Positions 1 through 64,000 of a stretch of 64,000 bases of DNA are shown piece by piece. The stretch's first letter is position 1; each line of letters begins with the position of its first letter. The translations under genes and the position numbers were made by a program. The DNA lies in NCBI RefSeq assembly GCF_024397855.1, contig NZ_CP073343.1:1736001-1800000 (forward strand), read 5' to 3'. Source of the DNA: Marinomonas rhizomae. Lineage in GTDB: Bacteria > Pseudomonadota > Gammaproteobacteria > Pseudomonadales > Marinomonadaceae. The notes under the pieces were generated by a model. The model made no database searches and had not been told where the DNA came from. It saw only the letters and a program-made list of their open reading frames with translations.

Positions 1-316
1 GGCCGCCCATGGTTTCGAGTTGATCTACATTGTCTTTTAACCACAAAACTTGGTTGTCTAACGTGGTTTGTAGAACACTCTTCGACCAATTGGCTAGTTC
101 GGGGTGTAGTTGATAAAACACCCATTGTCCTTGTCTTCGGTCGCTCAAAAGGCCGTTTTTCCTCAATTGAGCAAGATGGCGAGATATTTTGGGCTGCGTT
201 TCGTTTAGTGCTTCGGTTAGCTCGCAAACGCATAGTTCTTGGTATTGGGTGATTAATAGCAAGCAACGCAAGCGAGTGTCGTCGGCAAGAGCTTTATAGA
301 AGGTATCGGGGGTCAT
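1..316 (-). CDS. arsR: ArsR-family transcriptional regulator (3' end cut by window edge)
   Basis: Reading the minus strand from the ATG at 314-316 gives an open frame that runs off the window start, so the C-terminus is missing. The protein begins MTPDTFYKALADDTRLRCLL and continues with a winged-helix core (TQPKISRHLAQLRKNGLLSDRRQGQWVFYQL), typical of ArsR/SmtB repressors. ELCVCEL holds Cys29 and Cys31, equivalent to the metalloid-binding CVC motif of ArsR. Members repress arsenic resistance operons until As(III) or Sb(III) binds. Any ars genes would lie beyond the left edge. The DNA upstream of the start carries direct repeats that may be its operator. The family is clear; arsenic as ligand is inferred from the CVC motif. 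Confidence 0.85.
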   Translation of the reverse strand, partial: MTPDTFYKALADDTRLRCLLLITQYQELCVCELTEALNETQPKISRHLAQLRKNGLLSDRRQGQWVFYQLHPELANWSKSVLQTTLDNQVLWLKDNVDQLETMGG

Positions 317-347
317 GTTTAAAAGCGCATCAGTGAATAATAATTGC

Positions 348-380
348 AGTGTATATGTAAAATCGTATATATGTAAAACC
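348..380. promoter_or_regulatory. Candidate ArsR operator: A/T-rich direct repeats
   Basis: Two copies of tatatgtaaaa (around 352-362 and 368-378) lie about 35 bases upstream of the arsR-type start. ArsR/SmtB repressors usually bind A/T-rich repeats next to their own promoter, so autoregulation is plausible. The assignment rests on position and repetition only. Confidence 0.4.
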
Positions 381-454
381 ACATGTCCAGTTTGTTAAAC
401 ATTTAACAAAAAGTTCATCTAGGGTTTGGTTTTAAGTGGAAAGGTCTGGTGGTA

Positions 455-488
455 ATAAAAAAGGGCGAACTCCGAAGAGTTCGCCCTT
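455..488 (-). terminator. Rho-independent terminator of the sulP-usp operon
   Basis: A perfect 12-bp stem (461-472 pairing with 477-488) with a CGAA loop is followed on the minus strand by a run of T (complement of the A-run at 457-462). It lies 45 bases past the universal stress protein stop codon and closes that operon. Confidence 0.9.
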
Positions 489-533
489 GATGTATCTTGC
501 TTCATGAGCATTGTTTGATAAAAGTCGAATGCT

Positions 534-1385
534 CTAGCGCAAAATTAAGAGAGGGATGTCGCTCTCAATAATCATCTTACTGGTATTGCTACCAACGAAG
601 AATTGACGAACTTTAGAATGGGCATAGGCGCCCATTGCCATAAGCTCTATCTGATTTTCTTCACGGTATTGGGTTAATACAGAGTAAATTTTACCCGGTA
701 TGATAGAGGCGGTGACGTCGAAGCCTTCTTCTTCAAGTATTCGGTGTGCCTCTTCGAGCTTGGCGCGTTTTTCTGGTGTTGCTTCGCCAGCCATTACAAG
801 GTGGCAAGGCAGACCAAGTAATAATGGACTTTGTGCAATACGCTCAATAGCATTGTCTGCGGCTTCTCGGCCGTCATACGCAATCATAAAATTCTTTGGC
901 GCTTTAAATTCATCGACGCTAATTAAGATTGGGCGATGAAGAGTGCGTGCTACTCTCTCAATGTGCGAACCAATAGTGTGGGCGCTTTGAGTATGGCCGC
1001 TGCCACAACGCCCTACGACGATGAGGCGAGTGTCTTCCTCAAGATCTATGAGGTTTTCGACAAGGTCGCCATGGCGCTGCAATAGCTCAATTTGCTTAGC
1101 GCCCGCTTTATGAGCAAACTCTTTTGCGTTTTCAAGTACCAGTTTGCCATGCTCTAAAGCTAGCTTGGCGCGCTGGGTGTCCAAAGCAACGAGTTCTTCT
1201 AGTAAATGTTCTCTACTGCCTAGGCCAATTGAGCCAGAAAGGTCTTCGTCGGTTCTAGCTGTTTCTTTTTCTAAGGAGTGCATCAAGGTTAATGGTGAGC
1301 CCATTTGCTTGGCTGCCCACACGGATGCGTTGGTGACACACTCAGATAGAGAAGAACCATCAATACAAGCTATTACATTATTCAT
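534..1385 (-). CDS. Universal stress protein, tandem UspA domains
   Basis: The 283-residue product has two UspA folds. The first (about residues 1-155) begins NNVIACIDGSSLSECV and ends with VVGRCGSGHTQSAHTIGSHIERVARTLHRPIL. The second (about 160-283) begins NFMIAYDGREAADNAIE and ends with GAYAHSKVRQFFVGSNTSKMI. The G-x2-G-x9-GS pattern of ATP-binding Usp proteins is recognisable in both halves. Tandem Usp proteins are cytosolic stress and energy-status proteins of mostly unknown targets. The gene starts 31 bases after the sulP stop on the same strand, so it is co-transcribed with the anion transporter, and it ends at a strong terminator. Pairing of SulP transporters with Usp proteins suggests a regulatory role on the transporter, but this is inference. 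Confidence 0.9.
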   Translation of the reverse strand: MNNVIACIDGSSLSECVTNASVWAAKQMGSPLTLMHSLEKETARTDEDLSGSIGLGSREHLLEELVALDTQRAKLALEHGKLVLENAKEFAHKAGAKQIELLQRHGDLVENLIDLEEDTRLIVVGRCGSGHTQSAHTIGSHIERVARTLHRPILISVDEFKAPKNFMIAYDGREAADNAIERIAQSPLLLGLPCHLVMAGEATPEKRAKLEEAHRILEEEGFDVTASIIPGKIYSVLTQYREENQIELMAMGAYAHSKVRQFFVGSNTSKMIIESDIPLLILR

Positions 1386-1416
1386 GTTGCACTCCTTGTT
1401 ATTATTCTAGGGTGTT

Positions 1417-2907
1417 CTAGTGGCCACCCATGACTTTTTCGACTTCCTCAGGGTTGTTGTGAACCCCAAATTTATCGACAACGGTTGCGCTGGCTTCGTT
1501 CATTCCTACCAGTTCAACTTCGGCGCCTTCGCGACGGAATTTGATCACGACCTTATCCAAAGCGGATACAGCGGTTATATCCCAAAAGTGCGCTTCGGTT
1601 AGATCAATCGTAACGCTTTCAACCGCTTCTTTAAAATCAAAAGACGCATTAAATTGATCTGACGACGCAAAAAACACTTGCCCGATTACTTTATAAGTTC
1701 GATGACCTGTTTGTGTGCCTTGTTCATTCTTCACAACCATAAAGCGGCCGATCTTATTGGCAAAGAACAAAGATGCCAGCAGCACGCCGACAAAAACACC
1801 GATTGCTAAGTTGTGTGTGGCAACCACAATAGAAACCGTCGCCAACATTACAATATTAGTTGATAGTGGGTGTTTTTTCAGGTTGATGACAGATTCCCAA
1901 GAGAAAGTACCAATCGATACCATGATCATCACGGCAACTAAAGCGGCCATTGGGATTTGACTAATCAGGTCGTCTAAGAAAACCACCATGATCAACAATA
2001 AGAAACCAGCGATAAAAGTAGAAAGACGACCACGACCACCGGATTTTACGTTGATAACAGATTGTCCAATCATGGCACAACCTGCCATGCCGCCCAACAG
2101 ACCTGATGCGATGTTGGCAACACCTTGTCCTTTGCATTCGCGGTTCTTATCACTGCTTGTGTCAGTGAACTCATCCACAATAGTGGCTGTCATCATGGAT
2201 TCCAACAAACCTACTACTGCCAGCCCAAGTGAATAAGGCAAGATAATCATCAGTGTTTCTAGACTTAACGGTACATCAGGCCAAAGGAAAATAGGTAGGG
2301 TATCTGGTAGTTCGCCCATATCACCCACAGTTCGAATGTCTAAGCCATACATCATTGCGAAGGCTGTCAGTACGACGATACATATTAATGGGGAAGGAAG
2401 GGCTTTACCGATGACAGGAAGCAAAGGGAACAGATAAATAATGCCCAAGCCGGCTGCCGTCATCGCGTAGACATGCCAGGTGACATTGGTTAGTTCTGGT
2501 AGCTGTGCCATAAAAATCAAAATGGCTAAGGCGTTTACAAAGCCAGTTACAACAGACCGTGAGACAAACCGCATTAAAGCCCCGAGTTTTAAATACCCCG
2601 CTATTATCTGAAAAACACCGGTAAGTAAGGTGGCAGCAAGTAAATATTCTAAGCCATGCTCTTTTACCAAGGTCACCATTAACAGTGCCATGGCACCGGT
2701 TGCTGCCGAAATCATACCGGGGCGACCGCCAACAAATGAAATGACAACGGCAATACAGAAAGAGGCATACAAGCCCACTTTAGGGTCAACACCTGCAATG
2801 ATGGAAAAAGCAATGGCTTCTGGAATCAAAGCAAGCGCAACCACTGTACCGGCGAGAGAGTCGCCTTTAATGTTTGAGAACCAGTCTCGTTTTATCGTGT
2901 CGATCAT
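1417..2907 (-). CDS. SulP-family inorganic anion transporter with STAS domain
   Basis: The 496-residue inner-membrane protein starts with the SulP signature region ([35 protein letters not shown]), has about 11-12 hydrophobic segments through residue 385, and ends with a cytoplasmic STAS domain (about 405-490, [26 protein letters not shown]). SulP proteins move sulfate, bicarbonate, C4-dicarboxylates or other anions, usually with Na+ or H+. Substrate cannot be read from the sequence; in marine bacteria bicarbonate or sulfate are the likely ones. The start is supported by an AGAAGGTAAT ribosome-binding site. It is the first gene of a two-gene operon with the downstream usp gene. Confidence 0.9.
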
Positions 2908-3363
2908 GTATTACCTTCTGAATAAATTAGAGCAAATAGGCAGACGCTATTTTTAGCAGTTTGCTTTATGGGCTTTTATCTTGTTAGCCGTTTTATAAAA
3001 ATATGTTCTGAATATTGTGCCATGACAAGGACGGTGCAAAACACTCCCCATAGGCGCATTGAGTGAGTCAGAGACTCTGAAAGAGACATCGAGCAGCGTT
3101 TCACTCTTAAGTGCTTAAGATCTGTGCCCGAAAGTGCGCAAATTATAAAGAGTTGACTTATGCATGGCAATGACAATAGGGCAGAAGATACAGGTGTATT
3201 CAGAGGCGGCTAGAAAAAAGCATAAAAAAGGGTAAGAAATGTCAAAAAAAGGGCTGGACTGTACCAAGGTACAATAGCTGCCTTGTCTTTTTTGCCCTAT
3301 CTTGGAAGTAATTATAGAACTATTACGACTTACTTTTAGTCTTCTTTTTTTAGGGAACGTATC
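2908..3363. other. Intergenic region between sulP and the giant adhesin gene
   Basis: This 456-base divergent region has no convincing gene. Short open frames here lack ribosome-binding sites and family resemblance. It holds the sulP promoter and leader, and near its right end a small palindrome gtaccaaggtac (3261-3272) with the -10-like TACAAT beside it at 3270-3275. An AGGGA ribosome-binding site (3353-3357) precedes the adhesin ATG. I could not fix the adhesin promoter. Confidence 0.5.
3142..3170 (-). promoter_or_regulatory. Sigma70 promoter of the sulP-usp operon
   Basis: On the minus strand there is TTGCCA (complement of 3165-3170), a 17-base spacer and TATAAT (complement of 3142-3147). 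It points at sulP and implies a long 5' leader of roughly 230 nucleotides before the start codon at 2907. Confidence 0.7.
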
Positions 3364-5727
3364 ATGAGCGACAGTCAAGTACCATTTGCAACAACAGGTA
3401 ATACGATCGGCTTTATCACTAAGTTAACTGGTTCTGTGATGATTCAATCTATTGATGGTCAAGAACGCGTGGTAAAAATCGGTGATCCGATATTCTTTGG
3501 TGAGACGGTTTTGACTGGTCCTAATGGCAGTGTGGTAATTGCTTTTGTTGATGGTTCGGAGCTCGAGATAGGTGATAACTCGGTTGTTGAAATTACCGAT
3601 GAAATTTACAATACGAATGACAATGATTCCCTAGTCGCAGACTCCTCTACAGATTTTGATGCACTGCAACAGGCTATTTTGGCGGGCGATGATCCTACCT
3701 TAATTCAAGAGGCACCGGCAGCGGGTGAAGAATTGGATGGGCAAAATCGTGTTGATGTTGATATTGAACGAAATGACGACTTCACGCTTCCAACCTTTGG
3801 TAATGATAGTGAAAATAATGGTGAGCAATTTGTACCGACGGAAACCGCACAAAGCCTTTCTCGGGACTCATCTACTGTAGACCCAACACCAACACCAACA
3901 CCAACACCAACACCAACACCAACACCAGAGCCAACGCCAGAGCCAACGCCAGAGCCAACGCCAGAGCCAACGCCAGAGCCAACGCCAGAGCCAACGCCAG
4001 AGCCAACGCCAGAGCCAACGCCAGAGCCAACGCCAGAGCCACCAACACCTGGGCCAACACCTACAGCTGATACTTCAATTAATAAGCCAATCATTGATTT
4101 AGTATCGGAAAGCGACAGTGGTGATGAGTCAACAGATAACCTCACCAATGACAGAACTTCGACGTTTAGCCTTTCGAATATTGATGCTGATGTAATTCTT
4201 GTTGAAGTATTCAACGGTACGACAAAGTTAGGTGATGCAATACAAGCCGAAAATGGTAGTTGGAGTTTTACAGCTGCTGATGGGCAATTGGTGGAAGAGG
4301 CTAATTCTCTTACTGTTAAAGTGACTGACGCTGCAAGCAATACAGCGACTTCAGATATTCTTGTTGTTACGCTAGATACTATAGCAAATGCAGAAATTAC
4401 CATTGATACGATTGCTGGTGATGATGTGCTTAGTGCATTAGAAGCTGGTGGTACTGTCGTGATTTCTGGAATCGTCACAGGTGATGCTGCAGTTGGTGAC
4501 ACAGTTACCTTAACTATTAATGGTGACAGTTCAAAATACACTGGTCTAGTTAATGCAGATGAAAGTGGTAGGTTAGTTTATAGTATCGATGTTGAAGGCA
4601 GTGACTTAGTTAATAACCGTATTGTACAGGCAAGCGTGACCGGTACCGATGCTGCTGGTAATGAGTTCACAGCTACATCAAGTTCCACAGATGGAGTTTA
4701 TCAAGATAAAAGTATGGTAGTTGCAAGTCTTGATGATAATGGATTCACTCCTGAAGGCGAAGATGCAATTTTCACCCTGTCGCTTAATCAAGCTTCTCTA
4801 GCGGATGTTACTGTTAAGCTTTCTACTTCTTTTGATACGGCAAGTGCTGATGATATTGGTACTATGACAGCAAGCTACCAAGACTCAAACAGCGGTACAG
4901 TGTCATTAACAATCAATGTTGATGGGACTCTTACTGTTCCTGCTGGCGTTACTAAAGTCATATTAAATGTCCCCACTATTGAAGATTCTATTCATGAAGG
5001 TAACGAGAAATTTACTATTAATGTAGAGGGCGTTTCAGGAGTTGTCGCCTTTGATAGTGCAACGACAACGATTATAGACAACGACGATGCACCGACGATC
5101 GATAACGTGAGCCAAGCGGTGAATGCGGATGGCGACGCGGTGGATGAAGGCGAAGGCGCGGTGTTCACCGTGAGCCTAAGCAACGCCAGCAGCTCGGCTC
5201 AAACGTTCACGTTTAGCTTGGCAGACGGCACGGCGGGCAGCGACGACTACAACACAGACCTGTCGAACGTGACGTTCGGCACAGGCGTGACGAACAACGG
5301 TGACGGCACGATCACGGTCGATGCGGGCGTGACGGAGTTCACGGCGACGGTCGCGACGACCGATGACACGATCGACGAAGCGGATGAAACGTTCACGTTG
5401 ACGGTTGGCGGCAAGACAGGCACAGCAACGATCATAGACAACGACGATGCACCGACGATCGATAACGTGAGCCAAGCGGTGAATGCGGATGGCGACGCGG
5501 TGGATGAAGGCGAAGGCGCGGTGTTCACCGTGAGCCTAAGCAACGCCAGCAGCTCGGCTCAAACGTTCACGTTTAGCTTGGCAGACGGCACGGCGGGCAG
5601 CGACGACTACAACACAGACCTGTCGAACGTGACGTTCGGCACAGGCGTGACGAACAACGGTGACGGCACGATCACGGTCGATGCGGGCGTGACGGAGTTT
5701 AACGGCGACGGTCGCGACGACCGATGA
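3364..5727 (+). CDS. Giant LapA-like adhesin, N-terminal part (retention module, linker, Ig-like and first Calx-beta repeats)
   Basis: The frame opens at ATG 3364 behind AGGGAACGT. Residues 1-117 form a LapA-type retention module (FITKLTGSVMIQSIDG, GDPIFFGETVLTGPNGSVVIAFVDGSELEIG). Residues 118-121 are PAAG, matching the di-alanine site (TAAG/PAAG) cut by periplasmic LapG proteases. A Pro-Thr-Glu linker follows at about 174-235, then two bacterial Ig-like domains, a divergent Calx-beta domain, and the first two copies of the 120-residue repeat. Such proteins are exported by a type I system, held in the outer membrane by the folded N-terminus and released when c-di-GMP falls. There is no Sec signal, as expected. 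The frame is lost by a one-base insertion near 5700 inside repeat copy 2; the rest of the gene continues to 20731 with many more breaks. The secretion, LapD and LapG genes are not in the window. Confidence 0.85.
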   Translation: MSDSQVPFATTGNTIGFITKLTGSVMIQSIDGQERVVKIGDPIFFGETVLTGPNGSVVIAFVDGSELEIGDNSVVEITDEIYNTNDNDSLVADSSTDFDALQQAILAGDDPTLIQEAPAAGEELDGQNRVDVDIERNDDFTLPTFGNDSENNGEQFVPTETAQSLSRDSSTVDPTPTPTPTPTPTPTPEPTPEPTPEPTPEPTPEPTPEPTPEPTPEPTPEPTPEPPTPGPTPTADTSINKPIIDLVSESDSGDESTDNLTNDRTSTFSLSNIDADVILVEVFNGTTKLGDAIQAENGSWSFTAADGQLVEEANSLTVKVTDAASNTATSDILVVTLDTIANAEITIDTIAGDDVLSALEAGGTVVISGIVTGDAAVGDTVTLTINGDSSKYTGLVNADESGRLVYSIDVEGSDLVNNRIVQASVTGTDAAGNEFTATSSSTDGVYQDKSMVVASLDDNGFTPEGEDAIFTLSLNQASLADVTVKLSTSFDTASADDIGTMTASYQDSNSGTVSLTINVDGTLTVPAGVTKVILNVPTIEDSIHEGNEKFTINVEGVSGVVAFDSATTTIIDNDDAPTIDNVSQAVNADGDAVDEGEGAVFTVSLSNASSSAQTFTFSLADGTAGSDDYNTDLSNVTFGTGVTNNGDGTITVDAGVTEFTATVATTDDTIDEADETFTLTVGGKTGTATIIDNDDAPTIDNVSQAVNADGDAVDEGEGAVFTVSLSNASSSAQTFTFSLADGTAGSDDYNTDLSNVTFGTGVTNNGDGTITVDAGVTEFNGDGRDDR
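3883..4067 (+). repeat. Low-complexity Pro-Thr / Pro-Glu-Pro-Thr linker repeats
   Basis: Seven or so 6-base ccaaca units run into nine exact copies of the 12-base unit ccagagccaacg (3925-4032), encoding (PT)n then (PEPT)n. It forms an extended spacer between the membrane-retained N-terminus and the Ig-like domains. Units of 6 and 12 bases keep the frame when copy number changes by slippage. Confidence 0.95.
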
Positions 5728-5935
5728 CACGATCGACGAAGCGGATGAAACGTTCACGTTGACGGTTGGCGGCAAGACAGGCACAGCAACGATCATAGAC
5801 AACGACGATGCACCGACGATAACGTGAGCCAAGCGGTGAATGCGGATGGCGACGCGGTGGATGAAGGCGAAGGCGCGGTGTTCACCGTGAGCCTAAGCAA
5901 CGCCCAGCAGCTCGGCTCAAACGTTCACGTTTAGC

Positions 5936-8350
5936 TTGGCAGACGGCACGGCGGGCAGCGACGACTACAACACAGACCTGTCGAACGTGACGTTCGGCAC
6001 AGGCGTGACGAACAACGGTGACGGCACGATCACGGTCGATGCGGGCGTGACGGAGTTCACGGCGACGGTCGCGACGACCGATGACACGATCGACGAAGCG
6101 GATGAAACGTTCACGTTGACGGTTGGCGGCAAGACAGGCACAGCAACGATCATAGACAACGACGATGCACCGACGATCGATAACGTGAGCCCAAGGGTGA
6201 ATGCGGATGGCGACGCGGTGGATGAAGGCGAAGGCGCGGTGTTCACCGTGAGCCTAAGCAACGCCAGCAGCTCGGCTCAAACGTTCACGTTTAGCTTGGC
6301 AGACGGCACGGCGGGCAGCGACGACTACAACACAGACCTGTCGAACGTGACGTTCGGCACAGGCGTGACGAACAACGGTGACGGCACGATCACGGTCGAT
6401 GCGGGCGTGACGGAGTTCACGGCGACGGTCGCGACGACCGATGACACGATCGACGAAGCGGATGAAACGTTCACGTTGACGGTTGGCGGCAAGACAGGCA
6501 CAGCAACGATCATAGACAACGACGATGCACCGACGATCGATAACGTGAGCCAAGCGGTGAATGCGGATGGCGACGCGGTGGATGAAGGCGAAGGCGCGGT
6601 GTTCACCGTGAGCCTAAGCAACGCCAGCAGCTCGGCTCAAACGTTCACGTTTAGCTTGGCAGACGGCACGGCGGGCAGCGACGACTACAACACAGACCTG
6701 TCGAACGTGACGTTCGGCACAGGCGTGACGAACAACGGTGACGGCACGATCACGGTCGATGCGGGCGTGACGGAGTTCACGGCGACGGTCGCGACGACCG
6801 ATGACACGATCGACGAAGCGGATGAAACGTTCACGTTGACGGTTGGCGGCAAGACAGGCACAGCAACGATCATAGACAACGACGATGCACCGACGATCGA
6901 TAACGTGAGCCAAGCGGTGAATGCGGATGGCGACGCGGTGGATGAAGGCGAAGGCGCGGTGTTCACCGTGAGCCTAAGCAACGCCAGCAGCTCGGCTCAA
7001 ACGTTCACGTTTAGCTTGGCAGACGGCACGGCGGGCAGCGACGACTACAACACAGACCTGTCGAACGTGACGTTCGGCACAGGCGTGACGAACAACGGTG
7101 ACGGCACGATCACGGTCGATGCGGGCGTGACGGAGTTCACGGCGACGGTCGCGACGACCGATGACACGATCGACGAAGCGGATGAAACGTTCACGTTGAC
7201 GGTTGGCGGCAAGACAGGCACAGCAACGATCATAGACAACGACGATGCACCGACGATCGATAACGTGAGCCAAGCGGTGAATGCGGATGGCGACGCGGTG
7301 GATGAAGGCGAAGGCGCGGTGTTCACCGTGAGCCTAAGCAACGCCAGCAGCTCGGCTCAAACGTTCACGTTTAGCTTGGCAGACGGCACGGCGGGCAGCG
7401 ACGACTACAACACAGACCTGTCGAACGTGACGTTCGGCACAGGCGTGACGAACAACGGTGACGGCACGATCACGGTCGATGCGGGCGTGACGGAGTTCAC
7501 GGCGACGGTCGCGACGACCGATGACACGATCGACGAAGCGGATGAAACGTTCACGTTGACGGTTGGCGGCAAGACAGGCACAGCAACGATCATAGACAAC
7601 GACGATGCACCGACGATCGATAACGTGAGCCAAGCGGTGAATGCGGATGGCGACGCGGTGGATGAAGGCGAAGGCGCGGTGTTCACCGTGAGCCTAAGCA
7701 ACGCCAGCAGCTCGGCTCAAACGTTCACGTTTAGCTTGGCAGACGGCACGGCGGGCAGCGACGACTACAACACAGACCTGTCGAACGTGACGTTCGGCAC
7801 AGGCGTGACGAACAACGGTGACGGCACGATCACGGTCGATGCGGGCGTGACGGAGTTCACGGCGACGGTCGCGACGACCGATGACACGATCGACGAAGCG
7901 GATGAAACGTTCACGTTGACGGTTGGCGGCAAGACAGGCACAGCAACGATCATAGACAACGACGATGCACCGACGATCGATAACGTGAGCCAAGCGGTGA
8001 ATGCGGATGGCGACGCGGTGGATGAAGGCGAAGGCGCGGTGTTCACCGTGAGCCTAAGCAACGCCAGCAGCTCGGCTCAAACGTTCACGTTTAGCTTGGC
8101 AGACGGCACGGCGGGCAGCGACGACTACAACACAGACCTGTCGAACGTGACGTTCGGCACAGGCGTGACGAACAACGGTGACGGCACGATCACGGTCGAT
8201 GCGGGCGTGACGGAGTTCACGGCGACGGTCGCGACGACCGATGACACGATCGACGAAGCGGATGAAACGTTCACGTTGACGGTTGGCGGCAAGACAGGCA
8301 CAGCAACGATCATAGACAACGACGATGCACACCGACGATCGATAACGTGA
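5936..8350 (+). pseudogene. Adhesin fragment: intact run of about 6.7 Calx-beta repeats
   Basis: This segment is open through repeat copies 3 (second half) to 10. It has lost the frame of the N-terminal part through +1 near 5700, a 4-base loss near 5817 and +1 near 5905. Copies 5 to 9 show no base differences. The segment ends where two extra bases appear in copy 10 (gatgcacaccgacg near 8330). It has no start signal of its own and should be read as the middle of the adhesin that begins at 3364. Confidence 0.7.
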
Positions 8351-11167
8351 GCCAAGCGGTGAATGCGGATGGCGACGCGGTGGATGAAGGCGAAGGCGCG
8401 GTGTTCACGTGAGCCTAAGCAACGCCAGCAGCTCGGCTCAAACGTTCACGTTTAGCTTGGCAGACGGCACGGCGGGCAGCGACGACTACAACACAGACCT
8501 GTCGAACGTGACGTTCGGCACAGGCGTGACGAACAACGGTGACGGCACGATCACGGTCGATGCGGGCGTGACGGAGTTCACGGCGACGGTCGCGACGACC
8601 GATGACACGATCGACGAAGCGGATGAAACGTTCACGTTGACGGTTGGCGGCAAGACAGGCACAGCAACGATCATAGACAAACGACGATGCACCGACGATC
8701 GATAACGTGAGCCAAGCGGTGAATGCGGATGGCGACGCGGTGGATGAAGGCGAAGGCGCGGTGTTCACCGTGAGCCTAAGCAACGCCAGCAGCTCGGCTC
8801 AAACGTTCACGTTTAGCTTGGCAGACGGCACGGCGGGCAGCGACGACTACAACACAGACCTGTCGAACGTGACGTTCGGCACAGGCGTGACGAACAACGG
8901 TGACGGCACGATCACGGTCGATGCGGGCGTGACGGAGTTCACGGCGACGGTCGCGACGACCGATGACACGATCGACGAAGCGGATGAAACGTTCACGTTG
9001 ACGGTTGGCGGCAAGACAGGCACAGCAACGATCATAGACAACGACGATGCACCGACGATCGATAACGTGAGCCAAGCGGTGAATGCGGATGGCGACGCGG
9101 TGGATGAAGGCGAAGGCGCGGTGTTCACCGTGAGCCTAAGCAACGCCAGCAGCTCGGCTCAAACGTTCACGTTTTAGCTTGGCAGACGGCACGGCGGGCA
9201 GCGACGACTACAACACAGACCTGTCGAACGTGACGTTCGGCACAGGCGTGACGAACAACGGTGACGGCACGATCACGGTCGATGCGGGCGTGACGGAGTT
9301 CACGGCGACGGTCGCGACGACCGATGACACGATCGACGAAGCGGATGAAACGTTCACGTTGACGGTTGGCGGCAAGACAGGCACAGCAACGATCATAGAC
9401 AACGACGATGCACCGACGATCGATAACGTGAGCCAAGCGGTGAATGCGGATGGCGACGCGGTGGATGAAGGCGAAGGCGCGGTGTTCACCGTGAGCCTAA
9501 GCAACGCCAGCAGCTCGGCTCAAACGTTCACGTTTAGCTTGGCAGACGGCACGCGGGCAGCGACGACTACAACACAGACCTGTCGAACGTGACGTTCGGC
9601 ACAGGCGTGACGACGAACAACGGTGACGGCACGATCACGGTCGATGCGGGCGTGACGGAGTTCACGGCGACGGTCGCGACGACCGATGACACGATCGACG
9701 AAGCGGATGAAACGTTCACGTTGACGGTTGGCGCAAGACACAGCAACGATCATAGACAACGACGATGCGACGAACGATCATAGACAACGACGATGCACCG
9801 ACGATCGATAACGTGAGCCAAGCGTTGATGCGGATGCGACGCGGGCGGATGAAGGCGAAAGGCACGGTGTTCACCGGCACGTGAGCCTAAGCAACGCCAG
9901 CAGCTCGGCTCAAACGTTCACGTTTAGCTTGGCAGACGGCACGGCGGGCAGCGACGACTACGACACAGACCTGTCGAAACGTGAACGTTCGGCACACGGC
10001 GTGACGAACAACGGTGACGGCACGGCACGACTCACGAACGACGTTGCAGGGGACGAACAACGGTGACGGCACGATTCACGGGGCGTGACGGAGTTCACGG
10101 CGACGGTCGCGACGACCGATGACACGATCGACGAAGCGGATGAAACGTTCACGTTGACGGTTGGCGGCAAGACAGGCACAGCAACGATCATAGACAACGA
10201 CGATGCACCGACGATCGATAACGTGAGCCAAGCGGTGAATGCGGATGGCGACGCGGTGGATGAAGGCGAAGGCGCGGTGTTCACCGTGAGCCTAAGCAAC
10301 GCCAGCAGCTCGGCTCAAACGTTCACGTTTAGCTTGGCAGACGGCACGGCGGGCAGCGACGACTACAACACAGACCTGTCGAACGTGACGTTCGGCACAG
10401 GCGTGACGAACAACGGTGACGGCACGATCACGGTCGATGCGGGCGTGACGGAGTTCACGGCGACGGTCGCGACGACCGATGACACGATCGACGAAGCGGA
10501 TGAAACGTTCACGTTGACGGTGGCGGCAAGACAGGCACAGCAACGATCATAGACAACGACGATGCACCGACGATCGATAACGTGAGCCAAGCGGTGAATG
10601 CGGATGGCGACGCGGTGGATGAAGGCGAAGGCGCGGTGTTCACCGTGAGCCTAAGCAACGCCAGCAGCTCGGCTCAAACGTTCACGTTTAGCTTGGCAGA
10701 CGGCACGGCGGGCAGCGACGACTACAACACAGACCTGTCGAACGTGACGTTCGGCACAGGCGTGACGAACAACGGTGACGGCACGATCACGGTCGATGCG
10801 GGCGTGACGGAGTTTCACGGCGACGGTCGCGACGACCGATGACACGATCGACGAAGCGGATGAAACGTTCACGTTGACGGTTGGCGGCAAGACAGGCACA
10901 GCAACGATCATAGACAACGACGATGCACCGACGATCGATAACGTGAGCCAAGCGGTGAATGCGGATGGCGACGCGGTGGATGAAGGCGAAGGCGCGGTGT
11001 TCACCGTGAGCCTAAGCAACGCCAGCAGCTCGGCTCAAACGTTTCACGTTTAGCTTGGCAGACGGCACGGCGGGCAGCGACGACTACAACACAGACCTGT
11101 CGAACGTGACGTTCGGCACAGGCGTGACGAACAACGGTGACGGCACGATCACGGTCGATGCACGGGC
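8351..11167 (+). pseudogene. Adhesin fragment: heavily frameshifted Calx-beta repeats
   Basis: Copies 10 to 18 of the repeat are broken into short open pieces (8409-8705, 8707-9177, 9179-9592, 9589-9783, 10085-10552, 10582-10842). Causes include -1 near 8408, +1 near 8680, +1 near 9174, -1 near 9553, +3 near 9611, -1 near 10520, +1 near 10815, +1 near 11042 and +2 near 11161. From about 9730 to 10085 copy 14 is scrambled, with short duplicated and missing pieces (for example a second gatcatagacaacgacgatgc). Substitutions are rare, so the damage does not look like neutral decay. Confidence 0.7.
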
Positions 11168-13102
11168 GTGACGGAGTTCACGGCGACGGTCGCGACGACC
11201 GATGACACGATCGACGAAGCGGATGAAACGTTCACGTTGACGGTTGGCGGCAAGACAGGCACAGCAACGATCATAGACAACGACGATGCACCGACGATCG
11301 ATAACGTGAGCCAAGCGGTGAATGCGGATGGCGACGCGGTGGATGAAGGCGAAGGCGCGGTGTTCACCGTGAGCCTAAGCAACGCCAGCAGCTCGGCTCA
11401 AACGTTCACGTTTAGCTTGGCAGACGGCACGGCGGGCAGCGACGACTACAACACAGACCTGTCGAACGTGACGTTCGGCACAGGCGTGACGAACAACGGT
11501 GACGGCACGATCACGGTCGATGCGGGCGTGACGGAGTTCACGGCGACGGTCGCGACGACCGATGACACGATCGACGAAGCGGATGAAACGTTCACGTTGA
11601 CGGTTGGCGGCAAGACAGGCACAGCAACGATCATAGACAACGACGATGCACCGACGATCGATAACGTGAGCCAAGCGGTGAATGCGGATGGCGACGCGGT
11701 GGATGAAGGCGAAGGCGCGGTGTTCACCGTGAGCCTAAGCAACGCCAGCAGCTCGGCTCAAACGTTCACGTTTAGCTTGGCAGACGGCACGGCGGGCAGC
11801 GACGACTACAACACAGACCTGTCGAACGTGACGTTCGGCACAGGCGTGACGAACAACGGTGACGGCACGATCACGGTCGATGCGGGCGTGACGGAGTTCA
11901 CGGCGACGGTCGCGACGACCGATGACACGATCGACGAAGCGGATGAAACGTTCACGTTGACGGTTGGCGGCAAGACAGGCACAGCAACGATCATAGACAA
12001 CGACGATGCACCGACGATCGATAACGTGAGCCAAGCGGTGAATGCGGATGGCGACGCGGTGGATGAAGGCGAAGGCGCGGTGTTCACCGTGAGCCTAAGC
12101 AACGCCAGCAGCTCGGCTCAAACGTTCACGTTTAGCTTGGCAGACGGCACGGCGGGCAGCGACGACTACAACACAGACCTGTCGAACGTGACGTTCGGCA
12201 CAGGCGTGACGAACAACGGTGACGGCACGATCACGGTCGATGCGGGCGTGACGGAGTTCACGGCGACGGTCGCGACGACCGATGACACGATCGACGAAGC
12301 GGATGAAACGTTCACGTTGACGGTTGGCGGCAAGACAGGCACAGCAACGATCATAGACAACGACGATGCACCGACGATCGATAACGTGAGCCAAGCGGTG
12401 AATGCGGATGGCGACGCGGTGGATGAAGGCGAAGGCGCGGTGTTCACCGTGAGCCTAAGCAACGCCAGCAGCTCGGCTCAAACGTTCACGTTTAGCTTGG
12501 CAGACGGCACGGCGGGCAGCGACGACTACAACACAGACCTGTCGAACGTGACGTTCGGCACAGGCGTGACGAACAACGGTGACGGCACGATCACGGTCGA
12601 TGCGGGCGTGACGGAGTTCACGGCGACGGTCGCGACGACCGATGACACGATCGACGAAGCGGATGAAACGTTCACGTTGACGGTTGGCGGCAAGACAGGC
12701 ACAGCAACGATCATAGACAACGACGATGCACCGACGATCGATAACGTGAGCCAAGCGGTGAATGCGGATGGCGACGCGGTGGATGAAGGCGAAGGCGCGG
12801 TGTTCACCGTGAGCCTAAGCAACGCCAGCAGCTCGGCTCAAACGTTCACGTTTAGCTTGGCAGACGGCACGGCGGGCAGCGACGACTACAACACAGACCT
12901 GTCGAACGTGACGTTCGGCACAGGCGTGACGAACAACGGTGACGGCACGATCACGGTCGATGCGGGCGTGACGGAGTTCACGGCGACGGTCGCGACGACC
13001 GATGACACGATCGACGAAGCGGATGAAACGTTCACGTTGACGGTTGGCGGCAAGACAGGCACAGCAACGATCATAGACAACGACGATGCCGACGATCGAT
13101 AA
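11168..13102 (+). pseudogene. Adhesin fragment: intact run of about five Calx-beta repeats
   Basis: Repeat copies 18 to 22 are open and identical in DNA sequence over this segment. It ends in copy 23, where two bases are missing (gatgccgacg near 13088). It has no ribosome-binding site; the apparent start is a GTG or similar codon inside the repeat. It is an internal piece of the adhesin gene. Confidence 0.7.
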
Positions 13103-13116
13103 CGTGAGCCCAAGCG

Positions 13117-13758
13117 GTGAATGCGGATGGCGACGCGGTGGATGAAGGCGAAGGCGCGGTGTTCACCGTGAGCCTAAGCAACGCCAGCAGCTCGGCTCAA
13201 ACGTTCACGTTTAGCTTGGCAGACGGCACGGCGGGCAGCGACGACTACAACACAGACCTGTCGAACGTGACGTTCGGCACAGGCGTGACGAACAACGGTG
13301 ACGGCACGATCACGGTCGATGCGGGCGTGACGGAGTTCACGGCGACGGTCGCGACGACCGATGACACGATCGACGAAGCGGATGAAACGTTCACGTTGAC
13401 GGTTGGCGGCAAGACAGGCACAGCAACGATCATAGACAACGACGATGCACCGACGATCGATAACGTGAGCCAAGCGGTGAATGCGGATGGCGACGCGGTG
13501 GATGAAGGCGAAGGCGCGGTGTTCACCGTGAGCCTAAGCAACGCCAGCAGCTCGGCTCAAACGTTCACGTTTAGCTTGGCAGACGGCACGGCGGGCAGCG
13601 ACGACTACAACACAGACCTGTCGAACGTGACGTTCGGCACAGGCGTGACGAACAACGGTGACGGCACGATCACGGTCGATGCGGGCGTGACGGAGTTCAC
13701 GGCGACGGTCGCGACGACGATGACACGATCGACGAAGCGGATGAAACGTTCACGTTGA
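13117..13758 (+). pseudogene. Adhesin fragment: Calx-beta repeats 23-24
   Basis: The segment is open after a one-base insertion near 13110 (gagcccaagcgg) and closes after a one-base loss near 13718 (gacgacgatgac). It encodes two units of the 120-residue repeat and nothing else, without translation start signals. Confidence 0.65.
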
Positions 13759-14753
13759 CGGTTGGCGGCAAGACAGGCACAGCAACGATCATAGACAACG
13801 ACGATGCACCGACGATCGATAACGTGAGCCAAGCGGTGAATGCGGATGGCGACGCGGTGGATGAAGGCGAAGGCGCGGTGTTCACCGTGAGCCTAAGCAA
13901 CGCCAGCAGCTCGGCTCAAACGTTCACGTTTAGCTTGGCAGACGGCACGGCGGGCAGCGACGACTACAACACAGACCTGTCGAACGTGACGTTCGGCACA
14001 GGCGTGACGAACAACGGTGACGGCACGATCACGGTCGATGCGGGCGTGACGGAGTTCACGGCGACGGTCGCGACGACCGATGACACGATCGACGAAGCGG
14101 ATGAAACGTTCACGTTGACGGTTGGCGGCAAGACAGGCACAGCAACGATCATAGACAACGACGATGCACCGACGATCGATAACGTGAGCCAAGCGGTGAA
14201 TGCGGATGGCGACGCGGTGGATGAAGGCGAAGGCGCGGTGTTCACCGTGAGCCTAAGCAACGCCAGCAGCTCGGCTCAAACGTTCACGTTTAGCTTGGCA
14301 GACGGCACGGCGGGCAGCGACGACTACAACACAGACCTGTCGAACGTGACGTTCGGCACAGGCGTGACGAACAACGGTGACGGCACGATCACGGTCGATG
14401 CGGGCGTGACGGAGTTCACGGCGACGGTCGCGACGACCGATGACACGATCGACGAAGCGGATGAAACGTTCACGTTGACGGTTGGCGGCAAGACTGGCGC
14501 GAGCGGCACAGCAACGATCATAGACAACGACGATGCACCGACGATCGATAACGTGAGCCAAGCGGTGAATGCGGATGGCGACGCGGTGGATGAAGGCGAA
14601 GGCGCGGTGTTCACCGTGAGCCTAAGCAACGCCAGCAGCTCGGCTCAAACGTTCACGTTTAGCTTGGCAGACGGCACGGCGGGCAGCGACGACTACAACA
14701 CAGACCTGTCGAACGTGACGTTCGGCACAGGCGTGACGAACAACGGTGGATAG
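13755..14753 (+). pseudogene. Adhesin fragment: last Calx-beta repeats up to the array end
   Basis: Copies 25 to 27 are open here. Copy 26 contains a 9-base in-frame insertion near 14495 that adds three residues (GAS region). Copy 27 is cut after VTFGTGVTNNGG and the frame meets TAG at 14751, exactly where unique sequence resumes. The following adhesin domain continues in a different frame. Confidence 0.65.
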
Positions 14754-17700
14754 TTACTAAGGAAGATATTGATCAAGGTAAGTTTATCTTTACACCAGAT
14801 ACTAACGAATCTGGTATTGATGGTTATGGCGGCAATGGTATTGGCAATCAGCAGGCTGACTATGCTCGTATTACTTTTAAAACTGTCGATGGTAATGGTA
14901 CAGAAGGTCACGAAAGTACATTGGCCATTGATATTCGTCCTGTTGCAGATAAACCTAATGTTGAGCTTACTATAACTGCTTCAGAATCGAATGGTAGCTC
15001 TAGTACTACTGAGACAACTCTCGTAAACGGTGGTAGTGGTCAACCTGGTGGTTTTGACGTTCAGAACGGACAAATTGTCAAAGTTGGTGATGGTGTTCGT
15101 GTTTGGTTGACTAAGGGTGATCCTGTTCCTGAAATTGCAAATCCTGATTCTGGTAACCCAGGCGTAGTAGAGTTTTACAGTGATGGCAATCCTCATGGAT
15201 CTTCAGATTATGCCGACATATTTGTTGTTCATCCAGATAGTGGTTGGTTTTACACTCAGTCTGACTGGGGCGGGGCTGAGGAGTTAAGAGATCTTAATTC
15301 TGTTTTAGGTGGTACTGTTTCGCAGCAGAGTTCTGATGCAATGAAGGATTACATTTTCTTATCTGGTGATACTGCTGGTTTTGATGTAGGTTTCGGGCCA
15401 AATAATAGAAATGGTAATTTTAATACCATCGATAGTATTGTCGTTAAATATGATAACGAAACATTAATTAGCGGTAGTAACCAAATTGAAGGGGTTATCT
15501 ACGGAAATGGAACGCTCGGTGGACCAAACAAGGAGGACACAACAACTAAAACGGTATCAGGTAGCCAAGAGTTTTTGGTTGATGTATCTGCTGAACTTAC
15601 TGATACCGATGGTAGTGAAACGCTTTCTGGTATTGCGCTAACTGGCATTCCTGATGGTGTTAATGTTGAGCTTGTTGAAGCACGAGATGGCGTTACTCTG
15701 ACTCATGGTGATACGGGTTGGGTTATTAGTAACCCGGATGGAAAAGATCTAACCGGAATTCAGCTGAAAGTGACTGTGACACAAAATTCTGATGAGTTCA
15801 CTATTAGAGCAGAGGCAACGTCAACAGAGAAAGTTGGTGGGGGCAGCGCTCTTGGATTTGCTGCAGCCAATTTTGTTGATACGGATACTGTCCCAACTAT
15901 TACTGTTGATGATGATGGTCTTGCTAAGTTGAATGTATCGACGGATGACTCTGACCTTCGAGCTGTTGAAGAGTCTGTTTCTTCTGTAGTTGATTTCTCA
16001 TCGGTCTTTGGTTTTGACTACGGCACTGATGGTCGTGGCGATGTTACTTACGAAATAATACTTGAAGACTCTTCTGTTGCTACTGGTTTCACCATGTCTA
16101 AAACGGGCGATGCGATTAGTTTGTCTTTGGATGACGGTAAATTAATTGGCTTGACAGGAAGTGGGGTTAAAGTATTTGAAGTGACTCTTGATGCTGATGG
16201 TAAGGTCTCAATGACTCAATATGAGGCGGTTTCTCATCCTGATGGCACTCAAGATAATGAAGAAATTTCGTTAGCAAACCTAGGTGTTAAGTTGCAAGTG
16301 ACGGTGACGGATGCGGATGGCAACACGTCGGAAGCTGATACTGCTACGACAAAAATAGATCTTGGTGCACATCTCAAGTTTGAAGATGATGGTATAAGTA
16401 TTTCTCAAAATAGTGTGCCAGAAGAGGGTTATCATGTTTCGACTGAAGGAGTTACACAAGTTGTCACTGGTAGTTATAGCTTCGCGGTAGCTGGTGCGGC
16501 ATGGAGCCCTTCCGATTCTGCGAACTCAGGACATGCTGTTAATGGATCTATATATCAAGCTGATGGGTTCACTATTCAAGCTATTGGGTTTGATGCAAAT
16601 GGGAACCTAACCCAGGCGCAAGTCTTCCAAACAGATTATCGTGGTTTGTCTGTCTACAGTCCTGATGCTTCATCTTCTATTAAAGAGTTGCCAAGTGAAA
16701 TATCAGTTAGAAATGGTAAATCTGAGGAAATTATATTTAAACTTGAACCTGGGCATTTGGCATTTGGCATTAATGCACAATTAAGCTCTCTTTTTATCGG
16801 TGGTGAACAAGGTGATACAGATAATGAAATCGCAACAGCAGTATTTTATCGTAATGGTGAAGAAGTTGGTTCTACTACTAATTTTATTGCTGATTCATCT
16901 GGTGGCCATTTAACTACAGACTTAACGTCTATACCTGGTGGCTTTGATGAAGTTCGTTTTGTTGCTGTAGATAACGGTACTGGCTCATCGAATGCTTCTA
17001 ATAGTGATTTTGCTATTCAGTCAATTTCTTTTGTCGGGGCAGATTCCACTCAGCCGATAGCAAGCGCAACTGGGCAAGTAGACGCAAATTCTGCAGATGG
17101 TGTTAAAGGGTTTGAGTTAAGTGGTTTGGTTGATAACTTAGGTTATACCGTGACGCTTAGTGACAATAACCACACACTTTTAGCGGTGGATGCCGATAAT
17201 AAACCTGTTTTTGAAATTAAAATGAGCGAAGGCACTGGTAAATGGGATGTTCTGCAGTATCAAGAGATGACTAAAGATATTCAATTTACTGTTAAGGCCG
17301 TCGACAATGATGGAGACAGTGTTACAACAGTAGTGAGTCTTGGAACCGAGCACGGTAACTCTGCTCCAGAGTTAACGTTTGTAGATGGTTCTGATTCTGC
17401 CGTTATTTCCGAAGAAGGTTTAGCTGCTGGCAACCAAGATACTGATGGTGATTCTGATACAACCAACAGTGTGACTGCTTCTGGTGTCTTTACTATAAGT
17501 GATGTTGATAGTAGCGATACATTGACAGTGTCACTTGTTGCGCCAACTGACGTAATGAAATCAGATGGTGTAGTCCTAGCTTGGACAACTGATAGTAGCG
17601 GTAATTTGGTAGCGAAAGCCGGTGATACTGAAATTATTCGTGTAGCCCTTACCGATACAGAGGGTCAGCATGGTTATGTGGTCACTCTTAGTGGTCCTGT

Positions 17701-20700
17701 TGATCATGCTGATCCGAAGTTGGAAGATACCGCTAGTATTAATTTTGGTATCGCTGTAAACGATGGCACTGTCACAACAACAGAAAGCGTGTCAGTGATT
17801 ATTGAAGATGATTCACCTAATGCGGTGACAACAGCGGCTGAATTAACTCTTAGTAATGCTGCTTCTGAGAGTAATTTTGCTATTGATGGTATTTCAGTTG
17901 ATTTTAAAGGTGCTGATTTCAGTTATGGCAGGAGCTGGAGCCGTGAAGGCGTTTGGGATGCTGATGGTGATGGTGATCAAGATGGTGTGTATTGGGGGGC
18001 AGGATTCTTATCATCAAACAAAAGTGGATCTTATTATTCGACGACAGAGTCTAGCGCGTCAGTAGGTGTTGGAATCAATTCATCCTTTGTAGTTGGGGAG
18101 TTTACTCATAAAAACGACATTCTTTCTGGTAATGATGCAACACTTAAAAGTGCCACTATGTCGATTAGTTTTAACATAACGATTGCCGGAGAAGTTAAGT
18201 CTATTAGTCTTGATGTTCCTATCGTTCATAAGGAAACGTCGAATAACGGTACATCTGATGATGATACCGTGATTCTTACGCCAGCAAGTCAGAATGTTGA
18301 AGTGAATGGGGTGACTTACACTGTGACATTGGATGGTTTCCGAGCAGGAGCTAATGATGAGATTACTCAGTATATCTCTACTCCAGAAAACAGGACCGAG
18401 GCTTATTCAATCGTTGCTAGTGTGGAGGTTGCTGGTTCAAGCGATCTTGACTCAAATGTTCTTAACGGTAGTGTCGAATTTGACGCTGGGGCTGATGGCT
18501 TGGATAAAGTAGTAGCGGATACGACTACTAACGACAATGGAACCTTTGTCACAAGTGAAAATGGAACCTATGTCTTTACTGCCAGTGCTGCACTTATTGG
18601 CTCTTTAGAAAAGGATGATTCTAAAGTAGTTAGTTACGAATATACTGTGGTTGATAAAGACGGTGATTCTGTCGTTAATACGATTAATATTACTGTGTTC
18701 GGACCTGGAACAGAGCGAGTGAATACTGCTCCTGAGTTAACGTTTGTAGATGGTTCTGATTCTGCCGTTATTTCCGAAGAAGGTTTAGCTGATGGTAATC
18801 CAGATACTGATGGTGATTCTGATACAACCAACAGTGTGACTGCTTCTGGTGTCTTTACTATAAGTGATGTTGATAGTAGCGATACATTGACAGTGTCACT
18901 TGTTGCTCCAACTGACGTAATGAAATCAGATGGTGTAGTCCTAGTTTGGACAACTGATAGTAGCGGTAATTTGGTAGCGAAAGCCGGTGATGCTGAGATT
19001 ATTCGCGTAGCCCTTACCGATACAGAGGGTCAGCATGGTTATGTGGTTACGTTGAGTGGTCCTGTCGACCATACTGACAAGACGTCAGAAGATAACGCTA
19101 GTATTAATTTTGGTATCGCTGTAAACGATGGCACTGTCACGACAACAGAAGGCGTGTCGGTTGTTATTGAAGATGATTCACCTAATGCAGTGACAACAAC
19201 GGCTGACTTAACTCTTGGTAATAGTAGCTTTTCTATAGGTGATATTTTAGTTAACTTTAATAATGCTGATTTCACAAACGGTTCAGGGAATACTGGCGTT
19301 AAGGATCTTGATAGTGATGGTGGTAAAGATCTTATTTATTGGGGAGCTGATTCAAAGGATGCCCCTCTTGAGGGTTCTTATTATTCGACATCAGAATCTA
19401 CGTTAGCAGGGGGGGAAGTTAATTCATCCTTTGTTGTAGGGCAGTTTACCCATAATAATACTTCTCTTGATGGTGGTTCTAAGTCACTTGAAACTGTCAC
19501 TATGTCGATTAGTTTTGACATAACGATTGAGGGAGTGGATAAGACCATTGAACTTGATGTTCCTATTGCTCATGATGAAACGTCGAATAACGGTTCATCT
19601 GATGACACCGTGAACCTTACATCAGTAAGTCAGACTGTTGAAGTGAATGGTGTGACTTATAAAGTGGCATTAGATGGTTTTCGAGCAGGAAATAATGGTG
19701 AGATCACTCAGCATATTTCCACTCCAGAAAACAGCTCAGAGACTTATTCAATCGTTGCAAGTGTGAGAGTCGATAATACAAATGACTCAAATGTCCTTAA
19801 AGGTAGTGTAGAGCTTGATGCTGGTGCTGATGGTTTGGATAAAGTCTTAGAGGATACTACTACTGACAGCCATGGAACCTTTGTCACAAATGCAAATGGA
19901 ACTTATGTCTTTACTGCCAGTGCTGCACTTATTGGTTCTTTAGCTAAGGATGAGTCTAAAGTTGTCAGCTATGAATATACCGTGGTTGATAAAGACGGTG
20001 ATTCTATCGTTAATACAATGAATATTACTGTATATGCATCGGGGGAGATGGTCGCAGAGTCAAGCAGCAGTCAACCTGATGAGATAGCGAGAGTTAGTGC
20101 TATAGCCTCTTCATCGAAAGATGAAACCAGTGACGACACAGCTGCTGATGACTCGTTAATTGGTGGCGCAGGTGATAGCGGTTCATCAACTGGTGATGAC
20201 TCGTTAATTGGTGGTGCAGGTGATAGCTCTTCAACTAGCGGTTCATCAACTGGTGATGACTCTTTAATTGGGGGCGCAGGTGATAGCTCTTCAACTAGTG
20301 GTTCATCAACTGGTGATGACTCGTTAATTGGGGGCGCAGGTGATAGCTCTTCAACTAGTGGTTCATCAACTGGTGATGACTCGTTAATTGGTGGCAGTGA
20401 TAATGGTGATCGAATTGGTACCTCAGGTCAGGATCGATTTGTTCTTGATGATGATTCAAACGATACTATTACTGACTTTAATACCAATGACGATATTCTT
20501 GACTTGACCGATCTTTTATCAAGTGCAGAAGATAGCCCTGGGGCTGATGCATCTGAGGATGCTATTGCAGATTTCTTGAAAGATCATGTATCTAAAGATA
20601 GTAGTAGTTCATTAACTGTTAGTGATGGTAGTGGTCATGGTGCTACTGTAAATTTAGATTCTGCTTCAAGTGCTGATTCTATCAAAGTCATCTACAATGA

Positions 20701-20731
20701 TCATGAGTACAACATCAATATTGATGGCTAG
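14750..20731 (+). CDS. Giant adhesin, C-terminal part (T1SS-143-like modules, anchor-K-like domains, RTX-like repeats, secretion domain)
   Basis: Unique coding sequence opens at about 14750 (IVTKEDIDQGKFIFTPDTNE) with no start codon; the first possible one, a TTG at 14921, has no ribosome-binding site, so this is the continuation of the gene from 3364. In order it contains a cadherin-like segment ending IDIRPVADKPNVEL, choice-of-anchor-type and T1SS-143-like segments (about 15000-17340), and a module repeated twice (about 17355-18718 and 18719-20040). Each module combines FVDGSDSAVISEEGLA..., a T1SS-143-type repeat, and an anchor-K-like domain (YWGA, GSYYST, SSFVVG.FTH). Then come RTX-like DDSLIGGAGD repeats (20147-20402) and a C-terminal VCA0849-type type I secretion domain (DRFVLDDDSNDTITDFN, DILDLTDLL, final YNINIDG). 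The secretion signal sits at the extreme C-terminus, so export by a TolC/HlyB/HlyD-like system is expected. A terminator follows 22 bases after the stop. Confidence 0.8.
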   Translation: MVTKEDIDQGKFIFTPDTNESGIDGYGGNGIGNQQADYARITFKTVDGNGTEGHESTLAIDIRPVADKPNVELTITASESNGSSSTTETTLVNGGSGQPGGFDVQNGQIVKVGDGVRVWLTKGDPVPEIANPDSGNPGVVEFYSDGNPHGSSDYADIFVVHPDSGWFYTQSDWGGAEELRDLNSVLGGTVSQQSSDAMKDYIFLSGDTAGFDVGFGPNNRNGNFNTIDSIVVKYDNETLISGSNQIEGVIYGNGTLGGPNKEDTTTKTVSGSQEFLVDVSAELTDTDGSETLSGIALTGIPDGVNVELVEARDGVTLTHGDTGWVISNPDGKDLTGIQLKVTVTQNSDEFTIRAEATSTEKVGGGSALGFAAANFVDTDTVPTITVDDDGLAKLNVSTDDSDLRAVEESVSSVVDFSSVFGFDYGTDGRGDVTYEIILEDSSVATGFTMSKTGDAISLSLDDGKLIGLTGSGVKVFEVTLDADGKVSMTQYEAVSHPDGTQDNEEISLANLGVKLQVTVTDADGNTSEADTATTKIDLGAHLKFEDDGISISQNSVPEEGYHVSTEGVTQVVTGSYSFAVAGAAWSPSDSANSGHAVNGSIYQADGFTIQAIGFDANGNLTQAQVFQTDYRGLSVYSPDASSSIKELPSEISVRNGKSEEIIFKLEPGHLAFGINAQLSSLFIGGEQGDTDNEIATAVFYRNGEEVGSTTNFIADSSGGHLTTDLTSIPGGFDEVRFVAVDNGTGSSNASNSDFAIQSISFVGADSTQPIASATGQVDANSADGVKGFELSGLVDNLGYTVTLSDNNHTLLAVDADNKPVFEIKMSEGTGKWDVLQYQEMTKDIQFTVKAVDNDGDSVTTVVSLGTEHGNSAPELTFVDGSDSAVISEEGLAAGNQDTDGDSDTTNSVTASGVFTISDVDSSDTLTVSLVAPTDVMKSDGVVLAWTTDSSGNLVAKAGDTEIIRVALTDTEGQHGYVVTLSGPVDHADPKLEDTASINFGIAVNDGTVTTTESVSVIIEDDSPNAVTTAAELTLSNAASESNFAIDGISVDFKGADFSYGRSWSREGVWDADGDGDQDGVYWGAGFLSSNKSGSYYSTTESSASVGVGINSSFVVGEFTHKNDILSGNDATLKSATMSISFNITIAGEVKSISLDVPIVHKETSNNGTSDDDTVILTPASQNVEVNGVTYTVTLDGFRAGANDEITQYISTPENRTEAYSIVASVEVAGSSDLDSNVLNGSVEFDAGADGLDKVVADTTTNDNGTFVTSENGTYVFTASAALIGSLEKDDSKVVSYEYTVVDKDGDSVVNTINITVFGPGTERVNTAPELTFVDGSDSAVISEEGLADGNPDTDGDSDTTNSVTASGVFTISDVDSSDTLTVSLVAPTDVMKSDGVVLVWTTDSSGNLVAKAGDAEIIRVALTDTEGQHGYVVTLSGPVDHTDKTSEDNASINFGIAVNDGTVTTTEGVSVVIEDDSPNAVTTTADLTLGNSSFSIGDILVNFNNADFTNGSGNTGVKDLDSDGGKDLIYWGADSKDAPLEGSYYSTSESTLAGGEVNSSFVVGQFTHNNTSLDGGSKSLETVTMSISFDITIEGVDKTIELDVPIAHDETSNNGSSDDTVNLTSVSQTVEVNGVTYKVALDGFRAGNNGEITQHISTPENSSETYSIVASVRVDNTNDSNVLKGSVELDAGADGLDKVLEDTTTDSHGTFVTNANGTYVFTASAALIGSLAKDESKVVSYEYTVVDKDGDSIVNTMNITVYASGEMVAESSSSQPDEIARVSAIASSSKDETSDDTAADDSLIGGAGDSGSSTGDDSLIGGAGDSSSTSGSSTGDDSLIGGAGDSSSTSGSSTGDDSLIGGAGDSSSTSGSSTGDDSLIGGSDNGDRIGTSGQDRFVLDDDSNDTITDFNTNDDILDLTDLLSSAEDSPGADASEDAIADFLKDHVSKDSSSSLTVSDGSGHGATVNLDSASSADSIKVIYNDHEYNINIDG
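17355..20040 (+). repeat. Two tandem copies of an approximately 1.3-kb adhesin module
   Basis: The stretch from about 17355 to 18718 recurs from about 18719 to 20040. The first parts are almost identical in DNA (gttaacgtttgtagatgg through the ISEEGL and VSLVAPTDVMKSDGVVL regions), while the anchor-K-like halves have diverged and carry indels that keep the frame. This shows an older duplication than the Calx-beta array. Confidence 0.85.
20147..20402 (+). repeat. 60-bp repeats encoding RTX-like GDDSLIGGAGDS units with Ser/Thr inserts
   Basis: Five DDSLIGGAGD or DDSLIGGSD units recur; the full period is 20 residues (DDSLIGGAGDSSSTSGSSTG). The GGAGD-x-SLI core resembles the RTX nonapeptide GGxGxDxUx, but each unit is split by about ten Ser/Thr/Gly residues. 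Position just before the secretion domain fits an RTX role in Ca2+-driven folding outside the cell. Confidence 0.85.
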
Positions 20732-20753
20732 TCTTGCTCTGATATAGACCACT

Positions 20754-20792
20754 AAAAAGGCCGAATCGTTTTACGATTCGGCCTTTTCGTTT
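20754..20792 (+). terminator. Rho-independent terminator after the adhesin gene
   Basis: A 12-bp stem AAGGCCGAATCG / CGATTCGGCCTT with a five-base loop is followed by TTTTCGTTTTTG. The flanking A-run makes it usable from the msrA side too, so it is probably bidirectional between the convergent genes. Confidence 0.9.
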
Positions 20793-20839
20793 TTGTAACT
20801 TGTTTAGTTTAGAAAGTGATTATTTCAATTACTTAAAAG

Positions 20840-21499
20840 CTATACGCCTAAGCCGATAGGGCAGCTCACGCCAGTTCCGGCGAGTCCGCAGTATCCATTT
20901 GGATTCTTGTGAAGATACTGTTGGTGATATTCCTCAGCGAAGTAGTAGGTATCGAGTGGTTCAATCTCGGTAGTGATCATGCCGTGGCCTGCGCCGAGTA
21001 GCTCTTTTTGAAACGCCGCTTTGCTAGCTTCCACGATTGCCATATCTTTATCATTGGTTGTATAGATAACAGAGCGATATTGGCTGCCTATGTCGTTGCC
21101 TTGGCGCATACCTTGGGTTGGATCATGGTTTTCCCAAAAAACCTTAAGCACGCCTTCTAGCGAGATGACAGAGGTATCAATCACAACTTGAACCACTTCA
21201 CTGTGACCTGTTTGCCCTGAGCATACTTCTTCGTAGGTTGGATTGGGTGTAAAGCCGCCTGCATAACCTACAGATGTGACTACAACGCCAGGGGTATTCC
21301 ATAACTTGCGTTCGGCCCCCCAGAAACAACCCATTCCTAGAATGATTTCGGTTTCATTGGGATTTTCATCGCGGACAAAAGGTTCGTTGTTGACAGCGTG
21401 TACCCCTGAGATTGTTAAAGGTGTGCTTCTGCCGGGTAGGGCGTCGGCTTCAGAGGGAATTGCTGATTTTTTAAGAATGGCTTCAATATTGCTGGGCAT
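20840..21499 (-). CDS. msrA: Peptide-methionine (S)-S-oxide reductase MsrA
   Basis: The 219-residue protein carries the MsrA active-site motif GMGCFWGAE with catalytic Cys58, and resolving cysteines at Cys204 and Cys213 near the C-terminus, matching the E. coli-type three-cysteine arrangement. Further conserved regions are [27 protein letters not shown] and the [18 protein letters not shown] segment. It reduces the S-epimer of methionine sulfoxide in damaged proteins in the cytosol, with thioredoxin as electron donor. An N-terminal extension of about 45 residues before the core is usual for this long MsrA type. It is a single gene facing the adhesin terminator. Confidence 0.96.
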
Positions 21500-21681
21500 A
21501 TTTGGCTCCTAACCTATTGGTCGAAAATATTGGATGGCTACCTTTTACCTTGCGGTAGCGTAGGATACAAGTATTTAAGCTTCTCTATATCTAATAAGAG
21601 GCTGAGTCTGTTTGGTATAGGTAAGATAATGAGGCAGAAAGATTTTTTTTCAACTAATCCGATCTAGTTCTCTTGCAGTGC

Positions 21682-21709
21682 TTGACTCTCAGTTAAATCT
21701 ACCTATAAT
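21682..21709 (+). promoter_or_regulatory. Sigma70 promoter of the initiator tRNA cluster
   Basis: TTGACT at 21682-21687, a 16-base spacer and a perfect TATAAT at 21704-21709, followed by a C-rich discriminator (acgcacctcg). A GC-rich discriminator is typical of growth-rate-controlled stable RNA promoters. It lies about 80 bases upstream of the first tRNA. Confidence 0.8.
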
Positions 21710-21789
21710 ACGCACCTCGTTGGCAAGGGTTGAGCAAATTAGCTTAGCCAGCAGACATTGATGAATGTTTGTTGTTAACGATGATTAGT

Positions 21790-21866
<77 letters not shown>

Positions 21867-21966
21867 TATTAAAAAATGGTCGTTGGTTCACTTTTTAATT
21901 AAGAAAAGGGCTCCAGCCAAAACTAATCAAATGAAGTTGTTAGTGATGTAAAGAAAGTTAATTTGT

Positions 21967-22043
<77 letters not shown>

Positions 22044-22175
22044 TTTTACTATAGGTCGTTGGTTCACTTTTTAGTTAATAAAAGGGCTCCAGTAACCAAG
22101 TGAATTTAGTTATCTTGACATATTTTTATCTTTAATTTCTGCATATAAACTATATAAATCAATAGTTTAATCTGT

Positions 22176-22252
<77 letters not shown>

Positions 22253-22326
22253 AATATCAGATTTGGTCATACAAATATTCAGAAATACATTACTAAAAAG
22301 TAAGCTATATCAATAGTTTAACTTGT

Positions 22327-22403
<77 letters not shown>

Positions 22404-22846
22404 TTTCAAAAGTTCGTTGATTCCCTTTCTTATCAAGAAAACTGACTCCCTCAACCATATTTTAAATTCAAAAGCTTCGCTAAAAGTAATACTATATTTA
22501 TAGTTTATTTTGTTTCGTGATAGTCGCTCATCTGATGCCACTTTTAATTGCTTAGGTACATCCGTTCGAAGGTCGTTAGTTCCCTGTCTAATGAAGCCAA
22601 GTGATGGATGCTGCTGTGTACATCCTAACTCGTCAACGAAACTTAACGATCAGCGATATGATTGTCTTACCACCACCATTTGATATATCTGTGAATAATA
22701 ACCAGCCTGTTTATCGTTAGTGACAGTTGAAAGTGATATCTAAGGTGTTTTTATGCATAACAAACGAAGAATTTTTATCATTTGATCAATTTTTCTAAGT
22801 TTTTTGCTATAAATTAAAACCACAATAATTGCTTAAAAGGAATTCT
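22404..22846. other. Intergenic region with degenerate tRNA 3'-half sequences
   Basis: No protein gene is supported here. Segments resembling the 3' half of the initiator tRNA are visible at about 22411-22457 (gttcgttgattccc then gactccctcaacca) and 22567-22582 (cgaaggtcgttagttc). The last ~100 bases are A/T-rich and lead to the GFA-family gene. Confidence 0.5.
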
Positions 22847-23263
22847 ATGTATCACGGGAGCTGTTTATGCGGGGCGGTAACATTAGAAATTCATGGTGGT
22901 ATTGATTCCATTATTCACTGCCATTGCTCTAAGTGCAGAAAAAGCTGCGGCACTGCATATGCGACGAATGGGTTTGTCGCTACAAAAGAGTTAGTGATAA
23001 AAACAGGGCAGGAGCTGGTTGCATTTTATGAGACTTCGCCTGGGAAAAAACGTCACTTTTGCAGGGTGTGTGCTTCCCCAATTTTTAGTAGCAACGAACA
23101 ATCACCGAATCAACTGCGTTTACGTCTTGGTATTTTAGATTCTGATATTGATGAAAGACCGCAATCGCATAACTTTGTGTCATCAAGCGCTAATTGGGAT
23201 GATTTTGATGCCAATTTACCTCGTTATGTTGCTCACGAACCAAGTCGGAATAAAAGTAATTAA
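22847..23263 (+). CDS. GFA/CENP-V family zinc protein
   Basis: The 138-residue product has the GFA-fold zinc ligands in order: CLCGAV (Cys-x-Cys near the N-terminus), CHCSKCRKSCG, and FCRVCASPIFS. The family is named after glutathione-dependent formaldehyde-activating enzyme but most members have no proven reaction, so only the fold is assigned. I chose ATG 22847, six codons inside an upstream TTG, because AAAGGAATT lies at the right distance and the conserved MYHGSCLCG starts there. It stands alone between the tRNA cluster and a convergent operon. Confidence 0.85.
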   Translation: MYHGSCLCGAVTLEIHGGIDSIIHCHCSKCRKSCGTAYATNGFVATKELVIKTGQELVAFYETSPGKKRHFCRVCASPIFSSNEQSPNQLRLRLGILDSDIDERPQSHNFVSSSANWDDFDANLPRYVAHEPSRNKSN

Positions 23264-23311
23264 AAATGTTTAGGTGAAAATGATAACTCTTTTGCTTTTT
23301 AATAATAAGCA

Positions 23312-23345
23312 CCACGCATACCCTTAATGATCTAAGTATGCGTGG
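23312..23345. terminator. Hairpin between convergent genes (likely bidirectional terminator)
   Basis: A 10-bp perfect stem CCACGCATAC / GTATGCGTGG with a 14-base loop lies between the GFA-family gene and the FMN reductase gene. T-rich tails on both sides are weak, so its efficiency is uncertain. Confidence 0.55.
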
Positions 23346-23366
23346 CGCAATACATTTTCTTAAAGC

Positions 23367-23888
23367 TTAGAGTTTGCTGATTGCTGTAAGTAAGTTCTGG
23401 TTAAATGTCTCATCAGTTACGACACCTTTATTTGCATCAAAGTTATCGAAGAAGCTCGGTAGTGATATTGCATTGATTACGTTCGCTGCAAAGTAGGGCG
23501 CTGAGGCTTGTGCGGCGGCTAAAACACTTTGTGCTCCGCTTGGGCCGGGTGAAGTAGACAGCATTATTACGGGTTTATTTTGGAAGACTTTCATGTCTAT
23601 TCGAGATGTCCAATCGAACAAGTTTTTATAAGCCGAGGTATAAGAACCATTGTATTCGGCGAATGACATAACGATGCTATCGGCTGTGCCAATCGCATTA
23701 TAAAAGTCGTGTGCTAGTTGTGGAATGCCTGATTCTTTCTCTCTGTCTTCGCTGTAGATCGGCATTTCGAAATCGTTAATGTCTATTAGTGATACGTCTG
23801 CGTTGTTTATTTGCTGTGCAGCATAAAAAGCCAGTTTTTTGTTGATGGAGTTTTTGCTGTTGCTTGTGCTAAAAGTAAGTACTTTCAT
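23367..23888 (-). CDS. NADPH-dependent FMN reductase / NAD(P)H oxidoreductase (flavodoxin-like)
   Basis: The 173-residue protein is a flavodoxin-fold reductase of the NADPH-dependent FMN reductase family. It begins MKVLTFSTSNSKNSINKKLA, whose Ser/Asn-rich loop binds the FMN phosphate, and has the SFAEYNGSYTSAYKNLFDW segment typical of the family. Such enzymes reduce FMN, quinones or azo compounds. The start overlaps the end of the MFS gene with one base between stop and ATG (ggaaacTAAaATG), so the two are translationally coupled. Control by SoxR from the promoter upstream of the MFS gene fits a role against redox-cycling compounds. Confidence 0.88.
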   Translation of the reverse strand: MKVLTFSTSNSKNSINKKLAFYAAQQINNADVSLIDINDFEMPIYSEDREKESGIPQLAHDFYNAIGTADSIVMSFAEYNGSYTSAYKNLFDWTSRIDMKVFQNKPVIMLSTSPGPSGAQSVLAAAQASAPYFAANVINAISLPSFFDNFDANKGVVTDETFNQNLLTAISKL

Positions 23889-23889
23889 T

Positions 23890-25083
23890 TTAGTTTCCTA
23901 TGTTTAGATTTGTAGAGAGGTTAGATTGCTTTTTAAGGGTAGCGGTGCCGATAAGGGCGAGAGCAAGTGTGAAAGCCCCTGCTAATAAGTAAAAATCACT
24001 GTAACCAAGCTTGGCGATAAGTGTCGAGGTGATGAAGGGTGAAACAAACTGGCCAATGAAGATGCTACTGGTGAGTACGCCGGACGCAAGCCCACGCTTA
24101 TTGATTGGAACGAGTTCCATGCCTTTTACCATGAAGTTAGGCATCACCAGCCCCATACAAACACCCATTAAACCGCATCCAAGGATAACTAAGCCGAACG
24201 AGTTTGCTTGTGATAGTACGAGCATACCAATGCTCATGGCGATGAAGCCAATAAGTGCCACGCCATAACTTTGAATTTTAGCGACTAATTTTCCAAAAAA
24301 TACGCCTGTTATGGCCGCTGTTAAGGTACCCATTCCGATTGCCAAGCCTGATTTGCTTGGATCAGCGATGCCGATATCTGCCATAAAAAATGGAATTTGT
24401 GTTGGTAAGATATAAAAGACGATCAAGTGGCAAAAAAGGAGAAGAGAGCAGCCAATGAGCGGTAGTTTCCAGTGGGTGTTGATATCGTCTTGTTGGCTAT
24501 CGCTTGGCTGCTTGGTCGGCTCAGTATCACGAATAGATAGAAACACGAGCGGAATTAGCAGAATAGCAATGGCGTAAATATAAAAAGGTAGTCGCGCGCT
24601 GATGCTGGCTAAATAGCCTGCTGTGACGATGAAAAGAATGCCCCCAACGTTAGAGAAGGCTTGTTGCAGTCCCATGAATTGGCTTCTTTTCGGTCCTGAG
24701 AAATAATCGGCTATTAGCGCGGTTATAGCAGTCATGAGCCCAGCAACACATATGCCTAGAATGGCTCTGCTGATAATAATGGCTTCTATTTCTTGTAGTT
24801 GTGCACCAGCTGCACCTGCGATGGCAAAGACGATAGTCGCAATGATTATTTGATTTCTGCGGCCGAATTTATCGGCTGTCCAGCCAAGTATTGGAGCAAA
24901 AATTACGACAAACAAAGCTGGAATAGGTAATAGCATTTTTACCAAGAAATCGGCAGAAGGTGTTCCTGAGAATTCATTGGCCAAACCAGGTAATGCAGGG
25001 GCAATAGTCGCGTTGGACATTACCGTTAGCGTGGAAATCAGTAGCAGGCAAAGTGCTCTGGGTTCTAATAGATTGATTTTCAT
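23890..25083 (-). CDS. MFS transporter, probable drug/redox-compound exporter
   Basis: The 397-residue inner-membrane protein has 12 predicted membrane segments and MFS motif A between segments 2 and 3 (GWTADKFGRRNQI). It resembles DHA1-type exporters. I chose the ATG at 25083 (MKINLLEPRALCLLL) rather than an earlier codon because AAGAGAG precedes it and the upstream 23 residues are not MFS-like. The gene is divergent from soxR, and its promoter contains a SoxR box in a 19-base spacer. SoxR-controlled MFS pumps in other bacteria expel redox-active small molecules; the substrate here is unknown. Confidence 0.88.
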   Translation of the reverse strand: MKINLLEPRALCLLLISTLTVMSNATIAPALPGLANEFSGTPSADFLVKMLLPIPALFVVIFAPILGWTADKFGRRNQIIIATIVFAIAGAAGAQLQEIEAIIISRAILGICVAGLMTAITALIADYFSGPKRSQFMGLQQAFSNVGGILFIVTAGYLASISARLPFYIYAIAILLIPLVFLSIRDTEPTKQPSDSQQDDINTHWKLPLIGCSLLLFCHLIVFYILPTQIPFFMADIGIADPSKSGLAIGMGTLTAAITGVFFGKLVAKIQSYGVALIGFIAMSIGMLVLSQANSFGLVILGCGLMGVCMGLVMPNFMVKGMELVPINKRGLASGVLTSSIFIGQFVSPFITSTLIAKLGYSDFYLLAGAFTLALALIGTATLKKQSNLSTNLNIGN

Positions 25084-25166
25084 TAAGGCTCTCTTTTTAG
25101 AAATATACAGTATTTTTCCAAGTGCTTTCTCCCGTGCTGAGCTTGAGTTCACTTGGATTTGTGTCT

Positions 25167-25197
25167 ATTCTGCTACCTAAACTTAAGTTGAGGTCAA
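25167..25197 (-). promoter_or_regulatory. SoxR-controlled promoter with SoxR box
   Basis: On the minus strand TTGACC (complement of 25192-25197) and CAGAAT (complement of 25167-25172) are separated by 19 bases, the over-long spacer of MerR-family promoters. The near-perfect dyad cctaaacttaagttgagg (25176-25193, plus strand) sits in the spacer and matches the SoxR box form CCTCAA-N6-TTGAGG. It drives the MFS-reductase operon and also covers the soxR leader. Confidence 0.85.
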
Positions 25198-25204
25198 GCG
25201 TAAA

Positions 25205-25654
25205 ATGCGAAAAATAATAATGCCTGAGTGGATTTCAGTGGGTGTGTTAAGCGAAAGGACCGGCGTGTCTGTGTCGGCTTTGCATTTTTATGAAAGAAAA
25301 GGCTTGATCAAGAGTCAAAGAAATACCTCTAATCATAGGCAATATCCAAAGCATGTCATTCGGATTGTTTCTCTTATTCAGGTTGCTCAGCGGACAGGGT
25401 TTTCTTTAGAAGATATTTTATTGGAGCTTGAAGGTTTGCCAAATCGAACTCGCGTCACCCTAGAAGATTGGGAGGCGCTGGGGCTAAGATGGCAAGGCGA
25501 GTTGGAAAGGAAGATCACTCAATTAACGGAACTAAAAAACATGATGTCCGATTGCATTGGTTGCGGTTGCCTTTCTCTGGAAAGATGTCGGCTTCTTAAC
25601 CCATACGATGAATTAGGCGCAAAGGGCACAGGTCCACAACGGATGACCGAATAA
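25205..25654 (+). CDS. soxR: Redox-sensitive transcriptional activator SoxR
   Basis: The 149-residue MerR-family protein has an N-terminal winged helix (SVGVLSERTGVSVSALHFYERKGLIKSQRN), a dimerisation helix, and the [2Fe-2S] motif CIGCGCLSLERC (Cys-x2-Cys-x-Cys-x5-Cys) that defines SoxR. It senses superoxide or redox-cycling compounds by cluster oxidation and twists the long-spacer promoter into an active form. No soxS is present; as in most non-enteric bacteria the target is a nearby operon, here the divergent MFS-FMN reductase pair. ATG 25205 is used because GAGG, part of the SoxR box, precedes it; an internal ATG at 25220 lacks such a site. Confidence 0.95.
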   Translation: MRKIIMPEWISVGVLSERTGVSVSALHFYERKGLIKSQRNTSNHRQYPKHVIRIVSLIQVAQRTGFSLEDILLELEGLPNRTRVTLEDWEALGLRWQGELERKITQLTELKNMMSDCIGCGCLSLERCRLLNPYDELGAKGTGPQRMTE

Positions 25655-25675
25655 GCGACATCGACCTGTTAACGC

Positions 25676-25891
25676 CTATCTTTCCACAGGTATGTCTTTG
25701 ATTATTTGTGAAATTGCAGGGTTGTTGCTGAGATCGGCTAGATCGATGAGGTATTTTTTTTCGAGTTCAGGTATAGCTTGATCAGCAAGTAACTCTTTGA
25801 GTAATGCTTCTTCATTATTGGCGATGGCTGTTTTGATCGCGGCAAAGTTAGCGATGCTCTGGTTATTTTTATGAGTGGTGTTCGTTTTCAT
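25676..25891 (-). CDS. Small hypothetical protein (71 aa)
   Basis: The open frame encodes a 71-residue, probably helical protein (IKTAIANNEEALLKELLADQAIPELEKKYLIDLADL) without signal peptide or membrane segment. A good ribosome-binding site AAGGAAA lies seven bases before the ATG, which supports translation. It is convergent with soxR. I do not recognise a family. Confidence 0.6.
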   Translation of the reverse strand: MKTNTTHKNNQSIANFAAIKTAIANNEEALLKELLADQAIPELEKKYLIDLADLSNNPAISQIIKDIPVER

Positions 25892-26008
25892 TGTTCTGTT
25901 TCCTTTTTCGTATAATTAAAAATCGAACTTGGTTTTAATTACCACACTAAAGGGAGAACGCTTAGAATGCAAAATACCATCTTGATCATCGAATAGGTTT
26001 ATAAAGTT

Positions 26009-27271
26009 TTACAAAAATATTCCATTGACCAAGCTGCAAAGCAGCCACATGAAAATGGCGTAAGGCAAGCTGTTGGACACTATGGTTCTAGTCGGGATGT
26101 GATAGCGGCTGGTCATTAATAGTCCAAGCCCCGTTAATCCACTACTGCCTGCAGAAATAGCCCAAGCACTGAGAAACAAAAAGCCTAATTGGGTTGGGTC
26201 TGGATTTAATGACAACAGCATTGGACTCGCTACCGCAATACTCACAACGGGGTGTATCCCAATGATGCCAGCAGTAATCATAATGGCGAGAGTAAATGAA
26301 AATAGGGTCGGACTGAATGTAAAATTGTCTAAATTAAAGAATTGCGGATAGCTAAGAATAATAGCGCTAATGCCGTTTGAAAATATCCCCGCGGCAAGAA
26401 ATAAAGCAAATTGACTGCCAATTTGAGGCAGCTTATGGTTCACGAAATGCAGCAAGCTTGTTTTTCTAGAAGCTGTACGCATTAGTAATAGTGTCGCGCT
26501 AGGTGCTAAAACACAAATGAGCACCAGTATGCTGATATCGGGCCAAATATAATGAAAAAATATGACACAAGAGGCAAGAAGTATTGGGATTAAAAGGCTT
26601 TCTCGGCGAATCGGGTAGCCGTTGAAGTCGCCTTTAGTGCGTCTATACGCTTCTGTGCTGGAAAAAATGATGGCAACTAATCCCATTGCAATGCCTGGAA
26701 TAAGTGTTTGTTGCCACTGCATACCTGGTGCATAAATAATTGCGACGCCCGTTGCCACAAAGAAAGGTGACCACCAAGCCGCCGCGGAAAAGTTACGAGT
26801 CAGTATAAACTGCTGTTCAGGCGTTAATTTTATCGTGCCTTTTATACGATCTGCAAAGACCAGAATCACAGATAGATTAATCACTGCGCCTAATACTTGT
26901 ACGCCAAGCGCAGTATTAAATATAGCGCTTAATCCTTTTGGTAAAGGGCGTTTTTCATCTTTAGAGCCAGTTAAATCTAAAAATGAAACAGCCACAAACA
27001 TTGCCAGCATAGGCAAGTTAACCGCAAAAATTTGCTGCCAAGTCATCCACGTACCTTTCGCACCAGCAAAGACGAGAGCCGCTATTCCTATCCCCATAAG
27101 CCAAGTGACTTGTCGTTTTGCACTTCGTGCTAAGGTATGCCACATAGCGATATTGGCTCCCCACGCCAATAGAGTAGGCATTAACACAGGGGTTAAATGA
27201 GCAACAGAAAAAAGATAAAAGACTAAAGTACCAAGTACAAACCAACCTGTGTATTTTTTGAGGAGTTTCAT
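26009..27271 (-). CDS. Integral membrane protein of unknown function (about 12 TM)
   Basis: The 420-residue product is hydrophobic throughout with about 11-12 membrane segments and a basic first residue stretch (MKLLKKYTGW). A GIHPVVSIAVASPMLL stretch in the C-terminal half recalls the helix-breaking segments of ion-transporter superfamily permeases, and AWAISAGSSGLTGLGLL is Gly/Ser-rich as in transport sites. These hints favour a secondary transporter but do not name one. No partner gene is adjacent: the small gene downstream lies 117 bases away and a diguanylate cyclase is divergent. Confidence 0.75.
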   Translation of the reverse strand: MKLLKKYTGWFVLGTLVFYLFSVAHLTPVLMPTLLAWGANIAMWHTLARSAKRQVTWLMGIGIAALVFAGAKGTWMTWQQIFAVNLPMLAMFVAVSFLDLTGSKDEKRPLPKGLSAIFNTALGVQVLGAVINLSVILVFADRIKGTIKLTPEQQFILTRNFSAAAWWSPFFVATGVAIIYAPGMQWQQTLIPGIAMGLVAIIFSSTEAYRRTKGDFNGYPIRRESLLIPILLASCVIFFHYIWPDISILVLICVLAPSATLLLMRTASRKTSLLHFVNHKLPQIGSQFALFLAAGIFSNGISAIILSYPQFFNLDNFTFSPTLFSFTLAIMITAGIIGIHPVVSIAVASPMLLSLNPDPTQLGFLFLSAWAISAGSSGLTGLGLLMTSRYHIPTRTIVSNSLPYAIFMWLLCSLVNGIFL

Positions 27272-27610
27272 TGAGTTTGTAGTGTCCTTACGTTAAAGCA
27301 TTTTTTGTAAGCGTCTAGGTGAGCTCTAAATAGTGATACATCTATGGGTGATCGGCAATAGGCTATGCGTGCTATTTATTACATGCCTAACGAAGTTGAT
27401 TTTTTGACCATTAGCATAAGTTGACTGTTTTTTATACTAATTGTTTGATTCTTCAATGCTATGAGAGTATCAATATTGTAGTTATATTAATTAGACTTAT
27501 TTGCATTGTTATTTTGTATAGATGATCTTCCATAATTTATAAAATGTCGTATTGTTGGTTCATAGTATGTTTTCTGTGCTACTACCATCAAGCAAGGAAA
27601 AGGCTAAGGC
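27272..27610. other. Divergent intergenic region, no gene seen
   Basis: This 339-base A/T-rich region separates the membrane protein from the diguanylate cyclase. I see no open frame with a start signal, no strong hairpin and no clear promoter pair. AAGGAAAAGG at 27594-27603 precedes the cyclase ATG. Confidence 0.5.
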
Positions 27611-28717
27611 ATGCAGTTTTTCTTAAGAAAATTGATTCGTTATTACAGGTATAAAGTTGATAAAAGTTTGAACACAGAAGATGGCTATCAACAAAGCTTT
27701 TTGGCTGGTTTTTTTGGTTTGATGGGCTCCATCATTGCTTTTTTTACTGCATTAAATAGTTTCGTTATTCAGCTTTATAGTTTAGCTATCTGTTTGTTTT
27801 TAGTAAGCGCTTTATTGCTGCTATCTTTTCTTATACTCAAATCTTCTACATATAAGCGCTTTCATAATCTTTCGCGCTGTATAGCTCTGCTGGGATTATT
27901 TTCTTTAGGTCTTTATTTGATCCATTCTGGTGGGATCAATAACAGTGGTCCGCTATGGATTTATATCATTCCTTCGGTGACATTTGCATTCTTAGGTTTA
28001 AAGCTGGGCGTTATTGCGAATGGCGTCTTTTTTGTTCTTTCATCTATTTTGCTGTTTTTTCCAAGTGATGCTCTCTTGGCTACGACATATTCTTATGAAT
28101 TTAAAACGCGTTTGATGTATGTGTTTTTAACTATAGTCGCCTTATCTGGGGTTTATGAAGCGGCTCGTTATTACTCGTTTATGCGGCTAAAGTCGATGAA
28201 AGAGAAGTATGAACATCAAGCTCAGTTTGACTATTTAACACTTTTGCCAAATCGTCGGGGAATCCAAAAAATACTCAATAAAGAGCATCAGCAAAGAAAG
28301 CTTAGCAATAGCGTTTCAACGATAGCCACTTTGGATATTGATAAATTTAAAGCTATCAATGATGAGTTTGGTCACGAGATGGGGGATCTGGTGTTAAAGC
28401 ATGCGAGTAAAGTGCTGAGTGAATGTATCCGCTCGCAAGATTCATTAGCACGTTGGGGAGGTGAGGAGTTTCTACTTTTGCTTCCCGATACTCGTGAGGC
28501 AGACGCTATCGAATTGTTGGAATCGGTTCGTGAATGTGTAGAGAAAACACCGTTCGAACATGACACTATTAGTATTTCTATTACTCTAAGTATTGGGTTG
28601 TGTGAAACCTCACCCGATGTTGATTTTAATGAAACCATTAAGCTTTCAGATATCAGTTTATATCGTGCTAAACAGGCAGGACGGAACACTGTTTTTGCCT
28701 ATTCGTCAGCGCTTTAA
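27611..28717 (+). CDS. Membrane-bound diguanylate cyclase (GGDEF)
   Basis: The 368-residue protein has six hydrophobic segments in residues 30-190, a short linker helix, then a GGDEF domain (about 205-365) starting FDYLTLLPNRRG. The active-site loop is GGEEF (RWGGEEFLLLLPD), a functional variant, and metal and substrate residues are present (DIDKFKAINDEFGHEMGD). RSQD lies five residues before the loop and matches the RxxD inhibitory c-di-GMP site, so product feedback is expected. The sensor region is not a family I can name. It makes c-di-GMP at the inner membrane. The nearby LapA-type adhesin is a plausible, unproven output. Confidence 0.93.
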   Translation: MQFFLRKLIRYYRYKVDKSLNTEDGYQQSFLAGFFGLMGSIIAFFTALNSFVIQLYSLAICLFLVSALLLLSFLILKSSTYKRFHNLSRCIALLGLFSLGLYLIHSGGINNSGPLWIYIIPSVTFAFLGLKLGVIANGVFFVLSSILLFFPSDALLATTYSYEFKTRLMYVFLTIVALSGVYEAARYYSFMRLKSMKEKYEHQAQFDYLTLLPNRRGIQKILNKEHQQRKLSNSVSTIATLDIDKFKAINDEFGHEMGDLVLKHASKVLSECIRSQDSLARWGGEEFLLLLPDTREADAIELLESVRECVEKTPFEHDTISISITLSIGLCETSPDVDFNETIKLSDISLYRAKQAGRNTVFAYSSAL

Positions 28718-29174
28718 GATAGATTTTTAGGTGACACGTACGTCATCTACTTGCCTTTTGATTCTGCAAAAAACAAATCGCCTACGTCAATTGCCATTAA
28801 CCAAAATTTCTCAAGCCTTGCATCTCTCGACAGAGTTTTCTAAATGGAGATACTTGCGAATCAGACCAAGATGCCAAATATTAACCACCCCGCGTATTTC
28901 CTGCTTAGATTCATCGAAAGCGTTCTGTCATTACACGGTCACATTTTTGCGAAGCGGTGAGATTAAAGAAAAGAGTGATACTTCTATAGATGAACAGTAA
29001 TCTAAAGTCCTAAATTTCTTGTCACAGTGCTTTTTTTTAATTAGCTTGGAGCGCTATGAAAATGTGGGCCGTGGGGAGCGACTTACTGAAGTGATTAGTT
29101 TGCTAGCGGATAAATCAAAACAAACGCACACTCAGTGTGCAAAAAAACATCAGAAAGAACAGTATGGTGCAAAA
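28718..29174. other. Intergenic region upstream of the TetR/RutR-like gene
   Basis: An 89-codon open frame (28731-29000) and shorter ones exist, but none has a ribosome-binding site or recognisable sequence, and the longest is rich in rare-looking Arg/Ser/Thr codons. I do not call a gene. The TetR-type frame can be extended upstream to 29019, but that part has no family resemblance. Confidence 0.45.
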
Positions 29175-29804
29175 ATGACAAAGGTTACAAAAAGTGTAGA
29201 GAAAGTAAAATTAACCCGAGAGGAGATTCAAAAAAATATCCTTCAGGCGGCTATTTATGAATTTAGTCGACATGGTTTTATTGGTACTTCAACTCAGTCT
29301 ATTGCTGAACGGGCTGGCCTTAGAAAGTCTCAATTACACTATTACATTGTAGATAAAGAAGACCTTTATAATCAGGTGCTTAGTAAGCTTTTTAGAGCTT
29401 GGGGACGACTTTCTGAGCTGAAGAGCGACAGTCAAACACCCGCAGAAATATTAAAACATTACATCTATGTGAAATTACAGTTTGCTTTAAAATATCCTGA
29501 TTTATCAAGGGTATTTACGATGGAAATTTTATCTGGTGGTGAACGTTTAGCGCCATTTTGGCCAAGCGCCTTACATAACACTAAATTGAATGCTGAAGTA
29601 ATTAATAATTGGGTGCAGCAAGGAAAAATACGATCTTTGGATGGCCGTTTATTGATGATGAATATTTGGGCATTAACACAGTATTACGCAGATTACAGAA
29701 TCCAAGCAGAGCTAGTCATGTCGGCGTCTTTGGATGAATCTGATCTTCAAGACTGTTTAGTAAATGAAGTGACGACCCTTATTTTAAAGGGGTGTGGGCT
29801 TTAA
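29175..29804 (+). CDS. TetR/RutR-like transcriptional regulator
   Basis: From ATG 29175 the product has 209 residues: an N-terminal TetR helix-turn-helix (REEIQKNILQAAIYEFSRHGFIGTSTQSIAERAGLRKSQLHYY) and a C-terminal ligand domain like that of RutR (YVKLQFALKYPDLSRVFTMEILSGGERLAPFW). RutR binds uracil or thymine and controls pyrimidine degradation in E. coli. I place the start at 29175 because residues encoded upstream are not TetR-like. The gene directly precedes the co-directional heterocycle cluster, whose first start codon is covered by a TetR-like operator, so it most likely represses that cluster. Ligand unknown. Confidence 0.88.
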   Translation: MTKVTKSVEKVKLTREEIQKNILQAAIYEFSRHGFIGTSTQSIAERAGLRKSQLHYYIVDKEDLYNQVLSKLFRAWGRLSELKSDSQTPAEILKHYIYVKLQFALKYPDLSRVFTMEILSGGERLAPFWPSALHNTKLNAEVINNWVQQGKIRSLDGRLLMMNIWALTQYYADYRIQAELVMSASLDESDLQDCLVNEVTTLILKGCGL

Positions 29805-29915
29805 TTATTAATACGATTAAGCGTTTTTAGTACCCCTTCTTTTTTCATTTCCTATAAGGTTACTTATGCAATGATTCATTAAGAATAATGAATATTGGCA
29901 TACTAAATGCAAAGT

Positions 29916-29943
29916 TAGACCGATTGGACAAACCGGTTGGTTG
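29916..29943. promoter_or_regulatory. Candidate TetR-type operator in front of the heterocycle operon
   Basis: tagaccgattggacaa (29916-29931) is an imperfect dyad of the TAGACCGATCGGTCTA kind bound by many TetR repressors. A second half-overlapping match, accggttggt (29932-29941), follows at a 13-base offset. The pair ends just before the ATG at 29947, so a bound repressor would block transcription or initiation. Confidence 0.55.
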
Positions 29944-29946
29944 ATT

Positions 29947-30888
29947 ATGAGATTAGATGAAAGAATAAAAGTTAGAGTAAGTTGCCGTGAGTATTTAACA
30001 AAGGATATTGTTCTTTATAAGCTTGAGCCTTTAGAAGGTTTAAGTTTGCCTTCATTTTCTGCAGGCTCACACATTGAAGTGCACATCTCCGCACAATTTA
30101 CACGCGCTTATTCACTCTGCAGTGATCCAACTTTTGCTTCGACTCATTACTGTATTGCGGTCAAGATTGAAGACACTGGCCGTGGTGGCTCTAAGTCAAT
30201 GCATAATTCTGTGTTCGTGGGGACAGAACTTAGCATTAGTCCGCCAAAAAACTTTTTCCCATTGGCCGCTAGAGCCTCTCATCATTTATTAATAGCTGGT
30301 GGAATTGGCTTAACGCCTATGTTGTCGATGGCGTACAGCTTGCACGCTAAAGGTGAACCATTCACCTTGGTTGTCTGTGCTAGCTGCAGCGAAAAATTGC
30401 CATTCTTCGACATCTTGAATAACTCTCCTTGGCCTATCCATTACTTCTTAAATGGTCGTGAGTCTATTGATTTCACCACCATTTTGTCCTCACTGCCCGA
30501 TGATCCACATATATATTGTTGTGGGCCTGAGGGGCTGATGTCCATGGCCAAAAAGAACTGTGAAGTGTTGGCGCGAGCACATTGGCATGAGGAGAGGTTC
30601 GCAGCAGAGACCGGAGAAATAAAAAGTAATCAGTTTGAGTTGTATCTGAGTGAAAGCGATCAGCGTGTTGTTGTTGAAGAAAACATGACCATGATGAGCG
30701 CGCTGCGAAATGTTGGCATCCATGTTGAAAGTGTTTGTGAACAGGGAATCTGTGGAAGCTGTCTGGTGCGATGGCGTGATGGTAATCCTATTCACCGTGA
30801 TGAATGTCTGGAGCCTGACGAGCGAGATGAATACGTCGCTTTGTGTTGTGCTGGATGCAACTCCTCTAGTCTTACTTTGGAGCTTTGA
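29947..30888 (+). CDS. Phthalate dioxygenase reductase-like oxidoreductase (FMN/NAD/2Fe-2S)
   Basis: The 313-residue protein has the VanB/PDR order: flavin domain (about 1-105, FTRAYSLCSDP flavin-binding motif), NAD domain (about 106-225, LLIAGGIGLTPMLSMA and YCCGPEGLM), and a C-terminal plant-type ferredoxin domain with CEQGICGSCLVRW followed by a distal cysteine (ALCC). Such proteins pass electrons from NADH to a Rieske oxygenase, for example in aromatic demethylation. No oxygenase gene is present in the cluster, so its electron acceptor is unknown. ATG 29947 is chosen over a TTG at 29941. It is the first gene of the operon; the next begins two bases after its stop. Confidence 0.9.
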   Translation: MRLDERIKVRVSCREYLTKDIVLYKLEPLEGLSLPSFSAGSHIEVHISAQFTRAYSLCSDPTFASTHYCIAVKIEDTGRGGSKSMHNSVFVGTELSISPPKNFFPLAARASHHLLIAGGIGLTPMLSMAYSLHAKGEPFTLVVCASCSEKLPFFDILNNSPWPIHYFLNGRESIDFTTILSSLPDDPHIYCCGPEGLMSMAKKNCEVLARAHWHEERFAAETGEIKSNQFELYLSESDQRVVVEENMTMMSALRNVGIHVESVCEQGICGSCLVRWRDGNPIHRDECLEPDERDEYVALCCAGCNSSSLTLEL

Positions 30889-30890
30889 TT

Positions 30891-32192
30891 ATGGCACTGA
30901 CAAAGAATCAATACCTTACTTATGCAAGACTGCCAAAGTGGCTTTTACCTTCAGGCTGGCCAATGGAGGGAATGGCACCTGCTTTGGCGACTATTCACAT
31001 ATTTGAGGGAAAGGTTCATAGCGTAGTCCCTTCTGTGCAAGATGATTCTGGAACGAATTTGTCTGGGGGTCTCGTTTTACCTGGTTTGGTTGAAGCCCAC
31101 GCACATTTAGATAAAACCTTTACCGTACATCGTTTAGGTGAGTTGCAGCCGGGCTTGTTAAATGCCATTCAGGCAATGAAATCGGATCAAAAGAATTGGA
31201 CGTATGAAGATTTATTTAATCGAGCAGAACAAGCTTTAGAGCAAGCTTATCGAAATGGTGTCGTATTTTTACGTACTCATGTGGATTGGGTGTCTGAACA
31301 TACACCATTGGCATGGGAAGTATTCGGAGATTTAGCGAAAAAATGGCAGTCTCGTGTTCGTCTTCAAAGAGTGGCGCTTATTCCTCTTGGCTTGTTGGAA
31401 AATAAGGCATGGAGTCGGCAGATAGCTAACACCATTCGATTGTCTGATGACAGTCAAATGGGGGGCTTCATTCATAGTAGTAATTTTACTTACATTGGGT
31501 TAAAAAATTTAATTGAGGCGGTTTCCAACGAGAACTTGATTCTAGATCTTCATATTGATGAAGAACTCATTGATGAACCTCAAGGTTTACCCGCGTTATT
31601 AGACATTTTGGATGGGCAGAGCTTTCATTCCAGAATCGTTTGTGGGCATGTCTGCGCCTTAAGCTGTGCAGACGAATCCATTGCATTGAGATTATTGGAT
31701 CGAGTAGCAAAACACCCTATCACTTTAGTCACTCTTCCTGCGACAAATCTACTACTTCAAGACGCGAATACTGGAAGAACACCCCGAAATAGAGGCCTAA
31801 CGCTTGTTAATGAAGCGATGCAGCGAAACATTCCCACCATGGTCGCCACTGATAATGTTCAGGACGCTTTTTGTCATTTAGGCGAATACGACCCAGTCAA
31901 AGCCCTTCAGCTTGGAGTGTACAGCGGACATTTACAACATGCTTTTGATGTGTGGTCTCAATCGATTTGTCGATTTGATTGGTTGAACAGTGCGACAGAT
32001 AAAAATTTTAGTCTGGTAGGTAAAGAGGCTAATTTCGTCATTTTTGATACTAAGAACGTCTCAAGTTGGCCCAGTAATGTTACGCGATTAGTGATGCGAA
32101 AAGGTCAGTTCATAACTAATACATCCATTTTTCATAGTCGTTTTGATACCCATTTCAATGATCAAGATAAAGAGGTTAATGATGAAAGATAA
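30891..32192 (+). CDS. Cytosine deaminase-like amidohydrolase (CodA/AtzC type)
   Basis: The 433-residue product belongs to the amidohydrolase superfamily. HAHLDKTF (His70, His72) gives the first metal ligands, DLHIDEE and CGHVCALS the next histidines, and ATDNVQDAF the catalytic Asp, an arrangement seen in cytosine deaminase and N-isopropylammelide hydrolase. Those enzymes hydrolyse exocyclic amino groups from N-heterocycles in the cytosol; creatinine deaminase activity is also known in CodA relatives. Cytosine itself is not certain as substrate. The start ATG lies directly after the reductase stop (TGATTATGG), and its end overlaps the Rid gene by 11 bases, so translation is coupled. Confidence 0.88.
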   Translation: MALTKNQYLTYARLPKWLLPSGWPMEGMAPALATIHIFEGKVHSVVPSVQDDSGTNLSGGLVLPGLVEAHAHLDKTFTVHRLGELQPGLLNAIQAMKSDQKNWTYEDLFNRAEQALEQAYRNGVVFLRTHVDWVSEHTPLAWEVFGDLAKKWQSRVRLQRVALIPLGLLENKAWSRQIANTIRLSDDSQMGGFIHSSNFTYIGLKNLIEAVSNENLILDLHIDEELIDEPQGLPALLDILDGQSFHSRIVCGHVCALSCADESIALRLLDRVAKHPITLVTLPATNLLLQDANTGRTPRNRGLTLVNEAMQRNIPTMVATDNVQDAFCHLGEYDPVKALQLGVYSGHLQHAFDVWSQSICRFDWLNSATDKNFSLVGKEANFVIFDTKNVSSWPSNVTRLVMRKGQFITNTSIFHSRFDTHFNDQDKEVNDER

Positions 32193-32643
32193 AGCAGAAT
32201 CAGCCGGTGGTGCGCCATTGGCAAAATATGCAGCCAGTAAGCGAGTAGGGGACTTTGTGTTTCTTTCCGGTGTGATTGCAGTAGATCCAAAAGCACAAGT
32301 TATTGTGAATGGATTTGATGACATTCCAGCTGAAGCGGCTGACTTGATTGGTCGTACAGGTGAGTTTTCTACGGATTTCAAACAGGGGCCGATTTTGGCA
32401 CAAAGCTGGTATGTGCTCAATGCGATTAACGAGCACATGATCCGTGAAGGAGGAAGCATCAAGGATGTATTTAAATTGGTTCAGTATTTTAAAAATCTAG
32501 ATCATTTTCCTTATTACAGCCAAGTTCGTAAACACTTTTTTTTGGATGAATTACCCATTTCTACCGTTGTTGAAGTGAGTGGCATGTTGCCAAGCAAAGA
32601 GATGTTGATCGAAGTAGAAGCTACGGCTTATTTACCCATTTAA
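32182..32643 (+). CDS. Rid-family (YjgF/YER057c/UK114) protein lacking the RidA arginine
   Basis: The 153-residue protein has the chorismate-mutase-like fold of the Rid family (GDFVFLSGVIAVDP, QSWYVLNAINEHMIREGG, VEVSGMLPSKEMLIEVEATAYL). RidA enzymes hydrolyse reactive enamine/imine products, using an Arg in the PARTxVEV-like motif; here that motif reads PISTVVEV, so the Arg is replaced. It is therefore outside the RidA subfamily and may be a pathway-specific deaminase, like RutC or 2-aminomuconate deaminase relatives. The start at 32182 is chosen from two adjacent ATGs because AAAGAGG then lies at ideal distance. It overlaps the amidohydrolase gene. Confidence 0.87.
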   Translation: MKDKAESAGGAPLAKYAASKRVGDFVFLSGVIAVDPKAQVIVNGFDDIPAEAADLIGRTGEFSTDFKQGPILAQSWYVLNAINEHMIREGGSIKDVFKLVQYFKNLDHFPYYSQVRKHFFLDELPISTVVEVSGMLPSKEMLIEVEATAYLPI

Positions 32644-32685
32644 AGAACGAAAGCTATATAGCAGGTTAATAAACAGAGGTGTCTT

Positions 32686-33534
32686 ATGTTACACGGATTT
32701 ACTCCAAAAGAGCGTTTTTTACCCTATTTGAGTTGGGTTGATATAGACGCACTAGAAGACAAAGAAAATATTGTGATTGTTTTGCCAGTAGGGGCTATTG
32801 AGCAGCACGGGCCGCATCTTCCATGTTCTGTTGATGCCACTGTTGCTGCTGGGGTGGCCGGAAAAGCGCTATCACTTTTACCTAACAGCATCCCTGCTTA
32901 CGGTATACCTCCCATTATCTATGGTAAGTCAGATGAGCATATTCATTTCCCTGGGACAATAACCTTGAATGGAGAGACGCTTCTGCACATGGTGCAAGAA
33001 ATAGGAGAGTCTGTTTATCGTGCAGGGTTTAGAAAATTACTCATGGTCAATGCGCATGGCGGTCAGCCTCAACCTTTGGAAATGGCCGCTCGGGAGCTGC
33101 GCTTGCGTCATGGTGATTATATGGTGATTGCCCGTTCTGCATGGAGTGTGGCCCATGATAGTAGTTTCTTTTCAGATAAAGAGAAGCAGCTGTCTATGCA
33201 CGCAGGGCACGGTGAGACTGCCATCATGATGGCATTGGATCCAGACTCAGTGAAGATGGAAAGAGCCGAAGCAAGTTATCCGCCCCCATTCCCGTGTCCG
33301 ACGTTAACCACTGGAAGACCTGCTGCGGCATGGGCTAGTTATGATTTTGGCCCTACTGGCGTGATTGGTGATCCTACTAAGGCGACTTTGGAGCAGGGCC
33401 AACAATTGTTAGCGCAATTAGGAGAGCAGTGGGCGCAGGCAATCACTGAAATCTATCAAGCAGATTGGATTAAGCGCCAAGAAGTTTCTTGGGGCCGAGG
33501 CCATTATCAAGGTCATATTGAGAGTCGAAAGTAA
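32686..33534 (+). CDS. Creatininase-family amidohydrolase
   Basis: The 282-residue protein has creatininase-family metal ligands: PVGAIEQHGPHLP (Glu39, His41), Asp50 in CSVDAT, His124 in VNAHGGQ, and Glu177 in HAGHGETA. True creatininase carries a His-x-Glu at the NGHYEN position; here it is NAHGGQ, closer to other family branches such as formamide hydrolases (ArfB) and MftE. The reaction is thus probably hydrolysis of a cyclic or linear amide other than creatinine. It sits between the Rid protein and the importer and is likely a ring-opening or deformylating step in the same pathway. Confidence 0.87.
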   Translation: MLHGFTPKERFLPYLSWVDIDALEDKENIVIVLPVGAIEQHGPHLPCSVDATVAAGVAGKALSLLPNSIPAYGIPPIIYGKSDEHIHFPGTITLNGETLLHMVQEIGESVYRAGFRKLLMVNAHGGQPQPLEMAARELRLRHGDYMVIARSAWSVAHDSSFFSDKEKQLSMHAGHGETAIMMALDPDSVKMERAEASYPPPFPCPTLTTGRPAAAWASYDFGPTGVIGDPTKATLEQGQQLLAQLGEQWAQAITEIYQADWIKRQEVSWGRGHYQGHIESRK

Positions 33535-33579
33535 GATCATTTTTTATTGTGTTATCAAGCATGAAATCAGGAGAGAACC

Positions 33580-34587
33580 ATGAGTTTATATGAGATAAGT
33601 AAGAAATCTGTTTCTAATGTACTTTCTGTTGCCGCGCTAGTATCTACCTCTATCTGCACGACAAATGTGATGGCAGCGCCGACGAAGTTTACCTTTATAA
33701 CCAATTGGTATGCTCAAGCTGAACATGGTGGATATTATCAGGCTCTTGCTGAGGGATTTTATAAAGAGGCAGGCCTTGATATGACGATTCGTATGGGTGG
33801 TCCGCAAGTCAATAACCTACAACTGCTTGCAGCCGGTAAAGCCCAGTGTGCGATTGTTGATGATATTGGCGTGATGATGGCTCAGAAAAGAGGCATTCCG
33901 GTAAAAATGGTCGCGACAAGCTTCCAGTTTGATCCAACGGTTGTTATCACCCACAGTGATATTGATACATTAGAAGATCTGAAAGGGCACACTGTACTTA
34001 TTGCTAGCAGTTCACAATCGAGCTGGTGGCCATGGGCAAAGAAAAAATATGGCTTCACTGACGCTATGACCCGCCCTTATACCTTTAATATTCAGCCATT
34101 TATGCTTGATAAAACCGTTGCCCAACAAGGTTATATGACCTCTGAACCTTATGCCATGCAAGAAGCAGGGGCAGACTTTAAAAGCTTCCTGATTGGTAAA
34201 GAAGGTTACCCACCTTATGGAAATTCGATTGCTTGTCGGACTGAGGTTATTGAGCAGCACCCAGAAGAAATAAAAGCTTTGATTTACGCTTCTATGCAGG
34301 GATGGAAATCGTATTTGGCTTCTCCAGCTAAAGGTAATGAGTTAATCATAAAAGATAACCCTAATATGACAGAAGACCGAATTGCATACGCGGTGAACTT
34401 ATTAAATAGCTCTGGAATCGTAACGGGTGGCGATGCTCAAACCAAAGGGATTGGATATATCAGCGACAGCCGGATGAAAAAAACCTGGGATATGGCGGTT
34501 GAAAATAATCTGTTTAGTGCTTCAGAAGTAACACTTTCAGACGTTTATACCACTGAATTTGTTGATGCAGTGAGAGTGATGCCATGA
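33580..34587 (+). CDS. ABC transporter substrate-binding protein (NMT1/THI5-SsuA type)
   Basis: The 335-residue protein begins with a signal peptide (about residues 1-32, cut near VMAA-PT) and continues with the NMT1/THI5-like binding fold (FTFITNWYAQAEHGGYYQALAEGFYKEAGLDMTIRMGG). This family includes binding proteins for thiamine pyrimidines, sulfonates, taurine and riboflavin. Together with the heterocycle enzymes encoded before it, a pyrimidine-like ligand is the best guess. GGAGAG precedes the ATG. Its end overlaps the ATPase gene by four bases. Confidence 0.9.
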   Translation: MSLYEISKKSVSNVLSVAALVSTSICTTNVMAAPTKFTFITNWYAQAEHGGYYQALAEGFYKEAGLDMTIRMGGPQVNNLQLLAAGKAQCAIVDDIGVMMAQKRGIPVKMVATSFQFDPTVVITHSDIDTLEDLKGHTVLIASSSQSSWWPWAKKKYGFTDAMTRPYTFNIQPFMLDKTVAQQGYMTSEPYAMQEAGADFKSFLIGKEGYPPYGNSIACRTEVIEQHPEEIKALIYASMQGWKSYLASPAKGNELIIKDNPNMTEDRIAYAVNLLNSSGIVTGGDAQTKGIGYISDSRMKKTWDMAVENNLFSASEVTLSDVYTTEFVDAVRVMP

Positions 34588-35435
34588 GTATAAATGCAGC
34601 CATCAGAGCATTTGATCATTCAGAGCAAATGCTTGAGGAGCATCCACAAAATCATGGCGCCGCTCCCGCCATTGAATTGTTATCTACCGATAAAGTTTAT
34701 AACAATGGAACTAGAGCTTTATTGCCAGTGGATTTGAAAATCAAACAAGGGGAGTTTGTCACCTTATTGGGGCCTTCTGGGTGTGGAAAAAGTACCTTGC
34801 TAAAAATGGTGGCAGGTCTTGAAGAACCGAGTGATGGTCGACTTTTGTTATGGCGAAAACCTATCAATCAGCTGGCTAATAATGGCCGTACTTTGTCTTT
34901 TGTTTTTCAGGAAGCCTCTTTGATGGCTTGGCATAGCGTACGAAAGAATGTTCGTCTTGCTCTTGAGTTAGAAGGGGTTAAAGGTAAAGAGGCGGATGAG
35001 CGGGTTGAAAAAGTACTTAAGCTGGTTGGATTAGAAAAATTTTCTGAAGCGTTACCGAAGGAGCTTTCTGGAGGTATGCAAATGAGGGTTTCTATTGCAA
35101 GGGGTCTGGTTATTAAACCAGATCTCTTGTTAATGGATGAGCCTTTTGGTGCTTTGGATGAAATTACCCGTTATAAATTGGACAGTGATTTGTTGGACCT
35201 TTGGCAACAGAATGGCTTGACCGTTATTTTTGTCACACATTCTATCCATGAAGCCGTTTTTTTATCTCAGCGTGTCATTGTGATGGCAGCCAGACCAGGA
35301 CGAGTCGTTGCAGATATAAAAATCGAAGAGCCTTTTCCTCGCAAAGCAGAATTTCGTATGCAGCCGCGCTTCACGGAATACGCCATGCAATTACATGATT
35401 GCTTGGTGAGCGCTTCAGCGGAGGATGAGCTATGA
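34584..35435 (+). CDS. ABC transporter ATP-binding protein (SsuB/TauB/ThiZ type)
   Basis: The 283-residue protein has Walker A GPSGCGKSTLL, Q-loop FVFQEASLMAW, signature LSGGMQMRVSIARGL, Walker B LLLMDEPFGALDE and the H-loop VTHSIHEAVFLSQRV. A roughly 30-residue N-terminal extension precedes the core. It energises import with the binding protein and permease encoded on either side. Start and stop both overlap neighbours by four bases (ATGA), showing tight coupling. Confidence 0.94.
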   Translation: MSINAAIRAFDHSEQMLEEHPQNHGAAPAIELLSTDKVYNNGTRALLPVDLKIKQGEFVTLLGPSGCGKSTLLKMVAGLEEPSDGRLLLWRKPINQLANNGRTLSFVFQEASLMAWHSVRKNVRLALELEGVKGKEADERVEKVLKLVGLEKFSEALPKELSGGMQMRVSIARGLVIKPDLLLMDEPFGALDEITRYKLDSDLLDLWQQNGLTVIFVTHSIHEAVFLSQRVIVMAARPGRVVADIKIEEPFPRKAEFRMQPRFTEYAMQLHDCLVSASAEDEL

Positions 35436-36247
35436 ATAATACTATAGAGCCAAATCCAAAACGCCCTTGGTTGTCTCATCCGAGAATTCGTAAGGTTATT
35501 GTGCCTGCGGCAATTGCCGTGATTTTGTTACTACTATGGCAAGCTGTGGTGACCGCTGGAAAAGTCCCAGAATATATTTTTCCGTCCCCTTTGGTCACTC
35601 TTAATACTTTGTATGAGGATTGGGGGTTATTAGGGCCATCCTTGTTGTTTACTTTGAAAATTACTTTACTGTCGTTTTTGATGGCGACGGTGGTTGGTTG
35701 TGTTATTGCATTTTTATTTGTTCAAAGTCGAGCGATAGAAACGGCCTTTTTCCCCTATGCGGTTTTGTTGCAGGTCACTCCAATTGTTGCTATAGCGCCA
35801 TTAATCATTATTTGGATCGACAGCACAGTATTAGCCTTGGTTGTTTGTTCAACATTGGTGGCTTTATTCCCCATTATCTCTAATACCACTTTGGGTTTGA
35901 GGAGTGTCTCACCAAATCTACTGGCGTATTTTAAATTACGTCAAGCGAGTCGATTACAGGTCCTCTGGCGGCTGCGTATTCCTTCTGCATTACCGTATTT
36001 TTTTGCTGCATTAAAAATTGCCAGTGGATTGTCTTTGGTAGGGGCTGTGGTTGCTGAATTCGTGGCTGGAACAGGAGGAAGTAACACAGGATTGGCTTAT
36101 CAAATATTACAATCCGGTTATCAGCTAAATATCCCTCGTATGTTTGCGGCCTTGATTTTGATTTCGTTAACTGGGGTCGTGTTGTTTATGGCTATGTCTA
36201 TTTTGTCTAAGCTGGCAATAGGACATTGGCATGAAAGTGAAAACTAA
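35432..36247 (+). CDS. ABC transporter permease (SsuC/TauC/ThiX type)
   Basis: The 271-residue inner-membrane protein has about six membrane segments and the BPD_transp_1 EAA-like loop (LRSVSPNLLAYFKLRQASRLQVLWRLRIPSALPYFFAAL). It completes an SsuABC/ThiXYZ-like importer. The start overlaps the ATPase stop by four bases. Confidence 0.93.
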   Translation: MNNTIEPNPKRPWLSHPRIRKVIVPAAIAVILLLLWQAVVTAGKVPEYIFPSPLVTLNTLYEDWGLLGPSLLFTLKITLLSFLMATVVGCVIAFLFVQSRAIETAFFPYAVLLQVTPIVAIAPLIIIWIDSTVLALVVCSTLVALFPIISNTTLGLRSVSPNLLAYFKLRQASRLQVLWRLRIPSALPYFFAALKIASGLSLVGAVVAEFVAGTGGSNTGLAYQILQSGYQLNIPRMFAALILISLTGVVLFMAMSILSKLAIGHWHESEN

Positions 36248-36306
36248 CCTCTCAGTTTGAAACGACGTCTTGTTTGATTTTACTATGATTAATGTGAGTT
36301 TTTCCA

Positions 36307-37653
36307 ATGACTACAATTGAAAGTACCCAAGAATTACAACGTACACTACCGGAGCTGAATTGGCTGACATCGCCTATTCATATTAAGCGACTATCAAAAG
36401 ACTTTTACTGGTTTAGCCCGCTTTTGAAAGCGCAATTAGCCGACAAAAAGGCCGATTTAGTTGTACGTCCTCGCAGTGAAGAAGAATTGACACAACTTAT
36501 TTGTGAAACCGTTCGTTTAAATATCCCAGTTACTGTTCGTGGTGGTGGAACGGGTAACTATGGTCAATCCGTACCTTTAAATGGCGGTGTCATTATTGAT
36601 ATGACAGATTTTAATCAGCTCAACTGGATAAAAGACGGTGTTGCAAGTGTTCGACCTGGTATGAAGCTTGGCAGCCTAGAAGAATCCGCTCGAGAATCTG
36701 GCTGGGAGCTACGCTGTATGCCATCGACGTATAAAATGGCGACGGTGGGTGGCTTATTTTCAGGCGGCTTCGGTGGCATTGGATCTATTAATTATGGACC
36801 CGTTTCGGCTTCAGGAAATGTGCTCGGTGCACGTGTAATGACACTAGAAAACCCACCTAGAATCATAGCGCTGCGAGGGTATGAAACCCTTAATTTCCAT
36901 CATACATACGGCACTAATGGTATTCTGGTTGAGTTAGAGGTAGCGCTTGCGCCTGCGAGACAGTGGGACGAATATATGCTGGCTTTTGCGGATTTAAGCC
37001 ATGCTGTTAACTTTGCTAAATCAATGACCAACAGTGTTGCCATTGATAAACGAAATATCGCTGTGTTTGATGCTCAAAGTGCCGCGCATTTTTCCGAAGC
37101 CAGTGAAAATTTGAAAGCTGGCGAGCATTTGGTCATTGCCATAGTTTCGTCAAATTCAAAAGAGCCCATGTTAGAGTTGTTGGAAGAAAAACATGGCCGT
37201 GTTGCCTGGTGTCAGACTGCCGCGGATATGCAACAAAACCAACATACTTTGATGGAATATTGTTGGAATCATTCAACCTTGCATGCTCTTAAAAAAGACG
37301 ATTCTTTAACGTATTTGCAAGCGAATTACCAAGCAGACAAACTGCTAGAGCAATTGGCTGGTATTCGAGAGCAAGTGGGCGATGAGGTCGGTGTTCATTT
37401 GGAGTTTATTCGAAGCGCGGACTCTTCGCTTTTTGTAACAGGTTTGCCACTTGTCCATTATTCATCTTCAGAACGACTAATGGAGCTGATTTCTATTCAT
37501 CAAAGTTTAGGAATAAAAATCAATAATCCACATGTTTATACTCTGGAAGATGGTAAGCATGGTGGCTGCTTAAGTGACGAAATTTTAACGAGCAAAAAGC
37601 AAAACGACCCTCACTCGTTATTGAACGTGGGGAAAGTTCGCAGCTTGTGTTAA
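36307..37653 (+). CDS. FAD-binding oxidoreductase (PCMH/GlcD-like)
   Basis: The 448-residue protein has a PCMH-type FAD domain (about residues 45-225): VRPRSEEELTQLICETVRLNIPVTVRGGGTGNYGQSVPLNGGVIIDM, with the RGGGTGNYGQ pyrophosphate loop, and ATVGGLFSGGFGGIGSINYG. The C-terminal substrate half is not diagnostic. It belongs to the glycolate oxidase/D-lactate dehydrogenase-like flavoproteins that oxidise alcohols, hydroxy acids or heterocycles. No secretion signal is seen, so it is cytosolic. It follows the importer permease after 59 bases in the same operon, suggesting oxidation of the imported compound or a breakdown product. Confidence 0.87.
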   Translation: MTTIESTQELQRTLPELNWLTSPIHIKRLSKDFYWFSPLLKAQLADKKADLVVRPRSEEELTQLICETVRLNIPVTVRGGGTGNYGQSVPLNGGVIIDMTDFNQLNWIKDGVASVRPGMKLGSLEESARESGWELRCMPSTYKMATVGGLFSGGFGGIGSINYGPVSASGNVLGARVMTLENPPRIIALRGYETLNFHHTYGTNGILVELEVALAPARQWDEYMLAFADLSHAVNFAKSMTNSVAIDKRNIAVFDAQSAAHFSEASENLKAGEHLVIAIVSSNSKEPMLELLEEKHGRVAWCQTAADMQQNQHTLMEYCWNHSTLHALKKDDSLTYLQANYQADKLLEQLAGIREQVGDEVGVHLEFIRSADSSLFVTGLPLVHYSSSERLMELISIHQSLGIKINNPHVYTLEDGKHGGCLSDEILTSKKQNDPHSLLNVGKVRSLC

Positions 37654-37714
37654 ATGAAACAAAAAGCATTTAAGATTACAAAACTGTTTTATCACATCAT
37701 AAGGATAAGGTCTG

Positions 37715-38203
37715 ATGAGTCATTTAAGAACAATCAAAATCGTGTTAGTCGGCTGTGTTGCTCTGTTCGCAGGCTTGGTGGCTTTTAATAACGTTGTGGA
37801 TTATGGGTCTAACTTTGCGTTTGTTCAGCATGTTTTAACCATGGATACGACGTTTGAATGGAATGAACTTAAATATCGAGCTGTCAACGAGCCTGCTCTG
37901 CATCATGGATTCTACTGGTTAATTATCTTGGTTGAAGCTTTAGTCGGTCTTTTTTGTGCATTAGGCGCATGGCAGATGTGGCAAAAGAGAAAACTGGATA
38001 AAAAGCAATTTAATGCCGCAAAAACATTGGCAAATTTTGGTTTAGCTCTTGGGGTGTTGCTTTGGTTTACTGGGTTTATGACCATTGGTGCTGAATGGTT
38101 CTTAATGTGGCAGTCGCAGATTTGGAACGGTCAAGCTTCTGCATTTCGCTTTATTGTTGTGTTATTTTTAGTGCTTATTTTTATTAATCAAGTTGAAGAA
38201 TAG
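37715..38203 (+). CDS. DUF2165-family small membrane protein
   Basis: The 162-residue protein has four hydrophobic segments and a conserved-looking loop (NNVVDYGSNFAFVQHVLTMDTTF), with GAEWFLMWQSQIWNGQASAFRF near the C-terminus, both characteristic of DUF2165. Function is unknown. It is the last gene before a strong terminator and is 61 bases past the oxidase, so it appears to belong to the heterocycle operon. A preceding AAGGATAAGG supports the start. Confidence 0.85.
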   Translation: MSHLRTIKIVLVGCVALFAGLVAFNNVVDYGSNFAFVQHVLTMDTTFEWNELKYRAVNEPALHHGFYWLIILVEALVGLFCALGAWQMWQKRKLDKKQFNAAKTLANFGLALGVLLWFTGFMTIGAEWFLMWQSQIWNGQASAFRFIVVLFLVLIFINQVEE

Positions 38204-38252
38204 TCTGCATAAACGCTTAACTTATAAATAAAATGCTTATATGTTTTATCGA

Positions 38253-38287
38253 AGCCCTTTGGATGGATGTTCAAAGGGCTTTTTTTG
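38253..38287 (+). terminator. Rho-independent terminator of the heterocycle operon
   Basis: The 9-bp stem AGCCCTTTG / CAAAGGGCT with a 10-base loop runs straight into seven T residues. It separates the operon ending with the DUF2165 gene from xylF. Confidence 0.92.
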
Positions 38288-38403
38288 TAAAAACGCTAAA
38301 CCGAAACAAAAAAAGATAATACCGTTCGATAAACCATCGATTTACATTCGTCTAACTCCATTAGGAGATCGTTCACTTCATAAAAATAATAAGGAATGAA
38401 AAG

Positions 38404-39405
38404 ATGAAAAAAATCGTTTCTATGAGTTTGTTGGCAACCCTCTGTGCGGCAACGTCTCTTCCTGCTTTAGCAGACGGCGAAAAGATTGGTTTGTTAATGT
38501 CTGACTTACGTCTAGAGCGCTGGCAGAAAGACCGAGACTTATTTACCTCAGCGGCGGAAGCCATGGGGGCAAAAGTCTATACCCAATCTGCAAACGGTGA
38601 TGTCACCACTCAAATATCCCAAATCGAAAACATGATTTCTCGAGGTGTTGATGTGCTGGTTATCGTGCCTGAAAACGGTGAAGTGTTAGGCAATGTGTTG
38701 GCCGAAGCCAAAGCGGAAGGCATCAAAGTCTTGGCTTATGACCGATTAATCAAATTTGCAGATATCGATTTGTATGTATCTTTTGACAACATTCGTGTTG
38801 GTGAAATGCAAGCCGAAGCCTTGTTGAAGCGTAAACCAACAGGCAATTATTTCCTAATGGGCGGATCGCCTACCGATAACAATGCGAAGATGTTCCGTCA
38901 GGGGCAAATGAACGTTCTTCAACCAGCCATTGATTCTAAAAAAATTAAAGTGGTGGGTGACCAATGGGCTATGGGCTGGTCTGCAGAAGCGGCATTGAAC
39001 ATCATGGAAAACGGCCTAACGGCGAACGCCAATAAAATCGATGCGGTGGTTGCTTCCAATGACTCGACGGCGGGTGGCGCAGTACAAGCGCTAGCGGCTC
39101 AAGGCTTGAGTGGTAAAGTGGTTATTTCTGGTCAAGATGCAGACCTTGCCGCAATGCGTCGTATTGTCGCGGGCACCCAAACCATGACGGTGTACAAACC
39201 GATTTCTAAACTGGCGACAACCAGTGCGGAAATGGCCGTAAAATTGGCCCGTGGTGAAAGTATCAAGGTGAATGGCTCTGTTAACAACGGCAAAAAAGAT
39301 GTCGATGCCGTGTTGTTAACGCCTATTTCGGTCAATAAAGATAACCTAGACTCCACCGTTATTGCCGATGGTTATCACTCACGTAGCTCTGTTTACAACC
39401 CTTAG
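38404..39405 (+). CDS. xylF: D-xylose ABC transporter substrate-binding protein XylF
   Basis: The 333-residue periplasmic protein has a signal peptide (MKKIVSMSLLATLCAATSLPALA, cut before DGEK) and the XylF type I binding fold (KIGLLMSDLRLERWQKDRDLF, VLAYDRLIKFADIDLYVSFDN, VVASNDSTAGGAVQALAAQG, ISGQDADLAA). It captures D-xylose for the XylGH channel. AAGGAATGAAAAG precedes the ATG. It heads the xylFGHB operon after the upstream terminator, and a hairpin after its stop may keep its mRNA more abundant than the membrane parts. Confidence 0.95.
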   Translation: MKKIVSMSLLATLCAATSLPALADGEKIGLLMSDLRLERWQKDRDLFTSAAEAMGAKVYTQSANGDVTTQISQIENMISRGVDVLVIVPENGEVLGNVLAEAKAEGIKVLAYDRLIKFADIDLYVSFDNIRVGEMQAEALLKRKPTGNYFLMGGSPTDNNAKMFRQGQMNVLQPAIDSKKIKVVGDQWAMGWSAEAALNIMENGLTANANKIDAVVASNDSTAGGAVQALAAQGLSGKVVISGQDADLAAMRRIVAGTQTMTVYKPISKLATTSAEMAVKLARGESIKVNGSVNNGKKDVDAVLLTPISVNKDNLDSTVIADGYHSRSSVYNP

Positions 39406-39417
39406 TTCATTCCTATA

Positions 39418-39443
39418 AACAGCACCTGAAAAAGGGTGCTGTT
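39418..39443 (+). terminator. Intercistronic hairpin after xylF
   Basis: A 9-bp stem AACAGCACC / GGTGCTGTT is followed by TGCTTTT. Such weak terminators or mRNA-stabilising hairpins after binding-protein genes raise the ratio of binding protein to membrane components. Confidence 0.6.
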
Positions 39444-39485
39444 TGCTTTTCTGGTTTAAAAAAAGATGTAGAAAGAGGCGTAAAC

Positions 39486-41015
39486 ATGAAGCAACCCTTA
39501 TTGGACATGCGTGGGATTGTAAAAAGTTTCTCCGGTGTCCGTGCATTAAATGGCGTCAGCATTCAGCTTGAACCTGGTGAAGCCTTATCCATTTGTGGCG
39601 AGAATGGCTCAGGCAAATCAACCTTGATGAAGGTGCTGAGCGGCGTTTGGCCATTTGGTTCTTACGAAGGTGAAATTTACTTTGAAGGGAGTCTTGTTAA
39701 AGCATCCAGCATTCGAGATACCGAAGCGCTAGGGATCGTCATTATTCACCAAGAATTGGCGCTTGTTAAAGAAATGACTGTCTTAGAAAATATCTTTCTG
39801 GGTAATGAGCTTGGTTCGTTTGCGAGGCTGAATGACGAAGAAATGCACCGTCGTACGTCGGAATTGTTGGCGCGAGTCAAATTGGATATTTTACCGGATA
39901 CGCCAATCCGAGAGCTTGGTGTGGGCCAGCAGCAATTGGTCGAAATCGCCAAAGCGTTAAACAAAAACGTGAAGCTATTGATATTAGACGAACCGACATC
40001 TTCTCTGACCACCACAGAAATCGAAATCCTATTGAATATCGTCAGCGAGCTGAAACAGCAGGGCATCGCTTGCATTTACATTTCCCATAAATTGGAAGAA
40101 GTATTGGCTTTATCCAATTGGGTCACGGTTATTCGTGATGGTGACCATATAGACACCCGACCTGTCGATAATCTAACGCAAAACGACATTATCAGCATGA
40201 TGGTTGGGCGCGAACTGGATGAGCTTTTCCCACGTGAAGAGCACGATATTGGTGACGTCGTATTGAAGGTAAATCATGCGACAGCGAAGCAAGCCGGTGC
40301 CTCGCGAGCACAGGTAGACGATGTTAGTTTCGAATTGCGTCAGGGCGAAATTCTAGGTATCGCCGGTTTGATTGGGTCAGGTCGAACGGAGCTGATGCAA
40401 TGTTTGTACGGGTCTTACGACGGACATTACGAAGCGAACATTGAATTGCATGATAAATCTTTAACAATTCGTTCTCAGCGCACAGCGCTGGAAGCGGGCA
40501 TTGCTATGGTGCCGGAAGACCGAAAACGCCACGGTATTGTGCCTATTATGAGTGTTGGACGGAACATTACCTTGTCGGTTTTGAAGCAATACTCTTCTTG
40601 GTTTGGCGCAGTGAATGAAGATAAAGAAAGCCAAGATATTGACCGTTATATTGCCCAGCTGAAAGTAAAAACCGCGTCTTCTGAATTGTCTATTAAAAAT
40701 CTGAGTGGTGGTAATCAACAAAAAGCCATCATCGCCAAATGTTTATTAACGCATCCAAAGATCTTGATACTAGACGAACCGACTCGTGGCATTGATGTGG
40801 GCGCGAAATACGAAATTTATAAGCTGATGTTCGCGCTCGTCAAGCAGGGAATGTCGATCATCATGGTGTCGTCTGAATTATCCGAAGTGATTGGTATCAG
40901 TGACCGAGTCTTGGTGATGCACGAAGGACGCTTGAAAGGGCAATTTGACCATCAAGGTTTGACCCAAGAAATGATTATGAATTGCGCGATCAAAGAAGGT
41001 GTAGCAAATGTTTAA
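39486..41015 (+). CDS. xylG: D-xylose ABC transporter ATP-binding protein XylG
   Basis: The 509-residue protein has two fused ABC ATPase domains. The first has Walker [12 protein letters not shown] and Walker [12 protein letters not shown]; the second has a degenerate P-loop ([11 protein letters not shown]), signature [14 protein letters not shown] and [13 protein letters not shown], as usual in monosaccharide-type transporters. It powers xylose import with XylH. AGAAAGAGGCG precedes the ATG. The end overlaps xylH by eight bases. Confidence 0.95.
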
Positions 41016-42138
41016 AACAATTAAAACCAGTCAATTACAACTGTTTGCGATGTTAGCGGCGATGCTGCTGATTGTCGTCTTCTTTTCTATCGCGACCGAT
41101 GGAGCGTTTATTTCGCCACGGAATATTTCGAACTTGATTCGTCAAACAGCCATTGTGGGCGTGCTTGCTATTGGCATGGTGTTTGTCATCATCAGCGCCG
41201 AAATCGATTTGTCGGTTGGTTCTATGATGGGCTTGTTGGGCGGGATTGCGGCGATTCTGGATGTTTGGTTTCACTTTCCTATTATGCTCACCGTTTTAAT
41301 CACGGTCGCTTCGGGTTTGGTGTTGGGCTTGTTTAACGGCTGGTGGGTTGCCTATCAAAAAGTGCCGTCTTTTATTGTCACCTTGGCAGGCATGCTGGCG
41401 TTTCGTGGCATTTTGGTTGGGTTAACCGACGGGGCAACGGTTGCGCCTACGTCTAGTTCTCTGGCGATTGTTGGGCAAAGTTACATTCCGTCTGGTTGGG
41501 GGATCAGCGTTGTGTCCTTGTTGTGCCTTGGTTTGGTGGCAAAAGTTTATGCTCGACGTAAAGCAAGACAAAAGCACGGAGTGGAAAACCAGTCGGCTAA
41601 GTTTGAATACGCCAAAGCAACGATTGCTGTTGCCGTGTTGATGGGCTTGTTGTTTATCTTGGAAAGTTATCGCGGTATTCCAACGCCAATCTTGATCATG
41701 GGCGGGCTGATTCTAATCGCCACCTATGTAGCAAAACGAACATCGTTTGGTCGTCGAATTTACGCTATCGGTGGCAACATCGAAGCGACTCGCATGTCAG
41801 GTGTTAATGTTGAACGTACCAAAATGTTGGTGTTTGGTTTCAATGGCATGATGGTCGCGGTGGCTGCGCTAATACTTACATCTCGACTGGGTGCTGGCTC
41901 TCCTGCGGCGGGAAATATGGCTGAACTGGATGCCATCGCAGCCTGTGTTATTGGCGGCGCCAGTTTGGCTGGCGGTGTTGGTGCGGTATTTGGTGCCATT
42001 ATGGGCGCACTGATTATGGCGAGCTTGGACAATGGCATGAGCATGTTGGATGTGCCTACGTTTTGGCAACTAATCGTTAAAGGCATGATTTTGTTGCTTG
42101 CCGTTTGGCTGGACGTGAAAACCAAAAAATCGCAGTAA
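41008..42138 (+). CDS. xylH: D-xylose ABC transporter permease XylH
   Basis: The 376-residue inner-membrane protein has about ten hydrophobic segments and the RbsC/XylH-type conserved loop ([33 protein letters not shown]) and [27 protein letters not shown]. The long middle linker ([20 protein letters not shown]) is typical of XylH. It overlaps xylG, so both are translated together. Confidence 0.94.
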
Positions 42139-42177
42139 ACAGCATTTCATCAAGTCGAATTTATTTATAGGTATTGT

Positions 42178-43626
42178 ATGTATATCGGTATAGATCTCGG
42201 AACGTCTGGCGTTAAAGTAATTCTCATGGATGAAAACGGACGCGTTGCGGCAAGCTGTTCGTCGCCTCTTTCTGTGTCGCGTCCTTTTGACCTTTGGTCG
42301 GAGCAAAACCCAGAAGACTGGTGGCAAGCAACTGACTTAGCAATGTTGCAGCTTGCTTCAGAGCATAATCTGCAAGGCGTGAAAGCCATAGGTTTATCTG
42401 GGCAAATGCATGGTGCGACCTTGCTTGGTAAGCAGGGTGAAGTATTGCGTCCGGCTATCCTTTGGAATGATGGCCGCTCCCACGAAGAATGCTTGTCATT
42501 GCAACGACGCTGTCCAGAAGTACAAGCTATTACGGGGAACCTAGTTATGCCAGGTTTTACCGCGCCTAAGTTACTTTGGGTGAAGCAACATGAGCCAGAG
42601 GTATTTGCACAAATCGACAAGGTGCTGTTACCAAAAGACTACCTGCGCTTTCGCATGACAGGGGATTTCGCAACCGATGTGTCAGACGCCTCAGGAACGC
42701 TTTGGTTGAACATGGAGCAACGCGCTTGGAGCGAGACCATGTTGCAAGCAACAGGCTTAAACGAACAGCAAATGCCAAAGGTATATGAAGGCTCAGAAAT
42801 CACCGGCACGATCGACGAGGTGTTGGCAAAACGTTGGTCTTTGCCAGTTATACCAGTGGTCGCGGGCGGTGGTGATAACGCCGCTGGCGCAGTCGGCATG
42901 GGCATTATTTCATCTACACAAACTATGCTATCACTTGGCACCTCAGGGGTGATTTTTGCGGTAAGTGATGGCTTTACAGCGAACCCTTCTGCTGCCTTGC
43001 ACAGTTTTGGTCATGCGGTTCCGAATACTTGGCACACTATGTCGGTGATGTTGAGTTCCGCGAGTTGCATTGATTGGGTCACGAAATTGGCACAATTTAG
43101 CAGTGTGGAGCTGGCTTTATTGGCGGCCGAGAATCGTATGGATCACGATAGTAAGCTTACTTTTTTGCCTTATCTAAGCGGAGAAAGAACACCGCATAAC
43201 GATGCCAATGCAAAAGGTGTTTTTTGGGGGATGACCCACGAAACGACGCCAGCGGATTTGGTTCATGCTGTGCTTGAAGGAGTGAGCTTTGCCTTGCTGG
43301 ATGGATTGGATGCGGTGCGCTCGGCACAAAGTATCAGCGAAGGAATAGACGTGATTGGTGGCGGAGCCAAAAGTACCTATTGGTTACAAATGTTAGCTGA
43401 TGTCTTTAATGTGCCAATGGATTACCGTGCAGGTGGTGAAGTTGGGCCTGCTTTGGGGGCGGCTCGATTAGCCGCTATTGGCGATCAAGGCCAAGGCGCG
43501 CTAAACGAAATTTGTACCAAGCCAGCGCTCATTAAACGTTATTTGCCTAATCAAGAAAATAGCGCTTGGTATACAGAGAAACGCAGGCGCTTTCAGGAGT
43601 TATACCAAAGAGTAAAAGGCTTGTAA
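42178..43626 (+). CDS. xylB: Xylulokinase XylB
   Basis: The 482-residue FGGY-family kinase begins MYIGIDLGTSGVKVILMDE and carries SGQMHGATLLG, an ATP-site Gly-rich motif (GGGDNAAGAVGMG) and a C-terminal VIGGGAKSTYWLQMLADVFNVP. It phosphorylates D-xylulose, made by XylA, to xylulose 5-phosphate in the cytosol. It follows xylH by 39 bases and ends the operon. Size is as expected for XylB. Confidence 0.95.
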   Translation: MYIGIDLGTSGVKVILMDENGRVAASCSSPLSVSRPFDLWSEQNPEDWWQATDLAMLQLASEHNLQGVKAIGLSGQMHGATLLGKQGEVLRPAILWNDGRSHEECLSLQRRCPEVQAITGNLVMPGFTAPKLLWVKQHEPEVFAQIDKVLLPKDYLRFRMTGDFATDVSDASGTLWLNMEQRAWSETMLQATGLNEQQMPKVYEGSEITGTIDEVLAKRWSLPVIPVVAGGGDNAAGAVGMGIISSTQTMLSLGTSGVIFAVSDGFTANPSAALHSFGHAVPNTWHTMSVMLSSASCIDWVTKLAQFSSVELALLAAENRMDHDSKLTFLPYLSGERTPHNDANAKGVFWGMTHETTPADLVHAVLEGVSFALLDGLDAVRSAQSISEGIDVIGGGAKSTYWLQMLADVFNVPMDYRAGGEVGPALGAARLAAIGDQGQGALNEICTKPALIKRYLPNQENSAWYTEKRRRFQELYQRVKGL

Positions 43627-43631
43627 TAAGC

Positions 43632-43659
43632 AAGAGCGGTGCAGCAATACGCCGCTCTT
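43632..43659 (+). terminator. Hairpin after xylB
   Basis: An 8-bp stem AAGAGCGG / CCGCTCTT with a 12-base loop lies a few bases past the xylB stop. No T-run follows, so it may be a Rho-dependent or processing hairpin rather than a full terminator. Confidence 0.45.
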
Positions 43660-43780
43660 ATTGCCAACTTTCTTTCATTACGATTTCTGTTATTTCCCTT
43701 CTGATTTTTATCATTACCTAGAACCTGCAATATCAACAAGAGTATGATCAAGTAATAATAAAAATTAGAGATGCTGTTGT

Positions 43781-44962
43781 ATGTTTGAAAAACGTTATCG
43801 ACTTAATTTAGTCTTCAATGCGAATAAGGTTTACGATCGTCAAGTGATTGAAGGGATTGGTGAATATTTACAAGCGGCTCAGTGTGACTGGGATGTGTAT
43901 TTTGAAGACGATTTTCGCTTTCGCCTTGATGACCTGAAACACTGGAAAGGCGATGGCATCATTGCTGATTTTGATAATCCTGAAGTCGAAGAAATCTTAA
44001 AAGACAGCAAGATTCCTACCGTAGCGGTTGGTGGTTCATATCTTCACAAAAAAGATTATCCACGTTTACCTTATGTGGCAACAGACAATGCTGCACTAGT
44101 GCGTTGTGCCTATCAACACTTGAAGCGCAAAGGTTTACCTGAGTTTGCGTTTTATGGGATGCCAAGTACGATTTACAGTCGTTGGGCCAGTGAGCGAGAG
44201 CATGCTTTTGTTGAGCAAGTTCGCTCTGATGGATTTGAACCTCATGTTCATCAAGGTTTCTGTACCTCTGCAGATGTGTGGGAAACTGCTCAGCATGAGC
44301 TAGAGACTTGGCTTAATGAACTTCCTAAGCCGATTGGTATTGTTGCCGTCACCGACTCCAGAGCACGCCATTTATTACAAGTCTGTGATCATTTGAATAT
44401 CTTGGTGCCAGAGCAAGTCGCCATTGTAGGGATTGATAATGAGAACATGGCAAGGTACTTAAACCGCACCGCTTTGTCTTCTGTTGAGCAGGGCAGCAAG
44501 CAAATGGGTTATGAAGCGGCAAAAATGTTGCATCGTATGTTGCAAGGTTATTCTGCAGAGAACTCGCTGGTGGTGGTCGACCCTACAGGTGTAGCAGAAA
44601 GACAATCGTCTGATTATCGCGCCTTGCATGATCCTTATGTGATTCAAGCCATGCATTTTATTCGTCATAATGCCTGTCGAGGTGTGAAAGTGGCGCAAGT
44701 TGTCGATTACATTGGTATATCAAGAACCAACCTAGAAACTCGCTTTATCGACGAAATTGGCTGCTCAATGCACGAACAACTGCACATGACCAAGTTTTAT
44801 CGAGCCTGTGAATTGATCACTTCAACAGATTTACCGTTCGATGAAATCGCCCGAACCTGTGGCTATCCCTCAGTGCAATACATGTACACGGTTTCGCGAA
44901 AAAACTTGGGTATGACGCCGGGGGAATATCGAGTTTCATCGCGGATGAGTAAAGACTCATAA
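43781..44962 (+). CDS. xylR: Xylose operon regulator XylR (AraC family)
   Basis: The 393-residue protein closely matches the E. coli XylR layout: an N-terminal LacI-like sugar-binding domain (MFEKRYRLNLVFNANKVYDRQVIEGIGEYLQAAQ, YVATDNAALV, VAIVGIDNENMARYLNRTALSSVEQGSKQMGYEAAKMLHRML) and a C-terminal AraC helix-turn-helix pair (residues about 290-390, VAQVVDYIGISRTNLETRF, IARTCGYPSVQYMYTVSRKNLGMTPGEYR). It activates the xyl genes when D-xylose binds. It lies 154 bases after xylB on the same strand. Confidence 0.95.
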   Translation: MFEKRYRLNLVFNANKVYDRQVIEGIGEYLQAAQCDWDVYFEDDFRFRLDDLKHWKGDGIIADFDNPEVEEILKDSKIPTVAVGGSYLHKKDYPRLPYVATDNAALVRCAYQHLKRKGLPEFAFYGMPSTIYSRWASEREHAFVEQVRSDGFEPHVHQGFCTSADVWETAQHELETWLNELPKPIGIVAVTDSRARHLLQVCDHLNILVPEQVAIVGIDNENMARYLNRTALSSVEQGSKQMGYEAAKMLHRMLQGYSAENSLVVVDPTGVAERQSSDYRALHDPYVIQAMHFIRHNACRGVKVAQVVDYIGISRTNLETRFIDEIGCSMHEQLHMTKFYRACELITSTDLPFDEIARTCGYPSVQYMYTVSRKNLGMTPGEYRVSSRMSKDS

Positions 44963-45092
44963 GAGCTATTTTTCAAAAAATAGTGCCCAGTAAGATAGGT
45001 AAATCAAACATTATAAAAAACTCTTGATGCATTTTTATAATGTCGTTAAGTATACTTCCTGCAATAGTATTGAATTCTACGCCGTTTTTTTG

Positions 45093-45138
45093 CAAACAAA
45101 GGCAAGTCGTAAGCGATTGATCTATTTGTCTTTGTTTG
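45093..45138. promoter_or_regulatory. Inverted repeat upstream of the LacI-family gene (candidate operator)
   Basis: caaacaaaggcaa (45093-45105) and tttgtctttgtttg (45125-45138) are near-perfect inverted copies 19 bases apart, about 60 bases before the regulator start. Spacing and position suit autoregulation by a dimeric repressor. Confidence 0.45.
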
Positions 45139-45195
45139 TATAAATTGGCTGCGAAGAAAGTCAGTTAACACAATTCATGAAAGGGGAGTGCAAGT

Positions 45196-46209
45196 TTGTC
45201 TGCGACAATCAAAGACGTAGCGTTACGGGCTGGAGTTTCAACAACAACCGTATCTCATGTTTTGAATAAAACGCGTTTTGTAGCAAAAACGACGCAAGAA
45301 CGAGTTTTGCAAGCCGCCGAAGAGCTGAACTATGCTCCTAGCGCCGTAGCACGCAGTTTAAAGGTAAAGAATACCAAAAGCCTTGGCATGTTAGTCACCA
45401 CTACTTTGAATCCTTTTTTTGCCGAATTGGTCAATGAAGTCGAGAAGTGCTGTTACCGAGAAGGTTACAACCTTGTGCTTTGTAATACCGATGGCGAACT
45501 TGAAAAAACCAATTCGTATTTAAGAATGCTGACGCAAAAGCGGGTCGATGGCATTTTGGTGATGTGTACCGCTTATGACGACTCGTTGTTTAGTTCGTTA
45601 ATCGGTCAGCGTAATTTGCCAATGGTGGTGATGGATTGGGGCCCGTCTGACGATTATGTCGATCGTATTCAAGATAATTCAGTCAAAGGCGCACATTTGG
45701 CGATACAACATCTTATTGAGCAAGGCCATAAACGTATTGCTTATATTGGTGGGCCGTTAGAAAAATTGCCAGCGAAGCAGCGTTTAGAAGGCTTTATTGA
45801 AGCCATGGATCAAGCAGGTTTAGCCATCGAGGGGGATTGGGTCATTGAATCTGACTTCGAGTTTGAAGGTGGAAAGCTGGGAATGCGCCAATTATTATCC
45901 TGTCAGAATTTGCCTAGTGCCGTGTTTGTTGGTAATGATGCCATGGCGATGGGGGCTATGAGTGAAGCGCAATTGTCTGGTATCAAAATCCCGCAGCAAT
46001 TGTCTATCATCGGCTATGACAACTGCATGTATTCTGCCTATTTTAGCCCACCTTTAACCACCATCAACCAGCCTAAAGAGCGATTAGCGGAATTGGCGAT
46101 CAGCACCATGATTGAACGTATTGAGAACCCACGCCAAGAGGGCAAGATGATCATGTTAGAGCCTAATTTGGTGGTTCGTTCATCAGTCGCCTTTGTGTCT
46201 GCAGACTAA
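45196..46209 (+). CDS. LacI-family transcriptional regulator (RbsR-like)
   Basis: The 337-residue protein has the LacI helix-turn-helix and hinge (TIKDVALRAGVSTTTVSHVLNKTRFVAKTTQERVLQAAEELNYAPSAVARSLK) and a periplasmic-binding-protein-like effector domain (SLGMLVTTTLNPFFAELVNEVE, AVFVGNDAMAMGAM, SIIGYDN). It resembles RbsR. The start is TTG 45196: AGGGGAG lies seven bases upstream and no in-frame ATG or GTG is near. It precedes the second sugar transporter, whose leader holds a long palindrome it may bind. The inducer is probably a pentose, not identified. Confidence 0.92.
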   Translation: MSATIKDVALRAGVSTTTVSHVLNKTRFVAKTTQERVLQAAEELNYAPSAVARSLKVKNTKSLGMLVTTTLNPFFAELVNEVEKCCYREGYNLVLCNTDGELEKTNSYLRMLTQKRVDGILVMCTAYDDSLFSSLIGQRNLPMVVMDWGPSDDYVDRIQDNSVKGAHLAIQHLIEQGHKRIAYIGGPLEKLPAKQRLEGFIEAMDQAGLAIEGDWVIESDFEFEGGKLGMRQLLSCQNLPSAVFVGNDAMAMGAMSEAQLSGIKIPQQLSIIGYDNCMYSAYFSPPLTTINQPKERLAELAISTMIERIENPRQEGKMIMLEPNLVVRSSVAFVSAD

Positions 46210-47481
<1,272 letters not shown>

Positions 47482-47491
47482 CAACCTGATT

Positions 47492-47517
47492 CGAAGCTCT
47501 CATTTTCGAGAGCTTCG
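47492..47517 (+). terminator. Intercistronic hairpin after the RbsB-like gene
   Basis: A 10-bp stem CGAAGCTCTC / GAGAGCTTCG with a six-base loop lies between the binding-protein stop and the next start. There is no T-run, so it more likely stabilises the upstream mRNA than stops transcription. Confidence 0.55.
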
Positions 47518-47534
47518 GCTCCTTGGGTATCATT

Positions 47535-48149
47535 ATGTCTTATAAAAAACTCTTTCAATTTATCGGGCTCATTGCGTGCCTTAATTTGCTGACAGCCTGT
47601 ACCGTTACGGACTTAGATGCTGATGGCAATCCTATTATTCCTAAAGATCCTAATGCCGTCGTTAGCTTCGCAGACTTCACCTTGTCTGAAGTGGCCGATC
47701 AGCTTTGGGAGCCAAAAGTCTTCCCAGAAGCAACGCAAGCGTTCACTCCATGGGAAAGCATTAAATCCCAGCTGGATGCACAGAAAATTAACACTAAGCA
47801 AAGCTTCTTTGTCCGTTTAGATGGCACCATCGACAGTGTTAATTTAGGCAAAATGAGAGGTGCTATAACGATTAAAGTTGGCGATACCAATATTAATCTT
47901 CAAGTGGGACGTATTATCAAAGGCAATGCAATTCGTGATGCGTCCAAATACGTTGTATTTGATGATTTCAAGAACCAGATTCGTTTTGCTCAAATCTCAC
48001 GAGAGTTTAATCATCGCGCTATGGCGTCTGTTGGCGAACCAGATTCTAGTTGGGTAGGCAAAAAAGCCACGGTTATTGCTGCGATTACCATTGATCAAAA
48101 CACCATCAGTGATGCTGTACCAATGCAGATTACTCTTGGAGGCAAATGA
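47535..48149 (+). CDS. DUF2291-family lipoprotein
   Basis: The 204-residue protein has a lipoprotein signal peptide with lipobox LLTAC (lipidated Cys22), then a DUF2291 region (FADFTLSEVADQLWEPKVFP, WVGKKATVIAAITID). The family is usually encoded next to RbsABC-type transporters, as here, and its role is unknown; it may assist the binding protein or channel. I chose ATG 47535. The end overlaps the ATPase gene by four bases (ATGA). Confidence 0.85.
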   Translation: MSYKKLFQFIGLIACLNLLTACTVTDLDADGNPIIPKDPNAVVSFADFTLSEVADQLWEPKVFPEATQAFTPWESIKSQLDAQKINTKQSFFVRLDGTIDSVNLGKMRGAITIKVGDTNINLQVGRIIKGNAIRDASKYVVFDDFKNQIRFAQISREFNHRAMASVGEPDSSWVGKKATVIAAITIDQNTISDAVPMQITLGGK

Positions 48150-49669
48150 TGAGCCAAGTTAACGCTGACGTCGTCATTCGCGCCGAAAAAATTTCCATGA
48201 TTTACCCAGGCACTATCGCATTAAACGAAGTAGATTACCGAGTTTACCGCGGCAAAGTGAATGTCATCATTGGTGAAAATGGCGCGGGTAAATCCACCTT
48301 GATGAAGATTCTCGCGGGTGTTCAACAGCCCAGTAAAGGCACTATTTATCTCAACGATGAAGCTGTCTCTTTTCAGCATACTCGTGATGCCGCTGCCAAA
48401 GGTATTGGCATGGTTCACCAAGAGCTTAATCTGTTTGGCAACTTAACGGTGGCGGAAAATATCTTCTTGGGTCGCGAAAAACAGCATGGTCTGATGCCGC
48501 TAGATACCGCGGAACAACACCGAATCACCGCTGAACTAATGGCCCGTCTTGACCAAGGCATTAAGCCATCTGAATTGCTGTCTAACTTGAAAGTGGGTCA
48601 ACAGCAGTTGATTGAAATCGCCAAAGCCTTGGCCGATGAAGCGGATGTGTTGATTCTGGATGAACCTACTTCGGCATTAAGTAAAACCGAAGTGGAGTTG
48701 CTGTTTAAAGTTATTCGAGACTTAACCGCTCAGGGCGTTTCTATTATTTATATTTCCCATCGTTTAGAAGAACTGATGGCGATCGGTGATCATATTACGA
48801 TTTTACGTGATGGCAACTTCCAGTCTGAAGCGGAAGTCAAAGACATCGACGTTCCGTGGATTGTCAGAGAAATGCTGGGTAGCGACCCTGTTTCTAACTT
48901 CTTGAAACCGGGCCGTAAGTTTGGCGAGCCAGTACTAGACGTAAAAAACATCAAATTGATCAATGAAATGGGTCTTACCTTGGTTGATGATGTATCTATG
49001 GATGTGAAATCCGGCGAGATCGTTGGAGTATACGGACTCATGGGCGCAGGTCGAACCGAGCTAATGGAATGTCTACTTGGCTTGCAAGAATATTCAGGCG
49101 ATGTAGAAATCGCGGAGCATAAAGTGCCCGCCAAAATGGACACCAGTGAACGCATCCGTTATGGAATTTGTCTTGTTCCTGAAGATCGTAAAAAGAATGG
49201 TATTTTCCCGATTTCGTCAGTGAGTAATAACATGACGATTTCTAGCTTATGGCGTCGACTCAAAAATCGCTTTTCCATCGATGAAAAAGCCGAAGCGGAA
49301 GCGGTAACGTCCGCCATTGGTGATTTGTCTATCAAGGTGTCTTCTCCTGATATTGAAATACGCGCATTGAGTGGTGGCAATCAACAAAAAGTAGTGATTG
49401 GACGAACTTTGTTAACCAGTCCGAAGGTTTTGTTATTGGATGAGCCAACTCGCGGCATTGATATCGGTGCCAAAGGTGACGTATTTAATATGATGGTGAA
49501 GCTTTCTGAGCAGGGGATTGGAGTGTTGTTTTCGACCTCCGACCTCAAAGAAATAATGGCCGTATCTGATCGCATTCTGGTGATGTCCGGAGGCAAATTA
49601 ACCGCCAATATCGCTCGCTCTGAAGCAACAGAATCTGCACTTGTGTCAGCAAGCGCACAAGGACTTTAA
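48146..49669 (+). CDS. Sugar ABC transporter ATP-binding protein (RbsA-like)
   Basis: The 507-residue protein has two fused ABC domains: Walker A GENGAGKSTLM, Walker [12 protein letters not shown] in the first; degenerate GLMGAGRTELM, signature [12 protein letters not shown] and [13 protein letters not shown] in the second. It energises the second sugar importer. It is distinct in sequence from XylG encoded 9 kb upstream. ATG 48146 overlaps the lipoprotein stop; the adjacent ATG 48149 is also possible. Confidence 0.93.
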   Translation: MMSQVNADVVIRAEKISMIYPGTIALNEVDYRVYRGKVNVIIGENGAGKSTLMKILAGVQQPSKGTIYLNDEAVSFQHTRDAAAKGIGMVHQELNLFGNLTVAENIFLGREKQHGLMPLDTAEQHRITAELMARLDQGIKPSELLSNLKVGQQQLIEIAKALADEADVLILDEPTSALSKTEVELLFKVIRDLTAQGVSIIYISHRLEELMAIGDHITILRDGNFQSEAEVKDIDVPWIVREMLGSDPVSNFLKPGRKFGEPVLDVKNIKLINEMGLTLVDDVSMDVKSGEIVGVYGLMGAGRTELMECLLGLQEYSGDVEIAEHKVPAKMDTSERIRYGICLVPEDRKKNGIFPISSVSNNMTISSLWRRLKNRFSIDEKAEAEAVTSAIGDLSIKVSSPDIEIRALSGGNQQKVVIGRTLLTSPKVLLLDEPTRGIDIGAKGDVFNMMVKLSEQGIGVLFSTSDLKEIMAVSDRILVMSGGKLTANIARSEATESALVSASAQGL

Positions 49670-49670
49670 T

Positions 49671-50735
49671 ATGAAAACTTCTCAAAATACAGCATCTCAA
49701 AACTCGTCTGTTTTCTCTGGCGAAAGCCTGTTGTTATTAGCGTTAAAAATGCGCACATTCATTGCGTTGTTTTTAATTCTGGCGTTTTTCACCTTTATGG
49801 TGCCGGGCTTTTTGGCAGCAAGTAGTGTCGTCATTATGGTGAAGCACATTGCCATTAACGCCTTTTTGGCGCTTGGCATTACCTTCGTCATTATTACCGC
49901 AGGTATCGACCTTTCTATCGGTGCGATCCTAGGTTTTTGTGGCATGGTCGCGGGTTGGTTGATTACAAAAGGGATTGTATTGCCAATGTTTGGCATCGCT
50001 ATCTTCCCAAGTGTTTGGTTGGTTGTACCTATTGTTTTAGTGATCGGTGGTTTGATCGGTGCCATTAATGGCGTCTTGATAACACGCTATAACGTCGCCC
50101 CCTTTATTTGTACTTTGGGCACCATGTATATCGTTCGTGGTGCGGCTATGTTGTTGTCTGGTGGTGAAACCTTTACTGGCTTGTCTGGTAATGAGCAGCT
50201 TGGCAATACGGGTTTTGAATTGATTGGTTCTGCGAAATTATTGGGTCTGCCTTACGCAATTTGGATGATGTTTATCCTTGCTGGTGTGATTGCCTACATC
50301 GCGAAAAGAACGCAATTTGGCCGTCATGTGTTTGCCATTGGTGACAACGAACATTCTGCCGAGTTGTCTGGCGTGAAAGTGCGTAGTGTCAAAGTATGGG
50401 TTTACACCATTTCGGGTCTTTGTGCGGCCATTGCAGGCATCGTTGTTTCTTCACAGCTGGTTGCGAGTCATCCAGCTACGGGTGTAGCGTTTGAAATGAA
50501 CGCCATTGCCGCCGTGGTATTGGGCGGAACCTCGTTGGCTGGTGGTCGCGGCACCATTATGGGGACGCTGATTGGTGCTTTCGTTATTGGTATTTTGGCC
50601 GATGGTTTGGTGATGATGGGTGTGAGTGAATTTTGGCAAATGGTGATTAAAGGCGTGGTGATTATTCTTGCTGTCATCATCGACCAAAAACAAAGTCGCT
50701 TGCAGCATAAAGCCGCCATCGTGCAGCAAAAATAG
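49671..50735 (+). CDS. Sugar ABC transporter permease (RbsC-like)
   Basis: The 354-residue inner-membrane protein has about ten hydrophobic segments and RbsC-type motifs (TAGIDLSIGAILGFCGMVAG, GRHVFAIGDNEHSAELSGVKVRSVKVWVYTISGLCAAIAG, AAVVLGGTSLAGGRGTIMGTLIGA). I chose ATG 49671, one base after the ATPase stop, over an upstream TTG inside that gene; AAGGACTTTAAT provides the ribosome-binding site. It forms the channel of the second sugar importer. Confidence 0.93.
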   Translation: MKTSQNTASQNSSVFSGESLLLLALKMRTFIALFLILAFFTFMVPGFLAASSVVIMVKHIAINAFLALGITFVIITAGIDLSIGAILGFCGMVAGWLITKGIVLPMFGIAIFPSVWLVVPIVLVIGGLIGAINGVLITRYNVAPFICTLGTMYIVRGAAMLLSGGETFTGLSGNEQLGNTGFELIGSAKLLGLPYAIWMMFILAGVIAYIAKRTQFGRHVFAIGDNEHSAELSGVKVRSVKVWVYTISGLCAAIAGIVVSSQLVASHPATGVAFEMNAIAAVVLGGTSLAGGRGTIMGTLIGAFVIGILADGLVMMGVSEFWQMVIKGVVIILAVIIDQKQSRLQHKAAIVQQK

Positions 50736-50780
50736 ATTATCAATATTTGCTTTCAGCCTATCTGTGATTAGGGAAAAAAC

Positions 50781-51221
50781 ATGCTAAAAAATATAGATCC
50801 TTTGCTAAGTGGTGAGTTACTGAACGTACTGCGCACAATGGGCCACGGCGATGACATAGTTCTGGTTGATCGTAATTTTCCTGCTGCATCTGTTGCGGCT
50901 GGAAAACCAGTGATTCGTTTAGATGGTGTGAATGTCATTCAAGCGGCCACAGCGATTTTATCAGTGTTGCCACTGGATACCTTTGTTGATCAACCAGTGA
51001 CGCGTATGCAAGTGGTGGGTGAAGACGAATCTGTGATGCCAGAAGTTCAGCAAGAATTCGCGGCAGCGTTGAAATCCGCTGATAGTGACAATGCTGAAAT
51101 GGGATCGTTAGAGCGTTTTGCGTTTTATGAAACAGCGAAACAAGCCTTCGCGGTTGTCGTCACGGGTGAAGCAAGAGGTTACGGCTGTTTTTTATTGAAG
51201 AAAGGTGTGATCTTTTCTTAA
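50781..51221 (+). CDS. RbsD/FucU-family sugar mutarotase
   Basis: The 146-residue protein starts MLKNIDPLLSGELLNVLRTMGHGDDIVLVDRNFPA, the conserved RbsD/FucU start with catalytic His in GHGD. The C-terminal RFAFYETAKQAFAVVVTGEARGYGCFLLKKG is closer to FucU (L-fucose mutarotase) than RbsD (ribose pyranase). These enzymes interconvert sugar anomers or ring forms after uptake. It ends the second sugar operon, before a terminator. The sugar is not identified; a pentose fits the neighbours. Confidence 0.88.
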   Translation: MLKNIDPLLSGELLNVLRTMGHGDDIVLVDRNFPAASVAAGKPVIRLDGVNVIQAATAILSVLPLDTFVDQPVTRMQVVGEDESVMPEVQQEFAAALKSADSDNAEMGSLERFAFYETAKQAFAVVVTGEARGYGCFLLKKGVIFS

Positions 51222-51245
51222 TATCAATTAGTAGAATGCAACACT

Positions 51246-51283
51246 AAAAAACACAGGTCAGCTTTCGTTGGCCTGTGTTTTTT
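51246..51283 (+). terminator. Terminator between the mutarotase gene and convergent xylA
   Basis: A 12-bp stem AAAAAACACAGG / CCTGTGTTTTTT encloses a 14-base loop. The T-runs on both strands make it bidirectional. Confidence 0.85.
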
Positions 51284-51327
51284 GCTTTTAAGCTACTTGA
51301 TTTTTATCTAACGGCTTATGTGAACTC

Positions 51328-52647
51328 TTATTTAAAGATGTAGCCATTCACCATGTTTTCTAGCATTTCTTGGCGACCTGAAACGGGTTTAGGGTCGATG
51401 TTGTTTTTCTCAGCGTATTCCGCAAGGTCTTGCAATGAGTGTTTGCCCGCCAAAATGTCTGCACCTAAAGAATCGTTCCATTTTGCATAACGCTGATCAA
51501 CAAGGTTGGCCAATTTCTCGTCTTCGATCATCTTAACTGCGCGTTCTAACGATAGGGCTAAAGTGTCCATCGCGCCAATGTGACCGTGGAATAAATCTTC
51601 CAGATCCATCGATTGACGACGTAGCTTGGTATCGAACATATAGCCGCCAGTTTTGAAACCGCCTGATTTTAGAATTTCATAAGTAACGAGTGTGTATTCT
51701 TCGACACTAGTAGGGAATTGGTCAGTGTCCCAGCCAAGTTGCGCGTCGCCTTGGTTGGCGTCCACGGAACCAAGAATACCTAACGAGCAAGCTGTGGCGA
51801 TTTCGTGGTGGAAGCTGTGACCTGCCAAAGTGGCATGGTTGGCTTCAATATTGACCTTTATCTCTTGCTCAAGACCGAACTCTTTTAAAAAGCCATAAAC
51901 CGTCGCGGTATCGTAATCGTACTGATGCTTGGTAGGTTCTGCGGGTTTTGGCTCGATCAATAAAGTGCCTTCGAAACCAATTTTGTATTTGTGCTCAACC
52001 ACCATTTGCATGAATCGACCAAGCTGCGCGCGCTCGCGTTTTAGATCGGTATTCAATAGGGTTTCATAGCCTTCACGGCCGCCCCATAGAACGTAGTTTT
52101 CGCCTTTGAGTGCTTTGGTGGCATTCATCGCGTGAAACACTTGAGTCGCCGCGTAAGTGAAGATCTCAGGATTCGGGTTGGACGCTGCGCCAGACATGTA
52201 TCTTGGGTTGGAAAAGGCATTGGCTGTACCCCATAATAATTTCATGCCAGTGGCTTCTTGTTTTGCTTGTAGAACCTCGACCATTTGCGCAAAGTTATTA
52301 ATGTATTCCTTGATCGAGCAGCCTTCTGGGCAGATATCCACATCGTGAAAGCTGTAGTAAGAAATGCCCATTTTAGTGAAAAATTCAAAGGCTGCATCTG
52401 CCTTCATTTTCGCCGCTTCCATCTCATTGCTTGGCTTGGACCAAGGGCGATTAAAAGTGTTGGCGCCAAATACATCGCTACCTTGCCAACAGAAGTTATG
52501 CCAATAGCATGCGGCCATGCGTAAATGCTCCGCCATGGTTTTACCCATCAGCATCTTGTTCGCATCGTAATGTTTGAAAGCAAAAGGGTTGTTTGAACTT
52601 GCGCCTTCGTATTTTACAAAAGGGATGTTTTGGAAAATCTCGCTCAT
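51328..52647 (-). CDS. xylA: Xylose isomerase XylA
   Basis: The 439-residue enzyme matches E. coli-type Xyl[11 protein letters not shown] with His101 and Asp104, [32 protein letters not shown] for metal binding and [20 protein letters not shown]. It converts D-xylose to D-xylulose, the substrate of XylB. I start it at ATG 52647 ([10 protein letters not shown]), seven bases after CAGGAG; an adjacent ATG and a longer upstream frame lack family resemblance. Unlike in E. coli it is not next to xylB but convergent with the second sugar operon, on the minus strand with its own promoter region. Confidence 0.95.
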
Positions 52648-52802
52648 CATGAACTCCTGATTGTTGTTATTTTTGACTTCCTGAATCATTGATTTTTTAG
52701 GCGATAGCTTCAATTACGAAATTTTCTGAGAGGGTTATTGAATTTGTTGGGGAGGGCGGGTGCAAGGTGAACTGAAGTTTCGGATCTCTGATATTGGCAG
52801 CG

Positions 52803-53114
52803 CTAAGGAATAATACGAACCCGCCAATATCCAGGTTTTTTAGAATGGTGAGCGATGGCAATAACGGTTTTTTTAGTGGGGCGTTCTAAAACAATGATGT
52901 CGAAAGGGAATCTTTTTAGAATTAGACGTTTCACTTCTACTAGGTTTATTTCGTTGGGCATAGGGCTGAGAGGCAAGGTGTGACCTTCAATGACATCAAA
53001 TGCTTCTTCAACAGCATTAAAGAAATCGTAACCTAGACCTTTGCACTCTTGTTCGTACCAGCCAGCAGCTTATGCGGCTTCTTCTAGCGCCTCTTCTAAG
53101 ATGTTTATTGGCAA
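52803..53114 (-). pseudogene. RelE/ParE-type toxin gene with an in-frame stop
   Basis: Translating the minus strand from TTG 53114 gives LPINILEEALEEAA, then TAA at codon 15 (complement of 53070-53072), then a clear RelE/ParE domain: AAGWYEQECKGLGYDFFNAVEEAFDVI, VKRLILKRFPFDIIVL, VIAIAHHSKKPGYWRVRI, ending in TAG at 52805-52803. No start codon follows soon after the stop, so the toxin is almost certainly inactive. The start overlaps the antitoxin end region, the usual antitoxin-toxin order. A sequencing error at one base is the alternative. Confidence 0.82.
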
Positions 53115-53115
53115 A

Positions 53116-53355
53116 TCACTGTCCTTTGATTTTCGACATCATACGCTCGCGAAATGTATCTCTATCAACAAATTTAGCGGTTCCTGCATCAATTTGCGCA
53201 ATACGGTTTTTTATTTCAAGTTCCCATTCATTAGAAACACTATTGTCATTTGGTGTATCAAGGCTTTTAATTAAATCATGAGCTAATTCAGCTCGCTCAG
53301 ATTCTGGGAGTATCATAATTTGAGATCGCAACTGATCAAGTGCAGGTGTAGACAT
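53116..53355 (-). CDS. Addiction-module antitoxin
   Basis: The 79-residue acidic protein (MSTPALDQLRSQIMILPESERAELAHDLIKSLD) belongs to the small addiction-module component family that pairs with RelE/ParE toxins. The N-terminal LP-x-SER-x-ELA-x-L-IxSL pattern is diagnostic. It is directly followed by the toxin reading frame, which is broken, so this looks like a surviving antitoxin of a dead module. An AAGGAAG-like site precedes the ATG. Confidence 0.87.
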   Translation of the reverse strand: MSTPALDQLRSQIMILPESERAELAHDLIKSLDTPNDNSVSNEWELEIKNRIAQIDAGTAKFVDRDTFRERMMSKIKGQ

Positions 53356-53463
53356 ATGGCTTCCTTAAAGACTGTTGTATTTTCATTGTAATCCGAATAA
53401 ATACCTCTAACAAGCTACGGCAATTGGCAGAGTTCAGCCGTCATGCCATTCGTCAGAAGTGTT

Positions 53464-54177
53464 TTACCCCTTCACACAAACATAAACCGAGTTGGTCGAT
53501 TGTCCGCCTTGAAACGGGTTATCAAAGGTCACTAGGTGGGAGTCGACGCTTGCGAATACGGTGTTAAGCAATTCGATAAAGTTGTCTTCTGGTGGGTTCT
53601 GTGACCACATGGCGAATACGCCGTTTGGTTTCAGTTGTTCTGCCATGCGCGTTAGGTTTTTTGTGGTGTAGAAACCTGCGTTGCTTGGATTAAGGAATTC
53701 GGTTGGGGAATGGTCGATGTCTAGCAAGATGGCATCGAACTTTTTACCGGCATGGCTTGGGTCAAATCCCGTACTTGGGTCTGTGGCGAGGTCAAAGAAG
53801 CTACCAAGCACATAACGGTTACGTTTGTCTGCGTTGAGTATTTTACCCAGTGGAACGAGTTCCTTTTGGTGCCAGCTGATGACGGTTTCTAACGCATCGA
53901 CCACAAGTAATTCTGCAATTCGTTCGTCTTTTAGTGCCGCTACGGCGGTGTAACCTAGGCCTAATCCACCGACCACGACACTTAAATCTTCGCCTTGTAC
54001 CTGCGCTAAGCCAAGAGTCGACAAGGCTTCTTCCGCATCGACAAACATGCTCGACATCAGAAATTCCTCACCTAGTTTTACTTCATAGATGTCTCTGTCA
54101 CCAAAGGCGGGAATACGTCGTCTGCGCAGGGATATTTCACCTAAAGGAGAGGCTTGGCTATCGATTTCTTTGAACAT
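53464..54177 (-). CDS. Spermidine synthase-like protein
   Basis: The 237-residue protein has the Rossmann methyltransferase-like fold of spermidine synthases: VVGGLGLGYTAVAAL (nucleotide loop), LVVDALETVISWH, FDAILLDIDHSP and LKPNGVFAMWSQNP. The short N-terminal strand domain resembles that of small spermidine-synthase-like proteins annotated in many proteobacteria, whose substrate is not established. It is a single cytosolic gene without operon partners. True spermidine synthase activity is not certain. Confidence 0.8.
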   Translation of the reverse strand: MFKEIDSQASPLGEISLRRRRIPAFGDRDIYEVKLGEEFLMSSMFVDAEEALSTLGLAQVQGEDLSVVVGGLGLGYTAVAALKDERIAELLVVDALETVISWHQKELVPLGKILNADKRNRYVLGSFFDLATDPSTGFDPSHAGKKFDAILLDIDHSPTEFLNPSNAGFYTTKNLTRMAEQLKPNGVFAMWSQNPPEDNFIELLNTVFASVDSHLVTFDNPFQGGQSTNSVYVCVKG

Positions 54178-54365
54178 GATTAGAGTATCCTAAAGTGCGG
54201 TAAATATTGATTGCCACCATTTTATAACAGCTGACTTCAAATTAAGTGATTAAGAGTTAAAAAATACGCCTTTTATTGAAAAGAAATTCCGTACCGACTA
54301 TTGTGCTGGTTAATATTTAGGTCTTCATAGAAGACTGTCTTCTGCCTCAATTAAATGGAGTTTTA

Positions 54366-54851
54366 ATGTCTTTCTTGGTTCCTATGTCTAAACCGTTTTT
54401 TGCACCTTATATTGAAGAGTTGGTTTTTCAATACGCACGAGAGAATGTGGAGTCTGGCCGTTGGCAAAAAGCAGGCTCATTAACTCGATCTCGTCGTGAT
54501 ATAGAAAGGCTTTTACCGCGCGGATTAGACACAGACAACAATCACTTTTTTGAACTAAAAGTGCCTGATGTCAATGAGACAGTGGGAATGGTATGGCTGA
54601 CGTTAGAGAGCAGTAGCACTACAAGCACTGTGTTTATTTACGATTTAGAAATCAAGGCTGAGCATCGAAGAAAAGGCTATGCCAAGCTTGCTTTAAAAGA
54701 AATCGAAGACTTCGCGGCTACTCATAATATCGTCAATATTGGTTTGCATGTGTTTTCTCATAATGACGCTGCAAAACAACTGTATGCTGAAATGGGTTAT
54801 GAAACAGTGAGCATTAACATGGTGAAGAAAATTGACCCAACTGAGATGTGA
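54366..54851 (+). CDS. GNAT-family N-acetyltransferase
   Basis: The 161-residue protein has the GNAT core, with the acetyl-CoA loop EHRRKGYAKLALKEIEDFA (about residues 98-116) preceded by the VFIYDLEI strand, and the C-terminal LHVFSHNDAAKQLYAEMGYETVSINMVKK. ATG 54366 follows TGGAG. The acceptor substrate is unknown; single-gene context gives no clue. Confidence 0.9.
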   Translation: MSFLVPMSKPFFAPYIEELVFQYARENVESGRWQKAGSLTRSRRDIERLLPRGLDTDNNHFFELKVPDVNETVGMVWLTLESSSTTSTVFIYDLEIKAEHRRKGYAKLALKEIEDFAATHNIVNIGLHVFSHNDAAKQLYAEMGYETVSINMVKKIDPTEM

Positions 54852-54997
54852 TTGATGGGAAGACATTTTGTGTATTTGAACCATTTAATGAGGTTTAAAA
54901 GCGCATTTAGGTTTTTAGTCTTGTCTGAAGGTTGTTAAACATAAAACGATTGGTTAGGGTTTTTATCACGATATTTTAAGCAATAGTGGGAATAACA

Positions 54998-55270
54998 GTG
55001 ATAAAAGTGAACGGAAGAGAATTAGACATAGACATTGGTAGTCGACATATTGTCGTGCAGCGGCGCTATGAAGCGCTTGGTGCTTTTAACGATCTTATGA
55101 TTGCTGTGTGGTTTTTGATTGGCAGCTTCTTTTTTCTCAATGATTCATTGGTCGAAAGCGGGACTTGGCTATTCGTGGTTGGCAGTGCTCAACTTATTAT
55201 TAAACCCCTCATTAAGCTAATCAGTCTGGTGCATGTGGGTATTCTTCATAAAGCCACTTTGCAGCAATAA
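54998..55270 (+). CDS. YrhK-domain membrane protein
   Basis: The 90-residue protein resembles the YrhK family: an N-terminal hydrophilic part (VNGRELDIDIGSRHIVVQRRYEALGAFNDL) then two membrane segments (LMIAVWFLIGSFFFLND, TWLFVVGSAQLIIKPLIKLI). Function is unknown. GTG 54998 is chosen since GGGA lies six bases upstream; GTG 54986 would add four residues. It ends before a convergent terminator. Confidence 0.78.
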   Translation: MIKVNGRELDIDIGSRHIVVQRRYEALGAFNDLMIAVWFLIGSFFFLNDSLVESGTWLFVVGSAQLIIKPLIKLISLVHVGILHKATLQQ

Positions 55271-55320
55271 TCAGACTATTTCATTTTAGTAGGGCTCCGT
55301 GTATTGCTTTCTTTTTGGTA

Positions 55321-55358
55321 AGGGCTCCTAGCGTTTGTGTTCGTTAGGAGCCCTTTGT
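55321..55358 (+). terminator. Terminator between the YrhK gene and the TRAP permease gene
   Basis: A 10-bp stem AGGGCTCCTA / TAGGAGCCCT lies between the convergent genes, overlapping nearly to the TRAP stop codon. A second partial copy (agggctcc at 55291) stands just upstream. Confidence 0.75.
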
Positions 55359-55359
55359 A

Positions 55360-57120
55360 TTAGATAGGAAGCGCGAAAATTAATACTAGCCCAACGGACA
55401 AATACAGTGCGCGTTTTATAATCTTGAAAGGCGCAATTAAGGCCATTGAAATGCAATACAGCGCGAGGGCGATTTTACAGGCGCTAGCAATAGCAAGTAG
55501 TGGACTTGTCCCTAACTGGATTAATGATGGGTTAGCGATCATTGCCAGTGGAATTAAATACAAGCCGACACCTAGCATCATGGCGACGCCCGCCACTTTT
55601 AACCAGTTTTCCTTCACCATGCCAGCCGCAATAAAGACGCTGCCACATACAGGCGGTGTAATGGTTGAAAGCAGTGCAAACCAGAACACAAATAAGTGTG
55701 CTTGTAGTGACGATAAGCCGAGCTGAGCTAAAGCTGGGCCTGCAACTGAAATGCAGATGACATAAGCTGCCGTCGTCGGTACTTCCATTCCCAATATCAA
55801 GCAAGCAATAGCGGTCAGTATAATAGCTGGCCAAAGCATGCCTGATGATCCGGAAATAATCAGTGAGGTGATTTTGACACCTAATCCGGTGATGGATAAA
55901 ACGCCAACCACAATAGACGCACACAAGATAATGGCCGCGATCATAGCGATTTGTTTGCCAGCGTTAATGCCAACGTCTTCTAAACGCTCAAAAATCTGCT
56001 TTTTATTTGCTACACCTTTCGAGTTAAAGAAGAGCAAAATAGCCGCGCCAAAGATGGCAATACTGGCTGCGAATTGTGGCGTATAAGCAGGGCCAAACAT
56101 CCCCCATAGTAGAATCGCAAACGGGATCATGAAGAAACTGCAGGTAATCAGCAGTTGTCGACGGCTGGGCTGCTGGTCTTTGCTGACGGCTTTCAGATCA
56201 TAGCGCAAGGCAAAGGCATCAATACCAACCCAAACAGCCCAAAAGTATAAAATAGCGGGCAAGATGGCCGCCATCATAATGCTTTGGTATGGAATGCCTG
56301 TTAGTTCAACCATGACAAAAGCCCCAGCACCCATTAGAGGAGGCATGATTTGCCCTCCAGAAGAGGCCACTGCTTCGGTCGCGCCCGCGAGAGACTTGGG
56401 GTAACCAAGCTTTGTCATAGCAGGCAGGGTGATCGCACCGGTAGAGGCCACGTTAGCAGAGGCTGAACCGGAAATAGAGCCGAATAGAGCAGAGGAGATA
56501 ACGGATACTTTGGCGGCGCCACCGCGAAGCCTTCCAGCCGCGGCCATGGCGAGGTTCATAAAGCCTTGTCCTGCTTCTCCTGCGTTTAGCACGGCGCCAA
56601 AGATGACGAAAATAGCGACAATACTGACTGAAACGCCAGTAAGTTTGCCCCAAATCCCGCCTTCCGCGATGGTTAAAGTGCCCAAGAAACTGCCAATGGG
56701 TGTTCCTGGGTGGCCAAATTCTCCTGGAATGTATTGTCCAAACAACCCATAGCAAAGTGCGATAGCCGCAACGAGAGGCAAGGGCCAACCGATACAACGT
56801 CTTGCCATTTCTAAAACGCTCAGAAGTAAAATACTGGCGATCCAGAGTTGATAATTTTGACTGATATAACCGTATTGATCGACTAGTTGATCGGCATTGT
56901 AAGCCACCCAGAGTGTGGCAATTAGACCAAGCACTGTAAACACATAGCCTGTAACGCGTTGAAAGCTTGTATTGCTGAGGAAGATAAACGCCCAAGGTAG
57001 CGCCAGTGCCATATGAAGTGGTCGACTGACTAAATTCGGCACTAAGCCTGAGAAAATAAGCGTTAGGTGGAAAATGATACTAATGAAGCCAAAGCTGGCC
57101 CAAAAATATTTACTAGGCAT
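55360..57120 (-). CDS. TRAP transporter fused permease (DctQ-DctM type)
   Basis: The 586-residue inner-membrane protein has four N-terminal membrane segments (DctQ-like, to about residue 120) fused to a DctM-type large subunit (GEFGHPGTPIGSFLG, SGSASANVASTGAITLPAMTKLGYPKSLAGATEAVASSGGQIMPPLMGAGAFVM). Such fused permeases go with TAXI binding proteins. It imports a carboxylate or similar solute with a Na+ gradient; the solute is unknown. The binding protein is encoded directly upstream on the same strand, with a hairpin between. Confidence 0.92.
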   Translation of the reverse strand: MPSKYFWASFGFISIIFHLTLIFSGLVPNLVSRPLHMALALPWAFIFLSNTSFQRVTGYVFTVLGLIATLWVAYNADQLVDQYGYISQNYQLWIASILLLSVLEMARRCIGWPLPLVAAIALCYGLFGQYIPGEFGHPGTPIGSFLGTLTIAEGGIWGKLTGVSVSIVAIFVIFGAVLNAGEAGQGFMNLAMAAAGRLRGGAAKVSVISSALFGSISGSASANVASTGAITLPAMTKLGYPKSLAGATEAVASSGGQIMPPLMGAGAFVMVELTGIPYQSIMMAAILPAILYFWAVWVGIDAFALRYDLKAVSKDQQPSRRQLLITCSFFMIPFAILLWGMFGPAYTPQFAASIAIFGAAILLFFNSKGVANKKQIFERLEDVGINAGKQIAMIAAIILCASIVVGVLSITGLGVKITSLIISGSSGMLWPAIILTAIACLILGMEVPTTAAYVICISVAGPALAQLGLSSLQAHLFVFWFALLSTITPPVCGSVFIAAGMVKENWLKVAGVAMMLGVGLYLIPLAMIANPSLIQLGTSPLLAIASACKIALALYCISMALIAPFKIIKRALYLSVGLVLIFALPI

Positions 57121-57181
57121 AAAGTACGGCCTGTTTTAAAAATTGGATGGGTAAGACGTGTTTATCGCCAGTCACCATTAC

Positions 57182-57217
57182 AAAAGCAGAATCCACAAGT
57201 TAGTAGATTCTGCTTTT
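57182..57217 (-). terminator. Intercistronic hairpin between the TAXI and TRAP permease genes
   Basis: A perfect 12-bp stem AAAAGCAGAATC / GATTCTGCTTTT with a 12-base loop. It could act as a partial terminator that favours the binding protein over the permease. Confidence 0.65.
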
Positions 57218-57278
57218 AATGCGTGAAAAAGAATGCGTCATGATTCTAACGTCTGATAATACGTATTAAACGCTTTGA

Positions 57279-58232
57279 TTATTGCTGTTTTTCACTAAGA
57301 GTAACGCCCATTTCACGATAATACTTTGCCGCGCCTGGATGAATCTTACCATCGATGTTGCTTAGCATGTCAGTGGTGACGCCTTTCCACCAAGCAGAGG
57401 AATCTGACATTTGTTTCTTTTGATCCCAAAATGCTTTGGTCAAGGTGTATGCTGTTTCATCATCCATTGCGGTGCTGGTGTAAACGACAACAGGCAATGA
57501 TGTTGTGGTGATGTCTTCGTTTTGTCCTGCGTATGTGCCGGCTGGAATAGTCAATTTGGTACGTTTTGTTTGGGCTATTTGCTCATCGTTAAAGGATAGA
57601 ATTTTTACCTTAGTGCCCGCGGAGGCTTCGATGACGTTAGGTGCCGGAAAAGAACCAGAAGTAACAAAGCCATCAATTTGACCATTTTTCAATGCTGGAA
57701 CGGCATTCGACAGCTCGACTTGAGCAAGATCAATTTTATCGTCTAAACCAAACAGCTTGATATATTTTGCACCCTCATTTGCTCCGAACGTGCCTTTGCC
57801 TAGTAAGATTTTTTTGCCCGCTATGTCTGAAAACTGATTGATGCCGCTTTTGTCAGAGACAACAAAATGCATGGCTAAAGAGGGAATGGGGAACAAAGCT
57901 CGAATGTCGTTAAATTTAGGGTTGCTCTTGTTCTTGAACATTGCCTGTCCGTTTTGCGCTAAGTTAACTAACGCAGGAGGCGTGGTGAAGACATAATTTG
58001 CACCACGAAAGGCCGTTTCCATGACGTTTTGCACGGAACCTTGGCTTTCTTCGACTGTGACAATCAGATTGCTATCAGTATCTTTTTTTACGGCCTGAGC
58101 AATTTCCACCGCCATTTGATAATAAGAAGAGCTAGTCTTGGCAGATTTAAATGTGATTTGACTTTGAGCGAAGCTGAGTTGTGTCACGGCCAAACCAAGG
58201 GCTGTACCGATTACTGCTTGGTAAAATTTCAT
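57279..58232 (-). CDS. TAXI-family TRAP transporter solute-binding protein
   Basis: The 317-residue periplasmic protein has a signal peptide (MKFYQAVIGTALGLAVTQLSFA, cut before QSQI) and TAXI-type sequence (FKSAKTSSSYYQMAVEIAQAV, ANYVFTTPPALVNLAQ, DIAGKKILLGKGTFGANEG, GQIDGFVTSGS). TAXI proteins are proposed to bind glutamate, glutamine or other carboxylates; the ligand here is unknown. The gene is first in the operon with the fused permease. The 297 bases upstream hold no gene. Confidence 0.9.
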   Translation of the reverse strand: MKFYQAVIGTALGLAVTQLSFAQSQITFKSAKTSSSYYQMAVEIAQAVKKDTDSNLIVTVEESQGSVQNVMETAFRGANYVFTTPPALVNLAQNGQAMFKNKSNPKFNDIRALFPIPSLAMHFVVSDKSGINQFSDIAGKKILLGKGTFGANEGAKYIKLFGLDDKIDLAQVELSNAVPALKNGQIDGFVTSGSFPAPNVIEASAGTKVKILSFNDEQIAQTKRTKLTIPAGTYAGQNEDITTTSLPVVVYTSTAMDDETAYTLTKAFWDQKKQMSDSSAWWKGVTTDMLSNIDGKIHPGAAKYYREMGVTLSEKQQ

Positions 58233-58443
58233 TTAGGCTAGTCTCTTTTAAAATTATATGTTTTTTATATGGGGAAACGCAGATTATAACGAATCCACTT
58301 TTGATTAAGAAGTATAAAAGCCAACTGGACTGAGAGAGGACACGCATTTTGGTAATGAAAGAAAGGCCTGAAGGTGAAGGTGCAATTATAGATTTTAAAG
58401 GGGAGAAGGGGTTATCTGCTTTATAAGCAAACCAGATAAGTAA

Positions 58444-58475
58444 ATCAGCCTAGCTCATTTCTAAGCTAGGCTGAT
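58444..58475 (-). terminator. Terminator after acnA
   Basis: A 12-bp stem ATCAGCCTAGCT / AGCTAGGCTGAT with an eight-base loop lies about 55 bases past the acnA stop; TTTACTTATC follows on the minus strand. Confidence 0.7.
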
Positions 58476-58529
58476 GGGTTCTGTTACTAAATAAAAAAAC
58501 AGCAAAGTTAGAGCTGCAACTTAGGTTAG

Positions 58530-61274
58530 TTAGTCGAGCATGCCGCGTAATACGTACTGTAAAATACCGCCGTGTTTGTAGTAATCCCACTCTTTGGGCG
58601 TATCGATTCGTACATCTGCACTGAAGCGTACTTCTTGACCTTCGCTATTGGTTGCCACAAGGGTGACTTCATCGGTTTTGTCGTGTAGATCATTGATGTC
58701 AAATTGCTCTTGCCCTGTTAAGCCAAGCGATTCATGGCTGTCACCATCTTTAAACTGCAAGGGCAAAACGCCCATACCAATTAAATTAGAACGGTGAATT
58801 CGCTCATAACTTTGTGCTATTACGGCTTTTACCCCAAGCAGCAACGAACCTTTAGCCGCCCAGTCACGTGATGACCCCGTACCGTATTCTTTACCTGCAA
58901 GAATGACTAACGGTGTGTTGTTTTCTTGATAGGTCATTGCGGCATCGTAAATACTGGCTAGGTTATCGTCAGGTTGAGTACGAGTAACACCGCCTTCGGT
59001 GCCTGGAGCCAGTAAATTTTTTAGTCTAACGTTGGCAAAAGTACCGCGCACCATGACTTCATGGTTGCCTCGACGAGAGCCATAAGAATTGAAGTGGGCT
59101 TTTTCTACACCATGTTCTTGCAGGTATAAGCCGGCGGGTGAATCGGCCTTAATAGAACCAGCAGGAGAAATATGGTCGGTAGTGACGGAGTCTCCTAGTT
59201 TGGCTAAACAGCGCGCGGCTTTAATCGTTGGAATGCCCGGAGGCTCGATACTCATGCCATCAAAAAAGGTCGCTTTTTTAATATAGGTTGAGGCGTCGTT
59301 CCAGTCGTATAGTTTACCATCTGGGATTTGAATTTGTTGCCAATGTTTGTCGCCTTTATATACGTTGGCGTAGCTTTTGGCGAACATGTCTTTAGTGACA
59401 ATTTCTTTTACTAGATCACTGACTTCTTTAACACTTGGCCAGATGTCTTTTAGGTAAATATCTTTGCCATCTGCGTCTTGAGTTAGGGGCTCCTTGTAGA
59501 CATCGATATCGGTTCGTCCCGCAATGGCATAGGCGACTACGAGAGGTGGCGAAGCCAAAAAGTTCATTTTTACGTCTTGGTGAATACGTCCTTCGAAGTT
59601 TCGGTTACCCGATAAAATAGAGCTAACAATGAGTTTGTTTCTTTGGATGGCATCGGATATTTCCGTCGCTAATGGGCCTGAATTACCAATGCAGGTGGTG
59701 CAGCCATAGCCGACGAGGTTAAAGCCAAGACCTTCTAAATCATCCATTAATTCTGCTTTTTCCAAGTAGTCTGTCACAACTTTAGAGCCGGGTGCTAATG
59801 AGGTTTTTACCCAAGGTTTGACATTGATTCCCAGTTTTTTTGCTTTTTTAGCGACCAAACCTGCGGCTAAAATCACACTTGGGTTCGAGGTGTTGGTGCA
59901 GCTGGTAATGGCGGCAATAACACAGGCGCCGTCGTTCAATTCAAATTCTTGATCTTTAAAATTAACGATGGCGGCGCCTTTAATGGGCGCTTCATCAACG
60001 GATTCATCTGGGTGTACGACGGGGCCTTCACCTTCAATACGAGTCTGATCCTCTGTGCTTTTAATAGTGAGAGCCATGCGTTCGTCTTGAAAGCCTTTTA
60101 GATGATCTCGAATAATATCACCCGCTTTATCAAGAGCTATTCTGTCTTGTGGGCGCTTAGGGCCAGCGAGACTAGGTACAACATCATTTAATTTAAGTTC
60201 AAGGTGATCAGTATAGTTGGCTTCGTCGCCATCATTGCGCCATAGGCCTTGGTGTTTTGCGTAGTTTTCAATAAGGTTAAGTTGTGTTTCATCGCGGTTT
60301 GTTAGACGAAGATAATTAATGGTTTCATCATCAATAGGGAAAATGCCGCAGGTTGCGCCGTATTCTGGTGCCATATTCGCAATAGTGGCTCTGTCGGCAA
60401 GTGGTAAGTCGGCAAGCCCATCGCCGTAAAATTCGACAAACTTCCCAACCACACCATGATTTCGAAGCATTTCAGTGACAGTAAGAACGAGGTCGGTTGC
60501 TGTCGTGCCTTCTGGTAGCCGGCCACTTAACTTCACACCAATAACTTGCGGGATAAGCAAACTAATGGGTTGGCCGAGCATAGCGGCTTCGGCTTCAATG
60601 CCGCCGACCCCCCAGCCCAGCACACCCAAGCCGTTGATCATGGTGGTATGTGAATCTGTTCCTACTAGCGTGTCAGGATAGGCAAATTTTTGACCGTTAT
60701 GGTCTTCGTTAAATACAACGCGGGCTAAATATTCTAAATTGACTTGGTGAACAATACCGGTGGCTGGTGGTACGACTTTTAGGTTATTAAAAGCGGTTTG
60801 GCCCCAGCGCAAAAATTCGTAGCGTTCTTTATTTCGTTCATATTCCAGTTTTGAGTTTAAATCAAACGCTCCCGGATTACCGTACCCGTCGACTTGTACT
60901 GAGTGGTCAATAACCAGTTCGGCAGGGGAGAGCGGGTTTATTTTTGCAGGGTCGCCGCCTAGTTTTCCCATCGCATCACGCATGGCAGCTAAATCGACAA
61001 TGGCGGGTACACCGGTAAAGTCTTGCATGACAACACGAGCAGGAGTGAAAGCAACTTCGGATGTGGGCTTGGCTTTTGGGTCCCAATCTAATAATGCTTG
61101 AATATCTTGCTCTTTGATATTAACGCCATCTTCGTTACGGAGTAGGTTTTCGAGTAATATTTTTAACGAAAATGGCAGACGTTTGGCTTTGTCGCCAAAG
61201 CCTTTTAAGGAGTGAATCTGAAATGGCTCGCCATTAACAGTAATCTGTTGTTGGGTATCGAAACTATTGTTCAT
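58530..61274 (-). CDS. acnA: Aconitate hydratase AcnA
   Basis: The 914-residue protein matches the AcnA/IRP branch: [63 protein letters not shown], the [4Fe-4S] ligands in [11 protein letters not shown] and [13 protein letters not shown], and the C-terminal swivel domain ([44 protein letters not shown]). It interconverts citrate and isocitrate in the TCA cycle; AcnA-type enzymes are the oxidative-stress-resistant form in E. coli. AAAGGGGA precedes the ATG. It stands alone, divergent from the FAD monooxygenase gene. Confidence 0.97.
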
Positions 61275-61570
61275 TTTTTTCCCCTTTGATTATTAGAGTC
61301 CTTTAAATGAATGTCTTGAAAATCCTCTGTCGCGATGTGTTGAAAACATAGATCAATGTGAAAATAGTGTAGCAGCCCTTTTTTACTTAGACGAACACGC
61401 GGTACCAATGCTCGGTCGTGTTAAAGCACAAAATGGGCATGTCGATAGAAAAGAACCTTAATTTTTTCGCATTAAATTTCTGGGGTAATAGTAAAAAGCA
61501 TCGCTACAAGGGTACTATGCGCCGCAGTATTGCTTAAATTGGTTACAATATCCCCCAACAGAAAGAGAAA

Positions 61571-63055
61571 ATGACAATCAGGTCACATGAAAAAGAAGTA
61601 AATAAATTGGAAAATGAAAACGCGTGTTGGGTGGTTTGTCCTGAGTGCCAAGGTCGAGGCAAAAGAAGCCGCAGGCTACGTAAGAAAGTGCGCTTGCTCT
61701 ATTTAAAAGAGTTGAGCGAATTTGAAAAATTAAAGGGCGAAGGGAAAGCTCCGGTTCGTCCTAAAGGTCATCTTGAGTCTTGTTTGCATTGCCTTGGTTC
61801 TGGGTTGATTAAATCTGCCCGTTTTGCAGAACCTGATACTGAAAAATATCCTCATGTTGCCATTATTGGTGGCGGCATCGGTGGTGTTGCTTTAGCCGTT
61901 GCTTGCCTACATCGCGGGATTCCTTTTACCCTGTATGAACGTGATCACGGCTTTGATGCTCGTTCGCAAGGTTATGGATTGACCTTGCAGCAAGCCAGTA
62001 AAGCCATTGAAGGCTTTGGCATCTTTTCGTTAGAAAAAGGCGTTGTTTCAACACGACATGTGGTTCATACCACAGAAGGAAAAGTCGTGGGTGAATGGGG
62101 CATGCGCAAGTGGATGCAGTCTGACGCAACAACATCACCCAAGCGAACGAACATTCATATTGCTCGCCAAGCGTTGCGTTTAGCCTTGCTTGAGCAGTTG
62201 GGTGGACGCGATGCCGTACAATGGGGACATCAGTTAGTCGACTTTAAAGAGGGTGATGATGTCGACCTTAGCTTTTTGGTTGATGGGCAGTTAAAGCACG
62301 CAAAGGCGGATTTAGTTGTTGGTGCGGATGGTATTCGCAGCGCAGTACGCCGTTTGTTGATTGGTGAGGACACGACGCCATTACGCTATCTTGGTTGTAT
62401 TGTCATTTTAGGGATTTGCTCTTTATCAGATCTGAACGGCATGGAAAGCGAATTGTTAGATTCAGCGACAGTATTTCAAACTGCCAATGGTAATGAACGC
62501 ATTTATATCATGCCTTATGATGCAGATTCTGTGATGTGGCAGCTTAGTTTTCCTATGGCAGAAGAGGATGCTAAGGCATTGAGCGCCCAAGGCACTCAGG
62601 CTTTAAAAGGAGAGGCATGTCGCAGAACACAATGGCATGACCCTGTTCCGCAGATTTTAGCAGCGACACAGGCTACTCATGTGTCTGGCTATCCGGTGTA
62701 TGATCGAGAATTGCTCACAGCAGAACGTTTGGAAAAAGGCGATAAAGTGACCTTGCTGGGTGATGCCGCTCACCCAATGAGCCCATTTAAAGGACAGGGT
62801 GCGAATCAGGCTTTGTTAGATGCGCTGTCTTTGGCACGCGAAATTTCAAAAGGCTGCTGGTCAAAATCCCAATGGCGCGAAGCGGGTATTCGAGCAAGTG
62901 TATTAACCGAATTTGAAGCCGAAATGTTAGAACGCAGCGCGGTTAAAGTTGAAGGTTCCGCCGAAGCGGCCGAATTCTTGCATTCTGATATTGTGCTGTA
63001 CGAAGGCGATGAGCCGAGAGGCCGATCTTTAAAAAGAAAAAATAGTGATCTGTAA
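61571..63055 (+). CDS. FAD-dependent monooxygenase with N-terminal DnaJ-like CxxCxGxG motifs
   Basis: The 494-residue protein begins with a zinc-finger-like region (about 1-85) carrying CPECQGRGK and CLHCLGSGL, two CxxCxGxG motifs as in DnaJ. A PHBH-type FAD monooxygenase follows: VAIIGGGIGGVALAVACLHRGIPFTLYERD (FAD Rossmann), DLVVGADGIRSAVRR, and LLGDAAHPMSPFKGQGANQALLDALSLA (FAD/NADPH). Members hydroxylate aromatic or similar substrates; what the zinc motifs do is unknown. A Rho-like gene follows 61 bases later on the same strand and may share the transcript. Confidence is good for the folds, low for substrate. Confidence 0.87.
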   Translation: MTIRSHEKEVNKLENENACWVVCPECQGRGKRSRRLRKKVRLLYLKELSEFEKLKGEGKAPVRPKGHLESCLHCLGSGLIKSARFAEPDTEKYPHVAIIGGGIGGVALAVACLHRGIPFTLYERDHGFDARSQGYGLTLQQASKAIEGFGIFSLEKGVVSTRHVVHTTEGKVVGEWGMRKWMQSDATTSPKRTNIHIARQALRLALLEQLGGRDAVQWGHQLVDFKEGDDVDLSFLVDGQLKHAKADLVVGADGIRSAVRRLLIGEDTTPLRYLGCIVILGICSLSDLNGMESELLDSATVFQTANGNERIYIMPYDADSVMWQLSFPMAEEDAKALSAQGTQALKGEACRRTQWHDPVPQILAATQATHVSGYPVYDRELLTAERLEKGDKVTLLGDAAHPMSPFKGQGANQALLDALSLAREISKGCWSKSQWREAGIRASVLTEFEAEMLERSAVKVEGSAEAAEFLHSDIVLYEGDEPRGRSLKRKNSDL

Positions 63056-63116
63056 CATCAGTGTGTTCAAATTAAGATACTGATTTTTAAATCCCCCAAG
63101 ACTATAAGACCACATT

Positions 63117-64000
63117 ATGACGAGAAAAATATTAAGTTTGAAAGGTAAGCGCGCTTCTGACGTGAATCCTGTCGATGAGGTGGCCGAGGACTTATATCCG
63201 AATGATCCTGAAAAACGTTTTTTAAACGGCGTTGCCATTCATCCTTCCCCTTGTATTCAATTGGCATCTGGCTCTTCAGAGCGGACAGTTCGCGCGATGG
63301 ACTTGATCACACCAATTGGCATGGGGCAGCGAGGCTTGATTGTCGCACCGCCAGGGTCGGGCAAAACCACTATGCTTAAACATATTTGTCAGTCGGTAGC
63401 TGAGGCTTATCCAGACATCAAGCTCTATGCTTTATTAATAGATGAACGGCCTGAAGAAGTGACAGACTTTAAACGCAGCGTATCGGCTGAAGTGCATGCA
63501 TCGTCTTCTGATGAAAGTTATACGCAACATGTTCGTGTGGCCGATGCGCTGCTTGCAACTGCGCGTAAGCAAGCTGGTGAAGGTCAAGACGTGATGATTG
63601 TGATTGACTCCCTGACAAGGCTTTCACGAGTTCATAATGCGGAACAACGAGGTAGTGGCCGAACCATGTCTGGTGGCCTTGATACCAGAGCCTTAGAAAT
63701 TCCTCGTAAGCTGTTTGGTGCCGCGAGAAAAATAGAAAACGGCGGATCGCTAACGATTCTGGCGACTATCCTGGTGGACACAGGCAGCAAGATGGATCAG
63801 GTGATCTTTGAAGAGTTCAAGGGCACGGGCAATATGGAAATTGTATTATCACGAGAAGCGGCGAGTCATCGCATTTTCCCCGCTATTGATATTGCGAAAA
63901 GCAGCACGCGTCGTGAGGAATTGCTTATTGATGTAAAAGATCTTGAGAAAGTGCGTGCTTTGCGTCGTTCACTAACAAACCTTAAGCCCGCTTATGGTGC
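63117..64000 (+). CDS. Rho-like transcription terminator ATPase lacking the N-terminal RNA-binding domain (cut by window end)
   Basis: From ATG 63117 the frame is open to the window end (294 codons). Only about 45 residues ([38 protein letters not shown]) precede the Rho motor domain; the usual Rho helical and cold-shock-like primary RNA-binding domains are absent. The motor domain is well kept: [25 protein letters not shown] (Walker A), [33 protein letters not shown] (Walker B), [58 protein letters not shown]. The P-loop is PPGSGKT instead of the usual PPKAGKT. It is best read as a short Rho paralog; the C-terminus lies beyond the window. Confidence 0.85.

Follow-up and report, generated by a model that had tools for sequence, protein, structure and literature searches.

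Ten genes, all on the + strand, fill positions 29175 to 38203 of the window, by which we mean the whole stretch of Marinomonas rhizomae DNA analysed, 64 kb in length (Table 1). A sequence-only reading of the window had listed these parts, from the regulator through to DUF2165; we found all of them in the order it gave, and each of the ten products has a Pfam match above the gathering score. The tight packing with overlaps that it described is borne out as well: neighbouring genes overlap by 4 nt at three junctions, the start of the Rid gene (we chose the ATG at 32179) lies inside the amidohydrolase gene, which ends at 32192, and the other gaps within the operon measure 42-61 nt. The distance from the end of tetR to the reductase gene, the first of the operon, is 142 nt. 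Where a terminator had been proposed to close the operon, we found a terminator-like hairpin; with 14 pairs, 5 of them G-C, it ranked first in a hairpin scan of the region that overall was not significant (13 terminator-like sites vs 9.0, sd 2.8, in shuffles).

Table 1. Genes and other features of the operon region, in window coordinates
Feature	Position	Strand	Basis
RutR-like TetR-family regulator (TetR_C_3/TetR_N)	29175..29804	+	Pfam PF08362, 107.9 bits
RutR-box-like operator candidate TAGACCGATTGGACAA between tetR and operon	29916..29931	.	11/14 consensus positions
VanB/PDR-type reductase with C-terminal 2Fe-2S domain; putative electron donor	29947..30888	+	Fer2, NAD_binding_1
CodA-like amidohydrolase; predicted deaminase of a 2-amino-4-oxo pteridine-type ring	30885..32192	+	Amidohydro_3
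Rid (YjgF) family protein without canonical Arg motif	32179..32643	+	PF01042 (Ribonuc_L-PSP)
Creatininase-family metal hydrolase; putative cyclic-amide hydrolase	32686..33534	+	PF02633, 238 bits
NMT1/THI5-type periplasmic binding protein (SBP)	33580..34587	+	PF09084
ABC importer ATPase	34584..35435	+	PF00005
ABC importer permease (BPD)	35432..36247	+	PF00528
VAO-fold flavoprotein (FADox); predicted flavin oxygenase of pterin/folate catabolism	36307..37653	+	FAD_binding_4
DUF2165 small membrane protein, accessory	37715..38203	+	PF09933
Intrinsic terminator-like hairpin closing the operon	38251..38282	+	14 pairs, 4-nt loop, T tail

Conservation of the cluster across genomes

The window holds together all parts of a conserved cluster: the SBP-ATPase-permease importer, the amidohydrolase, the flavoprotein, the reductase, the creatininase-family protein and the Rid protein. 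A scan of named genomes for FADox gave 24 loci, namely Marinomonas sp. UCMA 3892, an Oceanospirillaceae MAG, 21 Enterobacterales (Pantoea, Rahnella, Raoultella and Serratia among them) and one unassigned MAG. By tblastn within the fetched stretch, the amidohydrolase and the creatininase-family gene were each present in 23/24 loci, the Rid gene in 22/24, the SBP, ATPase and permease genes in 22/24 each and the reductase gene in 20/24. Exceptions to this set are L024, the unassigned MAG, and L025, from Enterobacter sp. JUb54.

FADox was found at E <= 1e-50 in 32 of 398 genomes drawn across the phylum. We analysed 28 of the resulting loci, which account for 29 of the 36 places with a flavoprotein that lie outside the source genome (seven were left out, and several loci are truncated at contig ends). 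Conserved synteny elsewhere, proposed earlier as a check, proved strong: within about 10 kb the amidohydrolase was present in 25/28 loci, the creatininase-family gene in 24, Rid in 22, SBP/ATPase/permease in 24/23/23 and the reductase in 21, against 1/20, 0/20, 0/20, 6/7/9 of 20 and 0/20, respectively, in comparison loci lacking FADox, which were chosen for a deaminase, riboswitch or Rieske gene, include two that overlap, and do not form a random background. Some gene calls in high-GC loci are naive longest ORFs; the part counts use tblastn. DUF2165 was considered as a core part and rejected, being present in 0/28 of the phylum-draw loci and 1/24 of the named-genome loci.

The cluster lies on annotated plasmids in Rhizobium (L055, L056), in roseobacters (L087, L088) and in a Comamonadaceae strain (L029); the plasmid set of L087 has no annotated reductase. 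Relatives of the flavoprotein are frequent in Variovorax. Within Marinomonas FADox is rare, and since it occurs in just 2/48 genomes, the distribution suggests that the operon is an acquired unit.

Relatives of the encoded proteins and the regulator

The closest solved relative of the window flavoprotein is PDB 6V42/6V43, by its entry title a flavin oxygenase of folate catabolism. The window protein shares only 37-40% identity with 6V42, but its VAO fold matches 6V42 over the full length and better than it matches other VAO enzymes. Moreover, 6V42 is a close relative of the flavoproteins in complete copies of the cluster: 13 of the 14 loci with a flavoprotein near 6V42 are complete. The window copy falls in a more distant branch, where this activity is a prediction; on these relationships, we predict that the window flavoprotein is a flavin oxygenase of pterin/folate catabolism. 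The window also differs from the 6V42 type in its reductase (VanB-type rather than FMN-type) and in its additional RutR-like TetR gene and DUF2165.

The reductase is of the VanB type in the window and in 18/21 Enterobacterales loci, while in other lineages its place is occupied by flavodoxin-fold NAD(P)H/FMN reductases; the flavodoxin-fold type is found in 20/28 phylum-draw loci. Because an FMN-type reductase stands in the same place elsewhere, the flavoprotein is the likelier electron acceptor. A Rieske oxygenase of the source genome was considered as the partner of the VanB-type reductase and dropped. There are two such oxygenases in this genome; inspected by eye in the ORF list, one adjoins its own reductase gene, and around the second, which resembles the first, the stretch covered shows none.

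The amidohydrolase scored 271.3 bits against the cytosine deaminase family PRK07583 of NCBIfam, under the cut-off of 403. It keeps the metal and catalytic positions of CodA (H72, H74, H223, E226, H255 and D323), but two presumed substrate contacts, Q156 and W319 in CodA numbering, are changed: in the alignment to 4R7W, FPQEG stands opposite LIPLG, so that Q faces P, and DPWYPLG opposite DAFCHLG. A third contact, D314, is uninformative, being already S in 4R7W, and F329 of the amidohydrolase is invariant in 30 relatives. The 2-amino-4-oxo ring is common to guanine and pterins, and the window enzyme is predicted to deaminate such a ring of the pteridine type. A 43%-identical amidohydrolase is encoded downstream of transporter genes on pADP-1, whose binding protein, AtzT, is described as binding guanine with a Kd of about 110 nM (PMC6834077).

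The creatininase-family protein belongs to superfamily PF02633 and reaches 110.4 bits against the creatininase equivalog TIGR04448 (cut-off 235); its residues E39, H41, D50, H124 and E177 are invariant in 8 copies. The Rid protein, with 3LYB as its closest solved relative (202 bits), stays under the cut-offs for both RidA (TIGR00004, 47.4 vs 106.25 bits) and RutC (31 vs 169.1 bits). It reads PISTVVEV where the active-site Arg (Arg105 of E. coli RidA) is expected, in an alignment made without RidA itself.

The TetR protein scored 135.5 bits against RutR of NCBIfam, under the cut-off of 368. The candidate box upstream of the operon was scored on the 14 positions of the RutR consensus, and 5 sites in the 64-kb window, itself included, are equally good or better. 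The TAGACCGATTGGACAA site is also present in locus L002, and L003 has TTGACCGATCGGTCAA in the same place, with 12/14 consensus positions; the tested stretches of the TetR-bearing loci L029, L069, L087 and L088 contain no equally good box (best 8-10/14). A TetR-type gene accompanies the cluster in the roseobacters and the Comamonadaceae strain, as in the window, and a LysR gene takes its place in the Rhizobium copies and in most enterobacterial copies examined. The parallel drawn earlier with the Rut pathway of E. coli is therefore a loose one: a RutR-like regulator and a Rid protein of the RutC superfamily are indeed encoded, but the RutR and RutC cut-offs are missed, and a Pfam scan of the ten products returned no RutA, RutB or RutG type, an ABC importer being encoded instead.

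Deaminase and riboswitch units

Some copies of the operon, among them those of Klebsiella and Rahnella, face a divergent set made up of a LysR gene and genes for a second NMT1 SBP, an amidohydrolase and a 2OG-Fe(II) oxygenase. The neighbouring amidohydrolase of Enterobacterales scored 673-676 bits against PDB 2PAJ, the isoxanthopterin deaminase of Hall and colleagues (2010), which reportedly acts on two pterins but on none of the purines assayed. Isoxanthopterin and pterin-6-carboxylate are described as the compounds deaminated by the Sargasso Sea enzymes of Hall and colleagues (PMC5270733). On a Paracoccaceae plasmid, a related gene is annotated as isoxanthopterin deaminase. A 2PAJ-type gene lies in the fetched stretch of 17/21 Enterobacterales loci and somewhere in 18/21 of the genomes if one broken and one split copy are included; it is absent from three. 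The 2PAJ-type deaminase does have a Rieske oxygenase next to it in other lineages.

The window, in contrast, contains no 2PAJ-type deaminase, and the amidohydrolase of its operon belongs to the other, CodA-like subfamily. The source genome nonetheless has a PRK12393 amidohydrolase over the cut-off (653.6 vs 543 bits). Its nearest 2PAJ-type copy is 44-46% identical and lies 2.2 Mb from the operon. As a specific partner of the operon, the deaminase at source-genome locus L041 is a weak candidate, since it is found in 12/48 Marinomonas genomes. At a level of at least 50% identity, the deaminase was found in nine genomes, six of them without FADox.

The Rfam xanthine (NMT1) riboswitch RF03054 was detected at the enterobacterial neighbour genes in both loci scanned (L032, L013) and at the deaminase units of L089, L090, L091, L096 and L100, but not at those of L092 and L097. 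Positions 28600-38500 of the window gave no match at E up to 5, and no riboswitch lies in 17 other scanned stretches with cluster genes, three of which hold a 2PAJ-type gene (L002, L003, L029, L055, L056, L063, L067, L068, L070, L072-L074, L085, L087, L088, L092 and L097). Three matches over the cut-off lie elsewhere in the source genome: one adjoins a 2OG oxygenase gene whose product is 61% identical to that of Klebsiella, and two lie between divergent genes for a PRK12393 amidohydrolase and an NMT1 SBP. This riboswitch is described as having xanthine and uric acid as ligands and giving an OFF response (PMC7373994). The same paper names as its gene partners NMT1 SBPs, PRK12393 amidohydrolases and oxygenases of the 2OG and Rieske types, and sets the NMT1 genes apart from those of thiamine metabolism. 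Isoxanthopterin was among the compounds purchased for the ligand test (PMC7373994). Genes of the regulon type thus adjoin the operon in Enterobacterales and lie elsewhere in the source genome, whereas the window operon itself has no riboswitch, and creatininase is nowhere named in the main text of that paper.

The binding proteins link the two gene sets. In a tree of 26 of them, the window SBP falls inside a clade of 19 (support 100/99) made up of all 12 cluster SBPs and seven SBPs of deaminase units, six of these seven behind a riboswitch. The NMT1 SBPs at the riboswitch sites of the source genome itself (L041, L108) lie outside this clade, which counts against a simple one-regulon picture. 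Among the 398 genomes, FADox was found in 32, the 2PAJ-type deaminase in 11 and the riboswitch in 17. FADox and riboswitch coincide in 6 genomes (1.4 expected, p 0.001, or 0.005 without the source genome), FADox and deaminase in 4 (0.9 expected, p 0.008, or 0.04 without it), and deaminase and riboswitch in 8 (0.5 expected, p 3e-10); these p-values are optimistic, because related genomes are treated as independent.

A probable pterin route and its alternatives

The operon had been proposed to take up and degrade a nitrogen heterocycle; this general function is supported, and synteny elsewhere is strong. As to the substrate, the 2PAJ-type neighbours, the SBP clade and 6V42 point to pterins or lumazines rather than to the modified pyrimidines, hydantoins or creatinine-like compounds suggested before. 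We therefore consider it likely that the operon provides inducible import and breakdown of an oxidised pterin or lumazine, such as is released from folate and related pterins. This interpretation draws on gene content, packing, conservation and relationships of sequence and fold, from which we infer the individual steps. The NMT1-type ABC importer would bring in the pterin, and the CodA-like amidohydrolase would take off its 2-amino group. The flavoprotein may then oxygenate the ring left by deamination, drawing its electrons from the reductase encoded alongside, the creatininase-family hydrolase may open the resulting cyclic amide, and the Rid protein could deal with the unstable enamine, imine or tautomer left by ring opening. 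Repression by the RutR-like TetR protein, presumably by way of the box that precedes the reductase gene, would last until the heterocycle binds. In Enterobacterales, the adjoining riboswitch unit (SBP, isoxanthopterin-deaminase-type amidohydrolase and 2-oxoglutarate oxygenase) would feed the same route; in the source genome, comparable genes lie away from the operon.

The riboswitch ligands make breakdown of an oxidised purine (such as 8-oxoguanine, guanine or a product of damaged guanine), with the riboswitch link as purine feedback, the foremost rival, and the genes under this riboswitch are assigned to purine oxidation (PMC7373994). The guanine binding of AtzT and the resemblance of 2PAJ relatives to 8-oxoguanine deaminases agree with it. 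However, the source genome encodes proteins that pass the cut-offs for HpxO, hydroxyisourate hydrolase and OHCU decarboxylase, so that no second urate route is needed. Together with the folate-catabolism title of the closest solved flavoprotein and the reported activity of 2PAJ on pterins and not on purines, this leaves purine breakdown quite unlikely in our view. Degradation of a modified pyrimidine, hydantoin or creatinine-like compound by Rut-like logic could account for the RutR-like regulator and box, the CodA-like and creatininase-family enzymes and the Rid protein; given that none of the RutR, RutC, creatininase and PRK07583 cut-offs is reached, that two presumed CodA contacts are changed, that no RutA/RutB-type protein is among the ten and that the relatives of the cluster point to pterins, we judge it very improbable. 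We give hardly any credence to salvage or detoxification of a thiamine-pyrimidine-like compound through a ThiXYZ-type importer: the NMT1/THI5-like SBP does match 3IX1, which binds formyl-aminopyrimidine, at 36 bits, as well as chains of THI5, but all these matches are weak, there is no thiamine gene among the ten, and the riboswitch-linked NMT1 genes are set apart from thiamine metabolism, as noted above.

The cluster had also been called undescribed. Among the matches listed, judged by titles and abstract openings in a search with most subscription journals outside it, there was no publication describing it; on the other hand, the title of 6V42 shows that its oxygenase has already been studied, although searches for 6V42 and for 2PAJ listed no useful publication. 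We therefore regard the cluster as a variant of a kind that is already partly known, the folate/pterin catabolic cluster; the window copy has in addition its RutR-like regulator, VanB-type reductase and DUF2165. Variovorax sp. F1 is described as degrading folate through a pterin deaminase and carboxypeptidase G, in a study that ends at deaminopteroic acid (PMC9513972). That deaminase is likewise a hydrolase, one that deaminates the pterin ring, and may be a counterpart of the CodA-like amidohydrolase. In Variovorax paradoxus, a gene annotated as 'endoribonuclease' lies downstream of a relative of the pterin deaminase (PMC9513972); this is perhaps a Rid gene.

Most organisms produce folate and other pterins, yet the steps by which bacteria degrade them after the first deamination are poorly charted. 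A set of importer, oxygenase, deaminase and hydrolase, its flavoprotein present in 32/398 genomes, makes a pterin route directly testable and offers another reading for many xanthine-riboswitch operons. A bolder and unlikely extension of the pterin interpretation is that the cluster and the riboswitch units form one widespread pterin-degrading route, with the riboswitch reporting the end of pterin breakdown. It would then sense either a lumazine-type product with the 2,4-dioxo face of xanthine or xanthine itself, formed by contraction of the pteridine ring. The contraction in question would be the conversion of tetrahydroxypteridine to xanthine-8-carboxylate (EC 5.5.1.3), an old orphan reaction. 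If the one-route extension were true, an enzyme of the operon would fill this gap, and many regulons now ascribed to purine oxidation would in fact serve pterins.

Surroundings of the operon in the window

Directly downstream of the proposed pterin-breakdown operon we recognised, by eye, a xylose-type region. In the upstream part of the window, a very large repeat gene region ends in a 1936-aa ORF with repeats, and its composition is marked by a G+C of ~0.60 and a strong AT skew (window 6001-14000). By eye, this repeat gene was read as a giant secreted adhesin. The scores of the tRNA genes are pairwise equal.

Positions of features in the window and in fetched stretches (L) of its own (G000:C1) and other genomes
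Feature	Position	Strand	Basis
Repeat gene region	window 6001-20731
tRNA genes (n=4)	window 21790-22400
Xylose-type region	window 38404-52713		by eye
XylFGH-like ABC importer, xylulokinase-like, XylR-like regulator	within window 38404-52713		by eye
Second sugar ABC importer, XylA-like isomerase	within window 38404-52713		by eye
TRAP-type large membrane protein, TAXI-like binding protein	window 55360-58232	-	by eye
PRK12393 amidohydrolase, NMT1 SBP	L041:9549-12477 (G000:C1 ~3987.5-3990.5 kb)
TadA-like deaminase, 2OG oxygenase, with HpxO, hydroxyisourate hydrolase, OHCU decarboxylase	L117:808-17906 (G000:C1 ~2594.8-2611.9 kb)
pADP-1 amidohydrolase	L028:12947-14278
Molybdenum hydroxylase with XdhC	L055:899-5680
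Isochorismatase-type hydrolases	L085:11689-12480, L071:10836-11651

Riboswitch-linked genes elsewhere in the genome

The PRK12393 amidohydrolase and NMT1 SBP genes are divergent, and each has a separate xanthine riboswitch. Elsewhere, a TadA-like deaminase gene occurs with a riboswitch-linked 2OG oxygenase gene, ~13 kb from genes that encode HpxO, OHCU decarboxylase and a hydroxyisourate hydrolase.

Relatives and possible additional enzymes in other genomes

The pADP-1 amidohydrolase, 43% identical to that of the operon, is encoded at the terminal position of the atz transporter gene run. Caballeronia provides another gene setting for the 2PAJ-type deaminase, whose gene is adjoined there (L102) by UbiD/UbiX and nucleobase symporter genes.

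In Rhizobium johnstonii 3841, the cluster is adjoined by molybdenum hydroxylase genes with XdhC, and this hydroxylase is a candidate pterin hydroxylase. Isochorismatase-type hydrolase genes adjoin flavoprotein and 2PAJ-type deaminase genes in two further stretches; their products may possibly perform a later, ureide-cleaving step.
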